DNA of 64,000 bases from positions 1 to 64,000 of the forward strand of contig NZ_JAUDEA010000004.1 of the NCBI RefSeq assembly GCF_030372065.1. Direction: 5' to 3'. A model generated the notes under the pieces. It was not told where the DNA came from. It did not search any database and was given only the letters and a program-made list of their open reading frames with translations. The translations under genes and the position numbers were made by a program. Positions 1 to 64,000 of the stretch are shown here, piece after piece. Source of the DNA: Thermophilibacter provencensis (GTDB lineage Bacteria; Actinomycetota; Coriobacteriia; Coriobacteriales; Atopobiaceae). Each line of letters begins with the position of its first letter. Position 1 is the stretch's first letter.

Positions 1-36
1 CTTTGTCAGCTTACCCCGTCGCCCCCGTCACCACCG
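1..36. repeat. Fragment of a dispersed G-rich palindromic repeat
   Basis: Read on the minus strand this stretch contains TGACGGGGGCGACGGGG followed by a CTGACA-type end. The same string forms the centre of the palindrome at 16527-16597, and a relative (GACGGGGTAA) lies in the palindrome at 17540-17660. It lies just downstream of the ribbon-helix-helix gene, where a terminator would be expected. The window edge cuts it, so the full structure cannot be seen. Confidence 0.45.
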
Positions 37-213
37 TTACTGGTCGTCGTTCTTCTCGCCCTTCTTGGGAAGACGGCCGGCGCGGCGCAGAGCGTCGCGC
101 AAGATCCACTCGACCTGGCCATTCGCGCTGCGCATATCGTCAGCGGCCCAGCGCCCTACCGCGGCCCAGACCTCGGGGTCTATGCGGAGCGGGTATTGCT
201 TGCGCGCGGCCAC
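37..213 (-). CDS. Small ribbon-helix-helix (Arc-like) DNA-binding protein
   Basis: A 58-residue protein read from a GTG at 213; AAGG lies a few bases upstream, in the short gap after the SPFH gene stop. The protein has a short basic N-terminus, then a beta-strand-like [13 protein letters not shown] and an amphipathic region ending in [17 protein letters not shown], which is the layout of Arc/CopG-type ribbon-helix-helix domains. It follows the SPFH gene by 12 bp on the same strand, so the two are almost certainly co-transcribed. A role as a small regulator, perhaps of its own operon, is inference. It is too short for a firm family call, but the GC-rich third positions and tight spacing support it as real. 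Confidence 0.68.
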
Positions 214-225
214 GTCCTTCTCGCC

Positions 226-1245
226 TTACTGGTAGAGGGAGCCGGTGTTGAGAACGGGCTGCGCCTCGGACTCGCCGCAGAGGACGACCATGAGGTTGGA
301 GGCCATAACGGCCTTGCGGTCGTCGTCGAACTCCACCACGCCGCCGGCGGAGAGCTCCTTGAGAGCCATGTCCACCATGGAGACCGCGCCCTCCACGATC
401 TTCTTGCGCGCGGCGATGATGGCCTCGGCCTGCTGGCGGCGCAACATGGCCTGGGCAATCTCCGGCGCATAGGCGAGGTGCGTGAGGCGGGCGTCATCCA
501 CAGAGACGCCGGCCGGGGCAAGGCGACGGTCGAGCTCCTCCTTGAGGGACTCCGAGACCTCCTCGATGTTGGAGCGCAGCGTGATGGAGCTGTTGGAGGC
601 GTCGTCATCCTCCATGTGGTCATAGGCGTAGACGCTGGCCACGTGACGCAGCGCGGTCTCCGTCTGCATGGCCACGTAGCTGGGATAGTGATCCACGTCG
701 AAGAGGGCCTTGGCGGTATCGGCCACGTGCCAGACCACGACGGTTGCGATCTCGATGGGGTTGCCCATCTTGTCGTTGACCTTGAGGCGGTCGCCGTTGA
801 GCGTGCGGGCGCGCAGCGAGACCTTGGTGGAGAGTGCCTTGGCGGCCGCGGCGGCCTTCACGGACGGGGTGCCCTCCTCCAGGCTCACGTCGATGGAGGC
901 GCCGGTGCCGTCCGAGCCCAGGCTGTGGCTATAGAAGGGGTTGACCCAGTAGAAGCCGGACTCGCGGACGGTGCCCACGTAGTTGCCAAAGAGCACGAGC
1001 ACGCGCGCCTGGCCCGGCTGCAGCGAGAAGAACCCGCAACTGAGGATGATTGCCACGATGAGCAGCACGATGCTGCCCACGAGCAGCGCGGGGCCGGTGA
1101 CGGGCGCGGGCACGCCGGCGTCCTCGGCGGTGGCGAGGATGATGATGCCCTGGACCATGCCCCAGATGGCGGCGGCATACGCGACGAGGGTGACGAAGAG
1201 CATGGGCCAGCCGGACGCGGCGCGGGCCTGCTTCTCTACGGTCAT
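226..1245 (-). CDS. SPFH/Band 7 domain membrane protein
   Basis: 339 residues. Two hydrophobic segments near the N-terminus (about residues 14-38 and 50-75) are followed by an SPFH/Band 7 domain: QPGQARVLVLFGNYVGTVRE, then an Asn-Pro-Phe (YWVNPFY) and the YPSYVAMQTETALR region typical of prohibitin/stomatin/flotillin-like proteins. A coiled C-terminal part with AQAMLRRQQAEAIIAARK is also characteristic of the family. Such proteins form oligomeric membrane scaffolds; the substrate or partner here is unknown. The ATG at 1245 has an AGGAAAGGA-like ribosome site. The small ribbon-helix-helix gene follows immediately. A perfect palindrome at 1305-1316 lies about 60 bp upstream and may be its operator. 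Confidence 0.85.
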   Translation of the reverse strand: MTVEKQARAASGWPMLFVTLVAYAAAIWGMVQGIIILATAEDAGVPAPVTGPALLVGSIVLLIVAIILSCGFFSLQPGQARVLVLFGNYVGTVRESGFYWVNPFYSHSLGSDGTGASIDVSLEEGTPSVKAAAAAKALSTKVSLRARTLNGDRLKVNDKMGNPIEIATVVVWHVADTAKALFDVDHYPSYVAMQTETALRHVASVYAYDHMEDDDASNSSITLRSNIEEVSESLKEELDRRLAPAGVSVDDARLTHLAYAPEIAQAMLRRQQAEAIIAARKKIVEGAVSMVDMALKELSAGGVVEFDDDRKAVMASNLMVVLCGESEAQPVLNTGSLYQ

Positions 1246-1304
1246 TGCGGTTCCTTTCCTGGTGACGGGCGCGCCCCGGGGTGGGCGTCCTCGTCTGATG
1301 CCAT

Positions 1305-1316
1305 TGTGATATCACA
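1305..1316. promoter_or_regulatory. Perfect 12-bp palindrome TGTGATATCACA (candidate operator)
   Basis: TGTGATATCACA is its own reverse complement and lies between the divergent SPFH gene (start 1245) and rlmD (start 1387). On the minus strand it contains a TGATAT that could act as a -10 element. A regulator binding here could control the SPFH operon; which one is unknown. Confidence 0.4.
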
Positions 1317-1373
1317 TTGGTTTCTTTGCAAGAGGGGACCGCAAGCGCGCGGCGTTTGTCGGCAAACGGCGGG

Positions 1374-1379
1374 TATACT
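1374..1379 (+). promoter_or_regulatory. -10 box TATACT of rlmD, leaderless mRNA likely
   Basis: TATACT ends 7 bp before the rlmD ATG at 1387. A transcription start 6-8 bp downstream of a -10 falls on or next to the start codon, and no Shine-Dalgarno sequence is visible between them. This is the arrangement of leaderless transcripts, which are common in Actinomycetota. No clear -35 was seen. Confidence 0.5.
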
Positions 1380-1386
1380 GGGTGCC

Positions 1387-2829
1387 ATGGGATACAAGAC
1401 CTACACCTGCCCGATTGCGCGCGACTGCGGCGGCTGCGAATGGCTCGCGGTCCCCTACCCCATACAGCTGCGACGCAAACAGGAGCAGGCGGAGGGGCTG
1501 CTCGGGGGCATGGCCAAGGAGGACGGCGCCGCGCTCGAGCCCATTCGCGGCGTGGAGGAGCCCGTGCGCTATCGGCACAAGGCGGCGACGCCGTTTGCCC
1601 ACGCGCGCGGCGGGCGCGTGCTTTGCGGGTTCTACGCTGCGGGAACGCATCGGATCGTGCCGTGCGAGAGCTGCCTGGCGGAGGACGAGCGGGCCCGTCG
1701 CATCCTGAACGGCGTTGCGCGCGTTGCCGAGCGGCTGCACATACCGCCCTACGACGAGGACCGGGGCGTGGGGGTGTTGCGCCACGCCGTCGTACGCTGC
1801 GGGTGGAAGACAGATGACGTGATGCTCGTGCTGGTCACGCGCGTTGATGAGCTGCGTGGGGTCGAGCGCCTCGTCTCCGAGCTGCGCGCGGAGTGCCCCG
1901 AGGTCACGACCATCGCCCAGAACGTGAACGACCGGCGGACCAACGCGATCTTGGGTCGGCGCTGCCGCACGCTCTTTGGCCCGGGCGTCATGCACGACGA
2001 GCTCCTGGGCTGCCGCTTTGAGATTGGCCCCACGAGCTTCTACCAGACCAACCCCGCCCAAACCGAGGTGCTCTACGGGCTCGCGATTGAGGGCACAGGT
2101 GATGCCCGGCGCGTTCTCGACGCGTACTGCGGCACGGGCACCATCGGCATCTGCGCCGCCGCAGAGACGCCCGGGATGCAGGTCGTGGGCGTTGAGCAGG
2201 TGCAGGGCGCCGTAGCGTGCGCGCGGCGTAACGCCGAGGCCAACGGCGTGGCGGATCGGTGCGGCTTTGTTGCCGCGGACGCCACTTCGTGGATGGCGCG
2301 CGAGGGTGCGCGCGAGCACTTCGACGCCGTCATCATGGATCCGCCGCGCGCGGGAAGCACGCCCGAGTTTCTGACCGGCGTGGCGGACCTCGCCCCAGGG
2401 CGCGTGGTTTACGTGAGCTGCAACATCGTCACCCAGACGCGAGATCTTGAGATTCTGCGTGTGCACGGATATCGGCTCGAGCGCGTGTGCCCCGTGGATA
2501 TGTTCCCGCACACCAAGCACGTCGAGACGGTTGTTCTCTTAGGTAGGGAATTAGAGAAAAGCCGTGAACATGTCTACTTGGACTATGAACCGTCTAAAGA
2601 AATTGATCTGCCCGGCGGTGCGACCTATGAGCAGATCAAGGCGTATGTGCTGGAGCATACCGGCTTGAAAGTCAGCCACCTCTATATCGCCCAGGTCAAA
2701 CAAAAGCATGGTATCATCGAGCGGGAGTGTTACAACAAGCCCAAATCTGAGGATGCCAAACAGCCGCAATGCCCGCCGGAAAAGGAAGCGGCGATTGAGG
2801 CGGCATTGAAGCATTTCAAGATGATCTGA
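1387..2829 (+). CDS. rlmD: 23S rRNA (uracil-5-)-methyltransferase RlmD/RumA with an element-derived C-terminus
   Basis: 480 residues from ATG 1387. It methylates a uracil in 23S rRNA using S-adenosylmethionine. The N-terminal CPIARDCGGC plus a later CESC provide the cysteines of the [4Fe-4S] cluster of this family. The methyltransferase half shows FYQTNP, DAYCGTGTIG (SAM loop), MDPPRAG and VSCNIVTQTRDL with the catalytic Cys; the usual SCNP reads SCNI. Up to HVETVV (about residue 382, base 2530) the gene is very GC-rich. The last ~99 residues (GRELEKSREHVYLDYEP... KHFKMI) switch abruptly to AT-richer codons and resemble C-terminal extensions of RumA proteins in Clostridia. The tail was brought in by the mobile element, which keeps the frame open. 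Whether the hybrid enzyme is fully active cannot be told from sequence. Confidence 0.9.
   Translation: MGYKTYTCPIARDCGGCEWLAVPYPIQLRRKQEQAEGLLGGMAKEDGAALEPIRGVEEPVRYRHKAATPFAHARGGRVLCGFYAAGTHRIVPCESCLAEDERARRILNGVARVAERLHIPPYDEDRGVGVLRHAVVRCGWKTDDVMLVLVTRVDELRGVERLVSELRAECPEVTTIAQNVNDRRTNAILGRRCRTLFGPGVMHDELLGCRFEIGPTSFYQTNPAQTEVLYGLAIEGTGDARRVLDAYCGTGTIGICAAAETPGMQVVGVEQVQGAVACARRNAEANGVADRCGFVAADATSWMAREGAREHFDAVIMDPPRAGSTPEFLTGVADLAPGRVVYVSCNIVTQTRDLEILRVHGYRLERVCPVDMFPHTKHVETVVLLGRELEKSREHVYLDYEPSKEIDLPGGATYEQIKAYVLEHTGLKVSHLYIAQVKQKHGIIERECYNKPKSEDAKQPQCPPEKEAAIEAALKHFKMI
2521..2541 (+). other. Left attachment site (attL) inside rlmD
   Basis: Host rlmD codons for HVET end here and element codons begin; composition drops sharply after the GT at 2530-2531. 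The matching right junction at 11391 reads GAA AGC GTG GTC ACA CTC, which aligns as E-S-V-V-T-L with E-T-V-V-L-L here. Large serine recombinases exchange at a 2-bp core, so little flanking identity is expected. The exact core is inferred, not proven. Confidence 0.65.
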
Positions 2830-2833
2830 CGGA

Positions 2834-3149
2834 TTGCTCTTAGATTCTGAGCCGGAGGCAGAGCCAGCCACCGCAAAGCGGCTTGCACTTGGCGGGTTCT
2901 GGCGGCGGTGCTATACTGGTGAATGCGACGGTGAGGTTCTTTGGAGGATTGCTCCTGAGTTCCTCACCGTCGGCTATTTTATGCAGCGCCGCCGACAGGT
3001 TCAGTCAAGTGTGGCGTCAAATTTTGCTCAGATTGCAAATAAGATGCTTCAGAGCACAGATACACGAGAAACGAAGAAAAATTGCACAGCGTAAACAACA
3101 GGCGCACATTTCGATACATTCTAAGATGAACCGCAACTGCACTATGTAG
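2834..3149 (+). other. Element left-end region with two short overlapping open frames
   Basis: Two overlapping plus-strand frames (2834-3094, 86 codons; 2883-3149, 88 codons) cover this stretch just after the rlmD tail. One contains SGGGAILVNATVRFFGGLL and a basic tail, the other FMQRRRQVQSS. Neither matches a domain that I recognise, and both lack a convincing ribosome site. An inverted GGTGAGG/CCTCACC pair (about 2930-2971) and the terminator at 3128 suggest that the region may act as an untranslated leader or small RNA. Coding status is undecided. Confidence 0.25.
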
Positions 3150-3163
3150 CTGCGGTTCTTTTT
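3128..3163 (+). terminator. Rho-independent terminator upstream of the rep region
   Basis: Arms GAACCGCA (3128-3135) and TGCGGTTC (3151-3158) are followed by a run of T ending at 3163. It would end transcription coming from rlmD or its promoter before the replication module. Confidence 0.7.
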
Positions 3164-3240
3164 GCTTCTGTCTGTATTCGGGCGGGCGTTAGCCCGTCCC
3201 CATACCGTCCAAACACACCGTTTTTGCACCAGCGTTTCTT

Positions 3241-3507
3241 TTTACACCCTTTTAGGCTATGGAGTGTAAACGGTGTAAACAGTGTAAAATTTTTCATCAA
3301 GTGCCGAAAACCCTTGAAAATAGGGGGCCATCCCACAGTGGGCTTGTGTGGGATGGCCCAGAACGCAACGGTGTAAACGGTGTGAAAAAACGCTTCCTAC
3401 AAGCAAATTCACACCTTTTTAGCAATAGCATATACAAAAGAAACGGTGTTAATGTATTGACTTCACACCGTTTCTACATTACAATACAAGAAGAAACAGT
3501 GTGAAAC
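3241..3507. repeat. Iteron-like GTGT(A/G)AA repeats upstream of rep
   Basis: GTGTAAA occurs at 3264, 3273 and 3282 with an exact 9-bp period, again at 3371 with GTGTGAA at 3380 (also 9 bp apart), and in inverted form (TTTACAC, TTCACAC) around 3241, 3409 and 3461. A further copy (CAGTGTGAA) overlaps the upstream region of the rep start. Tandem short repeats beside a Rep gene are typical of replication origins and Rep autoregulation. A binding role is inferred from position. Confidence 0.7.
3325..3359. other. Perfect 13-bp hairpin within the iteron region (candidate origin/nick structure)
   Basis: GGGCCATCCCACA (3325-3337) and TGTGGGATGGCCC (3347-3359) form a perfect stem with a 9-nt loop. It has no T-run on either side, so it is unlikely to be only a terminator. 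It sits between two clusters of GTGTAAA repeats, as expected for the double-strand origin of a rolling-circle replicon, where an HUH Rep nicks near a cruciform. Confidence 0.5.
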
Positions 3508-3518
3508 GAGGTGAGCGC

Positions 3519-5477
3519 ATGGCATATAAAACGAAAAACAGTGTCAAGGGTGAACGCAAGCGCGGCTTGCAGGCCGTAAAGGAAATGGAAGCCGCTCCGG
3601 GATACGATCCCCAGGCTACGTTAGCTCTGGCACAGGCAAATTTAGATGCTTTTGGTAAGCTGGATGATCTGGATGATGCGTCATTTATTGCCTGCATGAA
3701 TGATATGCGGGCAAATCACCCGGATATTTATCCTGTGTTCTGGTGGTGGCGGAAAGCCGAAGAACAAGCCGGACGTCGGCAGGAAGAAGATGGTGAAGGA
3801 ACAGAATCCAGATATAAATTTTTCATGGTGACGCAATTTCTGCTTGACCCTTTCGCTGACGAATGGGAAGATGACAGGCAAATGCTGAAACCCGGCGTGG
3901 CCCCTTGGATTGATACGCCTCAGATTGAAGCTGGTCTTGACCACAAGAGCATCAAGCGTTGGTGTTGGATTTGGCATGATCGTGATATTTACACCGAAGA
4001 GGATGAAATCGCTGACCGAACCGGGCGAATCAAAGCAGGCGACCGAAAGTTCAAACACGCGCACATTGTGCTTGAAGTTCCCGGCAAAGTGCCGATTTCG
4101 ACTATTGCCCGCTGGTTCAAGGTACCGCCGCAGCAGGTGACGATCCTGCGCGGACGCGGGGCTTTTCTCGATGGTTCCGAATACCTTGTGCATGAAAGCC
4201 CTCGTGCGGTCGAACAACACAAGACGCACTACGATGACGATGAGGTTCATACTTCACCGGGTTTTGATTTCCGCAAAGAGCTGACCGATTTGCAAGCGCA
4301 TAGAGCTAAATTTGGCAAACGCGCTGGTGAGATGACACCCGTCGATACAATGCGGATGCACGTTCTATTGGATGGTTGGACAATGAAACAGTGCCGTGAG
4401 GATGATCCGCTCACATTTTCAAAGATACGGAATACATTGCCTCCTTTACGACTTGACTATCTGATGGATGCACCACCTTGCCCTTTTAGGCTCAACATTT
4501 ATGTGGACGGCCCCGGCGGCATTGGCAAATCGGCTTTTTGTGAGTATATTGCACAAAGTTTATTTTCGTTCGTAGATGATCCATTTTTTCACGTTGGGAA
4601 CGATGAGCGTGTTACATTTGACGGTTATGATGGTGAGCCTGTTATTATCTGGGATGATATGCGAGCTATAGACTTTATTAAACACTTTGGCAACAATGGA
4701 ACTTTCCGTTTGTTTGATCCGCACCCAAAGAAAATGGCAGAGCAGGCAAAACATACACGTGTTATTTTGAACAACGCCTTAACTATTATTAACGGCGTAG
4801 ATTCTTTTGACAAATTTATTTCTACACTTGCGGGTGAGTACATCGATGCGAAAGGCTATCATCATCACGCTGAAGATGCAAATCAGGCATGGAGACGTTT
4901 TCCGATGATTTTATGCGTTCGGGAAAACGATTTCGATATTTTGATTAACCAGGGCTTCATCAATAAAGACCTAAGCTCTATTCAAACACTAATTACTTAT
5001 TCTCATGTACGCGGGAGCATGAAAGCTATCATCGAAAGATTGGACGGGGCAGCAAAACAAAAGGCTTTTGCTGGATTTGTCCAACCGGTGGTAAACGCCG
5101 CAAAAATGATTGAAGACAAACATGATGATAAGATTTCTGATCCCGATCAGATTCCGCCGGAAATGATGCCCGTTGTTGAATCGGCTGAAGATCGTTTTAT
5201 GCGTGAGTGCGCTGAGTACGAGGAGCGGCGCTTCAATACGCTGGTATCATTCGGCCATTGGTTCTGGGATTCCCCCGCCGGTGGCTGGGCGGAATACACT
5301 AAAATGTATCCTGCTGCCAAAGTGCGCCCACAAGAAGAATATGAATTTTTGCACAATCTGCAATGGCCGACAATCCGAGATGCGATTAACAGATATGTAG
5401 ACGGCGAACTGGTAGCAACATACACAGAGCAGATTATTCGGGATACAATCGAGATGGTGTGGAACGGACAGTTATAA
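3519..5477 (+). CDS. Replication initiator with HUH endonuclease and SF3 helicase domains
   Basis: 652 residues from ATG 3519, preceded by GAGGTG at a good distance; the upstream GTG at 3501 is less likely. The N-terminal half has HAHIVLEV (about residue 180), a histidine motif of rolling-circle Rep proteins, followed by EYLVHES (about residue 222) with the presumed nicking Tyr, as in pMV158-type RepB. The C-terminal half has a Walker A GPGGIGKSAF (about 331) and Walker B PVIIWDDM (about 376), typical of a superfamily 3 helicase. HUH-SF3 fusions start and drive rolling-circle replication. In an integrated element it would replicate the excised circle, which helps maintenance and transfer. The iterons and hairpin just upstream are its likely target. 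Confidence 0.85.
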   Translation: MAYKTKNSVKGERKRGLQAVKEMEAAPGYDPQATLALAQANLDAFGKLDDLDDASFIACMNDMRANHPDIYPVFWWWRKAEEQAGRRQEEDGEGTESRYKFFMVTQFLLDPFADEWEDDRQMLKPGVAPWIDTPQIEAGLDHKSIKRWCWIWHDRDIYTEEDEIADRTGRIKAGDRKFKHAHIVLEVPGKVPISTIARWFKVPPQQVTILRGRGAFLDGSEYLVHESPRAVEQHKTHYDDDEVHTSPGFDFRKELTDLQAHRAKFGKRAGEMTPVDTMRMHVLLDGWTMKQCREDDPLTFSKIRNTLPPLRLDYLMDAPPCPFRLNIYVDGPGGIGKSAFCEYIAQSLFSFVDDPFFHVGNDERVTFDGYDGEPVIIWDDMRAIDFIKHFGNNGTFRLFDPHPKKMAEQAKHTRVILNNALTIINGVDSFDKFISTLAGEYIDAKGYHHHAEDANQAWRRFPMILCVRENDFDILINQGFINKDLSSIQTLITYSHVRGSMKAIIERLDGAAKQKAFAGFVQPVVNAAKMIEDKHDDKISDPDQIPPEMMPVVESAEDRFMRECAEYEERRFNTLVSFGHWFWDSPAGGWAEYTKMYPAAKVRPQEEYEFLHNLQWPTIRDAINRYVDGELVATYTEQIIRDTIEMVWNGQL

Positions 5478-5537
5478 TTGACTACTTGCGTTCTGCATGA
5501 TTTACGGTAAACTGAAATCAGAAGTGAGGTGATTCAA

Positions 5538-5855
5538 ATGGCCAAATCAAGCGCCGACTTGAAAAAGGAAGCGGCCACTCTGCGGGCAAAACTTGCCGCA
5601 GTTCAAAAAGAGGCCCGCAAGATGAAGAGACTGGAAGATCAGCAAGCCGCCGAAGAACAGCGCCAGCGTGATATACAGTTTGCTCTTGAGTTCGTGGAGA
5701 TGGCAAAGGAGATGTATTTTCGGGATGGCAATCGAAGCTATTTTGATTACATCTCTGAGAAGATGGCTGAAAAGCAAGCTGCCGCACAACCTGCAACTGA
5801 TTTAACAGAACAGCAGCCCGTGAATCAATCTGCGGGCTATGCACAGCAGATTTGA
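5538..5855 (+). CDS. Small coiled-coil protein of unknown function
   Basis: 105 residues from ATG 5538, with GAGGTG upstream. The first half is heptad-rich and charged (KKEAATLRAKLAAVQKEARKMKRLEDQQAAEEQ), a likely coiled coil. The middle has EFVEMAKEMYFRDGNRSYFDYISEKM. It lies 60 bp after rep and ends at a strong terminator, so it is likely co-transcribed with rep. Possible roles include a Rep accessory or copy-control factor, or a relaxosome helper, but no specific family was recognised. Confidence 0.65.
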   Translation: MAKSSADLKKEAATLRAKLAAVQKEARKMKRLEDQQAAEEQRQRDIQFALEFVEMAKEMYFRDGNRSYFDYISEKMAEKQAAAQPATDLTEQQPVNQSAGYAQQI

Positions 5856-5857
5856 CC

Positions 5858-5890
5858 TAAACCCCGTTGGGAAGAACCCGACGGGGTTTA
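5858..5890 (+). terminator. Rho-independent terminator after the rep operon
   Basis: TAAACCCCGT (5858-5867) pairs with ACGGGGTTTA (5881-5890). The stem continues through a G-U pair and GGG/CCC to an AAGAA loop. It separates the replication genes from the mobilization gene. Confidence 0.8.
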
Positions 5891-6003
5891 TAATTTAGGG
5901 GCTTGCGTTCTGAACATTTTGTGGTATGTTGCAGGTAAAGGAAGGTTTGCCGCCCGGCTGGAAACGTAGTTTCCAAAGAGGGAGCTGACGGCAGGAGGAC
6001 GAT

Positions 6004-6055
6004 GGGTTTGTTTACAAACCCTGAGGACATTCATACTGGGTTTGTAAACGACCCC
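6004..6055. promoter_or_regulatory. Palindromic leader before the relaxase gene (candidate oriT or operator)
   Basis: GGGTTTGT-TT-ACAAACCC (6004-6021) is an 8-bp perfect inverted repeat. The same GGGTTTGT string returns at 6038 in GGGTTTGTAAACGACCC. The position just before a MobV-type relaxase fits either the transfer origin or an autoregulatory site. No nick-site consensus could be confirmed by eye. Confidence 0.45.
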
Positions 6056-6075
6056 GCGGCAGGAGGTGAAGCGAT

Positions 6076-7479
6076 ATGGGTTGGAAATGTGCGCCGCAAG
6101 TGATGGGCTTGGTGAGAGGTGAACCGAAGCAAGGGCAGAAACATCGTGCGAACATTCGGAAGATTGCGATGGAAGCCGGATACGAGCGAGCATCGAAATC
6201 GGATACACTGGATAAGAGCCGGTCGAAGCAAAACCAGTATGACGGATACAGTAGCGGTGCGGAGTTTGCCGCTGTTATGGAACAGGAAGCCTCTAAGTAT
6301 CGTGTCAAAGTGAATGGAAAAACTAAAGATAAAAAGCCGGTCGTGCGTGAAAAAGGTCTGCCGCATAATGCTGTGATCGGCTGGGCAGTGATTTATAATC
6401 CGCCCGCCGAAGTTTGTGCAACATGGACGAACGACGATTATCAAAAATTTTACGCAGACTGTCGGGAGTGCATGGCTAAGATTGAGCCGCGATTGTTTCG
6501 CAGTGAAAATATCCGAATGTCTGCCGAGCACTTTGATGAAGGTATTCCACCAGATGAAAATTCAGGTGTGATTGACCGTCATTTGCATGACCTCGGAGTA
6601 TCGAAAGATGCAGACGGACGCTATTGCGGAAATCTTATAGATGCAAAGCTCCTGATTAAAATCAATGAGCGTTTTCCCGCTCTGATGCGTGAGTGCGGGT
6701 GGGATATGGATGACCTTGACCGCACAGACTTTGAACGGGCCAAGACCGACAAAGAATACGCCAGCGAGCGAAACGCAAAACGTCGGCAATCCGGTCTTTC
6801 TGTTAATAAACACCTGGGTAATAAAGCTCGTGAGATGGCTGAGGATGCCGCAGAGCTTGTTGAGCAGGCAGAAGCATTGAAAGCACAGATGGAAGCCGCT
6901 GCCGCTGCACGTCAACAGCAACTGGATTTGACCGCACAGCAGCAGGAAACCACACGCAAAGAGCAGGAAGCACTCACCCAACAGCAGGAAGATACACAGA
7001 AAAAGCTGGATGGTCGAGATAAGGGGCAGCGCCGCTTGCTGAAATTCATTTACAATTTATATCAAAATCTTAGCGGCGAGCGTGCTGCATTCCGCACATA
7101 CTCTGAGGGTGTTGAGATGTTCAAGGCCGCCATGGATTCGTTTGTGGAACGCACAACAACAGAGGCGCGAACGAAAGCGCAGGAAGAAGCAGCCGCTGCA
7201 TTTCAAAAGAAAGAAGATGCGCTGGAAGCCCAGAAATTGGTTTTGGATGAATTGGAGCAGCTTAGAGATAAGCTGCAATCGTCCACAGATACGGACGCCA
7301 GTAGAAAACGCTTTATGGAAGCTCATAAGTTTAGAGATGGCCGCACGCTGGAAGATGCCTATCAATCATCCATCCGGCAGAAGCAAGAACATGACACCGC
7401 ATTCATGAATCGTGCATCCGAGCTGAAGAATGAATATGACCGGTTGCATCAAGGTGTGGAGCAGCAAGAAAAGCAATAA
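6076..7479 (+). CDS. MobV/Pre-type plasmid mobilization relaxase
   Basis: 467 residues from ATG 6076, with GGAGGTG upstream. The N-terminal part carries AEHFDEG (about residue 150) followed by RHLHDLG (about 168), corresponding to the HxDE...PHxH metal-binding motif of Pre/MobV relaxases; here the two halves are separated by an unusual DENSGVID insert. The C-terminal half is a long Gln/Glu/Ala-rich coiled coil (about 250-330). MobV relaxases nick oriT and lead the strand into a helper secretion system. It stands alone between a terminator and a short regulator gene. The relaxase assignment is good; the precise family branch is less certain. Confidence 0.75.
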   Translation: MGWKCAPQVMGLVRGEPKQGQKHRANIRKIAMEAGYERASKSDTLDKSRSKQNQYDGYSSGAEFAAVMEQEASKYRVKVNGKTKDKKPVVREKGLPHNAVIGWAVIYNPPAEVCATWTNDDYQKFYADCRECMAKIEPRLFRSENIRMSAEHFDEGIPPDENSGVIDRHLHDLGVSKDADGRYCGNLIDAKLLIKINERFPALMRECGWDMDDLDRTDFERAKTDKEYASERNAKRRQSGLSVNKHLGNKAREMAEDAAELVEQAEALKAQMEAAAAARQQQLDLTAQQQETTRKEQEALTQQQEDTQKKLDGRDKGQRRLLKFIYNLYQNLSGERAAFRTYSEGVEMFKAAMDSFVERTTTEARTKAQEEAAAAFQKKEDALEAQKLVLDELEQLRDKLQSSTDTDASRKRFMEAHKFRDGRTLEDAYQSSIRQKQEHDTAFMNRASELKNEYDRLHQGVEQQEKQ

Positions 7480-7586
7480 TAGTTGGCACCTTTTCGGAGG
7501 TCCAGATTGCTTTTTGGGCCATTTTATGATACACTATTACACAAGTACACAATAACACAAAATCGCGCGTTGAGAGGAAAATTAAA

Positions 7587-7742
7587 ATGGCAGAAAGAAA
7601 TATGGTAAACCTGACAATTACAATGACGCGAGAAGAACGTAAGGCACTCAAACAGATTGCCCTGGACAAAGATATGACGGTTTCTGCTCTTTTGCGTAAC
7701 TGGCTAAAAGAACACCAAGCAAAGGAGGAACAGAACAAATGA
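7587..7742 (+). CDS. 51-residue ribbon-helix-helix protein
   Basis: ATG 7587, with GAGAGGAAAATT upstream. The protein reads as a beta strand (MVNLTITMT), a first helix (REERKALKQIALDK) and a second helix after MTVSALLRNWLKEH, a classic ribbon-helix-helix fold. Its stop codon overlaps the methyltransferase start (ATGA at 7739-7742), so the two are translationally coupled. The position suggests that it controls the restriction-modification operon, like a C protein, or that it is a mobilization accessory; both are inference. Confidence 0.75.
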   Translation: MAERNMVNLTITMTREERKALKQIALDKDMTVSALLRNWLKEHQAKEEQNK

Positions 7743-8809
7743 ACAATAATATTAACGGGACGCTATTTTCTTTGCACTATGGCAATGTGTCGGAGGTTTA
7801 TTCTCAGTGGCCGGCACCCGACTTAATTATATCCGATGGTGCGTATGGTGTTCGTGGATTTCGGGGAGATACAACTGATGCAGCAGGCTTGGTCGATTGG
7901 TATAAGCCGCATGTCTTAGCCTGGGCAAAAGCTGCCAAGCCGTCCACAAGTCTATGGTTTTGGAATACAGAGGTTGGATGGGCAACCGTCCATCCGTTGC
8001 TTTTGGCTACAGGATGGGAATATGTTCAGCTGGCTGTATGGGACAAAGGATTGGCACATATCGCTGGAAATGTAAATGGAAAAACTATTAGGCAACTGCC
8101 GGTTGTAACTGAGGTATCTGCTTTATATCGAAGAAAAATCTATTTGCAGACAGGCGATGGACAAACTTTAGGAGCAAAAGAGTGGTTGCGTGCTGAATGG
8201 CAGCGCAGCGGATTGCCGCTTTGCAAATCCAATGAAGCGTGCGAAGTTAAAAACGCGGCCACGCGAAAGTATCTAACTGCTGATTGGCTTTGGTATTGGC
8301 CGCCCGGTGAGGCGGTTGAAAAAATGGCTGATTATTGCACCAGACATGGGAAAAAGACTACTTGGCCGTATTTCTCATTAGATGGAATACACAACGTAAC
8401 GGCCCGTGATTGGGATGCGTTGCGTTCGGTTTGGAATCATAGGAATGGGATCACAAACGTATGGAGCAGGCCACCCCTTGCTGATTCTGAACGGTTGAAG
8501 GGTACAATGGAACGCAGTGCACCGAGAACGTACAAACCGACAAAGTTATCTTCGGCTCATCTGAATCAAAAACCATTAGACCTAATGCTGACTCAAGTCG
8601 CCGCAACCACAAATGAAGGTAGTGTTGTTTGGGAACCTTTTGGAGGCTTAGCATCAGCTTCTGTAGCCGCTGTTCTATTAGGCCGACACGCATATGCAGC
8701 AGAAATTGACAAAACTTTTGTTAATTTGGCAAAAGAACGACTCATCGAAGCCAATGAAAGTTTACAAAACAATGGAGTGTATAATTTTAGGGAGGAAAAA
8801 AGTGAGTGA
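7739..8809 (+). CDS. Site-specific DNA methyltransferase (N4/N6, beta class) of a restriction-modification system
   Basis: 356 residues. A catalytic motif IV variant SDGAYGV lies near residue 31; the common DPPY/SPPY reads DGAY. The SAM-binding motif VWEPFGGLASASVAALLG lies near residue 298, preceded by HLNQKPLDLM. This order (motif IV first, SAM motif last) is that of the beta class, with the target-recognition region between. It transfers a methyl group to adenine-N6 or cytosine-N4 to protect the host DNA. It overlaps the upstream regulator by 4 bp and the downstream nuclease by 8 bp. The recognition sequence cannot be read from the protein. Confidence 0.85.
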   Translation: MNNNINGTLFSLHYGNVSEVYSQWPAPDLIISDGAYGVRGFRGDTTDAAGLVDWYKPHVLAWAKAAKPSTSLWFWNTEVGWATVHPLLLATGWEYVQLAVWDKGLAHIAGNVNGKTIRQLPVVTEVSALYRRKIYLQTGDGQTLGAKEWLRAEWQRSGLPLCKSNEACEVKNAATRKYLTADWLWYWPPGEAVEKMADYCTRHGKKTTWPYFSLDGIHNVTARDWDALRSVWNHRNGITNVWSRPPLADSERLKGTMERSAPRTYKPTKLSSAHLNQKPLDLMLTQVAATTNEGSVVWEPFGGLASASVAAVLLGRHAYAAEIDKTFVNLAKERLIEANESLQNNGVYNFREEKSE

Positions 8810-9671
8810 AGTAACTAGATACACGCTTCCAGCTGATGACGAACGGACAGAGCTTCAAATGGGAGTAATTAAAGCACTGCAAGCAGTGCCAATGCACTTT
8901 AAGTCCACAATTAACATCGAAGGCTTGTCTGCAACAGATCTGTTTGCAATGAATACACTTCTGGGGGGCGCTATCGAGGAACAAACAGTTGCCACATTAA
9001 ATGCGACAAGAGCGATTTGGGACCCAAGCGGTAAATGGGCAAATTACGAATTCAGAAGATATGCTGAAAGTTTTCCCGATGTTCGCCTTGAAAGAGCTGG
9101 AGGAGAACAGCCTCTGATTGGAATTGAGCTGAAAGGATGGTATCTGCTTGCCAAAGAAGAAATGCCTTCTTTTCGCTTTAAGGCTTCCGCAGATGCAATG
9201 ACCGTATGGGACTTAATTGCTGTATTTCCCTGGTCCCTTTCTAATGTGATATCTGGACAGCCTATTTTAGAGGAACCATATATCGAACAAGCAAAATACG
9301 CTGCCGATTTACGGACATATTACTGGGAACATCGTAGTCCAAACGCAATGCCAGTAGAACATCCAGAGACGCACCCATATCCAGAAGCGGGTAGTTCGTA
9401 TTCTGATATAGTACATGATGATCGAGGCGGTAATTTCGGACGCATTGCTAGGGTACACGGCTTGATGGAGGATTGGGTATCAGACACGATGACATTACCT
9501 CTTGCTGGCATTGAGGCCAGGTGGTGGGTACGCTTTCTGAAGCTATTTGACGAACGCGGTAATGAAGAAGTAGTCCGTCAGCGATTTGAGCGTTTGGCAC
9601 AGGCTGCCGGTCACGATTCTGGATGGGTAGACGAGGTTGTATTCCATGTCAAGCAACTAATGGATTTATAA
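8802..9671 (+). CDS. Type II restriction endonuclease, PD-(D/E)XK type
   Basis: 289 residues from GTG 8802, with GGGAGG upstream inside the methyltransferase end. A candidate catalytic core is FPDVRL (Asp near residue 92) followed by IGIELKGWY (Glu-x-Lys near 107), matching PD...(D/E)XK nucleases. Companion position and overlap with the methyltransferase make it the cognate restriction enzyme. No homologue of known specificity was recognised. As a pair the two genes protect against phage and also stabilise the element, because loss of the methyltransferase exposes the chromosome to residual nuclease. Confidence 0.75.
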   Translation: MSEVTRYTLPADDERTELQMGVIKALQAVPMHFKSTINIEGLSATDLFAMNTLLGGAIEEQTVATLNATRAIWDPSGKWANYEFRRYAESFPDVRLERAGGEQPLIGIELKGWYLLAKEEMPSFRFKASADAMTVWDLIAVFPWSLSNVISGQPILEEPYIEQAKYAADLRTYYWEHRSPNAMPVEHPETHPYPEAGSSYSDIVHDDRGGNFGRIARVHGLMEDWVSDTMTLPLAGIEARWWVRFLKLFDERGNEEVVRQRFERLAQAAGHDSGWVDEVVFHVKQLMDL

Positions 9672-9704
9672 AAAAGCTACTTCAAAAAGAAAGGCATACG
9701 GCAA

Positions 9705-11414
9705 ATGGCACAAAAGAAATTGCGCTGCTATCTCTATACCCGCGTTTCCACGCAGATGCAGGTGGACGGATACAGTCTGGATGCACAACAAGATCGACTG
9801 AAAAAGGAGGCTGCTCACCGCAATTTGCAGGTGGTCGCCGTCTTTTCGGACGAGGGCAAATCCGGCAAGAACACCACTGGCAGGCCGCAGTTTCAGGAAA
9901 TGATGCGCCGGATACAGAATGGCAACGAAGACCACGTCGATTATGTGCTGGTCTTCAAGCTGTCCCGGTTTGGCAGGAATGCCGCTGATGTGTTGAACAA
10001 CTTGCAGATCATGCAGGATTTCGGTGTCAATCTCATCTGCGTAGAAGATGGGATTGATTCTGCCAGTGCTGCCGGAAAAATCCTCTTTCCTGTTCTTGCC
10101 GGTGTTGCAGAGCTGGAGCGTGAAAACATTCAGGCTCAGACGATGGCTGGACGTTGGCAGAAGGCTCGTGAAGGCAAATGGAATGGCGGTCAAGCTCCAT
10201 ACGGCTATCGGATCGAGGATGGTGTACTGGTCATCGAAGATTCCGAAGCTGCGCTTGTTCGGCTAATTTTCGAAAAATATGTGCAGTCTGATATGGGTAT
10301 AAACGGCGTTGCCAAATGGTTGAATGAGAACGGATATAGTAAGCAGGCTCGTCAAAATGGGATATATAGCCGGATTTCAGCTACTTTCGTGAAAGGGGTA
10401 GTGGACAATCCAGTCTATGCCGGAAAAATCGCTTACGGACGCCGGAAAAGCGAGAAAATAGAAGGCACACGCAATGAATACCATACCGTCAAACAGGCGG
10501 AATATGAAATATTTGACGGGAAGCATGAGGCCATTATTTCGGACGAGCTCTGGCAGGCCGCGCGAGCAAAGCGAGGCTTGAACGCCTACAAGCGGGAAAA
10601 AAGATACAGCCCGGAACACGCTCACATCCTTTCCGGTCTCGTCAAATGCCCTATCTGCGGCGCACCGATGTACGGCGTCGTGAACCGGAAGAAGAAAAAA
10701 GATGGTTCCGGCGAATTCTACACAGATATGTGGTACTATATCTGCAAGAATACCAAAACCGTAAGCGGCCAGCGCTGCACATACACAAAGCACATCCGGC
10801 AGGACGCGGTGAATGAGCAGGTGCGCCGTGTAGTCCAGGAAGCGCTGCGGAATATGGATTTCACAGCGGACATTATGAAATCCATCGGAACCGACGCCAA
10901 TCTGGACGCTTTACAGGCGGAAGCCGATACTCTCACTGCTGCCAAAAAGAAGGAAGAACGCCAGAAGGCCAAGCTGCTATCGAAGATTATGGAACTTGAT
11001 GCCGACGATGAGCTGTACGACGAAATGTACGATGACCTGCAAGGGCTGCTGCGCCAGCGAATGAAGCGTATTTCCGAATTGGACAGCAAGATCAATCAGG
11101 TGAGTATCGCTATTCAGAACGCAGGCAGCAAGGCCGCTACGGCTGAGGAAGTATATGCCACCATGCGGATTATCGTGGACATGATGGACATTATGCCGGA
11201 GCGTGACGAACAGGAAATCATGCACTCATTGCTTGACAGCGTGCAGATTTACCCTGAGCGGCAGCCAAACGGCCTCTGGATCAAGAGCGTTCGCTTCAAA
11301 GTTCCGCTGGAATTTGACGGTGTATCGTCACATGACGTGATTATTGACAATGACAATAATTCCCTATCTAATGTAAGTAATGACGAAAGCGTGGTCACAC
11401 TCGTCCGACGCTGA
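9705..11414 (+). CDS. Large serine recombinase (integrase of the rlmD element)
   Basis: 569 residues. The resolvase-type catalytic domain opens with YLYTRVSTQMQVDGYSL (catalytic Ser15) and continues with KLSRFGRN and AELEREN. The recombinase domain (GKWNGGQAPYGYRI) follows, then a zinc ribbon (CPICG...YYICKN...RCTY) and a coiled coil (about residues 420-460). Such enzymes integrate and excise without host factors. The final residues SVVTLVRR are encoded by host DNA beyond attR: they look like the displaced native end of RlmD (VETVV-TLVRR). In the excised circle the recombinase therefore has a different C-terminus. Confidence 0.93.
   Translation: MAQKKLRCYLYTRVSTQMQVDGYSLDAQQDRLKKEAAHRNLQVVAVFSDEGKSGKNTTGRPQFQEMMRRIQNGNEDHVDYVLVFKLSRFGRNAADVLNNLQIMQDFGVNLICVEDGIDSASAAGKILFPVLAGVAELERENIQAQTMAGRWQKAREGKWNGGQAPYGYRIEDGVLVIEDSEAALVRLIFEKYVQSDMGINGVAKWLNENGYSKQARQNGIYSRISATFVKGVVDNPVYAGKIAYGRRKSEKIEGTRNEYHTVKQAEYEIFDGKHEAIISDELWQAARAKRGLNAYKREKRYSPEHAHILSGLVKCPICGAPMYGVVNRKKKKDGSGEFYTDMWYYICKNTKTVSGQRCTYTKHIRQDAVNEQVRRVVQEALRNMDFTADIMKSIGTDANLDALQAEADTLTAAKKKEERQKAKLLSKIMELDADDELYDEMYDDLQGLLRQRMKRISELDSKINQVSIAIQNAGSKAATAEEVYATMRIIVDMMDIMPERDEQEIMHSLLDSVQIYPERQPNGLWIKSVRFKVPLEFDGVSSHDVIIDNDNNSLSNVSNDESVVTLVRR
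11383..11403 (+). other. Right attachment site (attR)
   Basis: Element sequence ends near the GT at 11391-11392. The following GTCACACTCGTCCGACGC-TGA is GC-rich and reads TLVRR-stop in frame with the recombinase, the expected original 3' end of the host rlmD. Restoring HVETVV+TLVRR gives a natural-length RlmD C-terminus. Confidence 0.6.
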
Positions 11415-11443
11415 TCGTCTGGTCGCATTAGTCGGGATTTGGG

Positions 11444-11652
11444 CTCTCGTGTAGCGCACGGGCCCCTTCGCTGGAAATCTGCCTCTTCGTGTAGCGTGAA
11501 ATCGGGCCCTGATACGCCTCTTCGCACGTAGCGGTAACCCGCGTAGCCGCAAAGTCCCAGTTGGCAGCAAGCCGCCTACTCAACAGGGTTGCTAAAGCAC
11601 GCTACACGAAGGGGCAGATTTCCATGGGCGCGGGTGTTGCGCTACACGAGAG
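11444..11652. repeat. Dispersed ~200-bp palindromic repeat, copy 1 (GTGTAGCG core)
   Basis: Two modules face each other: CTCTCGTGTAGCGC ... GAAATCTGCCTCTTCGTGTAGCGTGAAA on the left, and GCACGCTACACGAAGGGGCAGATTTCC ... GCGCTACACGAGAG on the right. The same arrangement recurs at 20327-20525. No open frame was found in it. It lies between the element's right end and the purN terminator, on the host side. Confidence 0.8.
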
Positions 11653-11667
11653 GCCGAATCTCAAAAA

Positions 11668-11694
11668 GGCTGCGGCCCCTTTGGGGCCGCAGCC
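11668..11694 (-). terminator. Rho-independent terminator of the pur operon
   Basis: GGCTGCGGCCCC (11668-11679) pairs perfectly with GGGGCCGCAGCC (11683-11694) around a 3-nt loop. The AAAAA just to the left is a T-run on the minus strand, so this ends the purE-srt-purF-purM-purN transcript. Confidence 0.92.
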
Positions 11695-11730
11695 TTGAAA
11701 ATCTTGAAAATGCCTTGGCCGGCGAGCCCT

Positions 11731-12345
11731 TTACGCGGGGTCAATCGCCACCGTCAGGTTCTCGCGCACGTGCACGCGACCGGCGGCGAGAAGCCCCACG
11801 ACCTCGGGATAGAGCTCGTGCTCAATCTCGTGGATGTGCTCCTCGAGCTCGTCGACCGTCCAGCCCTCCTCAACGGGCAGCGCGCGCTGCGCGATGATGG
11901 GGCCGGCATCGTAATCGGCGTTGGCAAAGTGCACCGTCACGCCCGTGACCTTGACGCCGCGCTCATACGCGTCGGCGATGGCGTGCGCGCCGGGAAAGCT
12001 CGGCAGCAGTGCGGGATGCAGGTTCACCACACGGTTGGGGAACGCCGCCAGGATGGGGTCATGCACCTTGCGCATGTAGCCCGCCATGATGACGTAGTCC
12101 ACGCCGCGACGGCTCAGCTCGGAGGCAATGATCTCGTCCGCCTGCTCAGGGTCGGCATAGATCTCCTTGGAGAGCGTGAGAGTCTGCAGGCCCGCGGCCT
12201 CGGCGCGCTTGAGGCCAAAGGCACTCGGGCGCGAGCTCACCACCAGCTCAATCGTCGCGTCGAGCGTGCCGTCGGCAATGCGATCGATGATGGCCTGAAG
12301 GTTGGTCCCGCTGCCGGAGATGAGAACGCCCAGCTTAATGCTCAT
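11731..12345 (-). CDS. purN: Phosphoribosylglycinamide formyltransferase
   Basis: 204 residues from ATG 12345 (the frame is open further upstream, but MSIKLGVLISGSGTNLQAII is the family's N-terminus). It transfers a formyl group from 10-formyl-tetrahydrofolate to GAR in purine synthesis. Visible landmarks are GSGTNLQ for the phosphate, MAGYM, NLHPALLPSFPG with the catalytic Asn/His, and HFANADYDAGPIIAQ with the catalytic Asp. The start overlaps the end of purM by 11 bp, and it is the last gene of the operon before the terminator at 11668. Confidence 0.96.
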   Translation of the reverse strand: MSIKLGVLISGSGTNLQAIIDRIADGTLDATIELVVSSRPSAFGLKRAEAAGLQTLTLSKEIYADPEQADEIIASELSRRGVDYVIMAGYMRKVHDPILAAFPNRVVNLHPALLPSFPGAHAIADAYERGVKVTGVTVHFANADYDAGPIIAQRALPVEEGWTVDELEEHIHEIEHELYPEVVGLLAAGRVHVRENLTVAIDPA

Positions 12346-13426
12346 CGTCGTACACGACCTTCCCCTTCTCGCCCGGCATTCCGGCAACCACGCGACCAAC
12401 CTCAAACGGCGAGAAGCCCTGCGCCACCAGCGCCTCGCAAACGGCGTCCTCGTCGTCCGCGGCGCAGATGATCGCCATGCCCACGCCCATGTTGAACGTG
12501 CGGTACGCCTCCTCCAGCGTGAGACCCGCCTCGCGAATCATGTACGCGATGACGGGCGGCATGTCCCAGGCCGGACCGGCCTCGCCGCCGCGATAGACCA
12601 GCGCGTCCAGCCCCTCGGGCATGGCGCGGTCGAGGTTCTCGGTGATGCCGCCGCCCGTGATGTGCGCCATCGCGTGGATGGGCGCACCGGCGCGCAGCGC
12701 GGCGAGAAGCCCACCGGCGTAGATGGTCGTCGGGCGCATGACGGCGTCGGCGAGCGACTCCCCGCCCAGCTCATCGAGCGGCGTCTCCAGCTCCTCCACC
12801 ATGCGACCCTCGATGGCAACCTTGCGCACGAGCGAGTAGCCGTTGGAGTGGATGCCCGAGCTCGGAAGGCCCAGGATGACGTCGCCCTCGCGCACCAGGT
12901 CCGGGCCGATCATCTTGGGGCGGTCCACCACGCCCACCACAAAGCCGGCGAGGTCATAGTCACCCTCGGCCATAACACCGGGGTGCTCGGCCATCTCGCC
13001 GCCCACGAGCGCGCAGCCGGACTTGCGGCAACCCTCGGCGATGCCCCCCACGATCTTGGCCACGTGCTCGGCGCGCAGCTTGCCGATGGCCACGTAGTCG
13101 AGGAAGAACAGCGGCTCGGCTCCCATGGGCACGATGTCGTCCACGCACATGGCAACGAGGTCCTCGCCCACCGTCTCGTGGCGGTCGAGCAGCTGCGCGA
13201 TGGCGAGCTTGGTGCCCACGCCGTCGGTGCCGGAGACCAGAATAGGCTCCTCCATGTCCTTGAGCGCGGCCGCCGAGAAGCACGAGCCAAAGCCGCCCAG
13301 GCCTCCGATGACCTCGGGGCGGTTGGTTGCGGCAACGGCCGCCTTGATCGCGTCGACGGCGCGGGCGCCCTCGGCGGTGTCAACACCTGCGTCCTCGTAG
13401 CTCACATGCTTGGTGTTCTCAGCCAT
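12335..13426 (-). CDS. purM: Phosphoribosylformylglycinamidine cyclo-ligase (AIR synthetase)
   Basis: 363 residues. It closes the imidazole ring of FGAM to give AIR, using ATP. The sequence shows YEDAGVD at the N-terminus, GGFGSCF, VSGTDGVGTKLAIA and a MCVDDIVPMGAEPLFFLDY block, then SSGIHSNGYSLVR and HITGGGITENLDR, the nucleotide- and substrate-binding signatures of PurM. It overlaps purF by 8 bp upstream and purN by 11 bp downstream, so it sits in a tightly coupled operon. Confidence 0.97.
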   Translation of the reverse strand: MAENTKHVSYEDAGVDTAEGARAVDAIKAAVAATNRPEVIGGLGGFGSCFSAAALKDMEEPILVSGTDGVGTKLAIAQLLDRHETVGEDLVAMCVDDIVPMGAEPLFFLDYVAIGKLRAEHVAKIVGGIAEGCRKSGCALVGGEMAEHPGVMAEGDYDLAGFVVGVVDRPKMIGPDLVREGDVILGLPSSGIHSNGYSLVRKVAIEGRMVEELETPLDELGGESLADAVMRPTTIYAGGLLAALRAGAPIHAMAHITGGGITENLDRAMPEGLDALVYRGGEAGPAWDMPPVIAYMIREAGLTLEEAYRTFNMGVGMAIICAADDEDAVCEALVAQGFSPFEVGRVVAGMPGEKGKVVYDDEH

Positions 13427-14966
13427 CTTGGTCCTTTCGGGTTGGGCGATTCAAAGGGGCTGCCCCTTTTGAATCATTATCGAGGAAGTCCTTCGCATCT
13501 TTGAGCGGCATCCGAGACGTCTCGGACGCCGGGGCAAGATTCTTGGGCTCGTACTCGGCAAGAAAGCGGTCGCCCCAGTACGAGCGCGGAATCTCAACGG
13601 GGTACTCCCCGGTAAAGCACGCCTTGCAGTAGCCGTGGGCGTCACCGCCGGGCACGCAGGCAAGAAGCCCCTCGATGGAAAGAAACCCCACGGAGTCCGC
13701 CTCAATGTGGGCGCGAATCTCCTCGAGGGTCATCTTTGCTGCGATGAGCTGGTCCTGGCTGCCCGTGTCAATCCCGTAGAAGCACGGCCACGCAACCATC
13801 GGCGAGGCGGAGCGCACGTGCACCTCGGTCGCACCGGCCTCCTTGAGCATGCGCACGATCTGGCGGCTCGTGGTGCCGCGGACGATGGAGTCGTCCACCA
13901 TCACCAGGCGCTTGCCGCGCACCACATCGGGCAGGGCGTTGAGCTTCAGGCGCACGCCCATCTGCCGCAGCTCCTGAGTGGGCTGAATGAAGGTGCGCGC
14001 CACGTAACGGTTCTTGATGAGGCCCGTTCCAAAGGGAATCCCCAGCTCCTGGGCAAAGCCCTCGGCCGCAGGGGTGCCGGAGTCCGGCACAGAGATCACA
14101 AGGTCCGCCTCGACGGGCGTCTCCTGAGCCAGGCGACGCCCCATGTTGTTGCGCATGAGGTAGAAGCTCGAGCCGTCCTTCATCGAGTCCGGGCGCGAGA
14201 AGTACACGTGCTCAAAGATGCACTCCGCGCGACATCCCAGCTGGCAGCCGCGCTCAGAGCGCAGGCCGTCATCGGAGACGCGAATGATCTCCCCGGGCTC
14301 GATCTCTCGCACAAACTTGGCGCCGGCAATGTCGAGCGCGCAGGTCTCGCTCGCAACGACCCAGCCGTCGTCACCGAGGTGACCTAGCACCAGCGGCCGG
14401 ATACCGTGCGGGTCGCGGAAGGCGTAGAGCGCGTTCTCGCGCACGAGCACCATGGCGTAGCCGCCCTCAAGCATGCGCATCGTGTGCGCGATGCCCGTGC
14501 GAAGGCGCCCCGAGCGCTGCGTGAAGTAGCCGATGAGCTTGGCCGCCACCTCGGAGTCCGTGTTGGAGCGGAAGGGAATGCCCATCTCGATGAGCTCGCG
14601 GCGCAGCACGTCAAAGTTCACGAGCGTGCCGTTGTGCGCCAGCGCGATGATCACGTCGTTGATCGTGGAGAGGTGCGGCTGCGCGGCCTCCCAGCCGCGC
14701 GCACCCGCCGTGCCGTAGCGGCAGTGCCCGCACGCGACCTTACCCGACATGGCGGTGAGATCGGCGTCCGAGAAGACCTGCGTCACCAGGCCAAGGTCCT
14801 TGCGCACGAGCACGGAGCGCCCGTCGCCCACCGCGATTCCCGCCGACTCCTGGCCGCGGTGCTGCAGCGCGCGCAGGGCAAAGTAGGTGATGCGGGCCAC
14901 GTCGCGCTCGGGCGCCCACACACCAAAGACGCCGCATTCCTCGTGGAGCTTCTCGGCAGCGGGCAT
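13419..14966 (-). CDS. purF: Amidophosphoribosyltransferase (glutamine PRPP amidotransferase)
   Basis: 515 residues from ATG 14966; a GTG one codon upstream is also possible, both after GGGAGG. It catalyses the first committed step of purine synthesis. A short propeptide (MPAAEKLHEE) precedes the nucleophile Cys of CGVFGVW. The glutaminase domain shows HRGQESAG and HNGTLVN; the PRPP-binding loop is MVDDSIVRGTTSRQIV. Cysteines in RAECIF, WPCFYGID and GYCKACFTG match the Fe-S cluster ligands of the Bacillus-type enzyme. Its last ~20 codons contain a palindromic repeat (13448-13475), translated as SKGAAPLN. The start overlaps the sortase stop (TGATG). Confidence 0.97.
   Translation of the reverse strand: MPAAEKLHEECGVFGVWAPERDVARITYFALRALQHRGQESAGIAVGDGRSVLVRKDLGLVTQVFSDADLTAMSGKVACGHCRYGTAGARGWEAAQPHLSTINDVIIALAHNGTLVNFDVLRRELIEMGIPFRSNTDSEVAAKLIGYFTQRSGRLRTGIAHTMRMLEGGYAMVLVRENALYAFRDPHGIRPLVLGHLGDDGWVVASETCALDIAGAKFVREIEPGEIIRVSDDGLRSERGCQLGCRAECIFEHVYFSRPDSMKDGSSFYLMRNNMGRRLAQETPVEADLVISVPDSGTPAAEGFAQELGIPFGTGLIKNRYVARTFIQPTQELRQMGVRLKLNALPDVVRGKRLVMVDDSIVRGTTSRQIVRMLKEAGATEVHVRSASPMVAWPCFYGIDTGSQDQLIAAKMTLEEIRAHIEADSVGFLSIEGLLACVPGGDAHGYCKACFTGEYPVEIPRSYWGDRFLAEYEPKNLAPASETSRMPLKDAKDFLDNDSKGAAPLNRPTRKDQDG
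13448..13475. repeat. Short palindromic unit inside the 3' end of purF
   Basis: GATTCAAAGGGGC faces GCCCCTTTTGAATC with a near-zero loop. A close relative, ATGATTCAAAAGGGG..., lies inside the degV-like gene end (43007-43041). Both are translated in the same way: SKGAAPLN here and SKADSPLLN there. Confidence 0.8.
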
Positions 14967-15982
14967 CACTCGGTACCTCCCTTGGGAACACAGACGAGCA
15001 GGGTACGGCCTGAGTCGCCGTTTTCGTAGTTGCAGGTGCAGAGCGTGAGCACGTTGGTGGCGGCGGCAACCTTCTCGGCGGCGTCCGCGCGCTTGGTCAC
15101 GGCCACGTCGAGAAGCCCCGTGAGGTAGGCGCGCAGCTCGTCCTCGGAGCCAAAGGTGAACGTGCGGACGTTGGCGTCGTTGGCGTCGGTCTCGTAGAGC
15201 AGCAGCGGCTCGAGCTCGTAGGTTGTGTCCTCGGTCACGTACCAGACCGTGGAGACGCTGTCGAACATCTCCTGGTTGGCCATGTCCGAGATGGGCTTGA
15301 ACATGGCGCCGTTGCGCAGGTGGTGCCCGTAGATGATGGTCTGGGCGTCAACCATGCCCGGCGCGGTGTTGGCATAGTCCATGAAGACCTGCCCCCCGAG
15401 CGAGTACTCGCCCTCGGCGCTCGTGTGCAGGTACTTGTCGTTGTCTGGGCCCTGGTAGACGGGGAAGTTGACCGCCGTGCCCGGAATCTGCAGCCAGCCC
15501 ACGACCTCGTCGTTCACGGCCCTGAGGCTCGCCCAGTCCACCTGCGGCGGCGTGGTGCCGTTGTCGGAGACGTCCGCGAACGTGGCCAGCTCCTCGTTGA
15601 TGCGGTCCTGCTCGCTGTACTGCCACTGGTTGTAGAGCCACATGCCCGCAGCGGTGGCAATGAGCGCGATGCCAATGACAAAGAGCAGGACGGACACCAC
15701 GCGACCGGCGCGCTTCCTTGGGTCGCGGCTGCGGCGGCCGGAGAGGTCGTAGGGGTCAGTCTCGCGGAAGTGGCTCTCGCGGCGGCGACGGTTGCTGCCG
15801 CCGCGCTCGGGCTCGGAGACCACCGGGATGAAGTGCGCTGCGGAGCTGCGGGGCGTGTCCGCGGCGTGCGGGTTTCCCGCCGGCGCGTGGTAGGACTCGT
15901 CGCCCCCGCGCGGGGTGTGGAGGTCAACGTGGCGTCCCGTCGGGCGCGCGGCGCCCTCGGGCTGCTTGAAGTGCGAGGCCAT
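14966..15982 (-). CDS. Class B-like sortase, embedded in the purine operon
   Basis: 338 residues. A cytoplasmic, charged, low-complexity N-terminus (about 1-92) is followed by one membrane segment (about 93-116) and an extracellular sortase domain. Catalytic residues: His in IIYGHHLRNG (about 220), Cys in LTLCTCNYE (about 317) and Arg in SGRTLLV (about 326). The spacing between barrel strands and the CNYEN after the active site resemble class B enzymes. Sortases cut a sorting motif and attach proteins to the wall or to pili. It overlaps purF by 1-4 bp and follows purE by 27 bp, so it is co-transcribed with purine genes, an odd setting. A link to the giant surface protein at 27110 is inference. 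Confidence 0.88.
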   Translation of the reverse strand: MASHFKQPEGAARPTGRHVDLHTPRGGDESYHAPAGNPHAADTPRSSAAHFIPVVSEPERGGSNRRRRESHFRETDPYDLSGRRSRDPRKRAGRVVSVLLFVIGIALIATAAGMWLYNQWQYSEQDRINEELATFADVSDNGTTPPQVDWASLRAVNDEVVGWLQIPGTAVNFPVYQGPDNDKYLHTSAEGEYSLGGQVFMDYANTAPGMVDAQTIIYGHHLRNGAMFKPISDMANQEMFDSVSTVWYVTEDTTYELEPLLLYETDANDANVRTFTFGSEDELRAYLTGLLDVAVTKRADAAEKVAAATNVLTLCTCNYENGDSGRTLLVCVPKGGTE

Positions 15983-16009
15983 GCGGGCTCCTTGTCGCTT
16001 GTCGCGGGA

Positions 16010-16471
16010 TTACGCCTCGGCCATCTGGCGCTTGAGCTCCACGATCTTCTCGCGATACTCCGGCATGGTGGCGCCGAGGATCTGCGTTGCGTAGATGGCG
16101 GCGTTCTTGGCGCCATTGATGGCGACGCAGGCCACGGGCACGCCCGAGGGCATCTGGACCATGGAGAGCAGCGAGTCCATGCCTCCGAGGTCGGAGGTCT
16201 TCATGGGCACGCCGATGATGGGCAGCGGCGTGAAGGCGGCGACCACGCCGCCGAGGTGGGCGGCCTTGCCGGCGGCGGCGATAATGACCTTGAGGCCGCG
16301 ATCTGCCGCGGAGCCCGCCCACTCGTGGACCTTGTCGGGGTTGCGGTGGGCACTCGCGATGACGAGCTCGTACGGAACGCCGAGCTCCTCGAGCTGCGCG
16401 GTGCACGCCTCCATCGTGGGCATGTCCGACTTTGAACCCATGATGATTCCAACAAGCGGCTGGTCTGCCAT
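16010..16471 (-). CDS. purE: N5-carboxyaminoimidazole ribonucleotide mutase (class I PurE)
   Basis: 153 residues from ATG 16471, preceded by GAGAGGA; an in-frame upstream ATG is possible but has a poorer site. It isomerises N5-CAIR to CAIR. The family hallmarks are IIMGSKSD, ASAHRNPDKV (with the key His), AAAGKAAHLGG and MKTSDLGGMDSLLSMVQMP. It is the first gene of the minus-strand operon purE-sortase-purF-purM-purN. A -10 box TATACT lies at 16508-16513. No purK was seen in the window. Confidence 0.96.
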   Translation of the reverse strand: MADQPLVGIIMGSKSDMPTMEACTAQLEELGVPYELVIASAHRNPDKVHEWAGSAADRGLKVIIAAAGKAAHLGGVVAAFTPLPIIGVPMKTSDLGGMDSLLSMVQMPSGVPVACVAINGAKNAAIYATQILGATMPEYREKIVELKRQMAEA

Positions 16472-16507
16472 GATGCTCCTCTCGGCTGTCATATCTGCTG
16501 TCCTCCC

Positions 16508-16513
16508 AGTATA
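16508..16513 (-). promoter_or_regulatory. -10 box of the purE operon
   Basis: Read on the minus strand the bases are TATACT, about 37 bp before the purE ATG. The expected -35 region overlaps the left arm of the palindrome at 16527-16597, so the palindrome could influence expression. Confidence 0.55.
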
Positions 16514-16526
16514 CGCGACCTGCGGG

Positions 16527-16597
16527 CGCGGGCGCCAAGGACGGCGTGGCTGACGGGGGCGACGGGGCTGACAGCCACGCCGTCCTTGGCGCCCGCG
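16527..16597. repeat. 26-bp-arm palindrome between divergent purE and the pyridoxal-kinase gene
   Basis: CGCGGGCGCCAAGGACGGCG... (16527-16552) is perfectly complementary to the arm at 16572-16597, with a 19-nt loop containing GACGGGGGCGACGGGG. It lies in the space between two divergent starts. There it cannot serve as a terminator for either flanking gene, unlike the other palindromes. Confidence 0.85.
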
Positions 16598-16655
16598 AGT
16601 GCTATGCTTTCCCCTTGTACGCTGGTCCATCAGTCCGCGGACAAAGGAGAATCCC

Positions 16656-17534
16656 ATGAACAACGCCAGCAATCTGTACCTCTACCAGCGCGAGGGCGGC
16701 TACCTGCCGCGCGTGGCCGCCGTTCACGACCTGTGCGGCTACGGCAAGTGCTCCCTCGGCATCGCCATCCCGGTGCTCTCGGCGGCCGGCATCGACGTCT
16801 GCCCCGTACCCACCTCGCTCTTCTCGGCGCACACGCGCTTTCCCAAGTTCTACATGCACGACACCACGCCCATGCTCACCGACTACCTCGACGCCTGGCA
16901 CGAGGAGGGCATCGAGCTTGACGGCATCTACTCGGGGTTTCTGGGCTCGGCCGAGCAGGTCGACGCCATCCTGCGCCTCTATCGCGAGTACCCCAGCGCG
17001 CTGCGCGTCGTTGACCCGGTGATGGGCGACGGCGGCTCAAAGTACCCCACCTACACCGACGAGATGTGCGAGGCCATGAAGGGCCTGGTGGACGGCGCGG
17101 ACGTGCTCACGCCCAACCTCACTGAGGCCTCCATCATCACCGGCATCGCCTACGAGGGCCAGGACGTTGACGAGAAGTACGTGCGCCAGATGATGGACGC
17201 GCTGCTCGAGATGGGTGCAAAGTCCGTGGTGCTTAAGGGCGTGGTCCACGAGGGCGAGAGGATCATCCGCAACTACGTGGCCGTTGCCGGCGGCGAGGGC
17301 GTCGACGAGGTGGCCGGCGAGCTGCTGCCGTACATGCTGCACGGCACCGGCGACCTCTTTGCCTCGGGCCTCACGGCGGCGATCTACGCCGGCCGTAGCC
17401 TGCACGACGCGGTGGCGTTTGCCTGCGAGCTCGTGCGCGACGCCATGCGCATCACGCCCGACCAGCCCGACTACCAGGTGCGCGGCGTGAGCTTTGAGAG
17501 CGTCCTCGGAAACGTGACCGCACTTCTCGCGTAA
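16656..17534 (+). CDS. Pyridoxal/pyridoxamine kinase family (PdxY-like)
   Basis: 292 residues from ATG 16656, with AAAGGAGA upstream. It is a ribokinase-fold vitamin B6 kinase; the reaction phosphorylates pyridoxal or related compounds for cofactor salvage. Landmarks: VAAVHDLCGYGKCSL at the N-terminus, FSAHTRF, RVVDPVMGDGG, TPNLTEASIITG and the HGTGDLFASGLTAAI anion hole with the catalytic Asp. It has no partner gene on its strand and ends at the 58-bp palindrome. Substrate preference (pyridoxal, pyridoxine or HMP) is not visible in the sequence. Confidence 0.88.
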   Translation: MNNASNLYLYQREGGYLPRVAAVHDLCGYGKCSLGIAIPVLSAAGIDVCPVPTSLFSAHTRFPKFYMHDTTPMLTDYLDAWHEEGIELDGIYSGFLGSAEQVDAILRLYREYPSALRVVDPVMGDGGSKYPTYTDEMCEAMKGLVDGADVLTPNLTEASIITGIAYEGQDVDEKYVRQMMDALLEMGAKSVVLKGVVHEGERIIRNYVAVAGGEGVDEVAGELLPYMLHGTGDLFASGLTAAIYAGRSLHDAVAFACELVRDAMRITPDQPDYQVRGVSFESVLGNVTALLA

Positions 17535-17539
17535 CAGTC

Positions 17540-17660
17540 GCTGGCCCGGCGCCAAAGGGGGATGATGACAAAGGTGACGGGGTAAGTTGTCACCATGGGT
17601 TTCATGGTGACAACTTACCCCGTCACCTTTGTCATCATCCCCCTTTGGCGCCGGGCCAGC
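17540..17660. repeat. 58-bp perfect palindrome with a 5-nt loop (bidirectional terminator candidate)
   Basis: Bases 17540-17597 and 17603-17660 are exact reverse complements around the loop GGTTT. The arms include GGCGCCAAAGGGGGATGATG and GACAAAGGTGACGGGGTAAG. The structure fills the whole gap between the convergent pyridoxal-kinase gene (stop 17534) and the zinc-ribbon protein gene (stop 17665). Its GACGGGGTAA and CACCTTTGTCA parts recur at 1-36 and near 41675. Confidence 0.95.
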
Positions 17661-17664
17661 CTTT

Positions 17665-19227
17665 CTACAGGCAGAAACCAACCAAGATGGCGTTAGGCGT
17701 GATGGGACGGTGGTCGTACGAGGTGATGCCGTCCGGGGAGACGCACATGAACCAGCGGCTGTTGGTAACCTCCGGGCTGCGCAGCCACCAATAGGAGCCT
17801 GAGAGTGCAACGGCGGAGCCGCCGTCGGTCCACGTGACGCCCAGATCCTCGAAGAGCTGGTACTGCTCGCCCTCGGACTCGTAGGCGCCCATGCGCTTGC
17901 CGCCCGTGACCTCACCAACAAGCTCGGAGTACGACGGCACCCACAGCACGTCCTCGGTCACGATCTGCTGGCTGCCCCTGCCCTGAACGGGGTTGGTGGT
18001 CTTGTTGACGGCAACCACCACGTCGGCGAGCTCCTCGGGCAGGAGGTCCGCGCCCTCGTCCTCAAAGTAGGCGCGCAGGGAGGTGTCCTTCCAGCTGGTG
18101 GCGTCCTCGCCCGAGTCCATGGAGAGGCTGTCAAAGGGATCCTCGGCAATGAAGGTGATGCCCGCCACGCCGGAGCCGTCGGCCTTCTCGTCCTGGCGGA
18201 AGCCGGCAACGCGCATGGAGACCTCCGTGCCGCTGGTGAGCTCGAGGGTCTTGGTCTGCGTGCCGTCCAGCTTGCCGTCAGCGCCGCAGAGGTTGTAGCT
18301 CTCCGCGAGCTCAAGGGCGTCGGCGTCGGACGAGGCGTCGGCGATAAGGGCGGAGATCTGCGAGAGCTCCTGCCAGGAGTAGTCGTCAACGGCGGAGCGC
18401 ACCTCGGGGGCGTCCTCGGGGAGCGTCTGGGCGTCGGAGTCCTCGTCATCCGCGGTCAGCGGCGGGATGCTGCCGTCCGAGGGCGGCTGCACCTGCGGGA
18501 CGGGCTCGGGCTCGGGAGCGAGCGGGCCAATCCAGCTGGTGGCAAAGACGCCGAGAAACACCGCGATGATCGCCGCGGCGGCCACAAATGCCGCGATCGC
18601 AAAGAGACGGTCGCGAGAGGCGCCCATGGACTTAGCGCGGTCGCGCAGGTTGTTCACGAGGTCGGTCGCGACGTTGCCCTCGCGGGACTCGGCAGCGGGC
18701 TTCTCGGTGTGCTCGGGGGCGTGCTCAGCCGCCGCGTCCTCGGGGGCCTTCTCGCGCTTCTCCTCCGCCTCGACCTTGGGCCCAGCGGTCTCCTTTGCGG
18801 CGTGGCTGGCGGGCCATGCCGGGCCGTCGGAGATCCTGCGATCGGAGTAGGGCGAGCGTGCGGCGTGCGCGGCGTAGGGGCGCGGGGCGCGCGGGCGAAT
18901 CCTCGTGGCGCGCGGGGGCGGCGCGAGCGGGACGAGCGGGACGGCGCCCACCGCCGTGGGCTCGAGCGGCTCCTCGAGCTTCTTGGCGGCGGGCATCGCG
19001 TCCGCCTCCATCTGGTACTCCCTGGTGGCGTCGGGGTCGGGAGCGGGCTCGCCAGCAGCCTCGGGGGCGGCATCCGTTACCGCGGTGGCGTCGGAGTCGG
19101 CCTCGCCCTCGGGCTCCTCATTGTTTGGCGTGGCGTCGCTATCTGCAGCGGCCTCGACCGGCGTTCCGCAGATGAGGCAGAACCGCGCGCGGTCGGGCAG
19201 CTCCTCGCCACACTTCTTGCACTTCAT
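17665..19227 (-). CDS. Zinc-ribbon membrane protein with DUF6273-like C-terminal domain
   Basis: 520 residues from ATG 19227. It opens with a zinc ribbon (MKCKKCGEELPDRARFCLICG). A long acidic, Pro/Ala-rich linker (about 25-220) follows, then one membrane helix (LFAIAAFVAAAAIIAVFLGV, about 240-262) and an extracellular domain. That domain ends in SGSYWWLRSPE...FMCVSPDGITS, typical of DUF6273-like, lectin-fold-related domains of Actinobacteria. The role is unknown; the layout suggests a surface sensor or adhesin fragment with a cytosolic zinc ribbon. It is convergent with the pyridoxal kinase and shares the 58-bp palindrome as terminator. Confidence 0.72.
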   Translation of the reverse strand: MKCKKCGEELPDRARFCLICGTPVEAAADSDATPNNEEPEGEADSDATAVTDAAPEAAGEPAPDPDATREYQMEADAMPAAKKLEEPLEPTAVGAVPLVPLAPPPRATRIRPRAPRPYAAHAARSPYSDRRISDGPAWPASHAAKETAGPKVEAEEKREKAPEDAAAEHAPEHTEKPAAESREGNVATDLVNNLRDRAKSMGASRDRLFAIAAFVAAAAIIAVFLGVFATSWIGPLAPEPEPVPQVQPPSDGSIPPLTADDEDSDAQTLPEDAPEVRSAVDDYSWQELSQISALIADASSDADALELAESYNLCGADGKLDGTQTKTLELTSGTEVSMRVAGFRQDEKADGSGVAGITFIAEDPFDSLSMDSGEDATSWKDTSLRAYFEDEGADLLPEELADVVVAVNKTTNPVQGRGSQQIVTEDVLWVPSYSELVGEVTGGKRMGAYESEGEQYQLFEDLGVTWTDGGSAVALSGSYWWLRSPEVTNSRWFMCVSPDGITSYDHRPITPNAILVGFCL

Positions 19228-19365
19228 GGGACCCCTCCTCGAATTGTTCACACACTTCCACACGTTAGCATGAAGAGGGGGCAACGGGCGGCCAAACTGA
19301 CCGTTAGGCTGCGTATTGCCGGTAAGTTGAACCAACTCGCAGCGCCAAGCGGCGCGGACGCAGCG

Positions 19366-20163
19366 CTAGTTGCCGGAGAGGATCTCGACGGGCGTGAACG
19401 ACGTGGTGATCTGGTCGCGCAGCTCCTCCTGAACGACGTCGTCGATGCCGGTGATGCTGCAGGAGAACTGCACCCCCGCCTCTGACTGGGTCTTGGTCCA
19501 GACAAAGGTCATGAACGAGGTGACGTCGCCCGTGGGCTTGAGGAAGCCAAAGAACGAGGACTGCTGCATCTTACCGTCATCGCCAACGTGCACGCTCACG
19601 TGGTAGACCACGGTGTCGATGTTGGGGTTGAGCAGGGCGTTCACGGCAAAGGCGGTGGCCTGGACCTGCGAGCCGGCAAAGCACTCGAGGGCGTTCTGCG
19701 AGTTGGTGTCTATGACGGTGACCTCGATGCGGCCGGTGTTCTCGTCGGCCTCCTGCACGGTGAAGTCCTCGGGGAACTGCGTGAAGCCGTTGCCCCATTC
19801 AACGCCACCGGAGAGCGCAGAGGCAACGGTGCGGACGTTAGCCTCCTCGGCGAGGTTGGCGGTGTTCGCGCGACGCATGAAGCCAAAGGCCACCTGGCCG
19901 ATGACCACAACAGCCAGGAAGATGACCACAAACAGGACGGCGGTCTTGGTGATGACCTTGCCGACGTTTGAGCCGGAGGGATCGTCCTCGGAAAGCGGGT
20001 CGATGTCGAGCGAGACACCCTTCTCCTTGCGGTGCGCCCTCTGGCGGCGCGCGCGCTCCTCGTCGGTATGGCCCGTGTGATCGACGCGCGAGAACAGCTC
20101 CTCGGCCTCGTCGGCCGTAAGGGCGCCCTTCTGAATGCGCGCGACTTCGCTCTTCTTTGCCAT
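19366..20163 (-). CDS. Single-pass membrane protein of unknown function
   Basis: 265 residues from ATG 20163, with GGGAGAG upstream. A charged cytosolic part with SRVDHTGHTDEERARRQRAH (about 26-60) precedes one membrane segment (ITKTAVLFVVIFLAVVVIGQVAF, about 90-113) and an extracellular domain of about 150 residues (NGFTQFPEDFTVQEADENTG...). No family was recognised. It lies 139 bp upstream of the zinc-ribbon protein gene on the same strand and may be co-transcribed. The TGHTDEE-type motif and the domain organisation suggest a conserved Coriobacterial envelope protein. Confidence 0.68.
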   Translation of the reverse strand: MAKKSEVARIQKGALTADEAEELFSRVDHTGHTDEERARRQRAHRKEKGVSLDIDPLSEDDPSGSNVGKVITKTAVLFVVIFLAVVVIGQVAFGFMRRANTANLAEEANVRTVASALSGGVEWGNGFTQFPEDFTVQEADENTGRIEVTVIDTNSQNALECFAGSQVQATAFAVNALLNPNIDTVVYHVSVHVGDDGKMQQSSFFGFLKPTGDVTSFMTFVWTKTQSEAGVQFSCSITGIDDVVQEELRDQITTSFTPVEILSGN

Positions 20164-20326
20164 CTGCTCTCTCCCGCGACGGCACTCCCGCCGCGACGGC
20201 TCGCCTTCCTGCTGCTCAGCCAAGTATACGCAAATCGGGTGGTATAGCGTGCGCCATCAGCCGGCCAGCAGAGTATGCACACCCCTCACAGTGGGCTCAA
20301 GGGGCTCACTCTAGAGGAAATATGGT

Positions 20327-20525
20327 CCTTCGTGTAGCGCCGGGCATCGCTGAACGAAAATCTGCCCCTTCGTGTAGCGTAATTTCGAGGGGCCCGGAAG
20401 TAGCCAACTGGGACGATTCGCGCCGCTAGCGGGCTGATACTCGTCCGAACCTCAGGATCAGCCCATTTTTCACGCTACACGAAGGGGCAGATTTCCTCGC
20501 CAGAAGACCTGGCGCTACACGAGAG
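20327..20525. repeat. Dispersed ~200-bp palindromic repeat, copy 2 (GTGTAGCG core)
   Basis: Same organisation as copy 1 at 11444-11652: left module CCTTCGTGTAGCGC ... AAATCTGCCCCTTCGTGTAGCGT, right module CACGCTACACGAAGGGGCAGATTTCC ... GCGCTACACGAGAG. The spacer between modules differs between copies. It lies between the start of the membrane protein gene (20163) and the end of the ABC exporter gene (20560). Confidence 0.8.
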
Positions 20526-20559
20526 ACGTTTTTTCGGCTAGAGCCGTCACCGGGGGGTG

Positions 20560-22308
20560 CTACTCCGCTCCGTCGGCAAACTGCATGTGGTAGTAGCGCG
20601 CGTAGGTGCCGCCGCGGGCGAGGAGCTCCTCGTGCGTGCCGCGCTCCGCCACACGCCCGCCCTCCATGGTGACAATTTCGTCAGCATTCTTGATTGTGGA
20701 GAGCCTATGGGCAATGACGAGCGTGGTACGACCATGGGAGAGCTCGGCGAGGGACTCCTGAACGGCCTGCTCGGACTCGTTGTCCAGCGCCGAGGTGGCC
20801 TCGTCAAAGATGAGAATCGGCGGGTTCTTGAGGAAGACGCGCGCAATGGCCACGCGCTGCTTCTGGCCGCCGGAGAGGTGGCTGCCGCGCTCGCCGACCT
20901 CGGTCTCGTAGCCCTCGGGCAGGGTCTCGATGAACTCGGCGATGTTCGCCTTGCGCGCCGCCTCTTGGATCTCCTCGATGGTGGCGTCCGGGCTACCGTA
21001 GGCAATGTTCTCCGCAATGGTGCCGTCAAAGAGGTAGACGTCCTGCTGCACCAGGCCAATCGCCTCGCGCAGGCTCCGCTGCGTGACCTCGCGCACGTCC
21101 TGGCCGTCAATGGTGATGGAGCCCGAGTCCACGTCATAGAAGCGCGGCAGCAGCGAGCACGTGGTGGTCTTGCCGCCGCCGGAGGGCCCCACGAGCGCGA
21201 TGGTCTCGCCGGGACGAATGTCCAGCGTGAGACCGTTGATGACGCCGTCCTCAGGCGAGCCGTCGGCGGCCTTGTACGCAAAGTGGACGTCGCGATAGCT
21301 GATGGCGCCCTCGGTCACGCGGATGGGGCGGGCGCCCGGCGCGTCCTGGATGTCCGGCTGGGTGTCGAGCACCTCGCAGAAGCGGCGGAAGCCCGCGATG
21401 GCCTTCTGGAACGTCTCCGTAAAGTCCAGGATGCTCGTGATCGGCGTGGTAAAGAGCGAGATATAGAGCGCATACGTGGCCAGGTCGATGGCCTCCATCT
21501 GCCCCTGCGCAATGAGCCAGCCGCCAAAGACCACCACGGCCGTGTTGAGGGCGCCCATCATGACCGCAATGGCCGCCTGATAGCGCCCCATGGCGCGATA
21601 CATCCGCGTCTTGGACGCGAGATAGGCGTCGTTGCTGCGGCGGAACTTCGCGCGCTCCACGTCCTCGGCCGCAAAGCTCTTGACCACGCGCACGCCGGCC
21701 AGCGAGTCCTCCAACCGCGAGTTCACGCCCGAGATGCGAACCCGGTTCTCGGTGTAGACCGCGCGCATCCGGTAGTTGGCAAACGCGTTATACACAACGA
21801 GAAGAACCGCGATAAGCGCCAGCACGCCCGTGAGCGGCAGGTTGATCGTGGACAGGATGATAAAGGAGCCCGTGACCTCCACAATGCCGATGAGGATGAA
21901 CTCCGGCCCGTGGTGGGCCGCCTCGGAGATGTCAAAGAGGTCAGAGACCAGGCGGCTCATGAGGTCACCGGACTTGTTGTGATCAAAGTACGAGAAGCTC
22001 ATGCGCTCGTAGGCGTCAAAGAGGTCCTCGCGCATGCGGCTCTCCATGCGCGCGCCCATGACGTGGCCCCAGAAGATCACGAAGTAGCGGCACACAAACC
22101 GGATGGCGTACATGCACACCAGGCCCACGGCGAGGTAGGCCAGCGCGCCCATGATGGCGTCGGGGCCCTCGGTGAAGAGGCCACCCGTGAGGGTGCGAAG
22201 GATCTGCGGGAAGGCGAGGTCGATGCCGGCAACGGTGATAGCGGCGATGATGTCGATGACAAAGAGGTGCATCTGGCCCTGATAGTAGCCAAGAAAACGC
22301 TTGAACAT
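20560..22308 (-). CDS. ABC exporter, fused membrane and ATPase domains
   Basis: 582 residues from ATG 22308. Six predicted membrane spans in the first ~310 residues (for example LFVIDIIAAITVAGIDLAF and LIGIVEVTGSFIILSTI) are followed by a nucleotide-binding domain with Walker A GPSGGGKTT, signature LSGGQKQRVAIAR, Walker B ILIFDEATSALD and the H-loop VIAHRLST. This is the half-transporter form used for multidrug, lipid or peptide export; it must dimerise. It is monocistronic, with no neighbouring partner, so a homodimer is likely. The substrate is unknown. An IS256-family element inserted just upstream of the start, in the promoter side. Confidence 0.92.
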   Translation of the reverse strand: MFKRFLGYYQGQMHLFVIDIIAAITVAGIDLAFPQILRTLTGGLFTEGPDAIMGALAYLAVGLVCMYAIRFVCRYFVIFWGHVMGARMESRMREDLFDAYERMSFSYFDHNKSGDLMSRLVSDLFDISEAAHHGPEFILIGIVEVTGSFIILSTINLPLTGVLALIAVLLVVYNAFANYRMRAVYTENRVRISGVNSRLEDSLAGVRVVKSFAAEDVERAKFRRSNDAYLASKTRMYRAMGRYQAAIAVMMGALNTAVVVFGGWLIAQGQMEAIDLATYALYISLFTTPITSILDFTETFQKAIAGFRRFCEVLDTQPDIQDAPGARPIRVTEGAISYRDVHFAYKAADGSPEDGVINGLTLDIRPGETIALVGPSGGGKTTTCSLLPRFYDVDSGSITIDGQDVREVTQRSLREAIGLVQQDVYLFDGTIAENIAYGSPDATIEEIQEAARKANIAEFIETLPEGYETEVGERGSHLSGGQKQRVAIARVFLKNPPILIFDEATSALDNESEQAVQESLAELSHGRTTLVIAHRLSTIKNADEIVTMEGGRVAERGTHEELLARGGTYARYYHMQFADGAE

Positions 22309-22383
22309 GATGGTGCGACACTCCGATGAGACGATGGTATGAGCGCGCTCTAGCGTACCACGCGCACGCGAACTCGGGGTAAC

Positions 22384-23715
22384 GTACAATTTCTTGCGCA
22401 CTTTGACAGCGGCATAGCGCCCAGGTAAGGAAGGAGGGCACGGCCCGCCCCGGTATGATTCGAGCTGTCGAGACAGGAGGCATATTGGAGGAAGGCCATG
22501 CCCGAGCCCATCGCAACACCGAACGAGGAGTCCCTGAGGTCCGACCTGCGCGAGCTGGTGAGGAGGACGGTCGAGGAGATGCTCAACGGCCCTCTGGACG
22601 AGGAGGCCGGAGACCTCGTGGGCGCCGAGCGCCACGGGCGCACCGCCGACCGCGAGGCCTACCGCGCGGGCCACTACGAGCGGAAGCTCGCGACGACGTC
22701 CGGCGAGGCGACGATCCGCATGCCCAAGCTCAAGGGGATGAGGTTCACGACCGCGATCGTCGAGCGCTGCCGGCGCCGCGAGACGGGCGTCGAGGAGGCC
22801 ATGATAGAGATGTGCCTGGCGGGCGTGTCCACCGGGCGGACCGAGGACGTGAGCGAGATGCTCTGGGGCCCCGGCGTCTCGGCCGCCACCGTCTCGAACC
22901 TGAACGAGAGGGCCTTCGAGGCCGTCGAGGAGTGGCGCAACGGGCCGCTCGAGCGCGCCTGCCCCTACGCCTGCGTCGACGGCATCCACCTCAGGCGCAG
23001 CTGGGGAGGCTCATACGAGAACGTCGCCGCGATGGTCGCCATCGGCGCCGACGACGACGGCCACCGCGAGGTCATCGGCGCCGCGGAGGGGTTCACGGAG
23101 TCGGCCGGGTGCCGGCGCGAGCTCCTCTCTTGGCCGAGGTCGCGGGGGCTGCGCGGCGCGCGCGTGTCCGCCGGAGACAAGGCCGCCGGGATGGTCGGCG
23201 CGATCGCCGAGGTCTTCCCGGGGGCCGCCTGCCAGTGCTGCACCGCGCGCTTCTGCCGCAACGTGCTGGCCAGGGTCCCCAGGTCCAGGCGCCCCACGGT
23301 CGCCGCCACGCCCGAGGCCATGCGCGCCATGGAGTCGCGCGAGGCCTCCGAGGCCAAGGCCCTCGAGGTCGCCGGGGGGGCTCGAGCGCATGAGGCCCGG
23401 GGAGGCCGCGAGGGTCGCGCGGGAGGGCTTCGCCGAGACCCTGACGCACACCAGGCTCCCCCGCGAGCGCTGGCGGCGCATGCGCACCAACAGCGCCATC
23501 GAGCGGCCCGACCGCGAGATCCGCAGGCGGGCCCGCGTGGTCGGCGCCTTCCCCGACGGCAGGTCGGCCCCCATGCTCGCGACGGCCCGGCTCAAGTACG
23601 TCGCCGAGAGCGAGCGGGGCTCGAGGCGGTACCTGGACGTGACGCTGCTGGAGGAGTGGCCGCACCGGATGGCGGGCCTAGGGGCTGTCGGAAAGTGCGC
23701 AAGAATCTTGACACT
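22384..23715 (+). mobile_element. IS256-family insertion sequence, defective
   Basis: Imperfect terminal inverted repeats: left TTTCTTGCGCACTTTGACAG (from about 22390) and right CTGTCGGAAAGTGCGCAAGA (from about 23684), which share TTCTTGCGCACTTT. They enclose one transposase gene carrying a frameshift. Exact ends and target duplication could not be fixed by eye. It lies between the ABC exporter start and the accessory region that follows. Confidence 0.75.
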
Positions 23716-23743
23716 ACCCACAGTGGTGCCCACACACAACTAG
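22498..23743 (+). pseudogene. IS256-family transposase, broken by a +1 frameshift
   Basis: It starts at ATG 22498 after GGAGGAAGG. DDE signatures: first Asp in CVDGIHLRRSWGG, second in SAGDKAAGMV, and Glu in TNSAIERPDREIRRR. The frame breaks in a run of seven G near 23373-23379; frame 1 then continues as out-of-frame Arg/Ala/Pro. The correct continuation, GLERMRPGEAARVAREGF, is one base over. Six G would restore about 410 residues, the usual family length. The corrected frame also lacks a stop before the right terminal repeat and runs to 23743. A homopolymer sequencing error is possible; otherwise the transposase is inactive. Confidence 0.85.
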
Positions 23744-24232
23744 ACGTGTGCCAGTCTAGACCATCCGTCGAGAGCTTTTTCAAGTTTTCGGCAAGTTGTC
23801 ATGGCTTTTTCTTAAAAACCAGCAGGTAGATGTACCTGAATGTACCCCCCTCCACAATTGATTTTATATAATGCTGCCTGCAGAGGTCATTTGCGGAGGC
23901 TCCTGAAGGTTAAGGATGTCTTCCGGTTTCTCGAAGGCGGTTGAAGCCGTGACTTTGCCGCTTTGGTCGGTCTGTTCGATTGCTAGTTTTATAGTGAGAA
24001 CGTTTTCAGCGTTGTGAGGCGGCAGGTATCGAGGGACCTGCCTTTCGATGCGCCTGTTTACGGTCTTTCGGGGGCGAAAACACAAAAACAGCATAGCCCT
24101 TTAGAACGTTTGGTTGAGGGGCTGGGCCGTTTGCCGATGCGATGGCAACGTCCTTCTTGCCTGGAGCGATGTGTGCTAGTGCTGGCGGGTTCGGTTGTGG
24201 CTTGGGCACCGCGTACGGGCCGCTGGGCGAGG
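23744..24232. other. Intergenic stretch without a convincing gene
   Basis: Possible coding frames on the minus strand (23864-24094, 76 codons; 24006-24410, 134 codons) have no recognisable domain and poor starts. A TATAAT occurs at 23867-23872. The DNA is less GC-rich than the core genes and may be decayed accessory sequence. Confidence 0.35.
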
Positions 24233-24393
24233 TTGTGTACAGTCGCCCCGGCATTGTGTACACAGCTACGGGATATCCGTTGTTCTTCTCGTTGCGTTTG
24301 CGCAGGTAGATGTGGTGTCTCCAGGTAATCAGGGTTGCAACTGTGTACACAACGCGGCGGGGAGTGTACACAAAGCCCGAGACGGTGTACACA
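24233..24393. repeat. Array of TGTGTACA(CA) palindromes at ~21-bp spacing
   Basis: Sites start near 24233 (TGTGTACA), 24254 (TGTGTACACA), 24342 (TGTGTACACA), 24364 (GTGTACACA) and 24385 (GTGTACACA). Neighbouring sites within the two groups are 21-22 bp apart, two helical turns, so proteins would bind one face of the DNA. Read as minus-strand codons they give repeated Val-Tyr-Thr, but no good gene supports that reading. Confidence 0.6.
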
Positions 24394-24450
24394 AAGCCGG
24401 TGGGAGGCATCGGGATTCACAGAGTTCAGCTGGGGCAGCGAGGGCGGGTC

Positions 24451-24600
24451 GGCGGCGTTCTCTATATCACTCATAATCATCGTTTGGGGCATGGCGCGCC
24501 CGGGCGGGCTGCCGCAGGGCGCTGAGCTGGGGGTTTGAGGCTCTTCTTTCTTGTGGGGCGTTGATTTCTCTTTATCATCTCTATATCATCTGTATATCAA
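24451..24600. repeat. Direct repeat B, copy 1 (upstream of the AlbA_2 gene)
   Basis: About 150 bp beginning GGCGGCGTTCTCTATATCAC and ending in a TATC-rich tail (TTTATCATCTCTATATCATC). Copy 2 follows at 26119 and copy 3 at 26756, with roughly 85% identity by eye. This copy ends 20 bp before the ATG of the AlbA_2 gene, so it contains that gene's promoter region. Confidence 0.8.
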
Positions 24601-24620
24601 TCTCGTGAACGGAGGTGCCT

Positions 24621-26087
24621 ATGAGCGACGAGGCAATGGTCGAGCTCCTGCTTTCTCTTGCCCAGCTTCCGGAAGAAACGGAGTGGCTCGAGTTTAAGAC
24701 CGACAACTCGGACGCGACCGCCGTTGCTCGGGACATCTCGGCTCTTGCCAACTCCGCGGCTTACAGCGGAAGGAGCTGCGCCTACAAGATCTGGGGCATC
24801 GATGACCAGTCTCGCGAGCTTGTTGGCACCTCCTTCAGGCCTCTCAGCCAAAAGGTAAAAGGAAACCAGCTTCTTCCCATTTGGCTCAAGCGCGTCCTCT
24901 CCCCTAACGCAACCTATGAGTTTAGCGAGACGCATCACTCGGGCAGGCGCTTTGTCATCCTCACCGTTTGGGCAGCCGTCAGGCAGCCCGTCACCTACGA
25001 TGGGGTTGCGTACATTAGGGAGGGGTCAAGCACAACGCGGCTCGAAAGCGCCTCTGAGCGGGAGGTTGTCTTGTGGCAGAGGCTTCAAACGAGGGATTTT
25101 GAGAGCCTCGCCGCCAAGCAGGACGTGTCCGCTGAAGACCTCGGCGGCCTTCTTGCCGTTGACGCCTTCTATTCCGCCCTTGCGCGACGCACCCCCTCCG
25201 ACTTTGAGGAAATCTGCAAGGACCTTGTTGCCCAAGAGCTTGTGATGAGGCAAGACAACGGTCGCTACACGATTACCAATCTGGGGGCGCTTCTCATTGC
25301 GCGGCGGCTCACGGACTATCCTGCGCTCAGGAGACGCCAGCTCCGCGTTGTGAGATTTGAAGGCACCTCGCGCACGAGCATCATCGAGGATCGGTTCTTT
25401 GACGAGGGATACGTGCTCTCCCTCCCGAAGGCCGAGGCGCACATCATGTCCGTCACGCCGGCGCGCGAGGAGCTTGACGGGATGTTTCGTCGCGTACGCA
25501 CGGCGTTTCCGCAGGCCGCGGTGCGCGAGCTCCTCTCCAACACCGTCATCCATCAGGACCTGGCAAACACGATGCAGTACCCAGAGGTTCACATCTTTGC
25601 CGACAGGCTCGAGTTCACCAACCCCGGTACGCTGCTTGTTCCCGAGGACCGCATTCTCAACGCGCTCCCAAAGACGCGCAACGGACGCCTTGTGGACATG
25701 CTGCGGCTCATGGACCTGTGCGAGGAGGAGGGCACGGGCTGGGACCTGACCATCGAGGCATGCGAGGAGGCGCACCTCCTCTCGCCGGAGATTCGCTCAG
25801 TTGAGGGCGAGGGGACAACCGTCACGCTTTTTTGCGGCGGCGGGTTTGACAGAATGACCAAGCGGCAGCGCATGGAGGCCGTGTACTGGCATGCGTGCTT
25901 GGCGTACGCACGTCGTTCGGCCATCAACAACCAGAGCATTAGGGAGCGGTTTGGCCTGGACGGCTCTCAGAGGAGCCGACTTGCGGTGTCGCGCCTGATA
26001 CGGGAGTGCTGCGAGCAGGGGCTTATCAAGGACGAGGATCCCGACGCGGGAACGCGGTACCGGAGGTACGTGCCGGCGTGGAGCTGA
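24621..26087 (+). CDS. AlbA_2 (Schlafen-like) DNA-binding domain protein with HATPase-type C-terminal domain
   Basis: 488 residues from ATG 24621, preceded by GGAGGTG. The N-terminal AlbA_2 domain shows ETEWLEFKTDN, KIWGIDD and VAYIREGSSTTRL. A middle winged-helix-like part follows (SDFEEICKDLVAQELV...NLGALLIARR). The C-terminal HATPase_c_4-like domain has AVRELLSNTVIHQD, IFADRLEFTNPGTL and GTGWDLTIEAC, and the protein ends in a second winged helix. These proteins are annotated as putative transcriptional regulators or ATPases; their biochemical role is not settled. It is flanked by direct repeats of about 150 bp, suggesting a mobile or deletable cassette. Confidence 0.82.
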   Translation: MSDEAMVELLLSLAQLPEETEWLEFKTDNSDATAVARDISALANSAAYSGRSCAYKIWGIDDQSRELVGTSFRPLSQKVKGNQLLPIWLKRVLSPNATYEFSETHHSGRRFVILTVWAAVRQPVTYDGVAYIREGSSTTRLESASEREVVLWQRLQTRDFESLAAKQDVSAEDLGGLLAVDAFYSALARRTPSDFEEICKDLVAQELVMRQDNGRYTITNLGALLIARRLTDYPALRRRQLRVVRFEGTSRTSIIEDRFFDEGYVLSLPKAEAHIMSVTPAREELDGMFRRVRTAFPQAAVRELLSNTVIHQDLANTMQYPEVHIFADRLEFTNPGTLLVPEDRILNALPKTRNGRLVDMLRLMDLCEEEGTGWDLTIEACEEAHLLSPEIRSVEGEGTTVTLFCGGGFDRMTKRQRMEAVYWHACLAYARRSAINNQSIRERFGLDGSQRSRLAVSRLIRECCEQGLIKDEDPDAGTRYRRYVPAWS

Positions 26088-26118
26088 GGGCGGGCGCGGG
26101 TCGCGCGGGCGGGCCGGC

Positions 26119-26410
26119 GGCGGCGTTCTCTATATCACTCATGATCAACGCTTGGGGCACGGCGCGGCCGGACGGGCTGCCACAGGGCGCTGAGCTGGGG
26201 GTTTGATGCTCTTCTGTCTTGCTTGGCGTTGATTTTTCTTTATCATCTCTATATCACCTGTATATCAGAGCGCATCATTGGCGCCGTCGCGGATCTGACG
26301 GTGGAGCGGGGCCGGCCGTTGTTATCCCCGTTGGAGAGTAAGAACGGGGTCGCGCGGCGGCTCGGAAGGCTTGCTGGCCGTGTTGTTACGCTCGAACGGG
26401 AGTAACAACA
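26119..26410. repeat. Direct repeat B, copy 2 with extended 3' part
   Basis: It starts 31 bp after the AlbA_2 gene stop. The first ~150 bp match copy 1; the following ~140 bp (GGCCGTTGTTATCCCCGTTG, then AAGAACGGGGTCGCG) match only copy 3. No gene follows, although the layout up to the TATC-rich promoter tail is the same as before the AlbA_2 gene. Confidence 0.78.
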
Positions 26411-26473
26411 CGGTTGGATATCGGTTCGAGGGGCCTCTCAATCGAGTTGTTACGCCCATTGGTGGGTAACAAC
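26382..26473. repeat. GTTGTTAC/GTAACAAC hairpins
   Basis: GTTGTTAC (26382-26389) pairs with GTAACAAC (26402-26409). A second hairpin, GTTGTTACGCCCATTGG with GTGGGTAACAAC, spans 26446-26473. Related GTTGTTA boxes occur at 26333, 26945 and 27006. No T-run marks them as terminators, so they are a further small repeat family in this gene-poor stretch. Confidence 0.6.
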
Positions 26474-26755
26474 GCGGGCAGGTCGTGGATGCGACCTTGT
26501 TGGGTGCGGATTCTGCGGTTGCTGGGGCGTTTTTGCCGATTAACTGCAGAAAGTGCACCCAATGGCGAGGAGGGCGCGTAGGTCATCCGGTGAAAGCGAG
26601 GGCCGCTAGCGCGCAAGCGCGAGCGGCCCACATCGCAAGTAGCGGCACTGCCTAGGTTCCCCAACGTAGGCGGCCGTCGAGCCTATTGTAACTACACCCA
26701 CGAGGTTATGCACAAGATTTGGGTCTTGTCTCAGGAGCGGGACTCGAACGCGGGC

Positions 26756-27035
26756 CGACGGCGTTCTCTATATCACTCACGATCATCGCTTGGGGCACGG
26801 CGTGCCCGGACGGACTGCCGCGGGGCGCTGAGCTGGGGTTTTGAGGCTCTTCTTTCTTACGTGACGGCGAGTTCTCTTTATCAGCTCTATATCAAAGTGC
26901 GTCATCGCCACCATGGGCCTGATGGCGGAGCGGAGCTGGCCGTTGTTATCCCCGTTGGAGGGTAAGAACGGGGTCGCGGGGCGACGCGAGGGGGTTCTTG
27001 GCCGTGTTGTTACACCTGAACGAGGGTAAGAACGG
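26756..27035. repeat. Direct repeat B, copy 3
   Basis: It matches copy 2 along about 280 bp, including the GGCCGTTGTTATCCCCGTTG segment. It is preceded by a divergent spacer (26474-26755) with no recognisable gene. It lies just before the terminator of the giant surface-protein gene. Confidence 0.75.
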
Positions 27036-27054
27036 GGTCGCGTGGCAAGAAAGA

Positions 27055-27083
27055 GGGCCGGCACCCGGATGGGGTGCCGGCCC
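27055..27083 (-). terminator. Terminator of the giant surface-protein gene
   Basis: GGGCCGGCACCC (27055-27066) pairs perfectly with GGGTGCCGGCCC (27072-27083), with a 5-nt loop. On the minus strand TCTTTCTTG follows. It lies 27 bp after the stop codon at 27110. Confidence 0.9.
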
Positions 27084-27109
27084 AGAAGCCGTCGGACCAG
27101 CCGCCGACG

Positions 27110-30100
27110 CTACTGCTTGCGCTTCCTGCGTGCGAGCAGGCCGATCCCAATGAGGGCCGCTCCGCCGGCACCCAGGATGGCGGGCAGCGCCGTCATGGTG
27201 TGGTCGCCGGTGTCGGGCACCGTAGGCTTATCGGGCTCGGGCTCGTCGCCAGGATCGGGCTCGTCGCCTGTGTCGGGAATCGTGGGCTCGGGCGTGTCGC
27301 GCACCACCACGATGGCGGTACCGTCGCCGTTGTCCACGCTCACGGCGTCGCGAAGGTCGGCCGGGGTGTTCTCGGCCAGGGCCAGCGACCCGTCCTCAAA
27401 GACGAGCAGCGTCACGGGGGCGTTGAGCAGCTCGTAACCCTCGGGCGCGACGGTCTCGGTGAGCACGTACTTCTCGCCAGCGATGAGGCCGGTCACGGGC
27501 GTGCCGGGCGTGACGTCCTTCTCGGCGGTGCCGTCGGCAAAGGTGCCGGAGAGCGTGAACTCGGCGCCCTCAAGGGCCTCGCCGGACTCGCTCTGCTTGG
27601 CAACCACGATCTCCACGGGCGTGTCCTGCGCGGTGACGGTCACCGTGCCGGACTCGGCCACGTAGCCAGCGGGAACCGTGGCGGGATCGACCACCAGGTT
27701 ACCCTGCGCGTCCACCGTGAAGGCGAGCGTGCCGTCGATGAGCTCAAAGCCGGCCGGGGCAACGGTCTCCACGAGCTGGTACTCGTAGACGGTGCCGCCC
27801 TCGACGCTGGCGATAAGCCCGCTCACGGAGGTGGTGCCGTCAACGGGGACGGTCCGGGTCTCGGCCTCGGCCGCGGGCGTGCCGTCGGCGTTGGCAAAGA
27901 TGCCGGTGAGCGTGAACTCGGCGTCCTCGAGCGCGTTGCCGGAGAGGTCGGTCTTGGAGAGCTCGATGGAGACGGGCTCGTCCGTGGCGGTGATGGTGAT
28001 CACGCCGGCGTCCACGCCCAGCGCGTACGCTGGGGCGTTGCCCTCGGCCGCGGGGGCCAGCGTGCCGTCGGCGTTCACCGTGAAGGTGAAGCTGCCGGCG
28101 ATGAGCTCGTAGCCCGCGGGGGCCGCGGTCTCGGTGAGCACGTAGGTCTGGCCGGCCACCAGCTGAGCGGAAACGACGCTCGTGAGGCCGTCCGTGGTGG
28201 AGAGGGTCAGCGCCTCGGTGCCGCCGTTCGCGAACGTGGAGCCCTCGGCCGGAGCCAGACTGAACGTGGCGCCGGTGAGCGGCGCGCTGTTCTCGCCCAG
28301 CTTCTCGATCTGGACCTCGACGGGCTCATCGGTCACGGTGACCGTCACCACGCCGCGGTTGGCGTGGCTGTAGGCAGCGCCGTTCTCGGCGTCCTCGGGC
28401 ACGGAGATGGTGCCGTCAGCGCCCACCGTGAAGGTGAAGCTGCCCTCGGCAAGCTCGTAGCCAAGCGGGGCCTCGACCTCGGTGAGGACGTAGGTCTTGC
28501 CGGCAACGAGGTCCGGGACGGCCACGGTGCCCTCGGCCGTGGAGGTGATGGTGGCAAGCTCGGTGTCCGGGTCGTCGGCAGCGGCGAGCGAGAAGGACGC
28601 GCCCTCGAGCTGCGTTCCGTCCGTGGAGAGCTTGATCAGGCCAACCTCGATCGCGGCGTCCGTGGCAACGATGGTGATGCCGTCGTCGGCAACGGCAAAG
28701 GCCGGGTCGTTCTCGGCGGAGGCGGCGGCGATGGTGCCGTCGGCGTTCACCGTGAACGTGAAGCTACCGGAGATGGCCTCGTAGCCGGCCGGCGCGTCGG
28801 TCTCGGTGAGCACGTAGGTCTGGCCGGCAACCAGACCGGTCACGGGCCTGCCGGGCGTTGCGGAAACGACGCTGGTGGAGCCGTCCGCAAAGTGGCTGCC
28901 CTCGGCAGGGACGAGCTCGAAGGCGGCGCCGGAGAGCGCGTTGCCCTCAGTGTCCTGCTTGGACAGGTTGATCTGGATGTCCTGGTCGTGCGCCGTGATG
29001 GTGAGGCCGTCGTCGGAGACGTCATAGCCCGCGGCACCCTCGGCGCGCTCGTCGGAGACGGCGTGGATGGCGCCGTGCTCGTCAACCGTGAACCGGAACT
29101 CGCCAAGGAGCTCGTAGCCCTTGGGCGCCGTGGTCTCGGTCAGCTTGTAGACGTACTCAGCGCCCTCGCGCGTGGCGATAAGCCCGTCGATGGTGATGGT
29201 GTTGTCCTCGAGCGTAAGCTCGCGCGTGGCGGAGCTGCCCGGCGTGCCGTTCTCGTTGGCAAACGTGCCGGAGAGCGAGAAGACCGCGCCGTTGAGGGCG
29301 TTCTCGGCAAGGTCGGCCTTGTTGAGCGTGACCTCGATCGGGGCGTCGGTGGCCGTGACGGTGATGACGTCCGTGCCATCGAAGCTGTAGCCCTCCTGGT
29401 CGAGCGCGGCCGTGATGGTGCCGTCCGCGTTGACCGTGAACTCAAACACGGTGGTGTTGAGCTCGTAGCCCGCCGGGGCAACGGTCTCGGTGAGCGTGTA
29501 GTCCGTGTCCACGTTCAGGAGGCCAACAAGGACCACCTGCCCCTGGCCGTCGCTCACAACGTGGAGCACGCCGTTCTGAATGTCGTTCTGGCCGTCGCCG
29601 TTAAGGTCGACGGACGTGGAGGCAAAGCCCTTGCCCTGCTCGGGCGTGAGCGTGAACTCGGCGCCCGGAAGGGCGGTCCCGCCCTTGGTGCTCACCTTGA
29701 GGAAGGTGACCTCTGTCTGGAGGTCGGTCGCCGTGATGGTGACCGTGCCGTTTGCATCCTCGGCGGCAACGTACTTGCCGGTACCGTCGGTACCCTCGGC
29801 TACGCCGGCCGTCGTCTCGTCGGGATCGACGAGCGTCACGGTACCGTCGGTGCCAACGGTGAAGTCGACCCACCCGGCAACCTCGTGGCCGTTCGGGGCA
29901 ACAGTCTCAGTGAGCGTGTAGGTGCCGCCCGCAACGAGCAGTGCGTCGTCGAGCGACACCTTGCCCGTGCTCTCGTCAACGGTCACCTGAATGGAATCGG
30001 TGGAGCCGTTCGCAAAGGTCGTGTTCGTACCCGCCTTGGGGGCCACGGTGAACTTGGCACCCGAAAGTGCCTTACCGTCCTCGTCAACCTTGGCGAGCGT

Positions 30101-33100
30101 CACCTTGATGGAGGGGTCTGTGGCCTTGATGGTCACGAGGCCGTCCTCCGCGCTCACGTCGTAGCCGGTCGGCTGGTTGGTCACCTTGAGCGAGCCGTCG
30201 GCGTTGACCTCAAAGACCAGGTTGCCGTCAATCAGCTCGTAGCCCGCGGGAGCCTTGGACTCCGTAACTGTATAAGTGCTGCCCGCAACGAGAAGCCCAG
30301 TAAGCCCGAAGGATCCGTTGGCATCGGTCTTCTTGGTGAGGGAATCGCTCTTGCCGTCGGCAAAGGCATCGCCCTCGGCGGGTGTGATGGTGAACTCGGC
30401 ACGCGCGTAAGGGTTCGTTACGCCGTCGAGCGTTGCGTCACCATCCTTCTGGAACGTGACGTCAATCTTGGTGTCGACCGCGGTGATGAGGTTGATGCCA
30501 CCGTCCTTGCCCACGGCGTAGGAGCCGGAGCCATCCGTGGTGGTCCCGAGGCTCACCACGTCACCGTTCTTGTCCACCGTGAAGGTGACGGACCCTGCGA
30601 GCTCGTAGCCCGCAGGAGCCGTCTTCTCGGTGAGCGTGTAGGTCTCGCCGGCAACGAGCAGCGCGTCATCGAGCGTCGCCACGCCGTTTACGGTGGTCAC
30701 GTCAACGGAGGTCTCCCCGCCCGCGAGCCTGCCGCGGATGGTGAAGGTGGCCAGGCTCTCAAGAACCGTGCCGTCCTGCGCGACCTTCTTAATCTTGAGC
30801 TTTGTGGGCGCGTTCTGCGCGGCCACAGCCTGCTCCGTGGACACCGTGTCACGATCGATCGTGAACTCAGCGCTCGTCACGGGCTTGTCGCCCACGTGAC
30901 CGACGTAGCCTTCGGTGGGCGTGGTCTCGTCAAAGCGATACGTGCCCCACGCAAGACCGTCAACGGCGATCTGTCCGTTGCCGTCCGTGGTGAGGCCAGT
31001 CTTGCCCTCGACGTCGGCCCACTCGCCGTCCGCGCCCTTCGTCTGGAGCGAGAAGGTCGCGCCCTCGAGCTCGTCGCCCTCGTCGTCGGTCTTGGTCAGC
31101 GTGGCCTTGCCCGTCAGGCGCTCGTTCTCAAGATCGAGCGTCACCACGGTGCCGTGATCGACGTCCTTGAGCTCGAAGGTCACGGCGAGCGCCGCGGCGT
31201 CCTTCGGCACCTCGTAGCCCTGGTTGGCCGTCTCCACGAGACGATACGTGCCCTTCAGGTTGAGGGTGAGTCGGAGCTCGCCGGCATTGGCGGGCGTCGC
31301 GCTGTCGGCACCGGTCGCCTGATAGCCGTTCTCGGCATCAAGCGTCAGCGTGTAGGCGTTGCCCGTCTCGAGCCCCCCGGCGACGCTCACCCACGTGGAG
31401 CCGTCGAGGCACTGGAGCTCAAAGACGGCATCATCGATTGGGGCGCCATCCGTGGCGTCGCTCTTCGTCAGCGAAACCGTGGCCTGGAAGGGCGTGTTGA
31501 GAAGGACGTCGCCGGGGTTGTCCTCGGCGTTGTCCTTGACCGTGACCACGGCCTCGTGGTCGGTCTCCTGATCGAGCGTGAACGGGAAGACCGCCCCCTC
31601 CCCGGAGGGCAGGGCGGCGTCGGCGGTGGTCGAGCGCTCCAGCAGGTAGTAGCTGCCAGGCTGGAGGCCGTCGGAGAGCTTGCCGCGGCTGTCATCGGCG
31701 GTGCCCAGGGAGGCGCCGTCCTCGAAGGCAACGTCGCTGCTCTTGGAGGCAAACGTGCCGTCGGCGCCCGTGGTCAGGCCCTCGGCCATGAGCTCGTCCG
31801 CGCCGTCTACACCCGTGCCCGCGCGGTACAGGTCAAACGTCACGCCCTCGAGGCCGTCGCCGCTGGTGAGCTGCTTCGTGAACTGGAAGTAACCACGGAA
31901 GACCTCGTCGGTGACCTTGATTTCCGCCACGGTGCCGGCGCTCGACGTGACCCCGTTGATGGAGCCGTCCGCAGCGATGGTCAGGGAAACGTCTGCGGCG
32001 CGGGCGTAGTCCTGGGGCAGGTCGCCGGTCTCGACGACCTTGTAGGAGCCAGCCTTGAGGCCGATGATGTCGCCGGCGCTGGCTCCTGTCATCTCAACGG
32101 AGCCAGAGGTGTCGGCAGAGCCGGAAGTGATGCCGCCGGCCCAGACGTCGGTCGCGGGCACGCCGTCCGGCCAGACGAAGCTCGTCTCCATGCCCTTGGG
32201 GTCACGATTCCACACGGCATAGACCGTCGCCTTGTCCGCGCTCATGACGGAGAGCTCGACGTCGTCGACGTTCTCGCCATTGTTGGAGTCGCTCACCTTG
32301 TTGAGCGAGAAGCGCGTGGCGACGTTGGTGATGGTAGAAGCGGCCTGGTTGCCGGTGTCGGGGTCCGCTGTCGCGGGGCCCGTGGTCGTGCCGCCGCCCT
32401 CGTACGTGGGGTAGAAGCCGGGCACGGAGCCGGCGGCCTCGGACACGCGGTAGGTGTAGGCCTTGCCGTCGCCGTCGTACTTGGGCAGGTCGCTGGCCTT
32501 AGCGGAGCCGTCGTAGGTCCACTTCCAGCTGTCCTTGCCCCACGTCCATGCGGGCTGGCCGGCGATCTTGGTCACGTTCTCCCACGTCGCGTCCTCCGCG
32601 GCGGGGTTCTCGGCCGTGGTTCGCTCGAGGGCGAGGGTCGGAGTCTTGTCCGGGGTGCCGTCATTGTTGGCATCTCCCGGGACGAGGCCGGTTGCCCCAA
32701 AGGTGTTCCACTCCTTCTTGCCGCTCAGGGTAATGGTCTGGAGTGTGTTGGTGAAGGTCTGGTCGGCATCACCGGAGCCGTTGCTGGCGGAGCTGTCACC
32801 AGTCACCGCGGCGTGTCCCTTGTCTAGGCCGTCCACAATCGCGCCATCAAGGCTGTATCCGCCCGGCACGACCTCGACGGCGCGGTAGCGGTACGGCTTG
32901 CCGTTCTCGTCAAAAGCTGGCAGGTTGCCAAAGGTCTTGATGCCCTCGTTCGTACCCGCCGCGCCCGTGACGGTTACGGACTTCACGCGGGTACCATCCG
33001 CCTTGGTGACGTACTCCCACGTGCCGCCGCCGTCCGTCGAGCGCTGGAGATAGAAGGTGGTAGACCAGTCGGTCTCACCGGAGACCTTGTCGCGCAGGCC

Positions 33101-36100
33101 CCACTTGTTGCCGTCATCGTCCCAGGCCTTCTTGATGGTCAGGCTGGTGGCATCGAGGGTGTTGGTGATGGTGGTCTGGCTGGTCGAGGTGGTGGAGTTG
33201 TTGTCTGTGTTCCGAGTCGAGGAGAGCGCGGTTGTGCCCTCACCGGTGTAGGAATTGGTGAGGGGGTAGGTGATATCGAGATCGTCGCCGGTCGGGTTGG
33301 CGACGTCCTTGCCGCCAACCTTCGTCTCTACGACGCGGTACTGGACCAGCGTTCCGTCCTTCAGCTGGTTGGGCAGCACGTTCCACGTGTGGCTCCAGTT
33401 TGGACCCGTAAGGGTCTGGGTGGCGGTAATGCCGCCGTTCGTGCCAGCGACGCGCGTCAGCACTTCGCTCGCGTTGCCCCACTCGCCCCAGCTCGTGCCG
33501 TCATTCGACGTGCGCGCCTGGAGCTCAACGGTCACGGACGTGGGACGCAGGCCCCACTCGTCGTTACCGTCGCCCTCCCAGCTCTTCTTCACCGAGGCCG
33601 TGCCGGCAAGGCGGTTCTCGAGCTTGCCAAACGCGCCCGAGTAGCTGCCTTCCCCATCGGGGTCTGAACCCCGTGCCTCAACCGAGCCGGTGGTGATGCG
33701 GTACGCCTGGTTGTTGTCCGCGAGCTTCTCGGTCACGGTGTAGGTCCAAGCGGTTCCGTCGGGAGCCCACTGCTCGAGGTTGGAGATGGTATAGGTCCAA
33801 GTGTCGGCGTCGGTGTTGGACCACTGGAGATAGGCCTCACCGCTGGCGTTGGTGCTCTGGAGCTTCACCGGCTCCTCGGCGGTCTGCTTGGTGCTGTGGC
33901 GCGTGAGCGTGATATCAAGGCTATCAGGCCTGGTTTTGAAGGCGTTGCCCAGGTCGTTCCAGTACTTTGTGCCGGTGAGCGTGAGGTCATTGTCCTCGGC
34001 GTAGGTGTTCTTGAAGGAGAAGTCGACCTCGTCGTCCGCCTTCACGAGCGTGGCGCCGTCCTCCATCGCCTCAGGCGACTGAGAGCCCGCCTCGATGACG
34101 GCGTCAGCCTTAAGATCGCCCATCCCCACCGTGGTGGTGTAGCCGTTCACGGCCTTCTCGACCACGTAGTAGTGCCAGTATTCGCCAAGCGGGGTGTAAA
34201 TCTCGAGGTCCTCAAAGGTGTGCGTGGCGGTGCCGGTCTTGTCGCTGTCATCCGACTCAAACGACGTAATGGTAGCCTCGTCGACCTTCTCGGCGCTGTC
34301 CTCGCCCTCCTTCGGGTCAAAGCGATAGAGCGAGAAGGTCACGTTGGGGAACTTGTCGTCCTCCTCGCGCTGGCCCTCCACGATCTTCTTCACCGTGAGG
34401 TTGCCCTTCGCGGGCGCGTAGGTGTTACGCAGGACAAACGAGCCAGCCTCGCCGTGCTGGGCCGCGTAGACGTCATCTGCCGTGGTGAGGCCCTCCTCGG
34501 AGGCAAAGTCAATCTTCTCAACGTCTTCGTCAGACAGCGGCAGCGCCGGCGTGCCGATAAGGCCGGTGATCACCTCAACCGCACGGTACTCGTAGCGACG
34601 GCCGGAGGCGTCGTAGCGCGGCAGCGCGCCCTCGGCGCCGGGCTCAACGTCGTTGTTGTCGCCCTCTTTGACGATCGTAAAGCTGTAGGTGGCCTCGGAG
34701 CCCTCGAGCGTACTGGTCCAGGCAACAACGCCGGGGCCCTCGGCCGGAACCCACTTGTCCCCGTCCTTCTCGATGTGTGCCTCGGGCCAATCCTGATCGC
34801 CCACATAGCGCCGCTGGAGAAGAACCAGGATCTGGGGCAGCGCGGCCTGGCCAACGTCGCCGGGGACGTTCTGCCAGATCTTGCTACCACCCACGCGCAG
34901 GGTGTTCTTGAGGCTGTTCACAAAGGTGTAGCCCTCGCGCAACGCGTAGGAGGAGCCCGCCTCGTCACCGGTGGCGGTATCAACCGCCTCGGGCTTCTCG
35001 GTGTCAGCGAGGTTCCAGAGGGCGGTGTCGGAGAGCTTCACGCCCTCAGGGGCCTCCCAGTCATTCAGCAGGTCATCCTCCTTAAACGTCACGTCCTGGT
35101 AGTCCAGGCGCGCGGCGGCATCGGGGATGTTCTCCACGGCGTAGTAGGTGTAGGCGTAGCCGTTGGCGTCATACGTGGCGAGGTTGGGCGCCGTCGCCTT
35201 CCACTGGTACTGCGAGACGTCGCCGTTGTCGTCCTTCAGGGCCTCCCAACGCCAGCTGATGTAGCCGGTCACCTTCTGGGGCGTGGAGCCCTCGGCCGCG
35301 CTCACGCGATAGAGGGTGAGGTTGATGTCCGGGCGCTGGCCCGCGCCCTCCCTGATGTAGGCGTCGTTCCACTCCTTGAAGAAGACCACGTCGCGCGAGC
35401 CCACGAGGGAGTTCGTCGCGGTGTAGGTGCAGGTGTCCTTGAAGTGCCACACACCCGTGGTGTAGGTGGGCTCGGAGAGCGAGCTCGCGTAGCCGGCGTG
35501 ATCGTCGTCCGCCCACTCCTCGGTGACGGAGTAGCTCACCACCGTGCCGTTGCCGTCGTACTTGGGCAGGCCGCAGATGCCCGTGGCGACGGTGTTCTCG
35601 TCGTCGGTGCCCTTGGGCACGCTGACCAGAAGGGTGGTGCGGCCGTTCTCGTCCGTCTCGACCGAGCCGGTCAGGCGCTTGGGGGCCTCGCCGGAGAGGT
35701 CCGGGTCCTCCTCGAAGAGCGGGAGGGTGTTGCCGTTGTTGAGCTTGACGGTGGCCCGGCCCTCGTCGTCCACGGCGAAGACTGCCTTGGGGTCGTCGCA
35801 GGAAATGCGGTAGACGGCGTCCGGGCGGTCGTCGGCCTTGGTGGCGCCGTCCTTCCAGGTCTTCTCGATCGAGATGTTTACCAGGCCGATGCGACGGTTG
35901 CTGACGTAGAACGTGGGGAGCTCGTAGGGGCTCTCCTCGGCAGTCGCGCTCTTGTAGCTCACCTCGTAGACGTGCTCGCCGGTGGAGACGCGCTCGAGAT
36001 GGGCGTTGTTGAAGCCGCTCTCCTCGTAGCCCCAGCCAGTGTTGACCCAGGACGGGACCTGCTCGCTGTCCTCGTACTTCTTGCGCGCCTCGTCGTAGGT

Positions 36101-39100
36101 GAGGACCTCGTAGCTGGCGGGATCGACGCCGTCGGCCCCGGAGGAGACGAGGTAGGTCTCCCTGACGCCAACCTTGCTCAGGTCGGCGTCGGTGACGCCC
36201 ATGATCATGGCCGTCCTGAACCACGTGTCGTCCTCGGTGATGGTCACCGAATCAACCTTCTTGAGGTTACCGTCCTCCCCGAGAATGAGGATGGGCAGGA
36301 TGTCGCCCTTCTCGTAGACGGTCTTCCCGTCTTTGGAGATGGCCTCTTTGGCATAGAACTCGACCTCGACGGCAAGGCGGTGGGAGGAGTCTCCGCCGTC
36401 GACCCAGTCCTTCTCGAGGGCAACGTTTGCGCCCGCGCCATCGGCCGGCATGTTGACGATGCTGGTCTTGTGCGTATCGGGGTCGTAGTAGGTCTGGGCG
36501 TTCCACTCGGTCAGCTTTGTGCCCTCCACGATGCGGTAGTTGTAACGGGAGCCGTCACTCTTGTAGCGCGGGAGGTTGTTGATCTCAAGGTGGTCGGGCG
36601 TGGTCTCCTGGTAGGTGGGGTTGGCCTGTTCGAAGTCCGCCTTGATGTCCTCGTCGATGCCGTCCACGAGCGTGACGGGAGTGGTGTCGGCGTCCACCGT
36701 GCCGTCCATCACGGCCTCGGAGACCTTGACGTCACCATCATAGATGGAGATGGTGAGGTTGTGCGCAGGCACGTCGCCGGGATCGAGGTCGACGAGCTCG
36801 CCGTCCTCGTTTGGCGCCGCCCAGCGCTTGGAGACCGTCTCGTCCACGGTGTCGTCGAAGGTGTTGCGCGCGCGGGAGACGCCGTTCTCGTCGACCCAGG
36901 TCTCGGAGGTGAACTCGACCTGCTCGTACTCGTCTGCGTCCCCGAGGTCGCTGCCGCCCTCGTCGAGCACGCGCAGGAACAGGGTGAAGGTCGAGAAGAG
37001 ATGGCCGCCCTCGCCTTCCTCGGGCTGCGTGAAGCCAGTGCCGCCGTGCGAGATGTTGCTGTACTTCTGCTCGACGCCCGTCTCGATCCAGCGGTACTCG
37101 AGCTCGTTGCCGTTGAGGTCGTAGAGGTCGTAGGTGCCGGAGAAGTCCTTGGTGAGGGTCTCGGCGGTGAAGTCCGTCAGGGTCTTGGTGACGGTGGTGT
37201 TCGTCCATTCGGCGTTCTCGTCGCCCTTCACGCGGGACTGCAGCGTGAAGGTGCAGCTCACGCCGTTGAGCTGGTCGGCAAAGGCGGCAACATGCCATTC
37301 CTTCTCGCCCTCGACCGTCTTCTGACCGCTCAGGCGGTTGCCGATGCTGCCGTTGTTGTAAATCAGACGATCGACGTTGGTGTCGCGCTCCCAACCGTCC
37401 TTGGAAACGAGCTTTCCATCCTTGTTGGTGTAGTTGGGCGCGGTGTCCGTGACCTCGCCGTCCGCGGAGACGCTGCCGTAGACGGTCTCGTAGCCGGCAA
37501 AGATGCTCTCCTCGCGGATGCCGTAGTAGTAGGCGTAGCCGTCGTTGTCGTACTTCTCCAGCGTGAGCTCGGGGTACTGATCGGCGAGAAGGGCGCCGAG
37601 GTCGATGGCGTTGTCCTTCGTGACGTCATCAACCTTGGCAGTGAGCGTCACAAAGTTGCCGTTGGCGTCCGTGACCTGAGCGGCGTTGGCCGCGGTGTCG
37701 CCGTTGCTCGCGTAGCGCCAGAGCGTGAAGGTGATCGTGTCTCCGCCGCTGGGGCGAAGGCCCTGCTTGTTGCTGGCGTCGAGCCACTGCTTGGTGGCGT
37801 TGAACGTGGCTTTGCCCACGCGCAGGATCGTGACGGTGCCGCCGTCGTAGACGGCCTCGGTGTTGGAGCCGTGGTTGGTGGAGGCGGCATTGTCGTAGGT
37901 GAAGGCGTAGCCGTCGTCCGGCGTGGGCAACGGCGTCTCCGGCGAGTCCGTTAGGCCGTACTCGATGGGAAGGTTATCCGTACCAAAGACGGGGGCGGTA
38001 AGCGTGTAGGTGCCAGACTCGGCGTCCCAGGCGCCCTTCCAGCCGGGGTGGTTGTTCACGCTGTCCAGGCTCACCGCTTTGCCGCTGCCGTCGATGACCA
38101 CAAGGTCGGCAGCGGGCGCGGCTGCGGGGTCGAGGGTCTCCTCGCCCACCTTGGCCACGATCTTATAGGTGGAGGTTCCCAGCAGCTGGAAGTTCAGGCC
38201 GCCGTCATCGGCGTCCGCGCGGTAGTAGCCCTCGGGCTCGACGGAGCTGGTGAGGGTCCACGTGACGCTGTGAGTGTCTCCGTTGCTGTCCTTGATCTGG
38301 GAATAGAGGTTGGAGGCGGTGGCGGTATAGGCTCCGACGCCGGTTGCCTTGACGGAGAAGAGGCCGGCGAGGTCTTCCGGGGTCATGCCAAAGTACTTCT
38401 CGGCGTTCTCCGCGGTCAGGGGGAGGGGATCGCCGCTGTCGTCGAGCGTGAACGAGAGGGAGAGGGTCTTCTCCACGTCCTCCGTGGTCGGGCGGACCTT
38501 GCCGCTGTTGTTGTTATCAAACCAGCTCATGGTGAGGGTCGCCTTGGTGGTGCTGTCCCCCACGGGCGCGCAGGTCAGCTCTGCCTGCGGCGCGGGCGCG
38601 GGCTCGTCCTCGGCGGGGGCGGGTGACTCTGCGTCCTTCTCGGCGCCCTGCGCCTCCGCGCCAAGCTGTGCGGCAAGCTCGCTCAGGCCGGGGAGCGCGA
38701 GCGTGGCGTCCTGCTTGACGGCTCCGTCCGCGGAGCTGGTCTGGAGGGTCCACGTGAGCTCGGACGCCTCGTCGGAAAGAAGCGCCGTGGAGACGCTCAC
38801 CTCCAGGGAGAGGTTGGCGTCGAGCGTCTTGAGCTGCTGCTTTCCCTCCGTCTGGGCGGCCGGGACGGTGCCCTCCGCGGGGGTACCCACATAGTAGGCG
38901 GCGCCGGTCTCTGCGTCTGCGGGCTCCACGAAGGTCAGCGTCAGGGCCGTGCCATCTTGGGCAGGCGCGGCCTCGGCGACCTTAATCGCGGTGGGGCTGC
39001 CCTCGGCGTCGGAATGATACACGTCGAGCGCGGCGTCGGAGAGGGTGAGGCCCTCGGGAAGGCTCACCGTGAGGGTGTCCCCGGGCAGCACGACGGTGTG

Positions 39101-39589
39101 GCCGTCGGCACTGGCGTCGGAGGCTGCGGGGTCAAGGGAAAGCTCCAGGTCAAGCGTACCGAGAAGAGCCTCGGGGAGAAGGGCGCGCAGGGCGCCCGCG
39201 GAGAGGTCCTTCTCGGCATCCTGCGCCTCTGCCACAGCGGCGGCGAGGTCGTCGGCGTCCAGCGTGAGCCCAGCCGAGCTCAGCGTGAGGTTGTCCGTGC
39301 GACCGGTCCAGTCCCAGGTCTCAACTGCGGTGAGACTGGGGGTCCCGGTGACATTTTCGCTGGTAAGGATGGTGTCATCCTCTGACTGGAGCACCTGGGT
39401 CGAGGAGATGCCCGTTGTGGCCTCCCCGTCCAGCGGATCTGCAAATGCGAGAGAAACGCCGCTGTTAAACAGAGATTCAAAGGTCAGAACCGCCGCGAGG
39501 GCAAGAGAGACGCCCCTTTGCACACGGCTGTGCCCCTTCACGCGTCCGGAGTTACCGTTGTCGCGTGACCTGCGAAAATCAAAGCTCAT
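27110..39589 (-). CDS. Giant wall-anchored surface protein with CnaB and SpaA-like repeat domains
   Basis: 4159 residues from ATG 39589 after GGTGAGG. Signal peptide at about 1-50 (basic start, GVSLALAAVLTFESLFNS, cleavage after AFA). The next ~550 residues are an Ala/Glu-rich adhesin-like region. About a dozen CnaB-type domains follow, each opening with a Lys-Trp strand such as NATKQWLDASNKQGLRPSG, VSIEKTWKDGATKADDRP or VKKSWEGDGNDEWGLRPTSV. Then come about 13 SpaA/prealbumin-like domains (VTLAKVDEDGKALSGAKFTV, INLSKQDTEGNALSGAAFEL and relatives). These folds usually carry internal Lys-Asn/Asp isopeptide bonds that stiffen the stalk. The C-terminus has VPDTG (about 4124), a hydrophobic helix and RRKRKQ: a sortase signal with Val in place of Leu. 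An IPDTG also lies just upstream. It is monocistronic. The ligand is unknown. Confidence 0.9.
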   Translation of the reverse strand: MSFDFRRSRDNGNSGRVKGHSRVQRGVSLALAAVLTFESLFNSGVSLAFADPLDGEATTGISSTQVLQSEDDTILTSENVTGTPSLTAVETWDWTGRTDNLTLSSAGLTLDADDLAAAVAEAQDAEKDLSAGALRALLPEALLGTLDLELSLDPAASDASADGHTVVLPGDTLTVSLPEGLTLSDAALDVYHSDAEGSPTAIKVAEAAPAQDGTALTLTFVEPADAETGAAYYVGTPAEGTVPAAQTEGKQQLKTLDANLSLEVSVSTALLSDEASELTWTLQTSSADGAVKQDATLALPGLSELAAQLGAEAQGAEKDAESPAPAEDEPAPAPQAELTCAPVGDSTTKATLTMSWFDNNNSGKVRPTTEDVEKTLSLSFTLDDSGDPLPLTAENAEKYFGMTPEDLAGLFSVKATGVGAYTATASNLYSQIKDSNGDTHSVTWTLTSSVEPEGYYRADADDGGLNFQLLGTSTYKIVAKVGEETLDPAAAPAADLVVIDGSGKAVSLDSVNNHPGWKGAWDAESGTYTLTAPVFGTDNLPIEYGLTDSPETPLPTPDDGYAFTYDNAASTNHGSNTEAVYDGGTVTILRVGKATFNATKQWLDASNKQGLRPSGGDTITFTLWRYASNGDTAANAAQVTDANGNFVTLTAKVDDVTKDNAIDLGALLADQYPELTLEKYDNDGYAYYYGIREESIFAGYETVYGSVSADGEVTDTAPNYTNKDGKLVSKDGWERDTNVDRLIYNNGSIGNRLSGQKTVEGEKEWHVAAFADQLNGVSCTFTLQSRVKGDENAEWTNTTVTKTLTDFTAETLTKDFSGTYDLYDLNGNELEYRWIETGVEQKYSNISHGGTGFTQPEEGEGGHLFSTFTLFLRVLDEGGSDLGDADEYEQVEFTSETWVDENGVSRARNTFDDTVDETVSKRWAAPNEDGELVDLDPGDVPAHNLTISIYDGDVKVSEAVMDGTVDADTTPVTLVDGIDEDIKADFEQANPTYQETTPDHLEINNLPRYKSDGSRYNYRIVEGTKLTEWNAQTYYDPDTHKTSIVNMPADGAGANVALEKDWVDGGDSSHRLAVEVEFYAKEAISKDGKTVYEKGDILPILILGEDGNLKKVDSVTITEDDTWFRTAMIMGVTDADLSKVGVRETYLVSSGADGVDPASYEVLTYDEARKKYEDSEQVPSWVNTGWGYEESGFNNAHLERVSTGEHVYEVSYKSATAEESPYELPTFYVSNRRIGLVNISIEKTWKDGATKADDRPDAVYRISCDDPKAVFAVDDEGRATVKLNNGNTLPLFEEDPDLSGEAPKRLTGSVETDENGRTTLLVSVPKGTDDENTVATGICGLPKYDGNGTVVSYSVTEEWADDDHAGYASSLSEPTYTTGVWHFKDTCTYTATNSLVGSRDVVFFKEWNDAYIREGAGQRPDINLTLYRVSAAEGSTPQKVTGYISWRWEALKDDNGDVSQYQWKATAPNLATYDANGYAYTYYAVENIPDAAARLDYQDVTFKEDDLLNDWEAPEGVKLSDTALWNLADTEKPEAVDTATGDEAGSSYALREGYTFVNSLKNTLRVGGSKIWQNVPGDVGQAALPQILVLLQRRYVGDQDWPEAHIEKDGDKWVPAEGPGVVAWTSTLEGSEATYSFTIVKEGDNNDVEPGAEGALPRYDASGRRYEYRAVEVITGLIGTPALPLSDEDVEKIDFASEEGLTTADDVYAAQHGEAGSFVLRNTYAPAKGNLTVKKIVEGQREEDDKFPNVTFSLYRFDPKEGEDSAEKVDEATITSFESDDSDKTGTATHTFEDLEIYTPLGEYWHYYVVEKAVNGYTTTVGMGDLKADAVIEAGSQSPEAMEDGATLVKADDEVDFSFKNTYAEDNDLTLTGTKYWNDLGNAFKTRPDSLDITLTRHSTKQTAEEPVKLQSTNASGEAYLQWSNTDADTWTYTISNLEQWAPDGTAWTYTVTEKLADNNQAYRITTGSVEARGSDPDGEGSYSGAFGKLENRLAGTASVKKSWEGDGNDEWGLRPTSVTVELQARTSNDGTSWGEWGNASEVLTRVAGTNGGITATQTLTGPNWSHTWNVLPNQLKDGTLVQYRVVETKVGGKDVANPTGDDLDITYPLTNSYTGEGTTALSSTRNTDNNSTTSTSQTTITNTLDATSLTIKKAWDDDGNKWGLRDKVSGETDWSTTFYLQRSTDGGGTWEYVTKADGTRVKSVTVTGAAGTNEGIKTFGNLPAFDENGKPYRYRAVEVVPGGYSLDGAIVDGLDKGHAAVTGDSSASNGSGDADQTFTNTLQTITLSGKKEWNTFGATGLVPGDANNDGTPDKTPTLALERTTAENPAAEDATWENVTKIAGQPAWTWGKDSWKWTYDGSAKASDLPKYDGDGKAYTYRVSEAAGSVPGFYPTYEGGGTTTGPATADPDTGNQAASTITNVATRFSLNKVSDSNNGENVDDVELSVMSADKATVYAVWNRDPKGMETSFVWPDGVPATDVWAGGITSGSADTSGSVEMTGASAGDIIGLKAGSYKVVETGDLPQDYARAADVSLTIAADGSINGVTSSAGTVAEIKVTDEVFRGYFQFTKQLTSGDGLEGVTFDLYRAGTGVDGADELMAEGLTTGADGTFASKSSDVAFEDGASLGTADDSRGKLSDGLQPGSYYLLERSTTADAALPSGEGAVFPFTLDQETDHEAVVTVKDNAEDNPGDVLLNTPFQATVSLTKSDATDGAPIDDAVFELQCLDGSTWVSVAGGLETGNAYTLTLDAENGYQATGADSATPANAGELRLTLNLKGTYRLVETANQGYEVPKDAAALAVTFELKDVDHGTVVTLDLENERLTGKATLTKTDDEGDELEGATFSLQTKGADGEWADVEGKTGLTTDGNGQIAVDGLAWGTYRFDETTPTEGYVGHVGDKPVTSAEFTIDRDTVSTEQAVAAQNAPTKLKIKKVAQDGTVLESLATFTIRGRLAGGETSVDVTTVNGVATLDDALLVAGETYTLTEKTAPAGYELAGSVTFTVDKNGDVVSLGTTTDGSGSYAVGKDGGINLITAVDTKIDVTFQKDGDATLDGVTNPYARAEFTITPAEGDAFADGKSDSLTKKTDANGSFGLTGLLVAGSTYTVTESKAPAGYELIDGNLVFEVNADGSLKVTNQPTGYDVSAEDGLVTIKATDPSIKVTLAKVDEDGKALSGAKFTVAPKAGTNTTFANGSTDSIQVTVDESTGKVSLDDALLVAGGTYTLTETVAPNGHEVAGWVDFTVGTDGTVTLVDPDETTAGVAEGTDGTGKYVAAEDANGTVTITATDLQTEVTFLKVSTKGGTALPGAEFTLTPEQGKGFASTSVDLNGDGQNDIQNGVLHVVSDGQGQVVLVGLLNVDTDYTLTETVAPAGYELNTTVFEFTVNADGTITAALDQEGYSFDGTDVITVTATDAPIEVTLNKADLAENALNGAVFSLSGTFANENGTPGSSATRELTLEDNTITIDGLIATREGAEYVYKLTETTAPKGYELLGEFRFTVDEHGAIHAVSDERAEGAAGYDVSDDGLTITAHDQDIQINLSKQDTEGNALSGAAFELVPAEGSHFADGSTSVVSATPGRPVTGLVAGQTYVLTETDAPAGYEAISGSFTFTVNADGTIAAASAENDPAFAVADDGITIVATDAAIEVGLIKLSTDGTQLEGASFSLAAADDPDTELATITSTAEGTVAVPDLVAGKTYVLTEVEAPLGYELAEGSFTFTVGADGTISVPEDAENGAAYSHANRGVVTVTVTDEPVEVQIEKLGENSAPLTGATFSLAPAEGSTFANGGTEALTLSTTDGLTSVVSAQLVAGQTYVLTETAAPAGYELIAGSFTFTVNADGTLAPAAEGNAPAYALGVDAGVITITATDEPVSIELSKTDLSGNALEDAEFTLTGIFANADGTPAAEAETRTVPVDGTTSVSGLIASVEGGTVYEYQLVETVAPAGFELIDGTLAFTVDAQGNLVVDPATVPAGYVAESGTVTVTAQDTPVEIVVAKQSESGEALEGAEFTLSGTFADGTAEKDVTPGTPVTGLIAGEKYVLTETVAPEGYELLNAPVTLLVFEDGSLALAENTPADLRDAVSVDNGDGTAIVVVRDTPEPTIPDTGDEPDPGDEPEPDKPTVPDTGDHTMTALPAILGAGGAALIGIGLLARRKRKQ

Positions 39590-40015
39590 GTACCTCACCA
39601 CAGCGCTACAGAATCGGCCTATCTTGAATGTTCCTGAATACGATATGTTGCCACATGGTGGGGGGAGGAGCTAAAAGCACCTTGATTCCCGCACAAGATG
39701 GCGGTTTGCCTAAACCATCCTTTTAGTGCTCCTCATAGGCGCTCTGTGGCAATGTTCGCCGGTGTGTGCTGCGTTTTTGCGCCGAGTGCGTGGAGTTGGC
39801 AGTTGGGGCGCTGAGGAATTGCGTCGAGTGGCACGCGGGCATCGACCAGCATCGATCACACGACGAATAACCGCAGCATAATCTGGCTAACGCGTGACAT
39901 TCGGCCAAATTCCTAAGCGAGAAGAACCCGCCGGTTCGCACTCGGCGGGATTCCTCAGCGCCCAAGCCGCGCTTTGCGCACACTCGGCGAGATTCTGCAG
40001 CGTTTTGCCGCGGGG
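39590..40015. other. Intergenic region upstream of the giant gene, with inverted repeats
   Basis: No convincing gene. GGGCGCTGAGGAATTGCGTC (from about 39809) and its imperfect reverse complement in ACTCGGCGGGATTCCTCAGC (about 39942-39961) form a 25-bp inverted repeat. The promoter of the giant gene must lie at 39600-39720, but no strong box was identified. Confidence 0.5.
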
Positions 40016-40762
40016 CTACTCCTCGGGATCCTCCGGGGTCAGCCGGTGCATGATCGCATCACAGATGAGGGCACCCACCACGGTCTTTGCGTCCTCGATG
40101 CGGCCGTCGAGCACGGCGTCCACCAGCTCCTCGAGCGGCACGAGGTCCACGTTGATGAACTCGTCCGCATCCGGGTCCGAGCGCGTGAACGTGAGGCCCG
40201 TTGCCATGTAGACGTGGATGAGCTCGTCGGTAAAGCCGTCGGAGGTGGCGATAGTGGTGAGAAACGCGCACTTCTCGGCAGACATGCCCGTCTCTTCCAG
40301 GAGCTCGCGGTTCGCGCACTCCAGCGGGTCCTCGCCCGGTGTGAGCTTGCCGGCGGGAATCTCCACGGTGACTCGACCAAGCGCTGTTCGATATTGTCGA
40401 ACAAGGCATATGCGACCATCTTCGGTCAGCGCGACAATGGCCACGGCACCGGGATGGCGCACCACGTCACGAATGGCAAGCCTGCCATCAGGCAACTGAA
40501 CACGTAGTCGGTCAACGTTGAATATCTTGCCCGTCCAGGCAACGTCCTCGGTCACGGGGCGCTCGGCAAGGGCGGCGTCTCGCGGGTCGTCGTCTCCCAG
40601 AACGAGGTCGCGTTCCTCGGGTGCGCCGGAGAAGTGGTCAAGGCGAGAGCGGTCACCATCGTAGGTGAAGGCCTCGACCGTCTCGCGCATGTCGTCGACG
40701 GCGGCCTCGTGGGCGTCGCCCGCGGCGTCTCTGGTCTCAAAGCTCGTATCGGGTTCGGACAT
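40016..40762 (-). CDS. NUDIX hydrolase, ADP-ribose pyrophosphatase-like
   Basis: 248 residues. The NUDIX box GKLTPGEDPLECANRELLEETG (spanning about residues 138-159) matches GX5EX7REUXEEXGU. The flanking RDVVRHPGAVAIVAL, CLVRQYRTALG and the VEIPAGK strand before it are typical of ADP-ribose pyrophosphatases, which cut ADP-ribose to AMP and ribose-5-phosphate. An acidic, probably disordered N-terminus of about 70 residues (MSEPDTSFETRDAAGDAHEA...) is unusual for the family. It stands alone on the minus strand. Substrate range is not certain from sequence. Confidence 0.88.
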   Translation of the reverse strand: MSEPDTSFETRDAAGDAHEAAVDDMRETVEAFTYDGDRSRLDHFSGAPEERDLVLGDDDPRDAALAERPVTEDVAWTGKIFNVDRLRVQLPDGRLAIRDVVRHPGAVAIVALTEDGRICLVRQYRTALGRVTVEIPAGKLTPGEDPLECANRELLEETGMSAEKCAFLTTIATSDGFTDELIHVYMATGLTFTRSDPDADEFINVDLVPLEELVDAVLDGRIEDAKTVVGALICDAIMHRLTPEDPEE

Positions 40763-40895
40763 CCGTCCTCCTGTGCCGTTGTGGTTGACGCTGTTTGTCA
40801 GCCTCTCTACTGTACCTCAACTTTAGGGTTGGGGGTTTGGCGGCTTCTGTGCATCGTGGTTGACTATCTGTTTGTTTGCCTTAGCGGGCTGACCA

Positions 40896-41000
40896 TTGTC
40901 GACAACGCCAACGTATCCAGCAATTGTGACGACTTCTTGCGGAAAGTGGTCGATGTCGACCGAACAGCGCATCGACTATCCGTATAATCGATGGTCGACA
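40896..41000 (+). promoter_or_regulatory. Promoter and GTCGAC operator set of the HTH gene
   Basis: TTGTCGACAA (40896-40905) is a perfect palindrome. GTCGAC recurs at 40955-40960 and 40994-40999, the last with ACAA after it. A -10 TATAAT lies at 40983-40988, between the second and third sites. The helix-turn-helix product of the gene starting at 41039 is the obvious candidate ligand, so self-regulation is likely (inference). Confidence 0.55.
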
Positions 41001-41038
41001 AACACGGCTCCTGCGAGGGGCAGATGGAAGGGACGTAG

Positions 41039-41524
41039 ATGGGTATCACAAAGCGTGAGGTTGCCGACCAGCTGGGCGTGGCCAAGCAGACCGTGGTCAA
41101 CTACATCGACAAGCTCGGCCTGGCGCCGGAACACGTGACGCGCGTGGGCAAGACCGACGTGCTCGACGACTTTGCGGTATCGGCCCTCGCGGATGCCCTG
41201 GGCAAGAACGTCCTTCCGCGCCAGACGCAGGATGAGAGCCCGGCGCCCGAGGCCCAGGATTCCCTCATCGCGGCGCTCAACGGCCGGATCGCGGACCTGA
41301 AGGAGCAAAACGACCGCCTTGTGGCAGAGATTGCGGAGATGCGCGCGTCGCGCGAGCGCGAGCTGGCTGAGCTGCGCGACCAGCTTGCCGCCGCAAACGA
41401 GCGCTCTTCTCGCCTGGCCGACCGCGTTGCCGGCATCGCCGAGCGCCAGCAGGCGATTGCCGCCCTCCCCTGGTGGAAGCGCGGCCTCTTTGCCACCAAA
41501 CTCCTCGGGTCCGGCACCAACTAA
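41039..41524 (+). CDS. HTH and coiled-coil DNA-binding protein
   Basis: 161 residues from ATG 41039, after GGAAGGGACG. The N-terminus is a helix-turn-helix (MGITKREVADQLGVAKQTVVNYIDKLGL) of the kind that binds operators or plasmid partition sites. Then come an Ala/Asp-rich linker, a heptad-repeat coiled coil (about 75-135: ADLKEQNDRLVAEIAEMRAS...) and a basic tail WWKRGLFATKLLG. The layout resembles phage- or plasmid-derived regulators used in Coriobacteria, but no named family was recognised. It is monocistronic, with its own promoter and GTCGAC sites. The coiled coil suggests dimerisation. Confidence 0.78.
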   Translation: MGITKREVADQLGVAKQTVVNYIDKLGLAPEHVTRVGKTDVLDDFAVSALADALGKNVLPRQTQDESPAPEAQDSLIAALNGRIADLKEQNDRLVAEIAEMRASRERELAELRDQLAAANERSSRLADRVAGIAERQQAIAALPWWKRGLFATKLLGSGTN

Positions 41525-41536
41525 CAACATGACACA

Positions 41537-41565
41537 TGACACTGGCGTCAGAGCTGAGTGTCACG
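41537..41565. repeat. 29-bp repeat, inverted copy of 46786-46814
   Basis: This stretch (TGACACTGGCGTCAGAGCTG...) is identical over 29 bp to the reverse complement of 46786-46814. Its ends TGACACT/AGTGTCA also pair within the copy, so it is a short palindromic unit. Confidence 0.8.
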
Positions 41566-41600
41566 CGCGCCGCCCGCAGATTGGATGCGGGCGGCGCGCG
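41564..41600. terminator. GC-rich hairpin after the HTH gene
   Basis: CGCGCGCCGCCCGCA (41564-41578) pairs perfectly with the reverse complement TGCGGGCGGCGCGCG (41586-41600) around a 7-nt loop. A strong stem follows the HTH gene stop at 41524, in the convergent gap before purD. Confidence 0.75.
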
Positions 41601-41615
41601 GACGTTCTTCTCGCC

Positions 41616-41670
41616 AAAACCGTCCGATTGTCGCCCCTAGCGTGAGTACGGGCGGCGCGCGGACGGTTTT
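41616..41670. terminator. AAAACCGTCCG/CGGACGGTTTT hairpin, purD terminator
   Basis: AAAACCGTCCG (41616-41626) and CGGACGGTTTT (41660-41670) are perfect complements with a 33-nt loop. They carry A- and T-runs at both ends, so the structure could act in either direction. A GGGCGGCGCGCGGACG direct repeat also links this hairpin to the one before. Confidence 0.65.
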
Positions 41671-41678
41671 ATGACAGT

Positions 41679-42977
41679 TTACCCTGTCACCTTTGTCAGG
41701 ATGGCGCGGGCGCCGATGTCGGTGCGGTAGGTCTTGCCCTCGAAGTCGATGAGCTCGCAGGCGGCGTAGGCCTGCTTGCGGGCCTCCTCGAAGGTGGGCG
41801 CCACGGCCGTGACGTCGAGCACGCGGCCGCCGGCCGTAACCAGCTGGCCGTCCGCGAGCGCCGTACCCGCGTGGTAGACGGTCACGCCGGGCAACTCCTC
41901 GGCGCGCTCGATGCCGGTGATGACCTTGCCCTTCTCGTAGCTTCCGGGATAGCCGGCGGAGGTGAGAACCACCGAGACCGCCCAGTCGTTCTCCCAGGAG
42001 ACCATATCCTGCGTGAGCGTCCCGTTGTCGCAGGCAAGGAACACGTCCACGAGGTCCGCCTTCATGCGCGGGAGCACGACCTGCGTCTCAGGGTCGCCAA
42101 AGCGGGCGTTGAACTCGAGGACCTTGGGGCCCTCGGACGTGAGCATGAAGCCGCCGTAGAGGCAGCCGGAGTACGTGATGCCCTCGGAGGCGAGCTCGGC
42201 CACCACGCGCCGCTCGATGTCCACCATCGCGGCCAGCTCCTCGGCGGAGACCAAGTGCTCGGGCACCGGCGAGTACACGCCCATGCCGCCCGTGTTGGGG
42301 CCCTTGTCGCCGTCGAGCGCGCGCTTGTGGTCCTGCGCCGTGGCGAGCGGCACCACGGTCTTGCCGTCCGTGAGCGCCAGCAGCGAGCACTCGGGGCCGT
42401 CGAGCGTCTCCTCCACCACGACGGTGGAGCCGGCCTCGCCAAACGCGCCGGAGAAGCACTCGTGTACGCCCTCCAGGGCCTCGTCGAGCGTCTTGGCCAC
42501 GATGACGCCCTTGCCCGCGGCCAGGCCGTCGGCCTTGATCACGATGGGCGCGCCGACCTGGCGCACGTGCGCCTCGCAGCTCTCCTCGTCCGTGAAGGTG
42601 CGGTAGGCCGCCGTGGGCACGCCCGCGCGACTCATGACCTGCTTGGCAAACTTCTTGGAGCCCTCCATCTGGGCGGGCTTGCCGTTGGGGCCAAAGCAGG
42701 GGATTCCCGCGGAGCGCACCGCGTCCGCCACGCCGGCCACGAGCGGGGCCTCCGGGCCAATCACCACGAGGCCGATGCCGTGCTCGCGCGCCCAGTCCGC
42801 CACGGCCACCGGGGACTCCGCGTCCAGGTCAACGGGGGTGGCCATGGCGTCCATGCCGCCGTTGCCGGGAGCCACGTAGAGCTTGCCCGCGCGCGGGGAC
42901 TCGGCCAGCTTGACGAGAAGTGCGTGCTCACGACCACCGGAGCCAAGCAGCAGGATGTCGACCTTGGTGTTGCTCAT
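41679..42977 (-). CDS. purD: Phosphoribosylamine-glycine ligase (GAR synthetase)
   Basis: 432 residues. It joins glycine to phosphoribosylamine with ATP in the second purine step. The ATP-grasp protein shows VDILLLGSGGREHAL at the N-terminus, IGPEAPLVAGVAD, VIKADGLAAGKGV (ATP-grasp lid) and LEFNARFGDPETQ (metal and ATP binding). Its ATG overlaps the end of the degV-like gene by 4 bp, so the two are translationally coupled. It is separate from the purE-N operon, with the TTACCCTGTCACCTTTGTCA palindrome-family sequence just after its stop. Confidence 0.97.
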   Translation of the reverse strand: MSNTKVDILLLGSGGREHALLVKLAESPRAGKLYVAPGNGGMDAMATPVDLDAESPVAVADWAREHGIGLVVIGPEAPLVAGVADAVRSAGIPCFGPNGKPAQMEGSKKFAKQVMSRAGVPTAAYRTFTDEESCEAHVRQVGAPIVIKADGLAAGKGVIVAKTLDEALEGVHECFSGAFGEAGSTVVVEETLDGPECSLLALTDGKTVVPLATAQDHKRALDGDKGPNTGGMGVYSPVPEHLVSAEELAAMVDIERRVVAELASEGITYSGCLYGGFMLTSEGPKVLEFNARFGDPETQVVLPRMKADLVDVFLACDNGTLTQDMVSWENDWAVSVVLTSAGYPGSYEKGKVITGIERAEELPGVTVYHAGTALADGQLVTAGGRVLDVTAVAPTFEEARKQAYAACELIDFEGKTYRTDIGARAILTKVTG

Positions 42978-43846
42978 GAGATCTCTCCTTCGTTTTTGGG
43001 AGCGGAATGATTCAAAAGGGGACTGTCCGCTTTTGAATCATAGGAAGCGGCGGGGGCAAAGGCCACGGCCACGGCACCGGAGCCGATGAGCGACTCAACG
43101 TACGCCGAGGCACGCACCGTGCCCAGGCAGCGCGACTCAAACTCGTTGGTGTTGAGGGGCTTCTCTGCGGCGCGCAGGGCGCGAGCGTCGCCGGTCTCGG
43201 TGAGGGCATAGACGACCGGGCCCTCGCCGGCGGATACCGCGCTCATGGCGTGTGCGAGGCGGCTCGTGAGCTCGATGAGCTCCGTCGCGCGGGCGAGCTG
43301 CGTGATCTCTCCGCGAGAGAGCAGGTAGAGCCCGCGCTCGCCGGAGATGCGCACCCTGAGCGACGCCGTGGCTCGTGCCAGGACGGCAAGCTTGGAGCGC
43401 TGCGAGCGGCGCTTGCCCAGGCGCGCCGAGGCCGTGGGCACAACGAGCAGCCGCACGTGCGCCGCAAGAGAGCGCGTGGCCTCCACGGAGTCCTCAAAGG
43501 GCAGGTCAAAGTAGCGGTGCCGCGCAATGCGATCGATGAGCATGCCCGTGGCGCACGAGCCGGAGCCCGAGTCGATGACCTCCACGACGGCGTCCTCGCA
43601 GCTCGCAGCCGCGGTGCGCGCAGCCTCAAGCGCCGGCGAGAAGCACGCGGCGGAGTGCACGGACGCCACGCGCGCGTACCCGCGCGCCGCAAGGCTGCGG
43701 TACAGGGCGGCAAACTCGGACACGAGGCCCTGCTCGCCGCCCGCGCCGGCAGAAAGCGTCACGCACTCGACCTTGGCCTTCTCGAAGAACGAGACGGGCA
43801 GGTCGCAGCTGCTGTCACAGACGATCGCAAAGTCCTTCTCGGCCAC
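42974..43846 (-). CDS. DegV family (fatty-acid-binding-like) protein
   Basis: 290 residues. FAIVCDSSCDLPVSF is the DegV N-terminus (Asp-Ser-x-x-Asp-Leu-Pro). SVHSAACFSPALEAAR corresponds to the conserved Ser/Leu-rich loop, and VEVIDSGSGSCATG to the third core motif. DegV proteins bind fatty acids in FakAB-type systems, but several motif residues diverge here, so the ligand is open. The gene leads into purD with a 4-bp overlap. Its last codons contain a palindromic repeat, translated DSKADSPLLNHSAPK, just before the stop and the purD start. Confidence 0.75.
   Translation of the reverse strand: MAEKDFAIVCDSSCDLPVSFFEKAKVECVTLSAGAGGEQGLVSEFAALYRSLAARGYARVASVHSAACFSPALEAARTAAASCEDAVVEVIDSGSGSCATGMLIDRIARHRYFDLPFEDSVEATRSLAAHVRLLVVPTASARLGKRRSQRSKLAVLARATASLRVRISGERGLYLLSRGEITQLARATELIELTSRLAHAMSAVSAGEGPVVYALTETGDARALRAAEKPLNTNEFESRCLGTVRASAYVESLIGSGAVAVAFAPAASYDSKADSPLLNHSAPKNEGEIS
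43007..43041. repeat. Short palindromic unit in the 3' end of the degV-like gene
   Basis: ATGATTCAAAAG (43007-43018) pairs with CTTTTGAATCAT (43030-43041), with an inner GGGACTGTCC. It has the same layout as the unit at the end of purF (13448-13475), and related GGGACTGTC hairpins occur at 51783 and 45218. Confidence 0.82.
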
Positions 43847-43865
43847 GGGCCAGCCTCACGACGGC

Positions 43866-45146
43866 CTAGTGCCAGTAGCGGTCGATGGTCTGCTCTCGGT
43901 CCGGGCCCACCGTGATGATGGAGACGCGCACGCCCGCAAGCTGCTCGAGGAAGTCGATATAGTCCTTAGCCTCGCGCGGGAGCTGGTAGAAGTTGCGGAC
44001 GCCGGAGATGTCGCACTTCCAGCCGGGCAGGGTCTCGTAGACGGGCTTGGCGTGATAGAAGACGCTCTGGTGCTCGGGCACGGTGTGGTACTCCACGCCG
44101 TCACACTCGTAGGCCACGCAGACCTTGATCTCGTCAAGGCAGCCGAGGACGTCGAGCTTGGTGATGGCGAGGTCCGTGAGGCCGTTCACGCGCGCGGCGT
44201 AGTTGACCACGACGGCGTCGTACCAGCCGCAGCGGCGCTTGCGGCCGGTGGTCACGCCGTACTCGTGACCAACCTCGCCGAGCTTCTCGCCGATCTCGTC
44301 AAAGAGCTCCGTGGGGAAGGGGCCGGAGCCAACGCGGGTGAGGTAGGCCTTGGCCACGCCGAGAACGCGGTCGATGTTGGTGGGGCCCACGCCCGAGCCG
44401 GTGACGGCGCCGCCGGCGGTGCAGCTGGAGCTGGTGACAAAGGGGTAGGTGCCGTGGTCGATGTCGAGCATCGTGGCCTGCGCGCCCTCAAAAAGGATGT
44501 TCTTGCCGGCCTCGAGCTCCTCGTTGAGGAAGAGGCTGCTCTCCACGATGTAGGGGCGGATGCGCTCGGCGTAGGGGAGGTAGGTCTCGCAGATCTGCTC
44601 CACGGTGTAGGTGGGCAGCTCGTAGACCTTCTCCAGGATGGGGTTGGTGTAGGCGAGCGCGCTCTCGAGCTTCTCGCGGAAGATCTTCTCGTCGAGCATG
44701 TCCTGGATGCGCAGGCCCGTGCGGTTCATCTTGTCCATGTAGCAGGGGCCGACGCCGCGCTTGGTGGTGCCGATGAGGTTCTTGCCGAGCTTCTTCTCGT
44801 GCGCACCGTCGAGGTCCTTGTGATAGGGCATGACGATGTGCGCGTTGCCGGAGATCTTGAGGCGCTCGGCGGAGATGCCCTGCTCGGCGAGCATGTCGAT
44901 CTCCTGGAGAAGGATCTCCGGGTCGACGATGCAGCCGTTGCCGATCACGGGGTAGGTGCCCTCGTACATGACGCCGGAGGGAACCTGGTGAAGGGCCAGC
45001 TTCTTGCCGTTGGCGATGACGGTGTGACCGGCGTTGGCGCCGCCCGCATAGCGGCAGACCACGTCAAAGTCGCCGGAGATGAGGTCGGTGACCTTACCCT
45101 TGCCCTCGTCGCCCCACTGAGTTCCCACGAGCACTGATGCCGACAT
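43866..45146 (-). CDS. purA: Adenylosuccinate synthetase
   Basis: 426 residues from ATG 45146 with AAGGG upstream; the longer in-frame start 45170 is less supported. It converts IMP to adenylosuccinate using GTP and aspartate. The family signature GTQWGDEGKGKVTDLI (P-loop and catalytic Asp) opens the protein. GANAGHTV, GTTKRGVGPCY, FEGAQATMLDIDHGTYPFVTSSS, VTTGRKRRCGW and KLDVLGCLDEIKVCVAY follow in order. It is the only gene on its strand before the 54-bp palindrome near 45.3 kb. Confidence 0.98.
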   Translation of the reverse strand: MSASVLVGTQWGDEGKGKVTDLISGDFDVVCRYAGGANAGHTVIANGKKLALHQVPSGVMYEGTYPVIGNGCIVDPEILLQEIDMLAEQGISAERLKISGNAHIVMPYHKDLDGAHEKKLGKNLIGTTKRGVGPCYMDKMNRTGLRIQDMLDEKIFREKLESALAYTNPILEKVYELPTYTVEQICETYLPYAERIRPYIVESSLFLNEELEAGKNILFEGAQATMLDIDHGTYPFVTSSSCTAGGAVTGSGVGPTNIDRVLGVAKAYLTRVGSGPFPTELFDEIGEKLGEVGHEYGVTTGRKRRCGWYDAVVVNYAARVNGLTDLAITKLDVLGCLDEIKVCVAYECDGVEYHTVPEHQSVFYHAKPVYETLPGWKCDISGVRNFYQLPREAKDYIDFLEQLAGVRVSIITVGPDREQTIDRYWH

Positions 45147-45217
45147 GTGCGCCCTTTCGTCGCGTTTCACATACAGGGCTCATTATACGGCAATAACCGA
45201 GAAGCACGAGCGCCTTC

Positions 45218-45331
45218 GGGACTGTTAAAAGGGGACGTGTTTTTTCGCTCAGAGACTTTGGGACAGGCCTGCATCAACAGGCCTGTCCCAAAGTCTCTGA
45301 GCGAAAAAACACGTCCCCTTTTAACAGTCCC
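45218..45331. repeat. 54-bp perfect palindrome with a 6-nt loop
   Basis: Bases 45218-45271 and 45278-45331 are exact reverse complements around CATCAA. The arms include GGGACTGTTAAAAGGGGACG, a run of T, CGCTCAGAGACTTTGGGACA and GGCCTG. It lies between the purA start (45146) and the dnaB stop (45344), which are in the same orientation. It would end the dnaB transcript before purA. The same core, with variable middle letters, recurs at 52617-52735 and at 56186/57731. Confidence 0.95.
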
Positions 45332-45343
45332 CTTTTCACAGCC

Positions 45344-46732
45344 CTAGTCGTGGAAGCTGTCGATCTCTACGAACTTGGTGGAGCCGGGAAGGAACGTGAG
45401 CGGGATGTCCGCCAGCGCGCCCGAGCGGTTCTTGGCGATGATGAACGTGGTCTCGTTCATGGCGGGGCGGTCCTCGCGGGCGGCCTCGTCCTCGTTCATC
45501 GAGCGGTCAAGCAGGGCGACGATGTCCGCGTCCTGCTCGATGGAGCCGGACTCGCGCAGGTCAGAGAGCTGCGGTCGCTTGCCGTTGCGGTTCTCGACGG
45601 TACGGTTGAGCTGGGAGAGCGCCACCACGGGCACCTCGAGGTCCTTTGCCATGATCTTGATGCCGCGGCTCATCTCGGAGACCTCCGTGGCGCGGCTGTC
45701 CGCACGGCGCTGGCCGGCAGGCGGCGAGATGAGCTGCAGGTAGTCGATGATCACGACACCGAGCTTCTTACCGTGCAGGATGCGGCGCGCCTTGGCGCGA
45801 ATCTCCGTGACCGTGGTGCCCGGCGTGTCGTCAATCATGATATCGAGCTGCGAGAGGCTGTTGGTGGCCTCGAGGATCTGGGGCCACTGCTCCTTGCGAA
45901 TGCGTGCCGATCGGATCTCCTGCAGGCCCACGCGCGCCTCGGCGGCAAGGAGGCGCTGCGCGATCTCCACCTTGGACATCTCGAGCGAGAAGAGCGCGAC
46001 GGAGGCGCCGGCAAAGGCCGCGTTGGTGGCGAGGTTCAGGGCAAACGACGTCTTGCCCACGCCCGGGCGGGCGCCGATGACGACCATCTGGCCGGGGCGC
46101 AGGCCGAGCAGCGTCTCGTCGATGCGCTTGAAGCCCGTGGAGACGCCGAGCTGCCCGCCGGGGTTGGCGGCGTTCCGGCCGAGCTCCTCGTAGAGGTCGG
46201 CCATGATCTCCTCGAGGGACTGCTCGCCGGACTTGACGTCTCGGTTGGTAACGTCGAGGAGCAGGCGCTCCGCGCGGTCCACGACCTCCTTGGTGTCCTC
46301 GGGGGCGTCAAAGGCGAGGGCGGTGATCTGCGCGGACGCGTTGATCATCTTGCGCAGCGTGGTGTCGCGGTGCAGCATCTCCACGTGGCGGCGCCAGCCC
46401 ACGAGCGCCAGGGAGTTGGTCCCCAGGCCCAGCAGGAAGCTGCGGCCGCCCACGCGCTCGAGCTCGCCCGTGCTGCGCAGGTAGTCGGCCAGCGAGATGG
46501 TGTCGATGGGCAGGTTCTTATCGAACATCTCGCGGATGGCGAGAAAGACCGTGCGGTTGGAGGGCAGGTAGAAGTCATCCGGCTCGAGGTCGATGAGACA
46601 CTCCTGCAGCGCGTCCGGGGAGACCATCATGGCGGAAAGTACCGACGCCTCGGCCTCGGTGTCCTGCGGCATGGCCGCGCCCTCGGCAATGGTCATCTTG
46701 GTGGGGTTGACGTCGTATTCCCTCTGCGCCAC
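45344..46732 (-). CDS. dnaB: Replicative DNA helicase
   Basis: 462 residues from GTG 46732 after GAGGAG. It unwinds DNA at the replication fork as a hexameric ring. The N-terminal domain has QDTEAEASVLSAMMV and DDFYLP. The RecA-like domain carries Walker A GARPGVGKTSFALN, ALFSLEM, Walker B VVIIDYLQLI and DLRESGSIEQDAD. This matches DnaB throughout; no intein was seen. It lies downstream of the rplI cluster, separated by a terminator and about 400 bp. Confidence 0.98.
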   Translation of the reverse strand: MAQREYDVNPTKMTIAEGAAMPQDTEAEASVLSAMMVSPDALQECLIDLEPDDFYLPSNRTVFLAIREMFDKNLPIDTISLADYLRSTGELERVGGRSFLLGLGTNSLALVGWRRHVEMLHRDTTLRKMINASAQITALAFDAPEDTKEVVDRAERLLLDVTNRDVKSGEQSLEEIMADLYEELGRNAANPGGQLGVSTGFKRIDETLLGLRPGQMVVIGARPGVGKTSFALNLATNAAFAGASVALFSLEMSKVEIAQRLLAAEARVGLQEIRSARIRKEQWPQILEATNSLSQLDIMIDDTPGTTVTEIRAKARRILHGKKLGVVIIDYLQLISPPAGQRRADSRATEVSEMSRGIKIMAKDLEVPVVALSQLNRTVENRNGKRPQLSDLRESGSIEQDADIVALLDRSMNEDEAAREDRPAMNETTFIIAKNRSGALADIPLTFLPGSTKFVEIDSFHD

Positions 46733-46785
46733 GGTGGCTCCTCTCGGTCGGTCCGTCCATTCTACTCCGTGACGCCCTGGCGCTC

Positions 46786-46814
46786 CGTGACACTCAGCTC
46801 TGACGCCAGTGTCA
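46786..46814. repeat. 29-bp repeat, inverted copy of 41537-41565
   Basis: The exact reverse complement of the 29-bp unit at 41537-41565 lies just upstream of the dnaB start. The pair flanks a 5.2-kb block (purD, degV-like, purA, dnaB). Recombination between inverted copies would flip the block; there is no evidence that it has done so. Confidence 0.82.
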
Positions 46815-46990
46815 GCATTTGACAGGCGGCGGGCGTCTGAACGGCGGTTTTCTCGCTTTTCGACGTTTTCAACAAAATGTTTGCGCTGGAAAAACCTGAG
46901 TTTTCAACATTTTCTGTCAGTTTAGACCGGTGCTGGCAAACCCCCAGATTGACTTGGGATTTCTATATAAAAGGGTGTACCGAACAACAA

Positions 46991-47092
46991 AACCGCAGGT
47001 AGAAGCTGGTATCAAGAATCTGAGCCACAAAGGGACCCCGGGCGCCACCTGGGCTCCCGGGGTCCAAACTTACACTTTTCTGACCTGCGGTT
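46991..47092. other. Intergenic structured region upstream of dnaB and after rplI
   Basis: The outer pair AACCGCAGGT (46991-47000) and ACCTGCGGTT (47083-47092) encloses the terminator stem at 47033-47065. A TTGACTTGGGATTTCTATATAAAA stretch around 46951 resembles a promoter on the plus strand, but its spacing is poor. No open frame is convincing. Confidence 0.5.
47033..47065 (-). terminator. Terminator after rplI
   Basis: GGACCCCGGG (47033-47042) and CCCGGGGTCC (47056-47065) form a perfect 10-bp stem; on the minus strand CTTT follows. It ends the rpsF-ssb-rpsR-DUF2232-rplI transcript. Confidence 0.72.
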
Positions 47093-47135
47093 CTTGTAGA
47101 AACCCGCAGCTCAGCAAGAAGTGCGTTGAAAAGTG

Positions 47136-47666
47136 CTACTCGGCCTCAACAGTCTCGGTCTCGGTCTCGGTCTCAGCCTCAACCTCGACGACCTCGGCCT
47201 CCTCCTCGACGGTCTCCTCCTCGGTCACGCCTACGAGGACGTTGACCACGGCGGTGATCTCACGATAGAGGTTGACCTCAACGGCGTGCTTGCCGGAGGT
47301 CTTGATGTTGTTGCCGCGGCCGACGCGCTTGCGGTCGACCTCGACGTCGAGCTGCGCCTTGATGGCGTCGGCGATCTGGGCGGGGGTGACGGAGCCAAAG
47401 AGCTGGCCCTCCTCGCCAATCTTGGCGTCGACGGTCACCGACTTGCCGTCGAGAGCGGCCTTGGTGGCCTCGGCGGCGGCGATGCGCTGAGCCTCACGCT
47501 TCTCGATGTTGTGGCGACGCTCCTCGAGCTGCTTGATGTTGCCCGGGGTGGCGGGCTGGGCGATCTTGTTGGGGAACAGGTAGTTCTCCGCGTAGCCCTG
47601 GGCGACGTCGACGATGTCGCCCTCTCCGCCCTTGCCCCGGAGCTCACCCAAAAGGATGACCTTCAT
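47136..47666 (-). CDS. rplI: 50S ribosomal protein L9 with an acidic tail
   Basis: 176 residues. The standard L9 part starts MKVILLGELRGKGGEGDIVDVAQGYAENYLFPN and ends near YREITAVVNVLVGV, about 147 residues. A ~28-residue tail of Glu/Val/Thr (TEEETVEEEAEVVEVEAETETETETVEAE, read in two parts) extends beyond the usual end. L9 stabilises the L1 stalk side of the 50S subunit. The tail could be a lineage-specific extension; the stop codon and context are normal. It is the last gene of the rpsF cluster. Confidence 0.97.
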   Translation of the reverse strand: MKVILLGELRGKGGEGDIVDVAQGYAENYLFPNKIAQPATPGNIKQLEERRHNIEKREAQRIAAAEATKAALDGKSVTVDAKIGEEGQLFGSVTPAQIADAIKAQLDVEVDRKRVGRGNNIKTSGKHAVEVNLYREITAVVNVLVGVTEEETVEEEAEVVEVEAETETETETVEAE

Positions 47667-47701
47667 GTGACACTCCTTCGGTCGGTCGGCCTGAGCCGAC
47701 C

Positions 47702-48763
47702 CTAGTCTTGCCTCGCGCTGCCCTGCTCGCCGGCAACCTCGCCCCGTGTGAGGTGGCGGAAGTTGGCCCAGACGTCTGCAAGGCCCACGAAGCTCATTAC
47801 GACGAACTGTACTTCGAGATAGAGCGCAAGTGCGCCGAGAAGAAACTTGGTGAGGACGCTCGTGCCGCGCTGGTCGAGCGACCAGACGAGCACGGCAAAG
47901 CCCTGCGCCGCAAAGGCAAACCTCAGGCCCATGGCCAGGTTGGCCGAGACCATGAGGGACGCCTTGGCGGCCGTGCCCTCAAACGTGAGTCCAAAGGCAA
48001 CGCCCGCCGCCGAGGCCACAAGTGCCGCCACGACCCAAATGGGCAGGTCGTAGGAGGCGAGCTTGGGCACGACGAGGTCCTTCTCGGTTGTCCTCTCCGC
48101 GGCCATGCCTGCGCCGATGGTGGCAAACAGGTACGAGCCAAACGCGCTCACCAGGTACGCCGTGGGCCAGAGCAGGCTCACGACGGCCCGGACCTGCTGC
48201 ATGAGGGCGCTCACGGCAACGGAGGTCTCGGAGAGCTCCTCCGAGACGAGCGTGACGAGCTGGTCAACGCTCGCCGCGAGCGACGTGCCCTGCGAGGCGG
48301 CGAGAAGCGCGTCCGCCGCGATGGTGCATCCCGCCGCGAGGGCGACGACGATGCAGCCAGCGCCAGGGGTAAGCCTGCCCCTGAGGAGCGCCTCGGCAAC
48401 CGCCACGGCAACAAGAGAGGACACCACGGCCGCAACCACAGATGAGATGCCGTGAGAGAGGCTCAGGGCAACCGCGGCGACAATAGCCGCGGCAGCGCCC
48501 GCGAGCCTGCCCCTGACCCCGCCCTTAGTGGCGGCGGAGACGTAGCCGTACCCCACGAGCACCGGGCCGATGAACGAGAACGTCGAGGACGCCACGACAC
48601 CGCCCAGCGCGCAGAGGAACAGCCCGGCCGGGAGCGAGAGTCCCGGGCGGCCCGCCGGAGCGGGGCCTGCGGGGACGATGCCGCGGCTGTTGCGCGCCGC
48701 ACCGCCCTTCTCGCCAAATCCCTGCGGTGAGGGAGGGAGGCCGTTTGTGGGACAGTCACTCAT
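47702..48763 (-). CDS. DUF2232 (YybS-like) membrane protein
   Basis: 353 residues. A disordered Pro/Gly-rich N-terminus (about 1-40) precedes about eight membrane segments, including FLCALGGVVASSTFSFIGPV and LAAVALSLSHGISSVVAAVV-type helices. Position between rpsR and rplI, size and topology match the DUF2232/YybS family that often lies in this cluster. The function is unknown; a transporter-like S-component has been proposed for the fold, but nothing in the sequence proves it. Confidence 0.75.
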   Translation of the reverse strand: MSDCPTNGLPPSPQGFGEKGGAARNSRGIVPAGPAPAGRPGLSLPAGLFLCALGGVVASSTFSFIGPVLVGYGYVSAATKGGVRGRLAGAAAAIVAAVALSLSHGISSVVAAVVSSLVAVAVAEALLRGRLTPGAGCIVVALAAGCTIAADALLAASQGTSLAASVDQLVTLVSEELSETSVAVSALMQQVRAVVSLLWPTAYLVSAFGSYLFATIGAGMAAERTTEKDLVVPKLASYDLPIWVVAALVASAAGVAFGLTFEGTAAKASLMVSANLAMGLRFAFAAQGFAVLVWSLDQRGTSVLTKFLLGALALYLEVQFVVMSFVGLADVWANFRHLTRGEVAGEQGSARQD

Positions 48764-48796
48764 CTTGGCTGCGCTCTACTAACAACGAAGTGACGC

Positions 48797-49069
48797 CTAG
48801 CCGCGGTTGCGGCCGCCGCGGCTGGAGACCACGGGGACGGTGTAGGGGAGAAGCGCCATCTCACGAGCGCGCTTGATGGCAAGCGCGATGTCGTGCTGGT
48901 GCTGCGTGCAGGCGCCAGTGACGCGACGCGGCTTGATCTTGCCGCGGTCGGTCATGTACTTGCGGAGGAGCTGCACATCCTTGTAGTCGATGTACTCGGT
49001 CTCCTCCTTGCAGAACTGGCAGTACTTGCGACGCGGCTGGCGCTGAAAATCCTGCTTCTGCTGAGCCAT
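48797..49069 (-). CDS. rpsR: 30S ribosomal protein S18
   Basis: 90 residues. [19 protein letters not shown] carries a CxxC (residues 17 and 20) and [11 protein letters not shown] a further Cys and His, so this is the zinc-binding (C+) form of S18. [14 protein letters not shown] is the conserved C-terminal part. Co-transcribed with ssb and rpsF. Confidence 0.98.
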
Positions 49070-49123
49070 GTCTTCTTTGCCTTTCTGTTGCGGACCGGGC
49101 GCGGGGCCCGTTCCGCCGGATGG

Positions 49124-49627
49124 TTAGAACGGGATGTCCTCGTCGTAGACGTCTGCCGACGGCGGGGCCTGGACGGCGGGGGCGTAGGCCTGCTGCGGGG
49201 CGGGTGCCGCGGCAACCGGCATCGGAGCTGCGGCAGCCGGGGTGGCATAGGTCGGGTTGGCATAGGGGCCGCCCGCGGGGGCGCCTCCCTGCTGTCCCCT
49301 CGAGGACAGGAAGTCAACCTCGTCGACCACGACCTCGAGCTTGCTGCGGCGCTGGCCGTCCTTCGTCTCCCAGGAGCTGTAGCGAAGCTTGCCCTCAACG
49401 GCAACCTTCGAGCCCTTGGAGAGGAAGCGGGAGAGCGGTTCGGCGCGGGCGCCAAAGACGACGCAGTCCACGAAGTTGGGAACGTCCTCCCACTCGTTGG
49501 TCTGCGGGTTGCGGCGACGGTCGTTCACGGCAACGCCAAACGAGAGAATCTGGGTGCCGCTGCCGGTCACGCGCAGCTCGGGGTCGCGCGTGAGGTTGCC
49601 AGAGATGTTGACCCTGTTGATGCTCAT
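49124..49627 (-). CDS. ssb: Single-stranded DNA-binding protein
   Basis: 167 residues from ATG 49627. The OB fold starts MSINRVNISGNLTRDPELRV and contains EWEDVPNFVDCVVFGARAE and GSKVAVEGKLRYSSWE. A Pro/Ala/Gln-rich linker leads to the acidic tip DVYDEDIPF, which recruits DNA-repair and replication partners. It lies in the classic rpsF-ssb-rpsR order. Confidence 0.97.
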   Translation of the reverse strand: MSINRVNISGNLTRDPELRVTGSGTQILSFGVAVNDRRRNPQTNEWEDVPNFVDCVVFGARAEPLSRFLSKGSKVAVEGKLRYSSWETKDGQRRSKLEVVVDEVDFLSSRGQQGGAPAGGPYANPTYATPAAAAPMPVAAAPAPQQAYAPAVQAPPSADVYDEDIPF

Positions 49628-49675
49628 GTTCTCACTCCCTCTCACCTGCGGGCCGCGTGGCCCGCGCTTCCATGC

Positions 49676-49966
49676 CTAGTCCTTGTCGACGCGGCGCACG
49701 ACCATGTGGCGCTTGACGGCGTCGTTGATGCGCAGAACTCGGTCGAGCTCGGCGATAACGGTGGGATCTGCGTGGAAGTTGATGAGGGTGTAGTCACCCT
49801 CGGTGAGGTCGTCGATCTCAAAGGCGAGCTTGCGCTTGCCCCAGTCCTCGACGCTGTCGACCTTGCCCGTCTCGCCAAGAGCGACCTCGATGCGCTTCAT
49901 AACAGCGGCGCGGGTCTCCTCGTTGCACGTGGGGTCGACAAAGTACAGCAGTTCATAGGCCTTCAT
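49676..49966 (-). CDS. rpsF: 30S ribosomal protein S6
   Basis: 96 residues from ATG 49966 after AGGAGGTG. MKAYELLYFVDPTC, EDWGKRKLAFEIDDLTEGDY and AELDRVLRINDAVKRHMVVRR are characteristic of S6. First gene of the cluster. The leader hairpin just upstream is a plausible S6:S18 autoregulatory element. Confidence 0.98.
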   Translation of the reverse strand: MKAYELLYFVDPTCNEETRAAVMKRIEVALGETGKVDSVEDWGKRKLAFEIDDLTEGDYTLINFHADPTVIAELDRVLRINDAVKRHMVVRRVDKD

Positions 49967-49991
49967 GTGGTTCACCTCCTCTGGGCTAATG

Positions 49992-50022
49992 GCTCCGGGA
50001 CGTGAAGGTTTGCACCCGGAGC
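49992..50022 (-). promoter_or_regulatory. Candidate S6:S18 leader hairpin
   Basis: GCTCCGGG (49992-49999) pairs with CCCGGAGC (50015-50022), loop 15 nt, directly before the rpsF ribosome site. The S6:S18 complex binds leader hairpins with CCG-containing bulges in many bacteria. The location and CCGG character fit, but the full motif was not verified. Confidence 0.45.
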
Positions 50023-50197
50023 AGGAAAGGTTCGGCGAAGCATCATACCACAGATTTGATGACCTGCTAAAACCCTCCACGAATCCCCTGCGGACCTTTG
50101 AGGAGATGGTACCCGGCGGCACTTGCACGGAGCTTCCCCCAAGCTGCCAACGAGCTGCCACCAGCCCATATGCCACCGCGCGGACGTGCAGGAACGC

Positions 50198-50233
50198 ATG
50201 GCGGCGAGAAGCGCAAGGGCTTCTCGCCGCCAT
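50198..50233. terminator. 15-bp-arm hairpin after the DUF4013 gene
   Basis: ATGGCGGCGAGAAGC (50198-50212) pairs perfectly with GCTTCTCGCCGCCAT (50219-50233), 6-nt loop. It stands between the DUF4013 gene end (50270) and the rpsF promoter region. It lacks a clear T-run but is a strong stem. Confidence 0.65.
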
Positions 50234-50269
50234 CAATTCTCCATATTGCGTGGTGTCCGGGGAGGACGC

Positions 50270-51394
50270 CTACCGAGCGCTGGGATCCTCTGCCGAGAAG
50301 GGCGTGGGCTGGTCGTCCTGCGGCTTTGCGGCGGGAAGCTCCGCGGGGACGTCCTGCCGGTCCGTCTCAACGGGGTCCTCTGCGGGGACGTCCGGGCGCG
50401 GCTCGGCGGGAACCGGGCTGTCCTGGGCGGGCGCGGGCGGCTCGGGCGCCACGTCCTTCTCGGCCGCATCCTGGTGCGCAGCGCGCGGCTGCGGGTCAAC
50501 CGGAATGTCGTAGGGAGCCTGCCAGGAGCCGCCCTGGGGCGCGGCGTCACGCGGATCCATCACGGGCGACGGGAGCGGGTCCTCGTCCCTACCCCATGAC
50601 GGCACGTCAAACTGCCTCATCCACAGGCCCACCGCCGTGGTCACAAGGAGCGTCATGACAACGTACATGAAGCTCGAGATCACGCCGAGAACAACCAGCG
50701 AGGGGAGGGCGCTGCCGATCATCGAGAAGACCATCTCGAGGATGATCCGCGTCTGCATGGAGCTTGAGATGATGGCGCCGTAGCTCGAGAGGTACTCAGC
50801 GGTGACCAAAAGCTGGGGGATGGTCGAGATGAGCGCGCAGAGGGTGATGATCGAGGCGACGATGCCCATGATGAGCGCGCCCATGAGCCCCAGGCCAAAG
50901 ATGCGCAGAATGCCGGAGGTGTCGTGCGAGAGCATATGCCGGATCGCGGAGAGCCTGAAGCCCGCGCGCAGGCGTTTGTAGATGGTCGCGCGCAGGGCGG
51001 CAACCAGAACGACCACACCGAACAAGATGTTCGCCATCGACCAAACAAACGTGAGCAGGCCGCCAATGAGGGGAATCGCACCGAGAATTCCCATGATGAT
51101 TCCCGCGATGATGCCCCAGACGAGCGAGATGACGAAGGCACGCGCGCCGCTGCCGATGCACTCGCCCACGCGCACGCCCTTCTGCTTGGGGGAGGCGTTG
51201 ATGTTCCAGGCGGTGAGACGCGCCCACTCGAGCGCGTAGCCGACCACACCGAACAACCCCACGATGGGAACAAACAGGGCCACCGTCATAACGAGGACGG
51301 GCTTGATCCAGCCGCGGTCCCTCGTGAGCAGCGCCCAGGAGCGCGCGAAGTAGCGGTCCTTGCGGAAGCCCTCGAGCTCGGTCTCACTAACCAT
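50270..51394 (-). CDS. DUF4013-like multi-pass membrane protein
   Basis: 374 residues. About six membrane segments in the first 260 residues include FVPIVGLFGVVGYALEW, LVWGIIAGIIMGILGAIPLIGG, GLMGALIMGIVASIITLC and FMYVVMTLLVTTAVGLW. The glycine-rich helix pattern fits DUF4013 proteins, whose function is unknown. A long Pro/Asp/Ala-rich cytosolic or extracellular tail (about 265-374) is low complexity. Monocistronic. Confidence 0.7.
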   Translation of the reverse strand: MVSETELEGFRKDRYFARSWALLTRDRGWIKPVLVMTVALFVPIVGLFGVVGYALEWARLTAWNINASPKQKGVRVGECIGSGARAFVISLVWGIIAGIIMGILGAIPLIGGLLTFVWSMANILFGVVVLVAALRATIYKRLRAGFRLSAIRHMLSHDTSGILRIFGLGLMGALIMGIVASIITLCALISTIPQLLVTAEYLSSYGAIISSSMQTRIILEMVFSMIGSALPSLVVLGVISSFMYVVMTLLVTTAVGLWMRQFDVPSWGRDEDPLPSPVMDPRDAAPQGGSWQAPYDIPVDPQPRAAHQDAAEKDVAPEPPAPAQDSPVPAEPRPDVPAEDPVETDRQDVPAELPAAKPQDDQPTPFSAEDPSAR

Positions 51395-51466
51395 GGGATC
51401 TCCTTAGCGTGGTGCGTGGAACGTGCCGCAAACATGCGCCGCAAGCGTAGCATTTCTCGCACATAT

Positions 51467-51494
51467 GAAAAAACCGGCCACGGGGACCGGTCTT
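51467..51494 (-). terminator. Terminator after the tRNA-Ser pair
   Basis: On the minus strand AAGACCGG pairs with CCGGTTTT around a short loop, followed by T-rich sequence. It would end the transcript carrying the two tRNA-Ser genes. Confidence 0.65.
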
Positions 51495-51503
51495 GGCGTG
51501 CGA

Positions 51504-51593
51504 TGGCGGAGGAGGAGGGATTCGAACCCTCGTACCCCCGAAGGGGTAAACGGTTTTCGAGACCGCCGCATTCAACCACTCTGCCACCCCTCC
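51504..51593 (-). tRNA. tRNA-Ser (anticodon CGA)
   Basis: 90 nt with the CCA end encoded. Acceptor 5' GGAGGGG pairs with CTCCTCC (one G-U pair); the anticodon loop reads TCTCGAAAA (CGA), preceded by the stem CGGT/ACCG. A long variable arm (TACCCCTTCGGGGGTA) identifies it as a class II serine tRNA, and GTTCGAATC is the T loop. Confidence 0.95.
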
Positions 51594-51602
51594 GAAGGGT
51601 GA

Positions 51603-51624
51603 CGTGGCCCCTTGCGGGGCCACG
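51603..51624. other. CGTGGCCCC/GGGGCCACG hairpin between two tRNA-Ser genes
   Basis: A 9-bp perfect stem with the loop TTGC. No T-run on the minus strand, so it is probably a processing spacer or weak attenuator rather than a full terminator. Confidence 0.5.
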
Positions 51625-51633
51625 AAAAAGTTC

Positions 51634-51724
51634 TGGCGGAGAGTCAGGGATTTGAACCCTGGAGACGCTTTAGGCGCCTACACGATTTCCAATCGTGCTC
51701 CTTCGGCCACTCGGACAACTCTCC
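51634..51724 (-). tRNA. tRNA-Ser (anticodon GGA)
   Basis: 91 nt with an encoded CCA end. Acceptor 5' GGAGAGT and 3' ACTCTCC; anticodon arm CACGATTGGAAATCGTG with GGA; a class II variable arm (TAGGCGCCTAAAGCGTCT region) and the T loop GTTCAAATC. Tandem with the CGA tRNA-Ser downstream. Confidence 0.95.
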
Positions 51725-51782
51725 ATATTTGGTGCAGCGGTCAGTATAGCGTATTCCCCGTCCCCGCGGAAGACTTTTTCAT

Positions 51783-51809
51783 GATGAAAAGGGACTGTCA
51801 CTTTTCATC
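51783..51809. repeat. Short palindromic unit (GATGAAAAG...CTTTTCATC)
   Basis: GATGAAAAG (51783-51791) pairs with CTTTTCATC (51801-51809) around GGACTGTCA. It has the same AAAAGGGACTGTC layout as the units at 43007 and 45218. It lies in the upstream leader of the TRIC-channel gene. Confidence 0.72.
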
Positions 51810-51874
51810 GTCATGAGCAACAATGGACGAGCAGGACCGACCATCGCCCTTGTCGCGCCAAAAGGGGAGTCTCC

Positions 51875-52606
51875 GTGCTCGACATCTTTGCCCAATATAG
51901 CCCAGAGGTTGCCGCCGTCTCGCTGCCCACGTGGGTTGACCTCGCGTCCGTTGTTGTGGGCTCGGCCGGTGGCGTCATGGTCGCGCGCTCGCGCCACCTC
52001 GACGCCGTGGGGTTTGTCGGACTGGCGCTGCTCTGCGGCCTGGGCGGCGGCCTCATCCGCGACATCATGATGCAGGTCGGCCGCATCTATATGCTGACCT
52101 CGCCCTTTGCCATCCCGGTGAGCGTTGCCACAGGCCTCGTGGCGTTTCTCTTCCCGCAGCCGCTCGACCGCGCGGGAAACCTGCTCGAGTGGCTCGACAT
52201 CATGGCGGTGGCGCTCTTTGCCCTCGTGGGCACCGACAAGGCCATCGTGCACGGCTTCTACCCGGCCTCGTGCGTGCTCATGGGAATCATGACCGGCGTG
52301 GGCGGCGGCATGCTGCGCGACGTCTTCCTTGGCGAGGTGCCGCGCATCTTCCAGAAGTCGAACCTCTACGCGGTGTGCGCGCTTGCCGGCGGCGTGGTGT
52401 ACTACCTGACCGTCGTGTGCTTCTCGGTGAACAAGCTCTGGGGCTCCCTGCTCTGCCTCGCCGTCACCATTGGACTCAGGCGCTGGTCGCTGCGCTTCAA
52501 CGTGCAGACGCCCGCCGACGTTGACCTGGGCCCCAAGGTCATGAGGCCCGTTCAGTGCGCCGCCCGCCGCGTCCGCGTAACCCGCTGGCGCTCCAGCAAG
52601 AAGTAG
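51875..52606 (+). CDS. TRIC/UPF0126 family cation-channel-like membrane protein
   Basis: 243 residues from GTG 51875 after AGGGGAG. Seven predicted membrane segments form two repeats, each with a glycine-rich signature: LLCGLGGGLIRDIMM (about 50) and MTGVGGGMLRDVFLGEVPRIFQ (about 150). This G-G-G-x-x-R-D pattern is that of the UPF0126/TRIC family of trimeric cation channels. It runs toward typA and ends 128 bp from it, in the gap filled by the imperfect palindrome at 52617-52735. Confidence 0.88.
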   Translation: MLDIFAQYSPEVAAVSLPTWVDLASVVVGSAGGVMVARSRHLDAVGFVGLALLCGLGGGLIRDIMMQVGRIYMLTSPFAIPVSVATGLVAFLFPQPLDRAGNLLEWLDIMAVALFALVGTDKAIVHGFYPASCVLMGIMTGVGGGMLRDVFLGEVPRIFQKSNLYAVCALAGGVVYYLTVVCFSVNKLWGSLLCLAVTIGLRRWSLRFNVQTPADVDLGPKVMRPVQCAARRVRVTRWRSSKK

Positions 52607-52616
52607 GGGACCGTTA

Positions 52617-52735
52617 GAAGGGGTCTGCTAAAAGGGGGACGTGTTTTCCGTCTCAGAGTTTTTGGGACAGGCCCCGCCGCCCCGGGCCTGTCCCAAAAAC
52701 TCTGAGGGGAAAACACGTCCCCTTTTAGCAGCCCT
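52617..52735. repeat. Long imperfect palindrome between convergent genes
   Basis: The arm with TCTGCTAAAAGGGGGACGTG...CTCAGAGTTTTTGGGACAGG (about 52624-52675) is nearly perfectly complementary to the arm ending at about 52730. The differences are a G/C change near CAGA and one extra G. It shares the core AAAAGGGGGACGTGTTTTC and GGGACAGGCC with the 45.3-kb and 56.2/57.7-kb palindromes. It fills the gap between the TRIC gene (stop 52606) and typA (stop 52734). Confidence 0.9.
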
Positions 52736-54572
52736 ACTTCTTTACCTTGCCGGTACGGACGGCCCACTTGCGCCGCTCGGTCTCATTGAGAATGCGCTTG
52801 CGCATGCGAACGCTCTTGGGCGTGATCTCCACGAGCTCGTCGTCCATGATGTACTCGAGCGCCTCCTCCAGCGTGAACGTGCGCGGCGGCGTGAGCTGCA
52901 CGGCGATGTCGGCCGTCGAGGAGCGCTGGTTGCCCAGGCTCTTGGTGCGCGCGATGTTGACCACCATGTCACCGGGCTTGGAGCGCTCACCCACGAGCAT
53001 GCCCTCGTAGCACTCGTCACCGGGCGCCACGAAGAGCTGGCCGCGCTCCTGAAGCGTGCCGAGCGCGTAGGCCACGGCCTTCTCGGTGCTCATTGAGATC
53101 ATTGCGCCGTTCTGGCGCACGCCGATCTCGCCCGCATAGGGGCCGTACTCGAGGAACGTGTGATAGAAGACGGCCTCACCGTGGGTGACGTTCAGGATGC
53201 GGTTCTTGAGGCCCATGATGCCGCGCGTGGGGATCTTGAACTCGAGGTGGGTCTGCGTGGTGCCCGCGTCCATGCTGGTCATGGTGCCGCCAGCGTTGCC
53301 AAAGACCTCGATGACCTTGCCGGAGTACTCGCCGGGGCACTCCACCACGGCCTGCTCGACGGGCTCGGTCATGGTGCCGTTCTCGTCCTTCTTGAAGAGC
53401 ACGCGCGGACGACCCACCTGGAACTCAAAGCCCTCGCGGCGCATGGTCTCCATGAGGACGGAGAGGTGCAGGATGCCGCGGCCGGCCACCTCCACGCCGG
53501 TCTTGTCGGGAAGCTCCTCGATGCGCATGGTCACGTTGTTCTCGCGCTCCTGCATGAGGCGCTCCTTGAGCTGGCGACCGCCCACGATGTCTCCCTCGCG
53601 GCCAACGAGCGGCGACGTGGAGGGCTCAAAGACAACGGAAAGCGTGGGCGGGTCGATCTCGATGGGCTCAAGCTCCACGGGGTTCTCGGGGTCGGTGTAG
53701 ACGTCGCCGATGTCGGTGGAGTCGATGCCCACCACGGCGGCGATGTCGCCGGCCTGGGCCTCGGAGCACTCCTTGCGGCCGAGGTAGTCAAAGGTGAAGA
53801 GCTGCTTGACCTGGCTCATGGCGCGAGAGCCGTCGTTTTTCACCACGAGGATCTTGTCGCCATCGTGGATGGTGCCGGAGTAGATGCGACCGATGCCGAT
53901 GCGGCCCACGTACTCGGAGTGGTCGATGGTCACGCACTGCATGGCAAGAGGGCCATCAACGTCAACCTCGGGCGCGGGAAGCTCGTTCACAATCATGTCC
54001 AGCATCGGGATCATGTCCTGATTGCCGTCATCGGGATCCAGGCGCGCGAAGCCGTTCACGGCAGAGGCGTAGATGACGTGCTCCATCGCAAACTCGAGCT
54101 GCTCGTCCGTGGCGCCCAGGTCGGCCATGAGATCGAGCGATGTGTTCACCGCCTTCTCCGGGTCGGCCGCCGGTTTGTCGATCTTGTTCACCACGATCAT
54201 GATGGCCAGGCCCGCATCGATGGCGTGACGCAGGACAAACCTGGTCTGCGGCATGGGGCCCTCGGCAGCATCGACCAAGAGGAGCGCGCCATCGGCCATG
54301 CGCAGGACGCGCTCGACCTCACCGCCAAAGTCGGCGTGACCCGGGGTATCGATGACGTTGATTTTCACGCCCTGGTACTCGATGGAGATGTTCTTGGCCA
54401 GGATGGTGATGCCACGCTCGCGCTCCTGGTCGTTGGAGTCGAGCACGCGCTCCTGGACCTGCTGGTTCTCGCGGAAGGCGTCCGTGGCCTTGAGCATTTG
54501 GTCGACCAAGGTGGTCTTTCCGTGGTCGACGTGGGCGATGATGGCGATGTTCCTGATGTTCTCCTGGCGCAT
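52734..54572 (-). CDS. typA: Translational GTPase TypA/BipA
   Basis: 612 residues from ATG 54572 after GAGGGGA. A ribosome-associated GTPase of the translation-factor family. G motifs: AHVDHGKTTL (P-loop), ERGITILAKN (switch I region), DTPGHADFGGEV and NKIDKPAADPEK. The C-terminal TypA-specific part follows, with GPYAGEIGVRQNGAMISM and RSKPGDMVVNIARTKSLGNQRSS. Ends at the imperfect palindrome. Confidence 0.98.
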   Translation of the reverse strand: MRQENIRNIAIIAHVDHGKTTLVDQMLKATDAFRENQQVQERVLDSNDQERERGITILAKNISIEYQGVKINVIDTPGHADFGGEVERVLRMADGALLLVDAAEGPMPQTRFVLRHAIDAGLAIMIVVNKIDKPAADPEKAVNTSLDLMADLGATDEQLEFAMEHVIYASAVNGFARLDPDDGNQDMIPMLDMIVNELPAPEVDVDGPLAMQCVTIDHSEYVGRIGIGRIYSGTIHDGDKILVVKNDGSRAMSQVKQLFTFDYLGRKECSEAQAGDIAAVVGIDSTDIGDVYTDPENPVELEPIEIDPPTLSVVFEPSTSPLVGREGDIVGGRQLKERLMQERENNVTMRIEELPDKTGVEVAGRGILHLSVLMETMRREGFEFQVGRPRVLFKKDENGTMTEPVEQAVVECPGEYSGKVIEVFGNAGGTMTSMDAGTTQTHLEFKIPTRGIMGLKNRILNVTHGEAVFYHTFLEYGPYAGEIGVRQNGAMISMSTEKAVAYALGTLQERGQLFVAPGDECYEGMLVGERSKPGDMVVNIARTKSLGNQRSSTADIAVQLTPPRTFTLEEALEYIMDDELVEITPKSVRMRKRILNETERRKWAVRTGKVKK

Positions 54573-54646
54573 GGGTCCCCTCACTCAACGGCAGCACAAA
54601 GTCGACCATCTCGGCCGACGGTTGGTTTTTCTCGACATACGGTACT

Positions 54647-55069
54647 TTACAGCAGCGGGGGCATCTCTCCGGCCGGCGCGGGGTCGGTCCACGTGAAACC
54701 ATCACCAGTGCCCTTGCCGTCAATGAGCGAGAAGGCCGAGTAGGCAAGGTACCCGCGCTCGCCAAACTCGAGGAGAAGGGCATCGGCATAGGCTCCGGTC
54801 TCGTCGGCGACGGCGCCCTCGTAGGTTATGGCGTAGCGGCGCGCGCCGGGGAGCTCGCCCACGCGGGCGCGGGCGGCCTCAAGGCACGCCTCGGGGCCGT
54901 CGTCCTGGAACTCGTAGCTCTTGATCTCCCCCGACTCGTCCTGCACGGCGAGAAGGACCTCAAAGGCCTCACCGTTGGCGAGCATGTCGAGGGCATCGCC
55001 CATGAGCGTGCTCGCCAGCTCGTCCGTCTTGGGCGAAACGCCCTCGCGGCGCTTGGTTTCCTGCGACAT
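54647..55069 (-). CDS. Hypothetical protein, 140 residues
   Basis: From ATG 55069 after GAGGGGAAG. No recognised domain: MSQETKRREGVSPKTDELAS, then FEVLLAVQDESGEIKSYEF and RRYAITYEGAVADETGAYADALLLEFGERG, which suggest a small mixed alpha/beta fold. It lies between tRNA-Ala and typA, and a structured region with 16-bp arms (55127-55221) lies upstream of its start. Confidence 0.65.
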   Translation of the reverse strand: MSQETKRREGVSPKTDELASTLMGDALDMLANGEAFEVLLAVQDESGEIKSYEFQDDGPEACLEAARARVGELPGARRYAITYEGAVADETGAYADALLLEFGERGYLAYSAFSLIDGKGTGDGFTWTDPAPAGEMPPLL

Positions 55070-55126
55070 GGCTTCCCCTCGCTTCGTGTTTTCCTGCAGC
55101 GATGATACCTCACCGCCACCACCGCT

Positions 55127-55221
55127 AAAAATAACGGGCACAAGTGCATCAAAACTGACCTTCTCAATAGAGAAACCCCAGTTGACCGCTTTTTGACGGC
55201 AGGGCTGTGCCCGTTATTTTT
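55127..55221 (-). promoter_or_regulatory. 16-bp inverted repeat with 63-nt loop before the 140-residue gene
   Basis: AAAAATAACGGGCACA (55127-55142) and TGTGCCCGTTATTTTT (55206-55221) are perfect complements. The loop contains a smaller TTCTC/GAGAA stem and AAACCCCAGTTGACC. A and T runs at the ends make it terminator-like in both directions; it could also be a small non-autonomous element or leader RNA. Confidence 0.5.
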
Positions 55222-55254
55222 TCGACCACGCTTAAAAGGCCGCTCGAGACAAGA

Positions 55255-55283
55255 AAAGGCCGGAGCCCAATTGGACCCCGGCC
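55255..55283 (-). terminator. Terminator after tRNA-Ala
   Basis: On the minus strand GGCCGGGG and CTCCGGCC form a stem around CAATTGG-type loop bases, followed by TTTTCTTG. Confidence 0.7.
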
Positions 55284-55292
55284 GGCGTTTCA

Positions 55293-55368
55293 TGGTGGAG
55301 ACGATGGGGCTCGAACCCACGGCCTCAGGCTTGCAAAGCCCGCGCTCTCCCAGCTGAGCTACGTCCCC
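55293..55368 (-). tRNA. tRNA-Ala (anticodon TGC)
   Basis: 76 nt with an encoded CCA end. Acceptor GGGGACG/CGTCTCC (with one G-U), D arm with GCTGGGAGAGC, anticodon loop TTTGCAA, T loop GTTCGAG. Lies next to tRNA-Ile but without rRNA genes in this window. Confidence 0.96.
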
Positions 55369-55403
55369 TCTGGGCCGACGCACGCGTCGGATAAATATAA
55401 TAA

Positions 55404-55438
55404 TCGCCCCAGCGGCGACTCGGCTAACGCTGGGGCGA
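55404..55438 (-). terminator. Hairpin between tRNA-Ile and tRNA-Ala
   Basis: TCGCCCCAGCG (55404-55414) pairs perfectly with CGCTGGGGCGA (55428-55438), 13-nt loop; on the minus strand TTATTATATTTA follows. Confidence 0.65.
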
Positions 55439-55452
55439 CTATTGTCAGGAAG

Positions 55453-55529
55453 TGGTGGGCCTGACAAGGTTCGAACTTGTGACCTCCCGGTTATCAGCCG
55501 GACGCTCTGACCAACTGAGCTACAGGCCC
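55453..55529 (-). tRNA. tRNA-Ile (anticodon GAT)
   Basis: 77 nt with an encoded CCA end. Acceptor GGGCCTG/CAGGCCC, D arm GCTCAGTTGGTCAGAGC, anticodon loop TGATAA (GAT), T loop GTTCGAA. First of the two tRNA genes on the minus strand. Confidence 0.96.
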
Positions 55530-55663
55530 AACGCAAGGAGATACTTTACACAGCTGTGGCGCGCGCGTCAACAACTTTTTCCATTTCTCTCCAAATGCTG
55601 TGAACTTGTTGCTCGCTGGGCACAATTGGGTAGGATATCCCTTCAGAGAAAGGGAGATTAAAC

Positions 55664-56191
55664 GTGTCGCTTCGCAAGATGGACATAGAGAGCGTGATCG
55701 TGGGCGGCGGACCGGTTGCCTCGCTCGTGGTGCTGCGCACCCAGGACGAGCACGACGGCAAGCCGTCGCTTCAGCTGCCCATCCGCATTGGTCTCGTGGA
55801 GGCCACGGCCATCACGATGGGCGTGAACGCGCGCCAGGGCAATCGCCCCATGACGCACGACCTACTTGTCTCAACCATCTCGTCTCTGGGCGGGGCCTGC
55901 GCAAGCGTTCGCATCATGGCCGTCCAGGGAACCACGTTCTTTGCGCAGGTAGAGCTTGTCACGCTCACGGGCGAGCGGACCTTCGTGGACGCTCGGCCCT
56001 CGGACGCAATTGCCCTCGCGGTACGCGAGAACGTCCCCGTGTACGTGGACGAGTCCGTGCTCGCAACAGCGGCGCTCCCCGACTTTCAGGGCGTGGAGCG
56101 AGACGAGCAGGCCCATGAGCTCGAGGAGTTCCACGAGTTTGTGGAGAATCTCTCTCCCGAGGACTTCAACGTAGCACCCGAAAGCGAGTAG
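55664..56191 (+). CDS. Bifunctional nuclease family (DUF151) protein
   Basis: 175 residues from GTG 55664, preceded by GGGAGA. The DUF151/BFN fold is seen in LPIRIGLVEATAITMGV, TFFAQVELVTL and ARPSDAIALAVRENVPVYVDESVL. The family was named for DNase and RNase activity in plants; in bacteria the role is less clear. Its stop is 5 bp after the start of the left arm of the palindrome split by the IS3 element. Confidence 0.88.
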   Translation: MSLRKMDIESVIVGGGPVASLVVLRTQDEHDGKPSLQLPIRIGLVEATAITMGVNARQGNRPMTHDLLVSTISSLGGACASVRIMAVQGTTFFAQVELVTLTGERTFVDARPSDAIALAVRENVPVYVDESVLATAALPDFQGVERDEQAHELEEFHEFVENLSPEDFNVAPESE

Positions 56192-56244
56192 CTGCAAAAA
56201 GGGGACGTGTTTTTCCTCTCAGAGAATTCGGGACAGGCCCCGGA
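56186..56244. repeat. Left half of a 59-bp palindrome, split by IS3
   Basis: Its exact reverse complement over 59 bp is 57731-57789. The core reads CAAAAAGGGGACGTGTTTTT then CTCTCAGAGAATTCGGGACA and GGCCCCGG. Without the IS3 element it would be a near-zero-loop palindrome between the DUF151 gene and gyrA, overlapping both stop codons. Confidence 0.95.
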
Positions 56245-56292
56245 GCGAATCTGAACTGCGTCCCAAAACCTGGACGCGTTAAATCATAGCCG

Positions 56293-57210
56293 CTAGGCAG
56301 CCTTCCGAAGGGCCTGCTCCCGGAACTCCACCGGGGTCAGGCCCTTCAGCTTCACCTGGCGCCTTCTCGTGTTCCAGTGGATGATGTACTCCTCGAGGTC
56401 GCGCTTGAACGACTCGAAGTCGTCCCAGTCGCGCCCGCGGAAGAACTCGTCCTTGATGTGGCCGAAGACCTGCTCGGTGGCTCCGTTGTCGATGCAGTTG
56501 CCCTTGCGCGACATGCTCTGGGTGACGCCCATGCCGCGCAGCCTCCCCGTGAAGGACGGGTGCTGGTACTGCCACCCCATGTCCGTCTGCATGACCGGCG
56601 CAGCGCCCTCGGGCATGGCGGCCTCGAGCATGTCCAGCATCTCCCGCTGCTGGGCGAGGTCCGGGTGCGGGGATATGGAGTGCGCCACTATCTCCTTGCT
56701 GCCGAAGTCGTAGACCGGCGCGAGGTAGGCCTTGCCGAAGGAGAGCCTGAACTCCGTGACGTCGGTGCCCATCTTCTGCCAGGGGCCGTCGGCGGAGAAG
56801 TCGCGGCCGAGCACGTTCTCGAACGTCTCGCCGACCTCGCCCCTGTACGAGTTGTACCTGTGGTAGTCGGTCTCGCGGCGTATGCCGCAGCGCAGCCCCA
56901 TCTCGCGCATCATCTTGAGCACCGTCTTGCCGGCTATCCTCGCGCCGTCCACGGCCCTCAGCTCCATCGCTATCTGCCGGTGGCCCACGCCGTTGGGGAG
57001 CCTGCCGAATATCCCGGCGACCCTCGGCCGGAGCTCCGGCCTGGTCGGCTTCTTCGGGTGAGCGAGCGCGTAGTGGTAGCTCGACCTGGCGAGCCCGGCG
57101 GCCCCCAGCAGGTCGGCGAGGTCGTGTCCCTGCCCTGAAAGCTCGGCGACCGCTAGGGCCTTCTCCCGGTTCGGGAGCGCAGCTCCGCCTTCAGGGCTAT
57201 CGATTTTTTT
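56293..57210 (-). CDS. IS3 transposase OrfB (DDE integrase part)
   Basis: About 305 residues when read from the frameshift at 57204-57210: KKIDSPEGGAALPNREKALAVAEL... An HTH_21-like part (LPNGVGHRQIAMELRAVDGARIAGKTVLKMMREMGL) precedes the rve core with TDVTEFRLSFGKAYLAPVYDF (first Asp), VMQTDMGWQYQHPSF (second Asp) and SMSRKGNCIDNGATEQVFGHIKDEFF (Glu). YIIHWNTRRRQVKLKGLTPVEFR closes the family end. All catalytic residues are present. It is made as an OrfAB fusion by -1 frameshifting; it has no good start of its own. Confidence 0.9.
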   Translation of the reverse strand, partial: KKIDSPEGGAALPNREKALAVAELSGQGHDLADLLGAAGLARSSYHYALAHPKKPTRPELRPRVAGIFGRLPNGVGHRQIAMELRAVDGARIAGKTVLKMMREMGLRCGIRRETDYHRYNSYRGEVGETFENVLGRDFSADGPWQKMGTDVTEFRLSFGKAYLAPVYDFGSKEIVAHSISPHPDLAQQREMLDMLEAAMPEGAAPVMQTDMGWQYQHPSFTGRLRGMGVTQSMSRKGNCIDNGATEQVFGHIKDEFFRGRDWDDFESFKRDLEEYIIHWNTRRRQVKLKGLTPVEFREQALRKAA

Positions 57211-57668
57211 AGGTACGCCACCTCGGCCTCGAGCCGCCTGACCTCGCGCTCGAGCTCCTGCTCGCGCGTCATCGGCGCCGCCCCGGCGCCCGACCCCCTC
57301 GGCCTGCCCTTCGGCTTGGGCCTGAGCGCCTCGGCCCCGCCCTCGCGGTAGAGGCGGCACCACTGCTTCAGTGGCGAGAGGCTCGCTATCCCGTAGCGCG
57401 CCATCGCCTCGGCCTTGGCCATGCCGCCGTCGACCACGGCGCTGGCCGCGGCGACCTTGGTCTCGAAGCCGTATCTCGCGTGCGCCTTGCCCATGTCCAG
57501 CAGCGCACCCCTCCCCACGGACCGGTACGTCTGCTGCCATTTTCTCACGGCCTCCTCCGGAATCCCGAGGACCTTGGCAACAGATCCCCGCCCCCGCCCC
57601 TCCGCGAACATATCGGCGGCGAGCTCCCTGAGCTTGCGGTCGTGCCTGCACCGCAGGTCGACGGACAT
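57153..57668 (-). CDS. IS3 transposase OrfA (helix-turn-helix part)
   Basis: 171 residues from ATG 57668. Two helix-turn-helix segments (LAADMFAEGRGRGSVAKVLGIPEEAVRKWQQTY and YGIASLSPLKQWCRLYREGG) are followed by a leucine-zipper-like coiled coil (EQELEREVRRLEAEVAYLKKSIAL). It binds the element ends. The run of seven A (57204-57210 on the other strand) within the LKK codons is the -1 slippage site that joins it to OrfB. Confidence 0.9.
   Translation of the reverse strand: MSVDLRCRHDRKLRELAADMFAEGRGRGSVAKVLGIPEEAVRKWQQTYRSVGRGALLDMGKAHARYGFETKVAAASAVVDGGMAKAEAMARYGIASLSPLKQWCRLYREGGAEALRPKPKGRPRGSGAGAAPMTREQELEREVRRLEAEVAYLKKSIALKAELRSRTGRRP
57204..57210 (-). promoter_or_regulatory. A7 programmed -1 frameshift site
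   Basis: On the minus strand CCTAAAAAAATCG: OrfA reads CTA-AAA-AAA-TCG and OrfB reads CCT-AAA-AAA-ATC. A7 slippery runs at this position are the usual signal for OrfAB fusion in IS3 elements. Confidence 0.85.
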
Positions 57669-57730
57669 GGAAAGCCTCCCATCTCTCGGACTTCTATTTC
57701 CATGTCCAAGAAATGGGAGGCAGTTCAGGC

Positions 57731-57789
57731 TCCGGGGCCTGTCCCGAATTCTCTGAGAGGAAAAACACGTCCCCTTTTTGCAGCTACTC
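57731..57789. repeat. Right half of the 59-bp palindrome, split by IS3
   Basis: Exact reverse complement of 56186-56244. It overlaps the last codons of gyrA (stop at 57784). Confidence 0.95.
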
Positions 57790-60531
57790 CTCGTCGTCGA
57801 TGAGGTCGTCGGAGAGCTCCTCGTCACCGCCGATGTCAACGGAATCGGGTTCGTCGGCGTCCTTGGCGCCGGCCGCTGCCAGGTCGAGCATGCCCTGGGC
57901 CTCGTCGTGCTTGGGGGCCTTCTTCTTGCGGGCCACCATGCGCGCCACGGCGCTCACGTGATCGCCCTCGACCATGTTCATGACCTTGACGCCCTGCGTG
58001 GAGCGGCCAAGGCGGCTGACGTCACCCGCCTTCACGCGAATGACCACGCCCTCGCTGGAGACGATCATGAGCTCATGCTGCGGGCCCACCACGCGGCACG
58101 CCACGAGGTTGCCCTTCTTGGCGGTCATCGCGATGGTATAGACGCCCTGACCGCCGCGCTTGTGCTCGGGATACTCGGAGACGGGCGTGCGCTTGCCGTA
58201 GCCGTTCTCGGTGATCACGAACAGGTCGCCGTTGCCGTTGGAGATCTCCATGCCGAGCATGTGCGCGTCACCCTTGAGCGTGATGCCGCGCACGCCTGAG
58301 GTGTTGCGGCCCATGGCGCGCACCTCGGACTCGTCAAACAGGATCGCCTTGCCGTCCGTGGAGACGAGAATGACCTTCTCGCCCTCGCGCACGCGACGCA
58401 CGTTCACGAGCTCGTCGTCGGCGCGCAGGTTGATGGCGATGATGCCGTCGCGGCGCGTGCGGTCGTACTCGCTCATGGAGGTCTTCTTCACCATGCCGCC
58501 GCGCGTGGCAAACATGAGGTACTCGTTCTCGGGGAACTCGCGGCAGGTGATGACCGCCATCACGTGCTCGCCCTCGGCCAGCGCGAGCACGTTCACGATG
58601 GCCGAGCCGCGCGCCTGGCGGCTGCCGATGGGCAGCTCGTGGACCTTGAGACGGTAGACCTTGCCGAGGTTGGTGAAGAAGAGCACGTAGTCATGGGTGC
58701 TCGCCACGAAGAGGTCCTCGACGAAGTCGTTGTCCTTGAGGCTGAGGCCCTGCACGCCCTTGCCGCCGCGCTTCTGCGAGCGGTAGGTGGCCACGGGGAT
58801 GCGCTTGATGTAGCCGGTGTGGGTGATCGTGACGACCATGTCCTCGTCGGCGATGAGGTCCTCGACGTCGAGGTCGCGGGCGGCGCCAGAGATCTCGGTG
58901 CGGCGCTTGTCGCCAAACTTGCGGGAGATCTCGCGCATCTCGTCCTTGATCACGCCGAGGATCTTCTCCTCGTGGGCGAGAAGGTCCTCGTAGTAGGCGA
59001 TGGCGCGGCGCAGGCCGTCGAGCTCCTCCTCGATCTTGTCGCGCTCGAGGCCGGTGAGGCGGCGCAGGCGCATCTCGAGGATGGCCTGGGTCTGCTCGGG
59101 CGAGAAGCCAAAGCGCTCGATGAGGCGCTGGGAGGCCTCGGTGTCGGTCTGCGAGGAGCGGATGATGTGGATGACCTCGTCGATGTGGTCGAGGGCCATG
59201 AGGTAGCCCTCGAGGATGTGCGCGCGGGCCTGGGCCTTCTTGAGGTCGTAGCGCGTGCGACGGGTGACCACGTCAACCTGGTGGTCAACGTAGTGGCGCA
59301 GGATCTCGCGTAGCGAGAGGCACTTGGGCACGCCGTCAACCAGCGCGAGGTTGTTCACGCCAAAGGTGGTCTGCAGCGAGGTGAACTTATAGAGGTTGTT
59401 GAGAACGACCTCGGGCACCATGCCCTTCTTGAGCTCGATGACGAGGCGGATGCCCTTCTGCGTGGACTCGTCGCGCATGTCGGAGATGCCCTCGATGCGC
59501 TTCTCGTTGACGAGCTGGGCGATCTTCTCCTGCAGCGTGCCCTTGTTCACCTGGTAGGGGATCTCGGTGAAGACCAGGCGGCTGCGGCCGGTCTTGGTGG
59601 ACTCCACGTGTGCCTTGGCGCGGATGGTGATGGAGCCGCGGCCGGTCTCGTAGGCCTGACGGATGCCGTCGGTGCCCATGATGAGGGCTCCGGTGGGGAA
59701 GTCCGGGCCGGGCATGACCTGCATGAGCTCGTCGACCGTGATGTCAGGGTTGTCGATGAAGGCACAGGTTGCCTCGATGGTCTCGGCAAGGTTGTGAGGA
59801 GGGATGTTGGTGGCCATGCCTACGGCAATGCCCGACGAGCCGTTCACCAGCAGGTTGGGGAAGCGGGCAGGTAGGACCCGGGGCTCGGCAAGGGACTCGT
59901 CGTAGTTGGGCTGCCAGTCAACGGTGTCCTTCTGGAGGTCGCGCAGGAGCTCCATCGCGGGCTTTGCCAGGCGGCTCTCCGTGTAACGCATGGCCGCGGC
60001 GCCGTCTCCGTCGATGTTGCCGAAGTTGCCATGACCGTCGATCAGCGGCGTGCGCATGGAGAACCACTGCGCGAGACGAACCATCGTGTCGTAGACGGCG
60101 GCGTCTCCGTGCGGGTGGTACTTGCCGATGACCTCGCCGACCGTCCACGCACTCTTCTTGTGCGGGCGGTTGGGGAAGATGCCGGACTCGTTCATCGCGT
60201 AGAGGATGCGGCGGTGGACCGGCTTGAGTCCGTCGCGCACGTCCGGCAGCGCGCGGGCGGTGATGACGGACATGGAGTACTCGATGAAGCTCTGCTGCAT
60301 CTCGGCGCCAAACTCGCTGACCTGCAGCGCGCCGCCGTTGATGTCCGTCTCGCCGGCGTCCTCGCCGCGCACGTTGGCGCCAAAGCTCTCCTCGAGCTCC
60401 TCGTCCTCCTCGAGCTCCTCGTCGGAGTCGGCGTCGTCCTCAACGTAAACGTCCTCGCCCTCGGCGCGGTCGAGCAGCCGCTTGAGGTCCTCGGGCAGGC
60501 CCTCGGTGCTGTTGTTGTTCTCGTCTGCCAC
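57784..60531 (-). CDS. gyrA: DNA gyrase subunit A
   Basis: 915 residues. Together with GyrB it introduces negative supercoils. A ~65-residue acidic extension (Asp/Glu-rich, about 25-65) precedes the usual start of the breakage-reunion domain. [19 protein letters not shown], the quinolone region [17 protein letters not shown] (Ala144 where E. coli has Ser83, Asp148 for Asp87) and the active Tyr183 in AAMRYTES are clear. The C-terminal wrapping domain has the GyrA box region [13 protein letters not shown]. An acidic tail follows ([23 protein letters not shown], read in parts). Follows gyrB on the same strand. Confidence 0.98.
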
Positions 60532-60549
60532 GTATGGCCTTTCTCTGGT

Positions 60550-60576
60550 GACGAGAAGTGACCGTCACTTCTCGTC
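60550..60576. terminator. 13-bp palindrome between gyrA and gyrB
   Basis: GACGAGAAGTGAC (60550-60562) and GTCACTTCTCGTC (60564-60576) are perfect complements with a 1-nt centre. It is in the gyrB-gyrA intergenic gap. Confidence 0.7.
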
Positions 60577-60583
60577 TTGTTCT

Positions 60584-60616
60584 GGTGATGAAAGGTGAGA
60601 GTCACCTCTCATCACC
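60584..60616. terminator. Second palindrome between gyrA and gyrB
   Basis: GGTGATGAAAGGTGA and TCACCTCTCATCACC form a stem with one mismatch around a short centre. It has the same AAAGGTGAnnGTCACCT layout as the repeat family and sits just after the gyrB stop. Confidence 0.7.
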
Positions 60617-60628
60617 CCGGCAGGGTGG

Positions 60629-62665
<2,037 letters not shown>

Positions 62666-62809
62666 GCGCACATCCTTCCCGATGGGGCCTCTTGCCCCGT
62701 GCTCGTTTTAGGTGCATTCTCGGTCAGGCCCAGAGCAAAATCAGGGCAGACGGAATGATGATAGCGCTTCAGAGGCCCTGAGAAGCCCTCTGAGGTAGGT
62801 TTCACGAAT

Positions 62810-63328
62810 TTAGCTATTCTTACGCTTTTCTGCCTGCAGCGATACTCTCATCGCCTGAGAAACGCTTGGTTTAAGCGCCTCGGGAACGTCTGCGAGAAGA
62901 GCCTCGACCTCGCGCTCCTCCGCGGGCGTGAGGGCGGGCAGCGGGGCTGCGGGCTCCTTCTCCCCCACGGTCCTTCTCGCCACGGTTTGCGGGCGCTTTG
63001 ACTGCCTGAAGCGAACCTCGGCAAAGGAGAGCCCCGCCTGGGCGAGGCGCGCAAGATACACCTCGCGGTTGGCCATGAAGTCGACCTCGCACGACTTTGA
63101 GTCAACGTAGACCACCAGGACGGGCGGCGCGCCGGCGCGGCGCGGCCGCTCAACGAAGACGCCCACGGTATGGGCGCGCTCCGTAACCCCGTTCACCGCG
63201 TGCCACGCCCTCGCCACGCGGTGCGTCCAGTTTGCACCGGATGCGTTCTGAGTGCTCTCCAGGATGTCTCCGAGGGCCACGGGCGCCCCGGCGCGGCGGC
63301 GTATCTCGCGCTCGATCTCACTTGTCAC
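62810..63328 (-). CDS. DUF721 (DciA-like) protein
   Basis: 172 residues from GTG 63328, overlapping the recF stop by 11 bp. The DUF721 region includes APVALGDILEST, THRVARAWHAVNG and VYVDSKSCEVDFMANREVYLARL. DciA-type proteins assist loading of the DnaB helicase in bacteria without DnaC; the gene is found next to recF and gyrB in many Actinomycetota. The C-terminal linker and TPAEEREVEALLADVPE helix are less conserved. Confidence 0.83.
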   Translation of the reverse strand: MTSEIEREIRRRAGAPVALGDILESTQNASGANWTHRVARAWHAVNGVTERAHTVGVFVERPRRAGAPPVLVVYVDSKSCEVDFMANREVYLARLAQAGLSFAEVRFRQSKRPQTVARRTVGEKEPAAPLPALTPAEEREVEALLADVPEALKPSVSQAMRVSLQAEKRKNS

Positions 63329-64000
63329 CAAAGCTCACCACCTCAGCGGAGTCAAGGAGCGTCGGCGAGAAGTACCCGAGGTTCGTGGTCGTGATCACGG
63401 TCTGGATGCCGCCGCTCACAAATCCCATCGCCGCCTCGCGGCGCGTGCCATCGAGCTCGCTCATCACGTCATCGAGCAGGAGCAGGGGCGTTGAGCCCAA
63501 GATCTCCCCCGCAAGCTCGACCTCGGCCATCTTGAGGGCAAGCGCCACGGAGCGCTGCTGCCCCTGGGACCCATAGGCCCGCGCGTCGCGACCCTCGATG
63601 GAGAAGACCACGTCGTCGCGATGCGGACCCACCGTGGTCTGCCCGCGCCGCAGGTCGTCCTCGCGCACCGCCTCGAGCCGCTCGAGGAAGAGGCCGCGCA
63701 GCTCGTCGCGCGAGAGATCCTCGAGGTCCTGCCCCAGTGTGCAGGCGTAGGAGCACGCCAGGCGCTCGCCGCCCGAGACCGTGGCGTACACCGCCGCGAC
63801 CTTCTCGGCAAGCCGCGAGAAGAGCCTCAGGCGCGCGGCGAGCAGCGTCGCGCCGCCCAGCGCCACGGAGGCATCCCACGCGGCAAGGAGCGACATGTCC
63901 ACGAGCTCGTCCTTGAGCAGCCGGTTTCTCTGCTCGACGGAGCGCTGGTAGGCGGTGAGGACGTTTGCGTAGCCGCGGTTGGCCTGCCGTCCAAACCCAT
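63318..64000 (-). CDS. recF: DNA replication and repair protein RecF, 3' part
   Basis: The C-terminal ~226 residues; the 5' end lies beyond the window. GFGRQANRGYANVLTAYQRSVEQRNRLLK is the family helix. TTVGPHRDDVVFSIEGRDARAYGSQGQQRSVALALKMAE (ABC signature) and PLLLLDDVMSELDGTRRE (Walker B and D loop) identify RecF. Overlaps the DUF721 start by 11 bp, so they are coupled. Confidence 0.95.
   Translation of the reverse strand, partial: GFGRQANRGYANVLTAYQRSVEQRNRLLKDELVDMSLLAAWDASVALGGATLLAARLRLFSRLAEKVAAVYATVSGGERLACSYACTLGQDLEDLSRDELRGLFLERLEAVREDDLRRGQTTVGPHRDDVVFSIEGRDARAYGSQGQQRSVALALKMAEVELAGEILGSTPLLLLDDVMSELDGTRREAAMGFVSGGIQTVITTTNLGYFSPTLLDSAEVVSFGDK

Follow-up and report, generated by a model that had tools for sequence, protein, structure and literature searches.

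The window, by which we denote the whole 64,000-nucleotide stretch of DNA analyzed here, carries near its start an rlmD gene whose 3′ end is occupied by an element of 8,861 bp (2526-11386) with a large serine recombinase on board (Table 1). The GC content changes from 0.66-0.71 in the host DNA to 0.40-0.54 inside the element (~2.5-11.4 kb) and returns to 0.64-0.70 beyond it, which agrees with the GC-rich, AT-rich, GC-rich succession described in an earlier sequence-only reading of this DNA; the additional C-terminal end on the rlmD frame and the integrase frame terminating with SVVTLVRR in host DNA, both reported there, were recovered as well. The three domains used as criteria for large serine recombinases (PF00239, PF07508 and PF13408) all scored above cut-off in the window integrase. 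No relaxase was recognized for the ORF at 6076-7479 in Pfam, NCBIfam, PHROGs, PADLOC, plasmids or PDB sequences, which leaves the element, labeled "mobilizable" in that reading, only putatively so, and no conjugation module was recognized on the window element. ARAGORN detected no tRNA in 1-16000, and a search for a long direct repeat at the element ends returned none.

Table 1. Coordinates of the element, its attachment sites and the flanking host DNA in the window
Feature	Position	Strand	Evidence
Host part of rlmD (23S rRNA U1939 methyltransferase), to the first two Glu-codon bases of HVE	1387..2525	+	TIGR00479 E 1.8e-89; L005 match to 2525
rlmD whole frame with ~100 extra residues	1387-2829	+	frame reading
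attL crossover dinucleotide GA	2524..2525	+	empty site L005, second copy L041, symmetry center
Element-coded new rlmD 3′ end, judged to be the integrase C-terminal domain (tail)	2526..2829	+	
Right attP arm, 14-28 nt from core	2539..2553	+	complementary to left arm at 14/15 (window) and 15/15 (L041)
Replication protein, Rep_OBD and SF3-like helicase	3519..5477	+	PF01719 E 6.3e-7, PF00910 E 9.1e-8 (stretch searched in Pfam, 3528-5477)
Small ORF, no function given	5538..5855	+	
ORF, candidate relaxase	6076..7479	+	no database match
Small ribbon-helix-helix-like protein	7587..7742	+	weak matches below cut-off
DNA methyltransferase, cargo	7739..8809	+	PF01555 E 5.6e-12; PADLOC MTase_II E 7.7e-16
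Probable type II restriction enzyme, cargo	8802..9671	+	PADLOC REase_II E 4.1e-7 (stretch searched, 8796-9671)
Serine integrase gene, element part	9705..11386	+	Resolvase PF00239, Recombinase PF07508, Zn_ribbon_recom PF13408
Integrase whole frame, ends SVVTLVRR	9705-11414	+	frame reading
Left attP arm	11357..11371	+	complementarity to right arm
attR crossover dinucleotide GA	11385..11386	+	empty site L005, second copy L041, symmetry center
Host-derived native end of rlmD (codons for SVVTLVRR plus stop), at present closing the integrase frame on its 3′ side	11387..11414	+	L005

The closest element-free relative, a locus of the same genus (L005), harbors an rlmD gene ending in HVESVVTLVRR and a stop. 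When the window flanks were joined at 2525/11387 they aligned to this locus in one piece, with 90.2% over 1,529 columns and 4 gap positions, and the match of the attL side alone ended at 2525. This alignment assigns everything from 2526 onward (ETVVLLGRELEK..., starting with the third base of the E codon) to the element, and SVVTLVRR (11388-11411) to the host. The core common to both element ends and to the empty site comprises CGA only. Because the empty site reads HVE directly followed by SVVTLVRR, the crossover is placed at the Glu-codon dinucleotide GA (2524-2525, equivalent to 11385-11386), which occupies codon positions 1-2 in the rlmD frame and in the integrase frame alike. A crossover after HVETVV was therefore rejected, given both the different empty site and a symmetry center that coincides with GA. 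The sequence-only reading had proposed a native end composed of HVETVV and TLVRR; its site-specific insertion in rlmD stands, upheld by the flank join and the shared core, but its joint lies 10 nt off, so that the supposedly native TVV is in fact element-coded. Its expectation that both proteins bear different C-termini depending on the presence of the element is borne out by the empty site together with the two junctions.

The same-genus genomes yielded an rlmD match in 30/30 cases and 29 readable loci, the match in G015 being incomplete and giving no locus. All 29 readable loci conserve the short native end, eight residues past HVE, so that the alignment of rlmD with element-free relatives, a check named by the sequence-only reading, recovered the same tail in none of them. 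At E <= 1e-6, tail matches were detected in 7/297 genomes of the order, the own genome included. The tail as the native rlmD end of the lineage was consequently rejected.

A trait of large serine recombinases is a short att core built around a central dinucleotide and flanked by symmetric arms; here the core is CGA and the symmetry is centered on GA. Averaged over 14 sites (those of the window and L041 assembled from two halves, the other 12 read as they stand), the base-pair symmetry of the flanks reached 0.50 when centered on the Glu-codon dinucleotide, versus 0.16-0.29 at 16 other centers. The symmetry pattern missed 4/16 natural junctions (L102, L132, L136 and L175), and the dinucleotide of L129 is GG.

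A second copy was found in Anaerotignum lactatifermentans An390 (L041), a member of the Bacillota, where the same element resides in rlmD with other cargo: the methyltransferase and probable type II restriction enzyme of the window versus a 763-residue protein. At the DNA level the two elements are 89.1% identical in one alignment of 5,257 columns and 90.6% identical in another of 1,683; their tail proteins are identical, their integrases share 94%, and the crossover falls on the same GA. The attL halves agree at every position from GAGACGG to the end of the 38 element bases compared, and the attR sequences diverge past GA, where the L041 host end SVVLMTRCGGQA starts. Both joints are in frame in the window and in L041. 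At the codon level the tails differ by 8 synonymous and 0 nonsynonymous changes in 101 codons, and the integrase bodies by 106 synonymous and 31 nonsynonymous changes in 555 codons. One element is thus shared by two hosts, one GC-rich and the other from the Bacillota, which is new as far as our literature search extended.

A scan of genome contigs for the tail, in which the best 80 of 345 relatives were kept and joined by 7 from viral contigs, provided 87 loci. Among these (best 80 of 345 plus 7 viral), rlmD and tail share a single ORF in 62, integrase and tail share one in 10, the tail lies in a frame separate from rlmD in 5 and from the integrase in 2, stands alone in 7 and is cut by a contig end in 1. 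One of the 10 single-ORF integrase loci, L060, bears an additional second integrase with the tail in another frame. The joint between integrase and tail reads VETVxLLSK followed by the tail, and the identical words occur in RlmD proteins with the tail; these common words indicate that the rlmD tail, judged from sequence, is the integrase's own C-terminal domain. Tail similarity and integrase similarity are correlated with r 0.92 over 8 same-contig pairs, a value reached in 8/20,000 permutations. The median dN/dS of the tail was 0.057 over 511 pairs, which are non-independent and include a few places entered under two locus identifiers; on this codon comparison the tail is under strong purifying selection. 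In the first gene of recombinase pairs the tail is present with no att motif in 6/6 cases (L034, L035, L036, L060, L149, L193). The AlphaFold model of the L114 integrase, in which a linker at 546-580 holds the att codon and the tail helices come after, predicts with a whole-integrase pTM of 0.35 that this linker is disordered and connects the integrase body to the tail.

Integrases were searched in 43 of the best-80 genomes, with matches in 24/43, and in a sample of 295 genomes from the order of G060, where they occurred in 22 (G060 and G068 having been picked previously via the tail). Many of them exhibit RlmD-like ends, such as TQVETVVLMSQSR (L147), EQHVETVCLMSRK (L142), TVETVCLLSCK (L176) and TVETVVGLQRKNT (L174), and others run on into the tail; ends of neither form were seen in L177, L188 and L189, which carry other words, and in L178, which has an early stop. 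Counted by eye from printed ends, with duplicates of one place taken as one, 20 of the 24 integrase-tail joints judged are in frame across the core (the second genes of L034, L035, L036 and L186; L044, L054, L056, L072, L102, L114, L127, L129, L132, L134, L136, L145, L172, L173, L175 and L192), and 4 are out of frame (L058, the second gene of L060, L093 and plasmid pAPRE01). Within the in-frame class the frame is lost later in the tail in L036, L186 and L192, and a stop lies ahead of the joint in L173 and L186; L138, L139, L143, the second tail of L171, L181 and L183 were left out of the count as unclear. The rlmD-tail joints are in frame in 62/67 and out of frame in 5/67 cases (best 80 of 345 plus 7 viral loci). 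The sequence-only reading had missed both the in-frame nature of the swap and the identity of the rlmD tail with the integrase domain.

The arrays exhibit the same exchange in series. An rlmD fused to tail A is followed by an integrase A fused to tail B in L165 and in L167 with L166, and in L163 an integrase 0 with tail A is followed by an integrase A with an RlmD-like end; L168, L169 and L170 are single elements with both ends present. Within arrays, each integrase bears the tail of the next element and the last integrase bears the host RlmD end. As read from these joints, integration swaps the C-termini of RlmD and the integrase, usually in frame.

We consider the overall best explanation, with a probability of roughly 0.72, to be an integrative element that has its attP inside its own integrase gene and trades C-termini with RlmD, a reading founded on the junctions and the empty site, the second copy, the reading phase, the identity of the domain, the selection on it and the arrays, all of which the sequences display. 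The attP would be located in the linker that joins the integrase body to an HTH-like mini-domain at the C-terminus, and it is at this linker that the integrase gene would be cut when recombination takes place at GA, within the Glu codon near the rlmD end. With attP so placed, on insertion RlmD would take the last domain of the integrase, its last segment being replaced by the element-coded TVVLLGR and extended by the integrase linker and the mini-domain, and the integrase would take the last eight RlmD residues (SVVTLVRR); excision would restore both genes. As GA falls on codon positions 1-2 in both frames, the circle can be deduced to join NVSNDE directly to TVVLLGRELEK. The window integrase itself presumably catalyzes the attP x attB reaction, and RlmD with the tail is expected to remain active because the lost SVVTLVRR is made up for by TVVLLGR from the element. 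The tailed integrase of the circle and of arrays and the tail-less integrase of a single integrated copy likely differ in activity, in which case the state of the element would set the form of its enzyme. We only tentatively extend this to a DNA-encoded switch, in which the tailed enzyme, existing only in the circle and in arrays, may favor integration, the tail-less one, existing only at the integrated edge, may favor staying or excision, RlmD may store the domain, and array enzymes would be mosaics of neighbors. If true, directionality would be written by recombination itself, without a separate factor.

A less probable alternative is that the swap is real but a by-product, attP happening to fall in the integrase linker and the element having to leave rlmD with a harmless end, with neither protein's activity depending on the tail; the strong purifying selection on the tail and its retention on recombinases lacking the att motif both speak against this. 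Considerably more doubtful is the proposal that the tail serves as an inbuilt recombination directionality factor (RDF), through which tailed RlmD or tailed integrase would drive excision. Integrase-RDF fusions were indeed used in the SP-beta integrase structures (9dxd) and, by title, in engineering (PMC5737554), and free-standing relatives of the tail occur in viral contigs (L037-L040). However, the searches gave no sequence match and no clear fold match of the tail to known RDFs, its profile matching none of the RDFs in the PDB, and by its placement it sits on the integrase in the circle, when integration and not excision is due. An assembly artefact can practically be dismissed even though the genome is a draft of 35 contigs, the same joint being present in Anaerotignum and many other genomes and the flanks fitting L005.

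The exchange of C-termini by an attP inside the integrase gene has partial precedents. Reciprocal 3′-end exchange as such is already published: in the passages drawn on here, the study of streptococcal ICEs by Ambroset 2016 (PMC4701971) describes it between rumA and the integrase, with the frame of both proteins changed, and suggests a functional difference between the two integrase forms. The window element resembles the streptococcal rumA ICEs and IMEs with a single serine integrase, as portrayed in those passages and in comparable parts of Coluzzi 2017 (PMC5357655), in the target gene, the att site inside the integrase gene, the 3′-end exchange and the altered C-termini. By the criteria of Ambroset 2016, the window and L041 exhibit the insertion in rumA/rlmD and an att site internal to the integrase gene, and lack the frame change in both proteins. 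Unlike the streptococcal elements, for which the cited passages state a frame change, the window element swaps in frame, exchanges a conserved domain and has another host. In C. difficile CTn5, the cited portion of PMC4320837 reports a fusion of rumA with CD1844A, an ORF of the element that resembles the C-terminus of other RumA proteins; the rumA-tail fusion is similar, but the fusion partner is not identified in that portion as a domain of the integrase itself.

Myxophage Mx8, judging from the portions of its literature used here, likewise has attP in its integrase gene, which acquires a new 3′ end on integration with altered behavior, and probably represents the nearest precedent for the effect of a new C-terminus on an integrase; it differs in employing a tyrosine integrase, and those portions describe no conserved domain passed to a host enzyme. 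The archaeal suicidal integrases (SSV, pTN3, pT26-2) also have their gene split by integration, but they are, in the accounts used, tyrosine recombinases in which the catalytic part becomes detached, whereas in the window the catalytic body stays whole and the end domain moves. An archaeal-type loss of the catalytic part was rejected on the same grounds, namely a serine recombinase with an intact catalytic body. The SP-beta integrase (YokA/SprA) is, like the window enzyme, a large serine recombinase, and the nearest full-length solved relatives include 9dxh by sequence (E 3.1e-29, profile A2) and 9y66 by fold; the structures listed align to the body only, to approximately residue 531, the tail falling outside their coverage. 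A literature search, with most subscription papers and all supplements outside its reach, found no published report of the in-frame identity of tail and integrase domain. What is new, as far as this search shows, is that the tail is recognized as a conserved domain of the integrase, that the frame is kept, that the crossover is placed to the codon and that integrases in arrays are mosaics.

Under the reading of an element that trades C-termini with RlmD, the C-terminal extension of many gut-bacterial RlmD proteins would be explained as a domain lent by the integrase of a mobile element. The arrays show, in addition, that their elements trade integrase domains with one another. Two natural forms of one enzyme would make the choice of a serine integrase between integration and excision testable. 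Finally, searches for genome-engineering tools call for caution, in that integrase genes taken from integrated elements may lack their last domain.

The C-terminal domain of the element's serine integrase, placed on rlmD by integration (the tail), was also observed on the conjugative plasmid pAPRE01 of Anaerococcus prevotii (L195), where it follows a recombinase gene in a differing frame, and at the end of an rlmD in a genome from the window's order (L171); these two tails were nearly identical. Stand-alone small ORFs of 73–96 codons, with 34–39% identity to the tail, were found in viral contigs (L037–L040). Adjacent pairs of tail-bearing serine recombinases occurred at six loci (L034, L035, L036, L060, L149, and L193), and the first gene of each pair was without the att-like VETV motif of the integrase–tail joint. 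The window's genome itself carries a second, distant serine recombinase (30% identity, E 5e-19).

Beyond the point where native rlmD stops lie two inverted-repeat-like stretches, each of 63 bases, that match the opposite strand of the nearest same-genus locus without the element (L005) at 79%.

The element's replication protein joins Rep_OBD with an RNA-virus-type helicase domain and was related to 19 plasmid records, most of them phytoplasma plasmids, with Leptotrichia wadei at the top (33% identity over 61%). In the otherwise like element of Anaerotignum lactatifermentans An390 (L041), a single ORF occupies the position that the methyltransferase and the probable type II restriction enzyme have in the window, a cargo swap between the two elements.

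Coordinates of the features (window positions unless a locus or genome is named)
Feature	Position	Length
rlmD ending in tail	L171:3195-4787	
Second serine recombinase	G000:C1:318600-319580	
Inverted-repeat-like stretches	about 11436-11498; about 11598-11660	
Replication protein	3519-5477	
Methyltransferase and probable type II restriction enzyme	7739-9671	
Single ORF at cargo position	L041:15207-17498	763 residues
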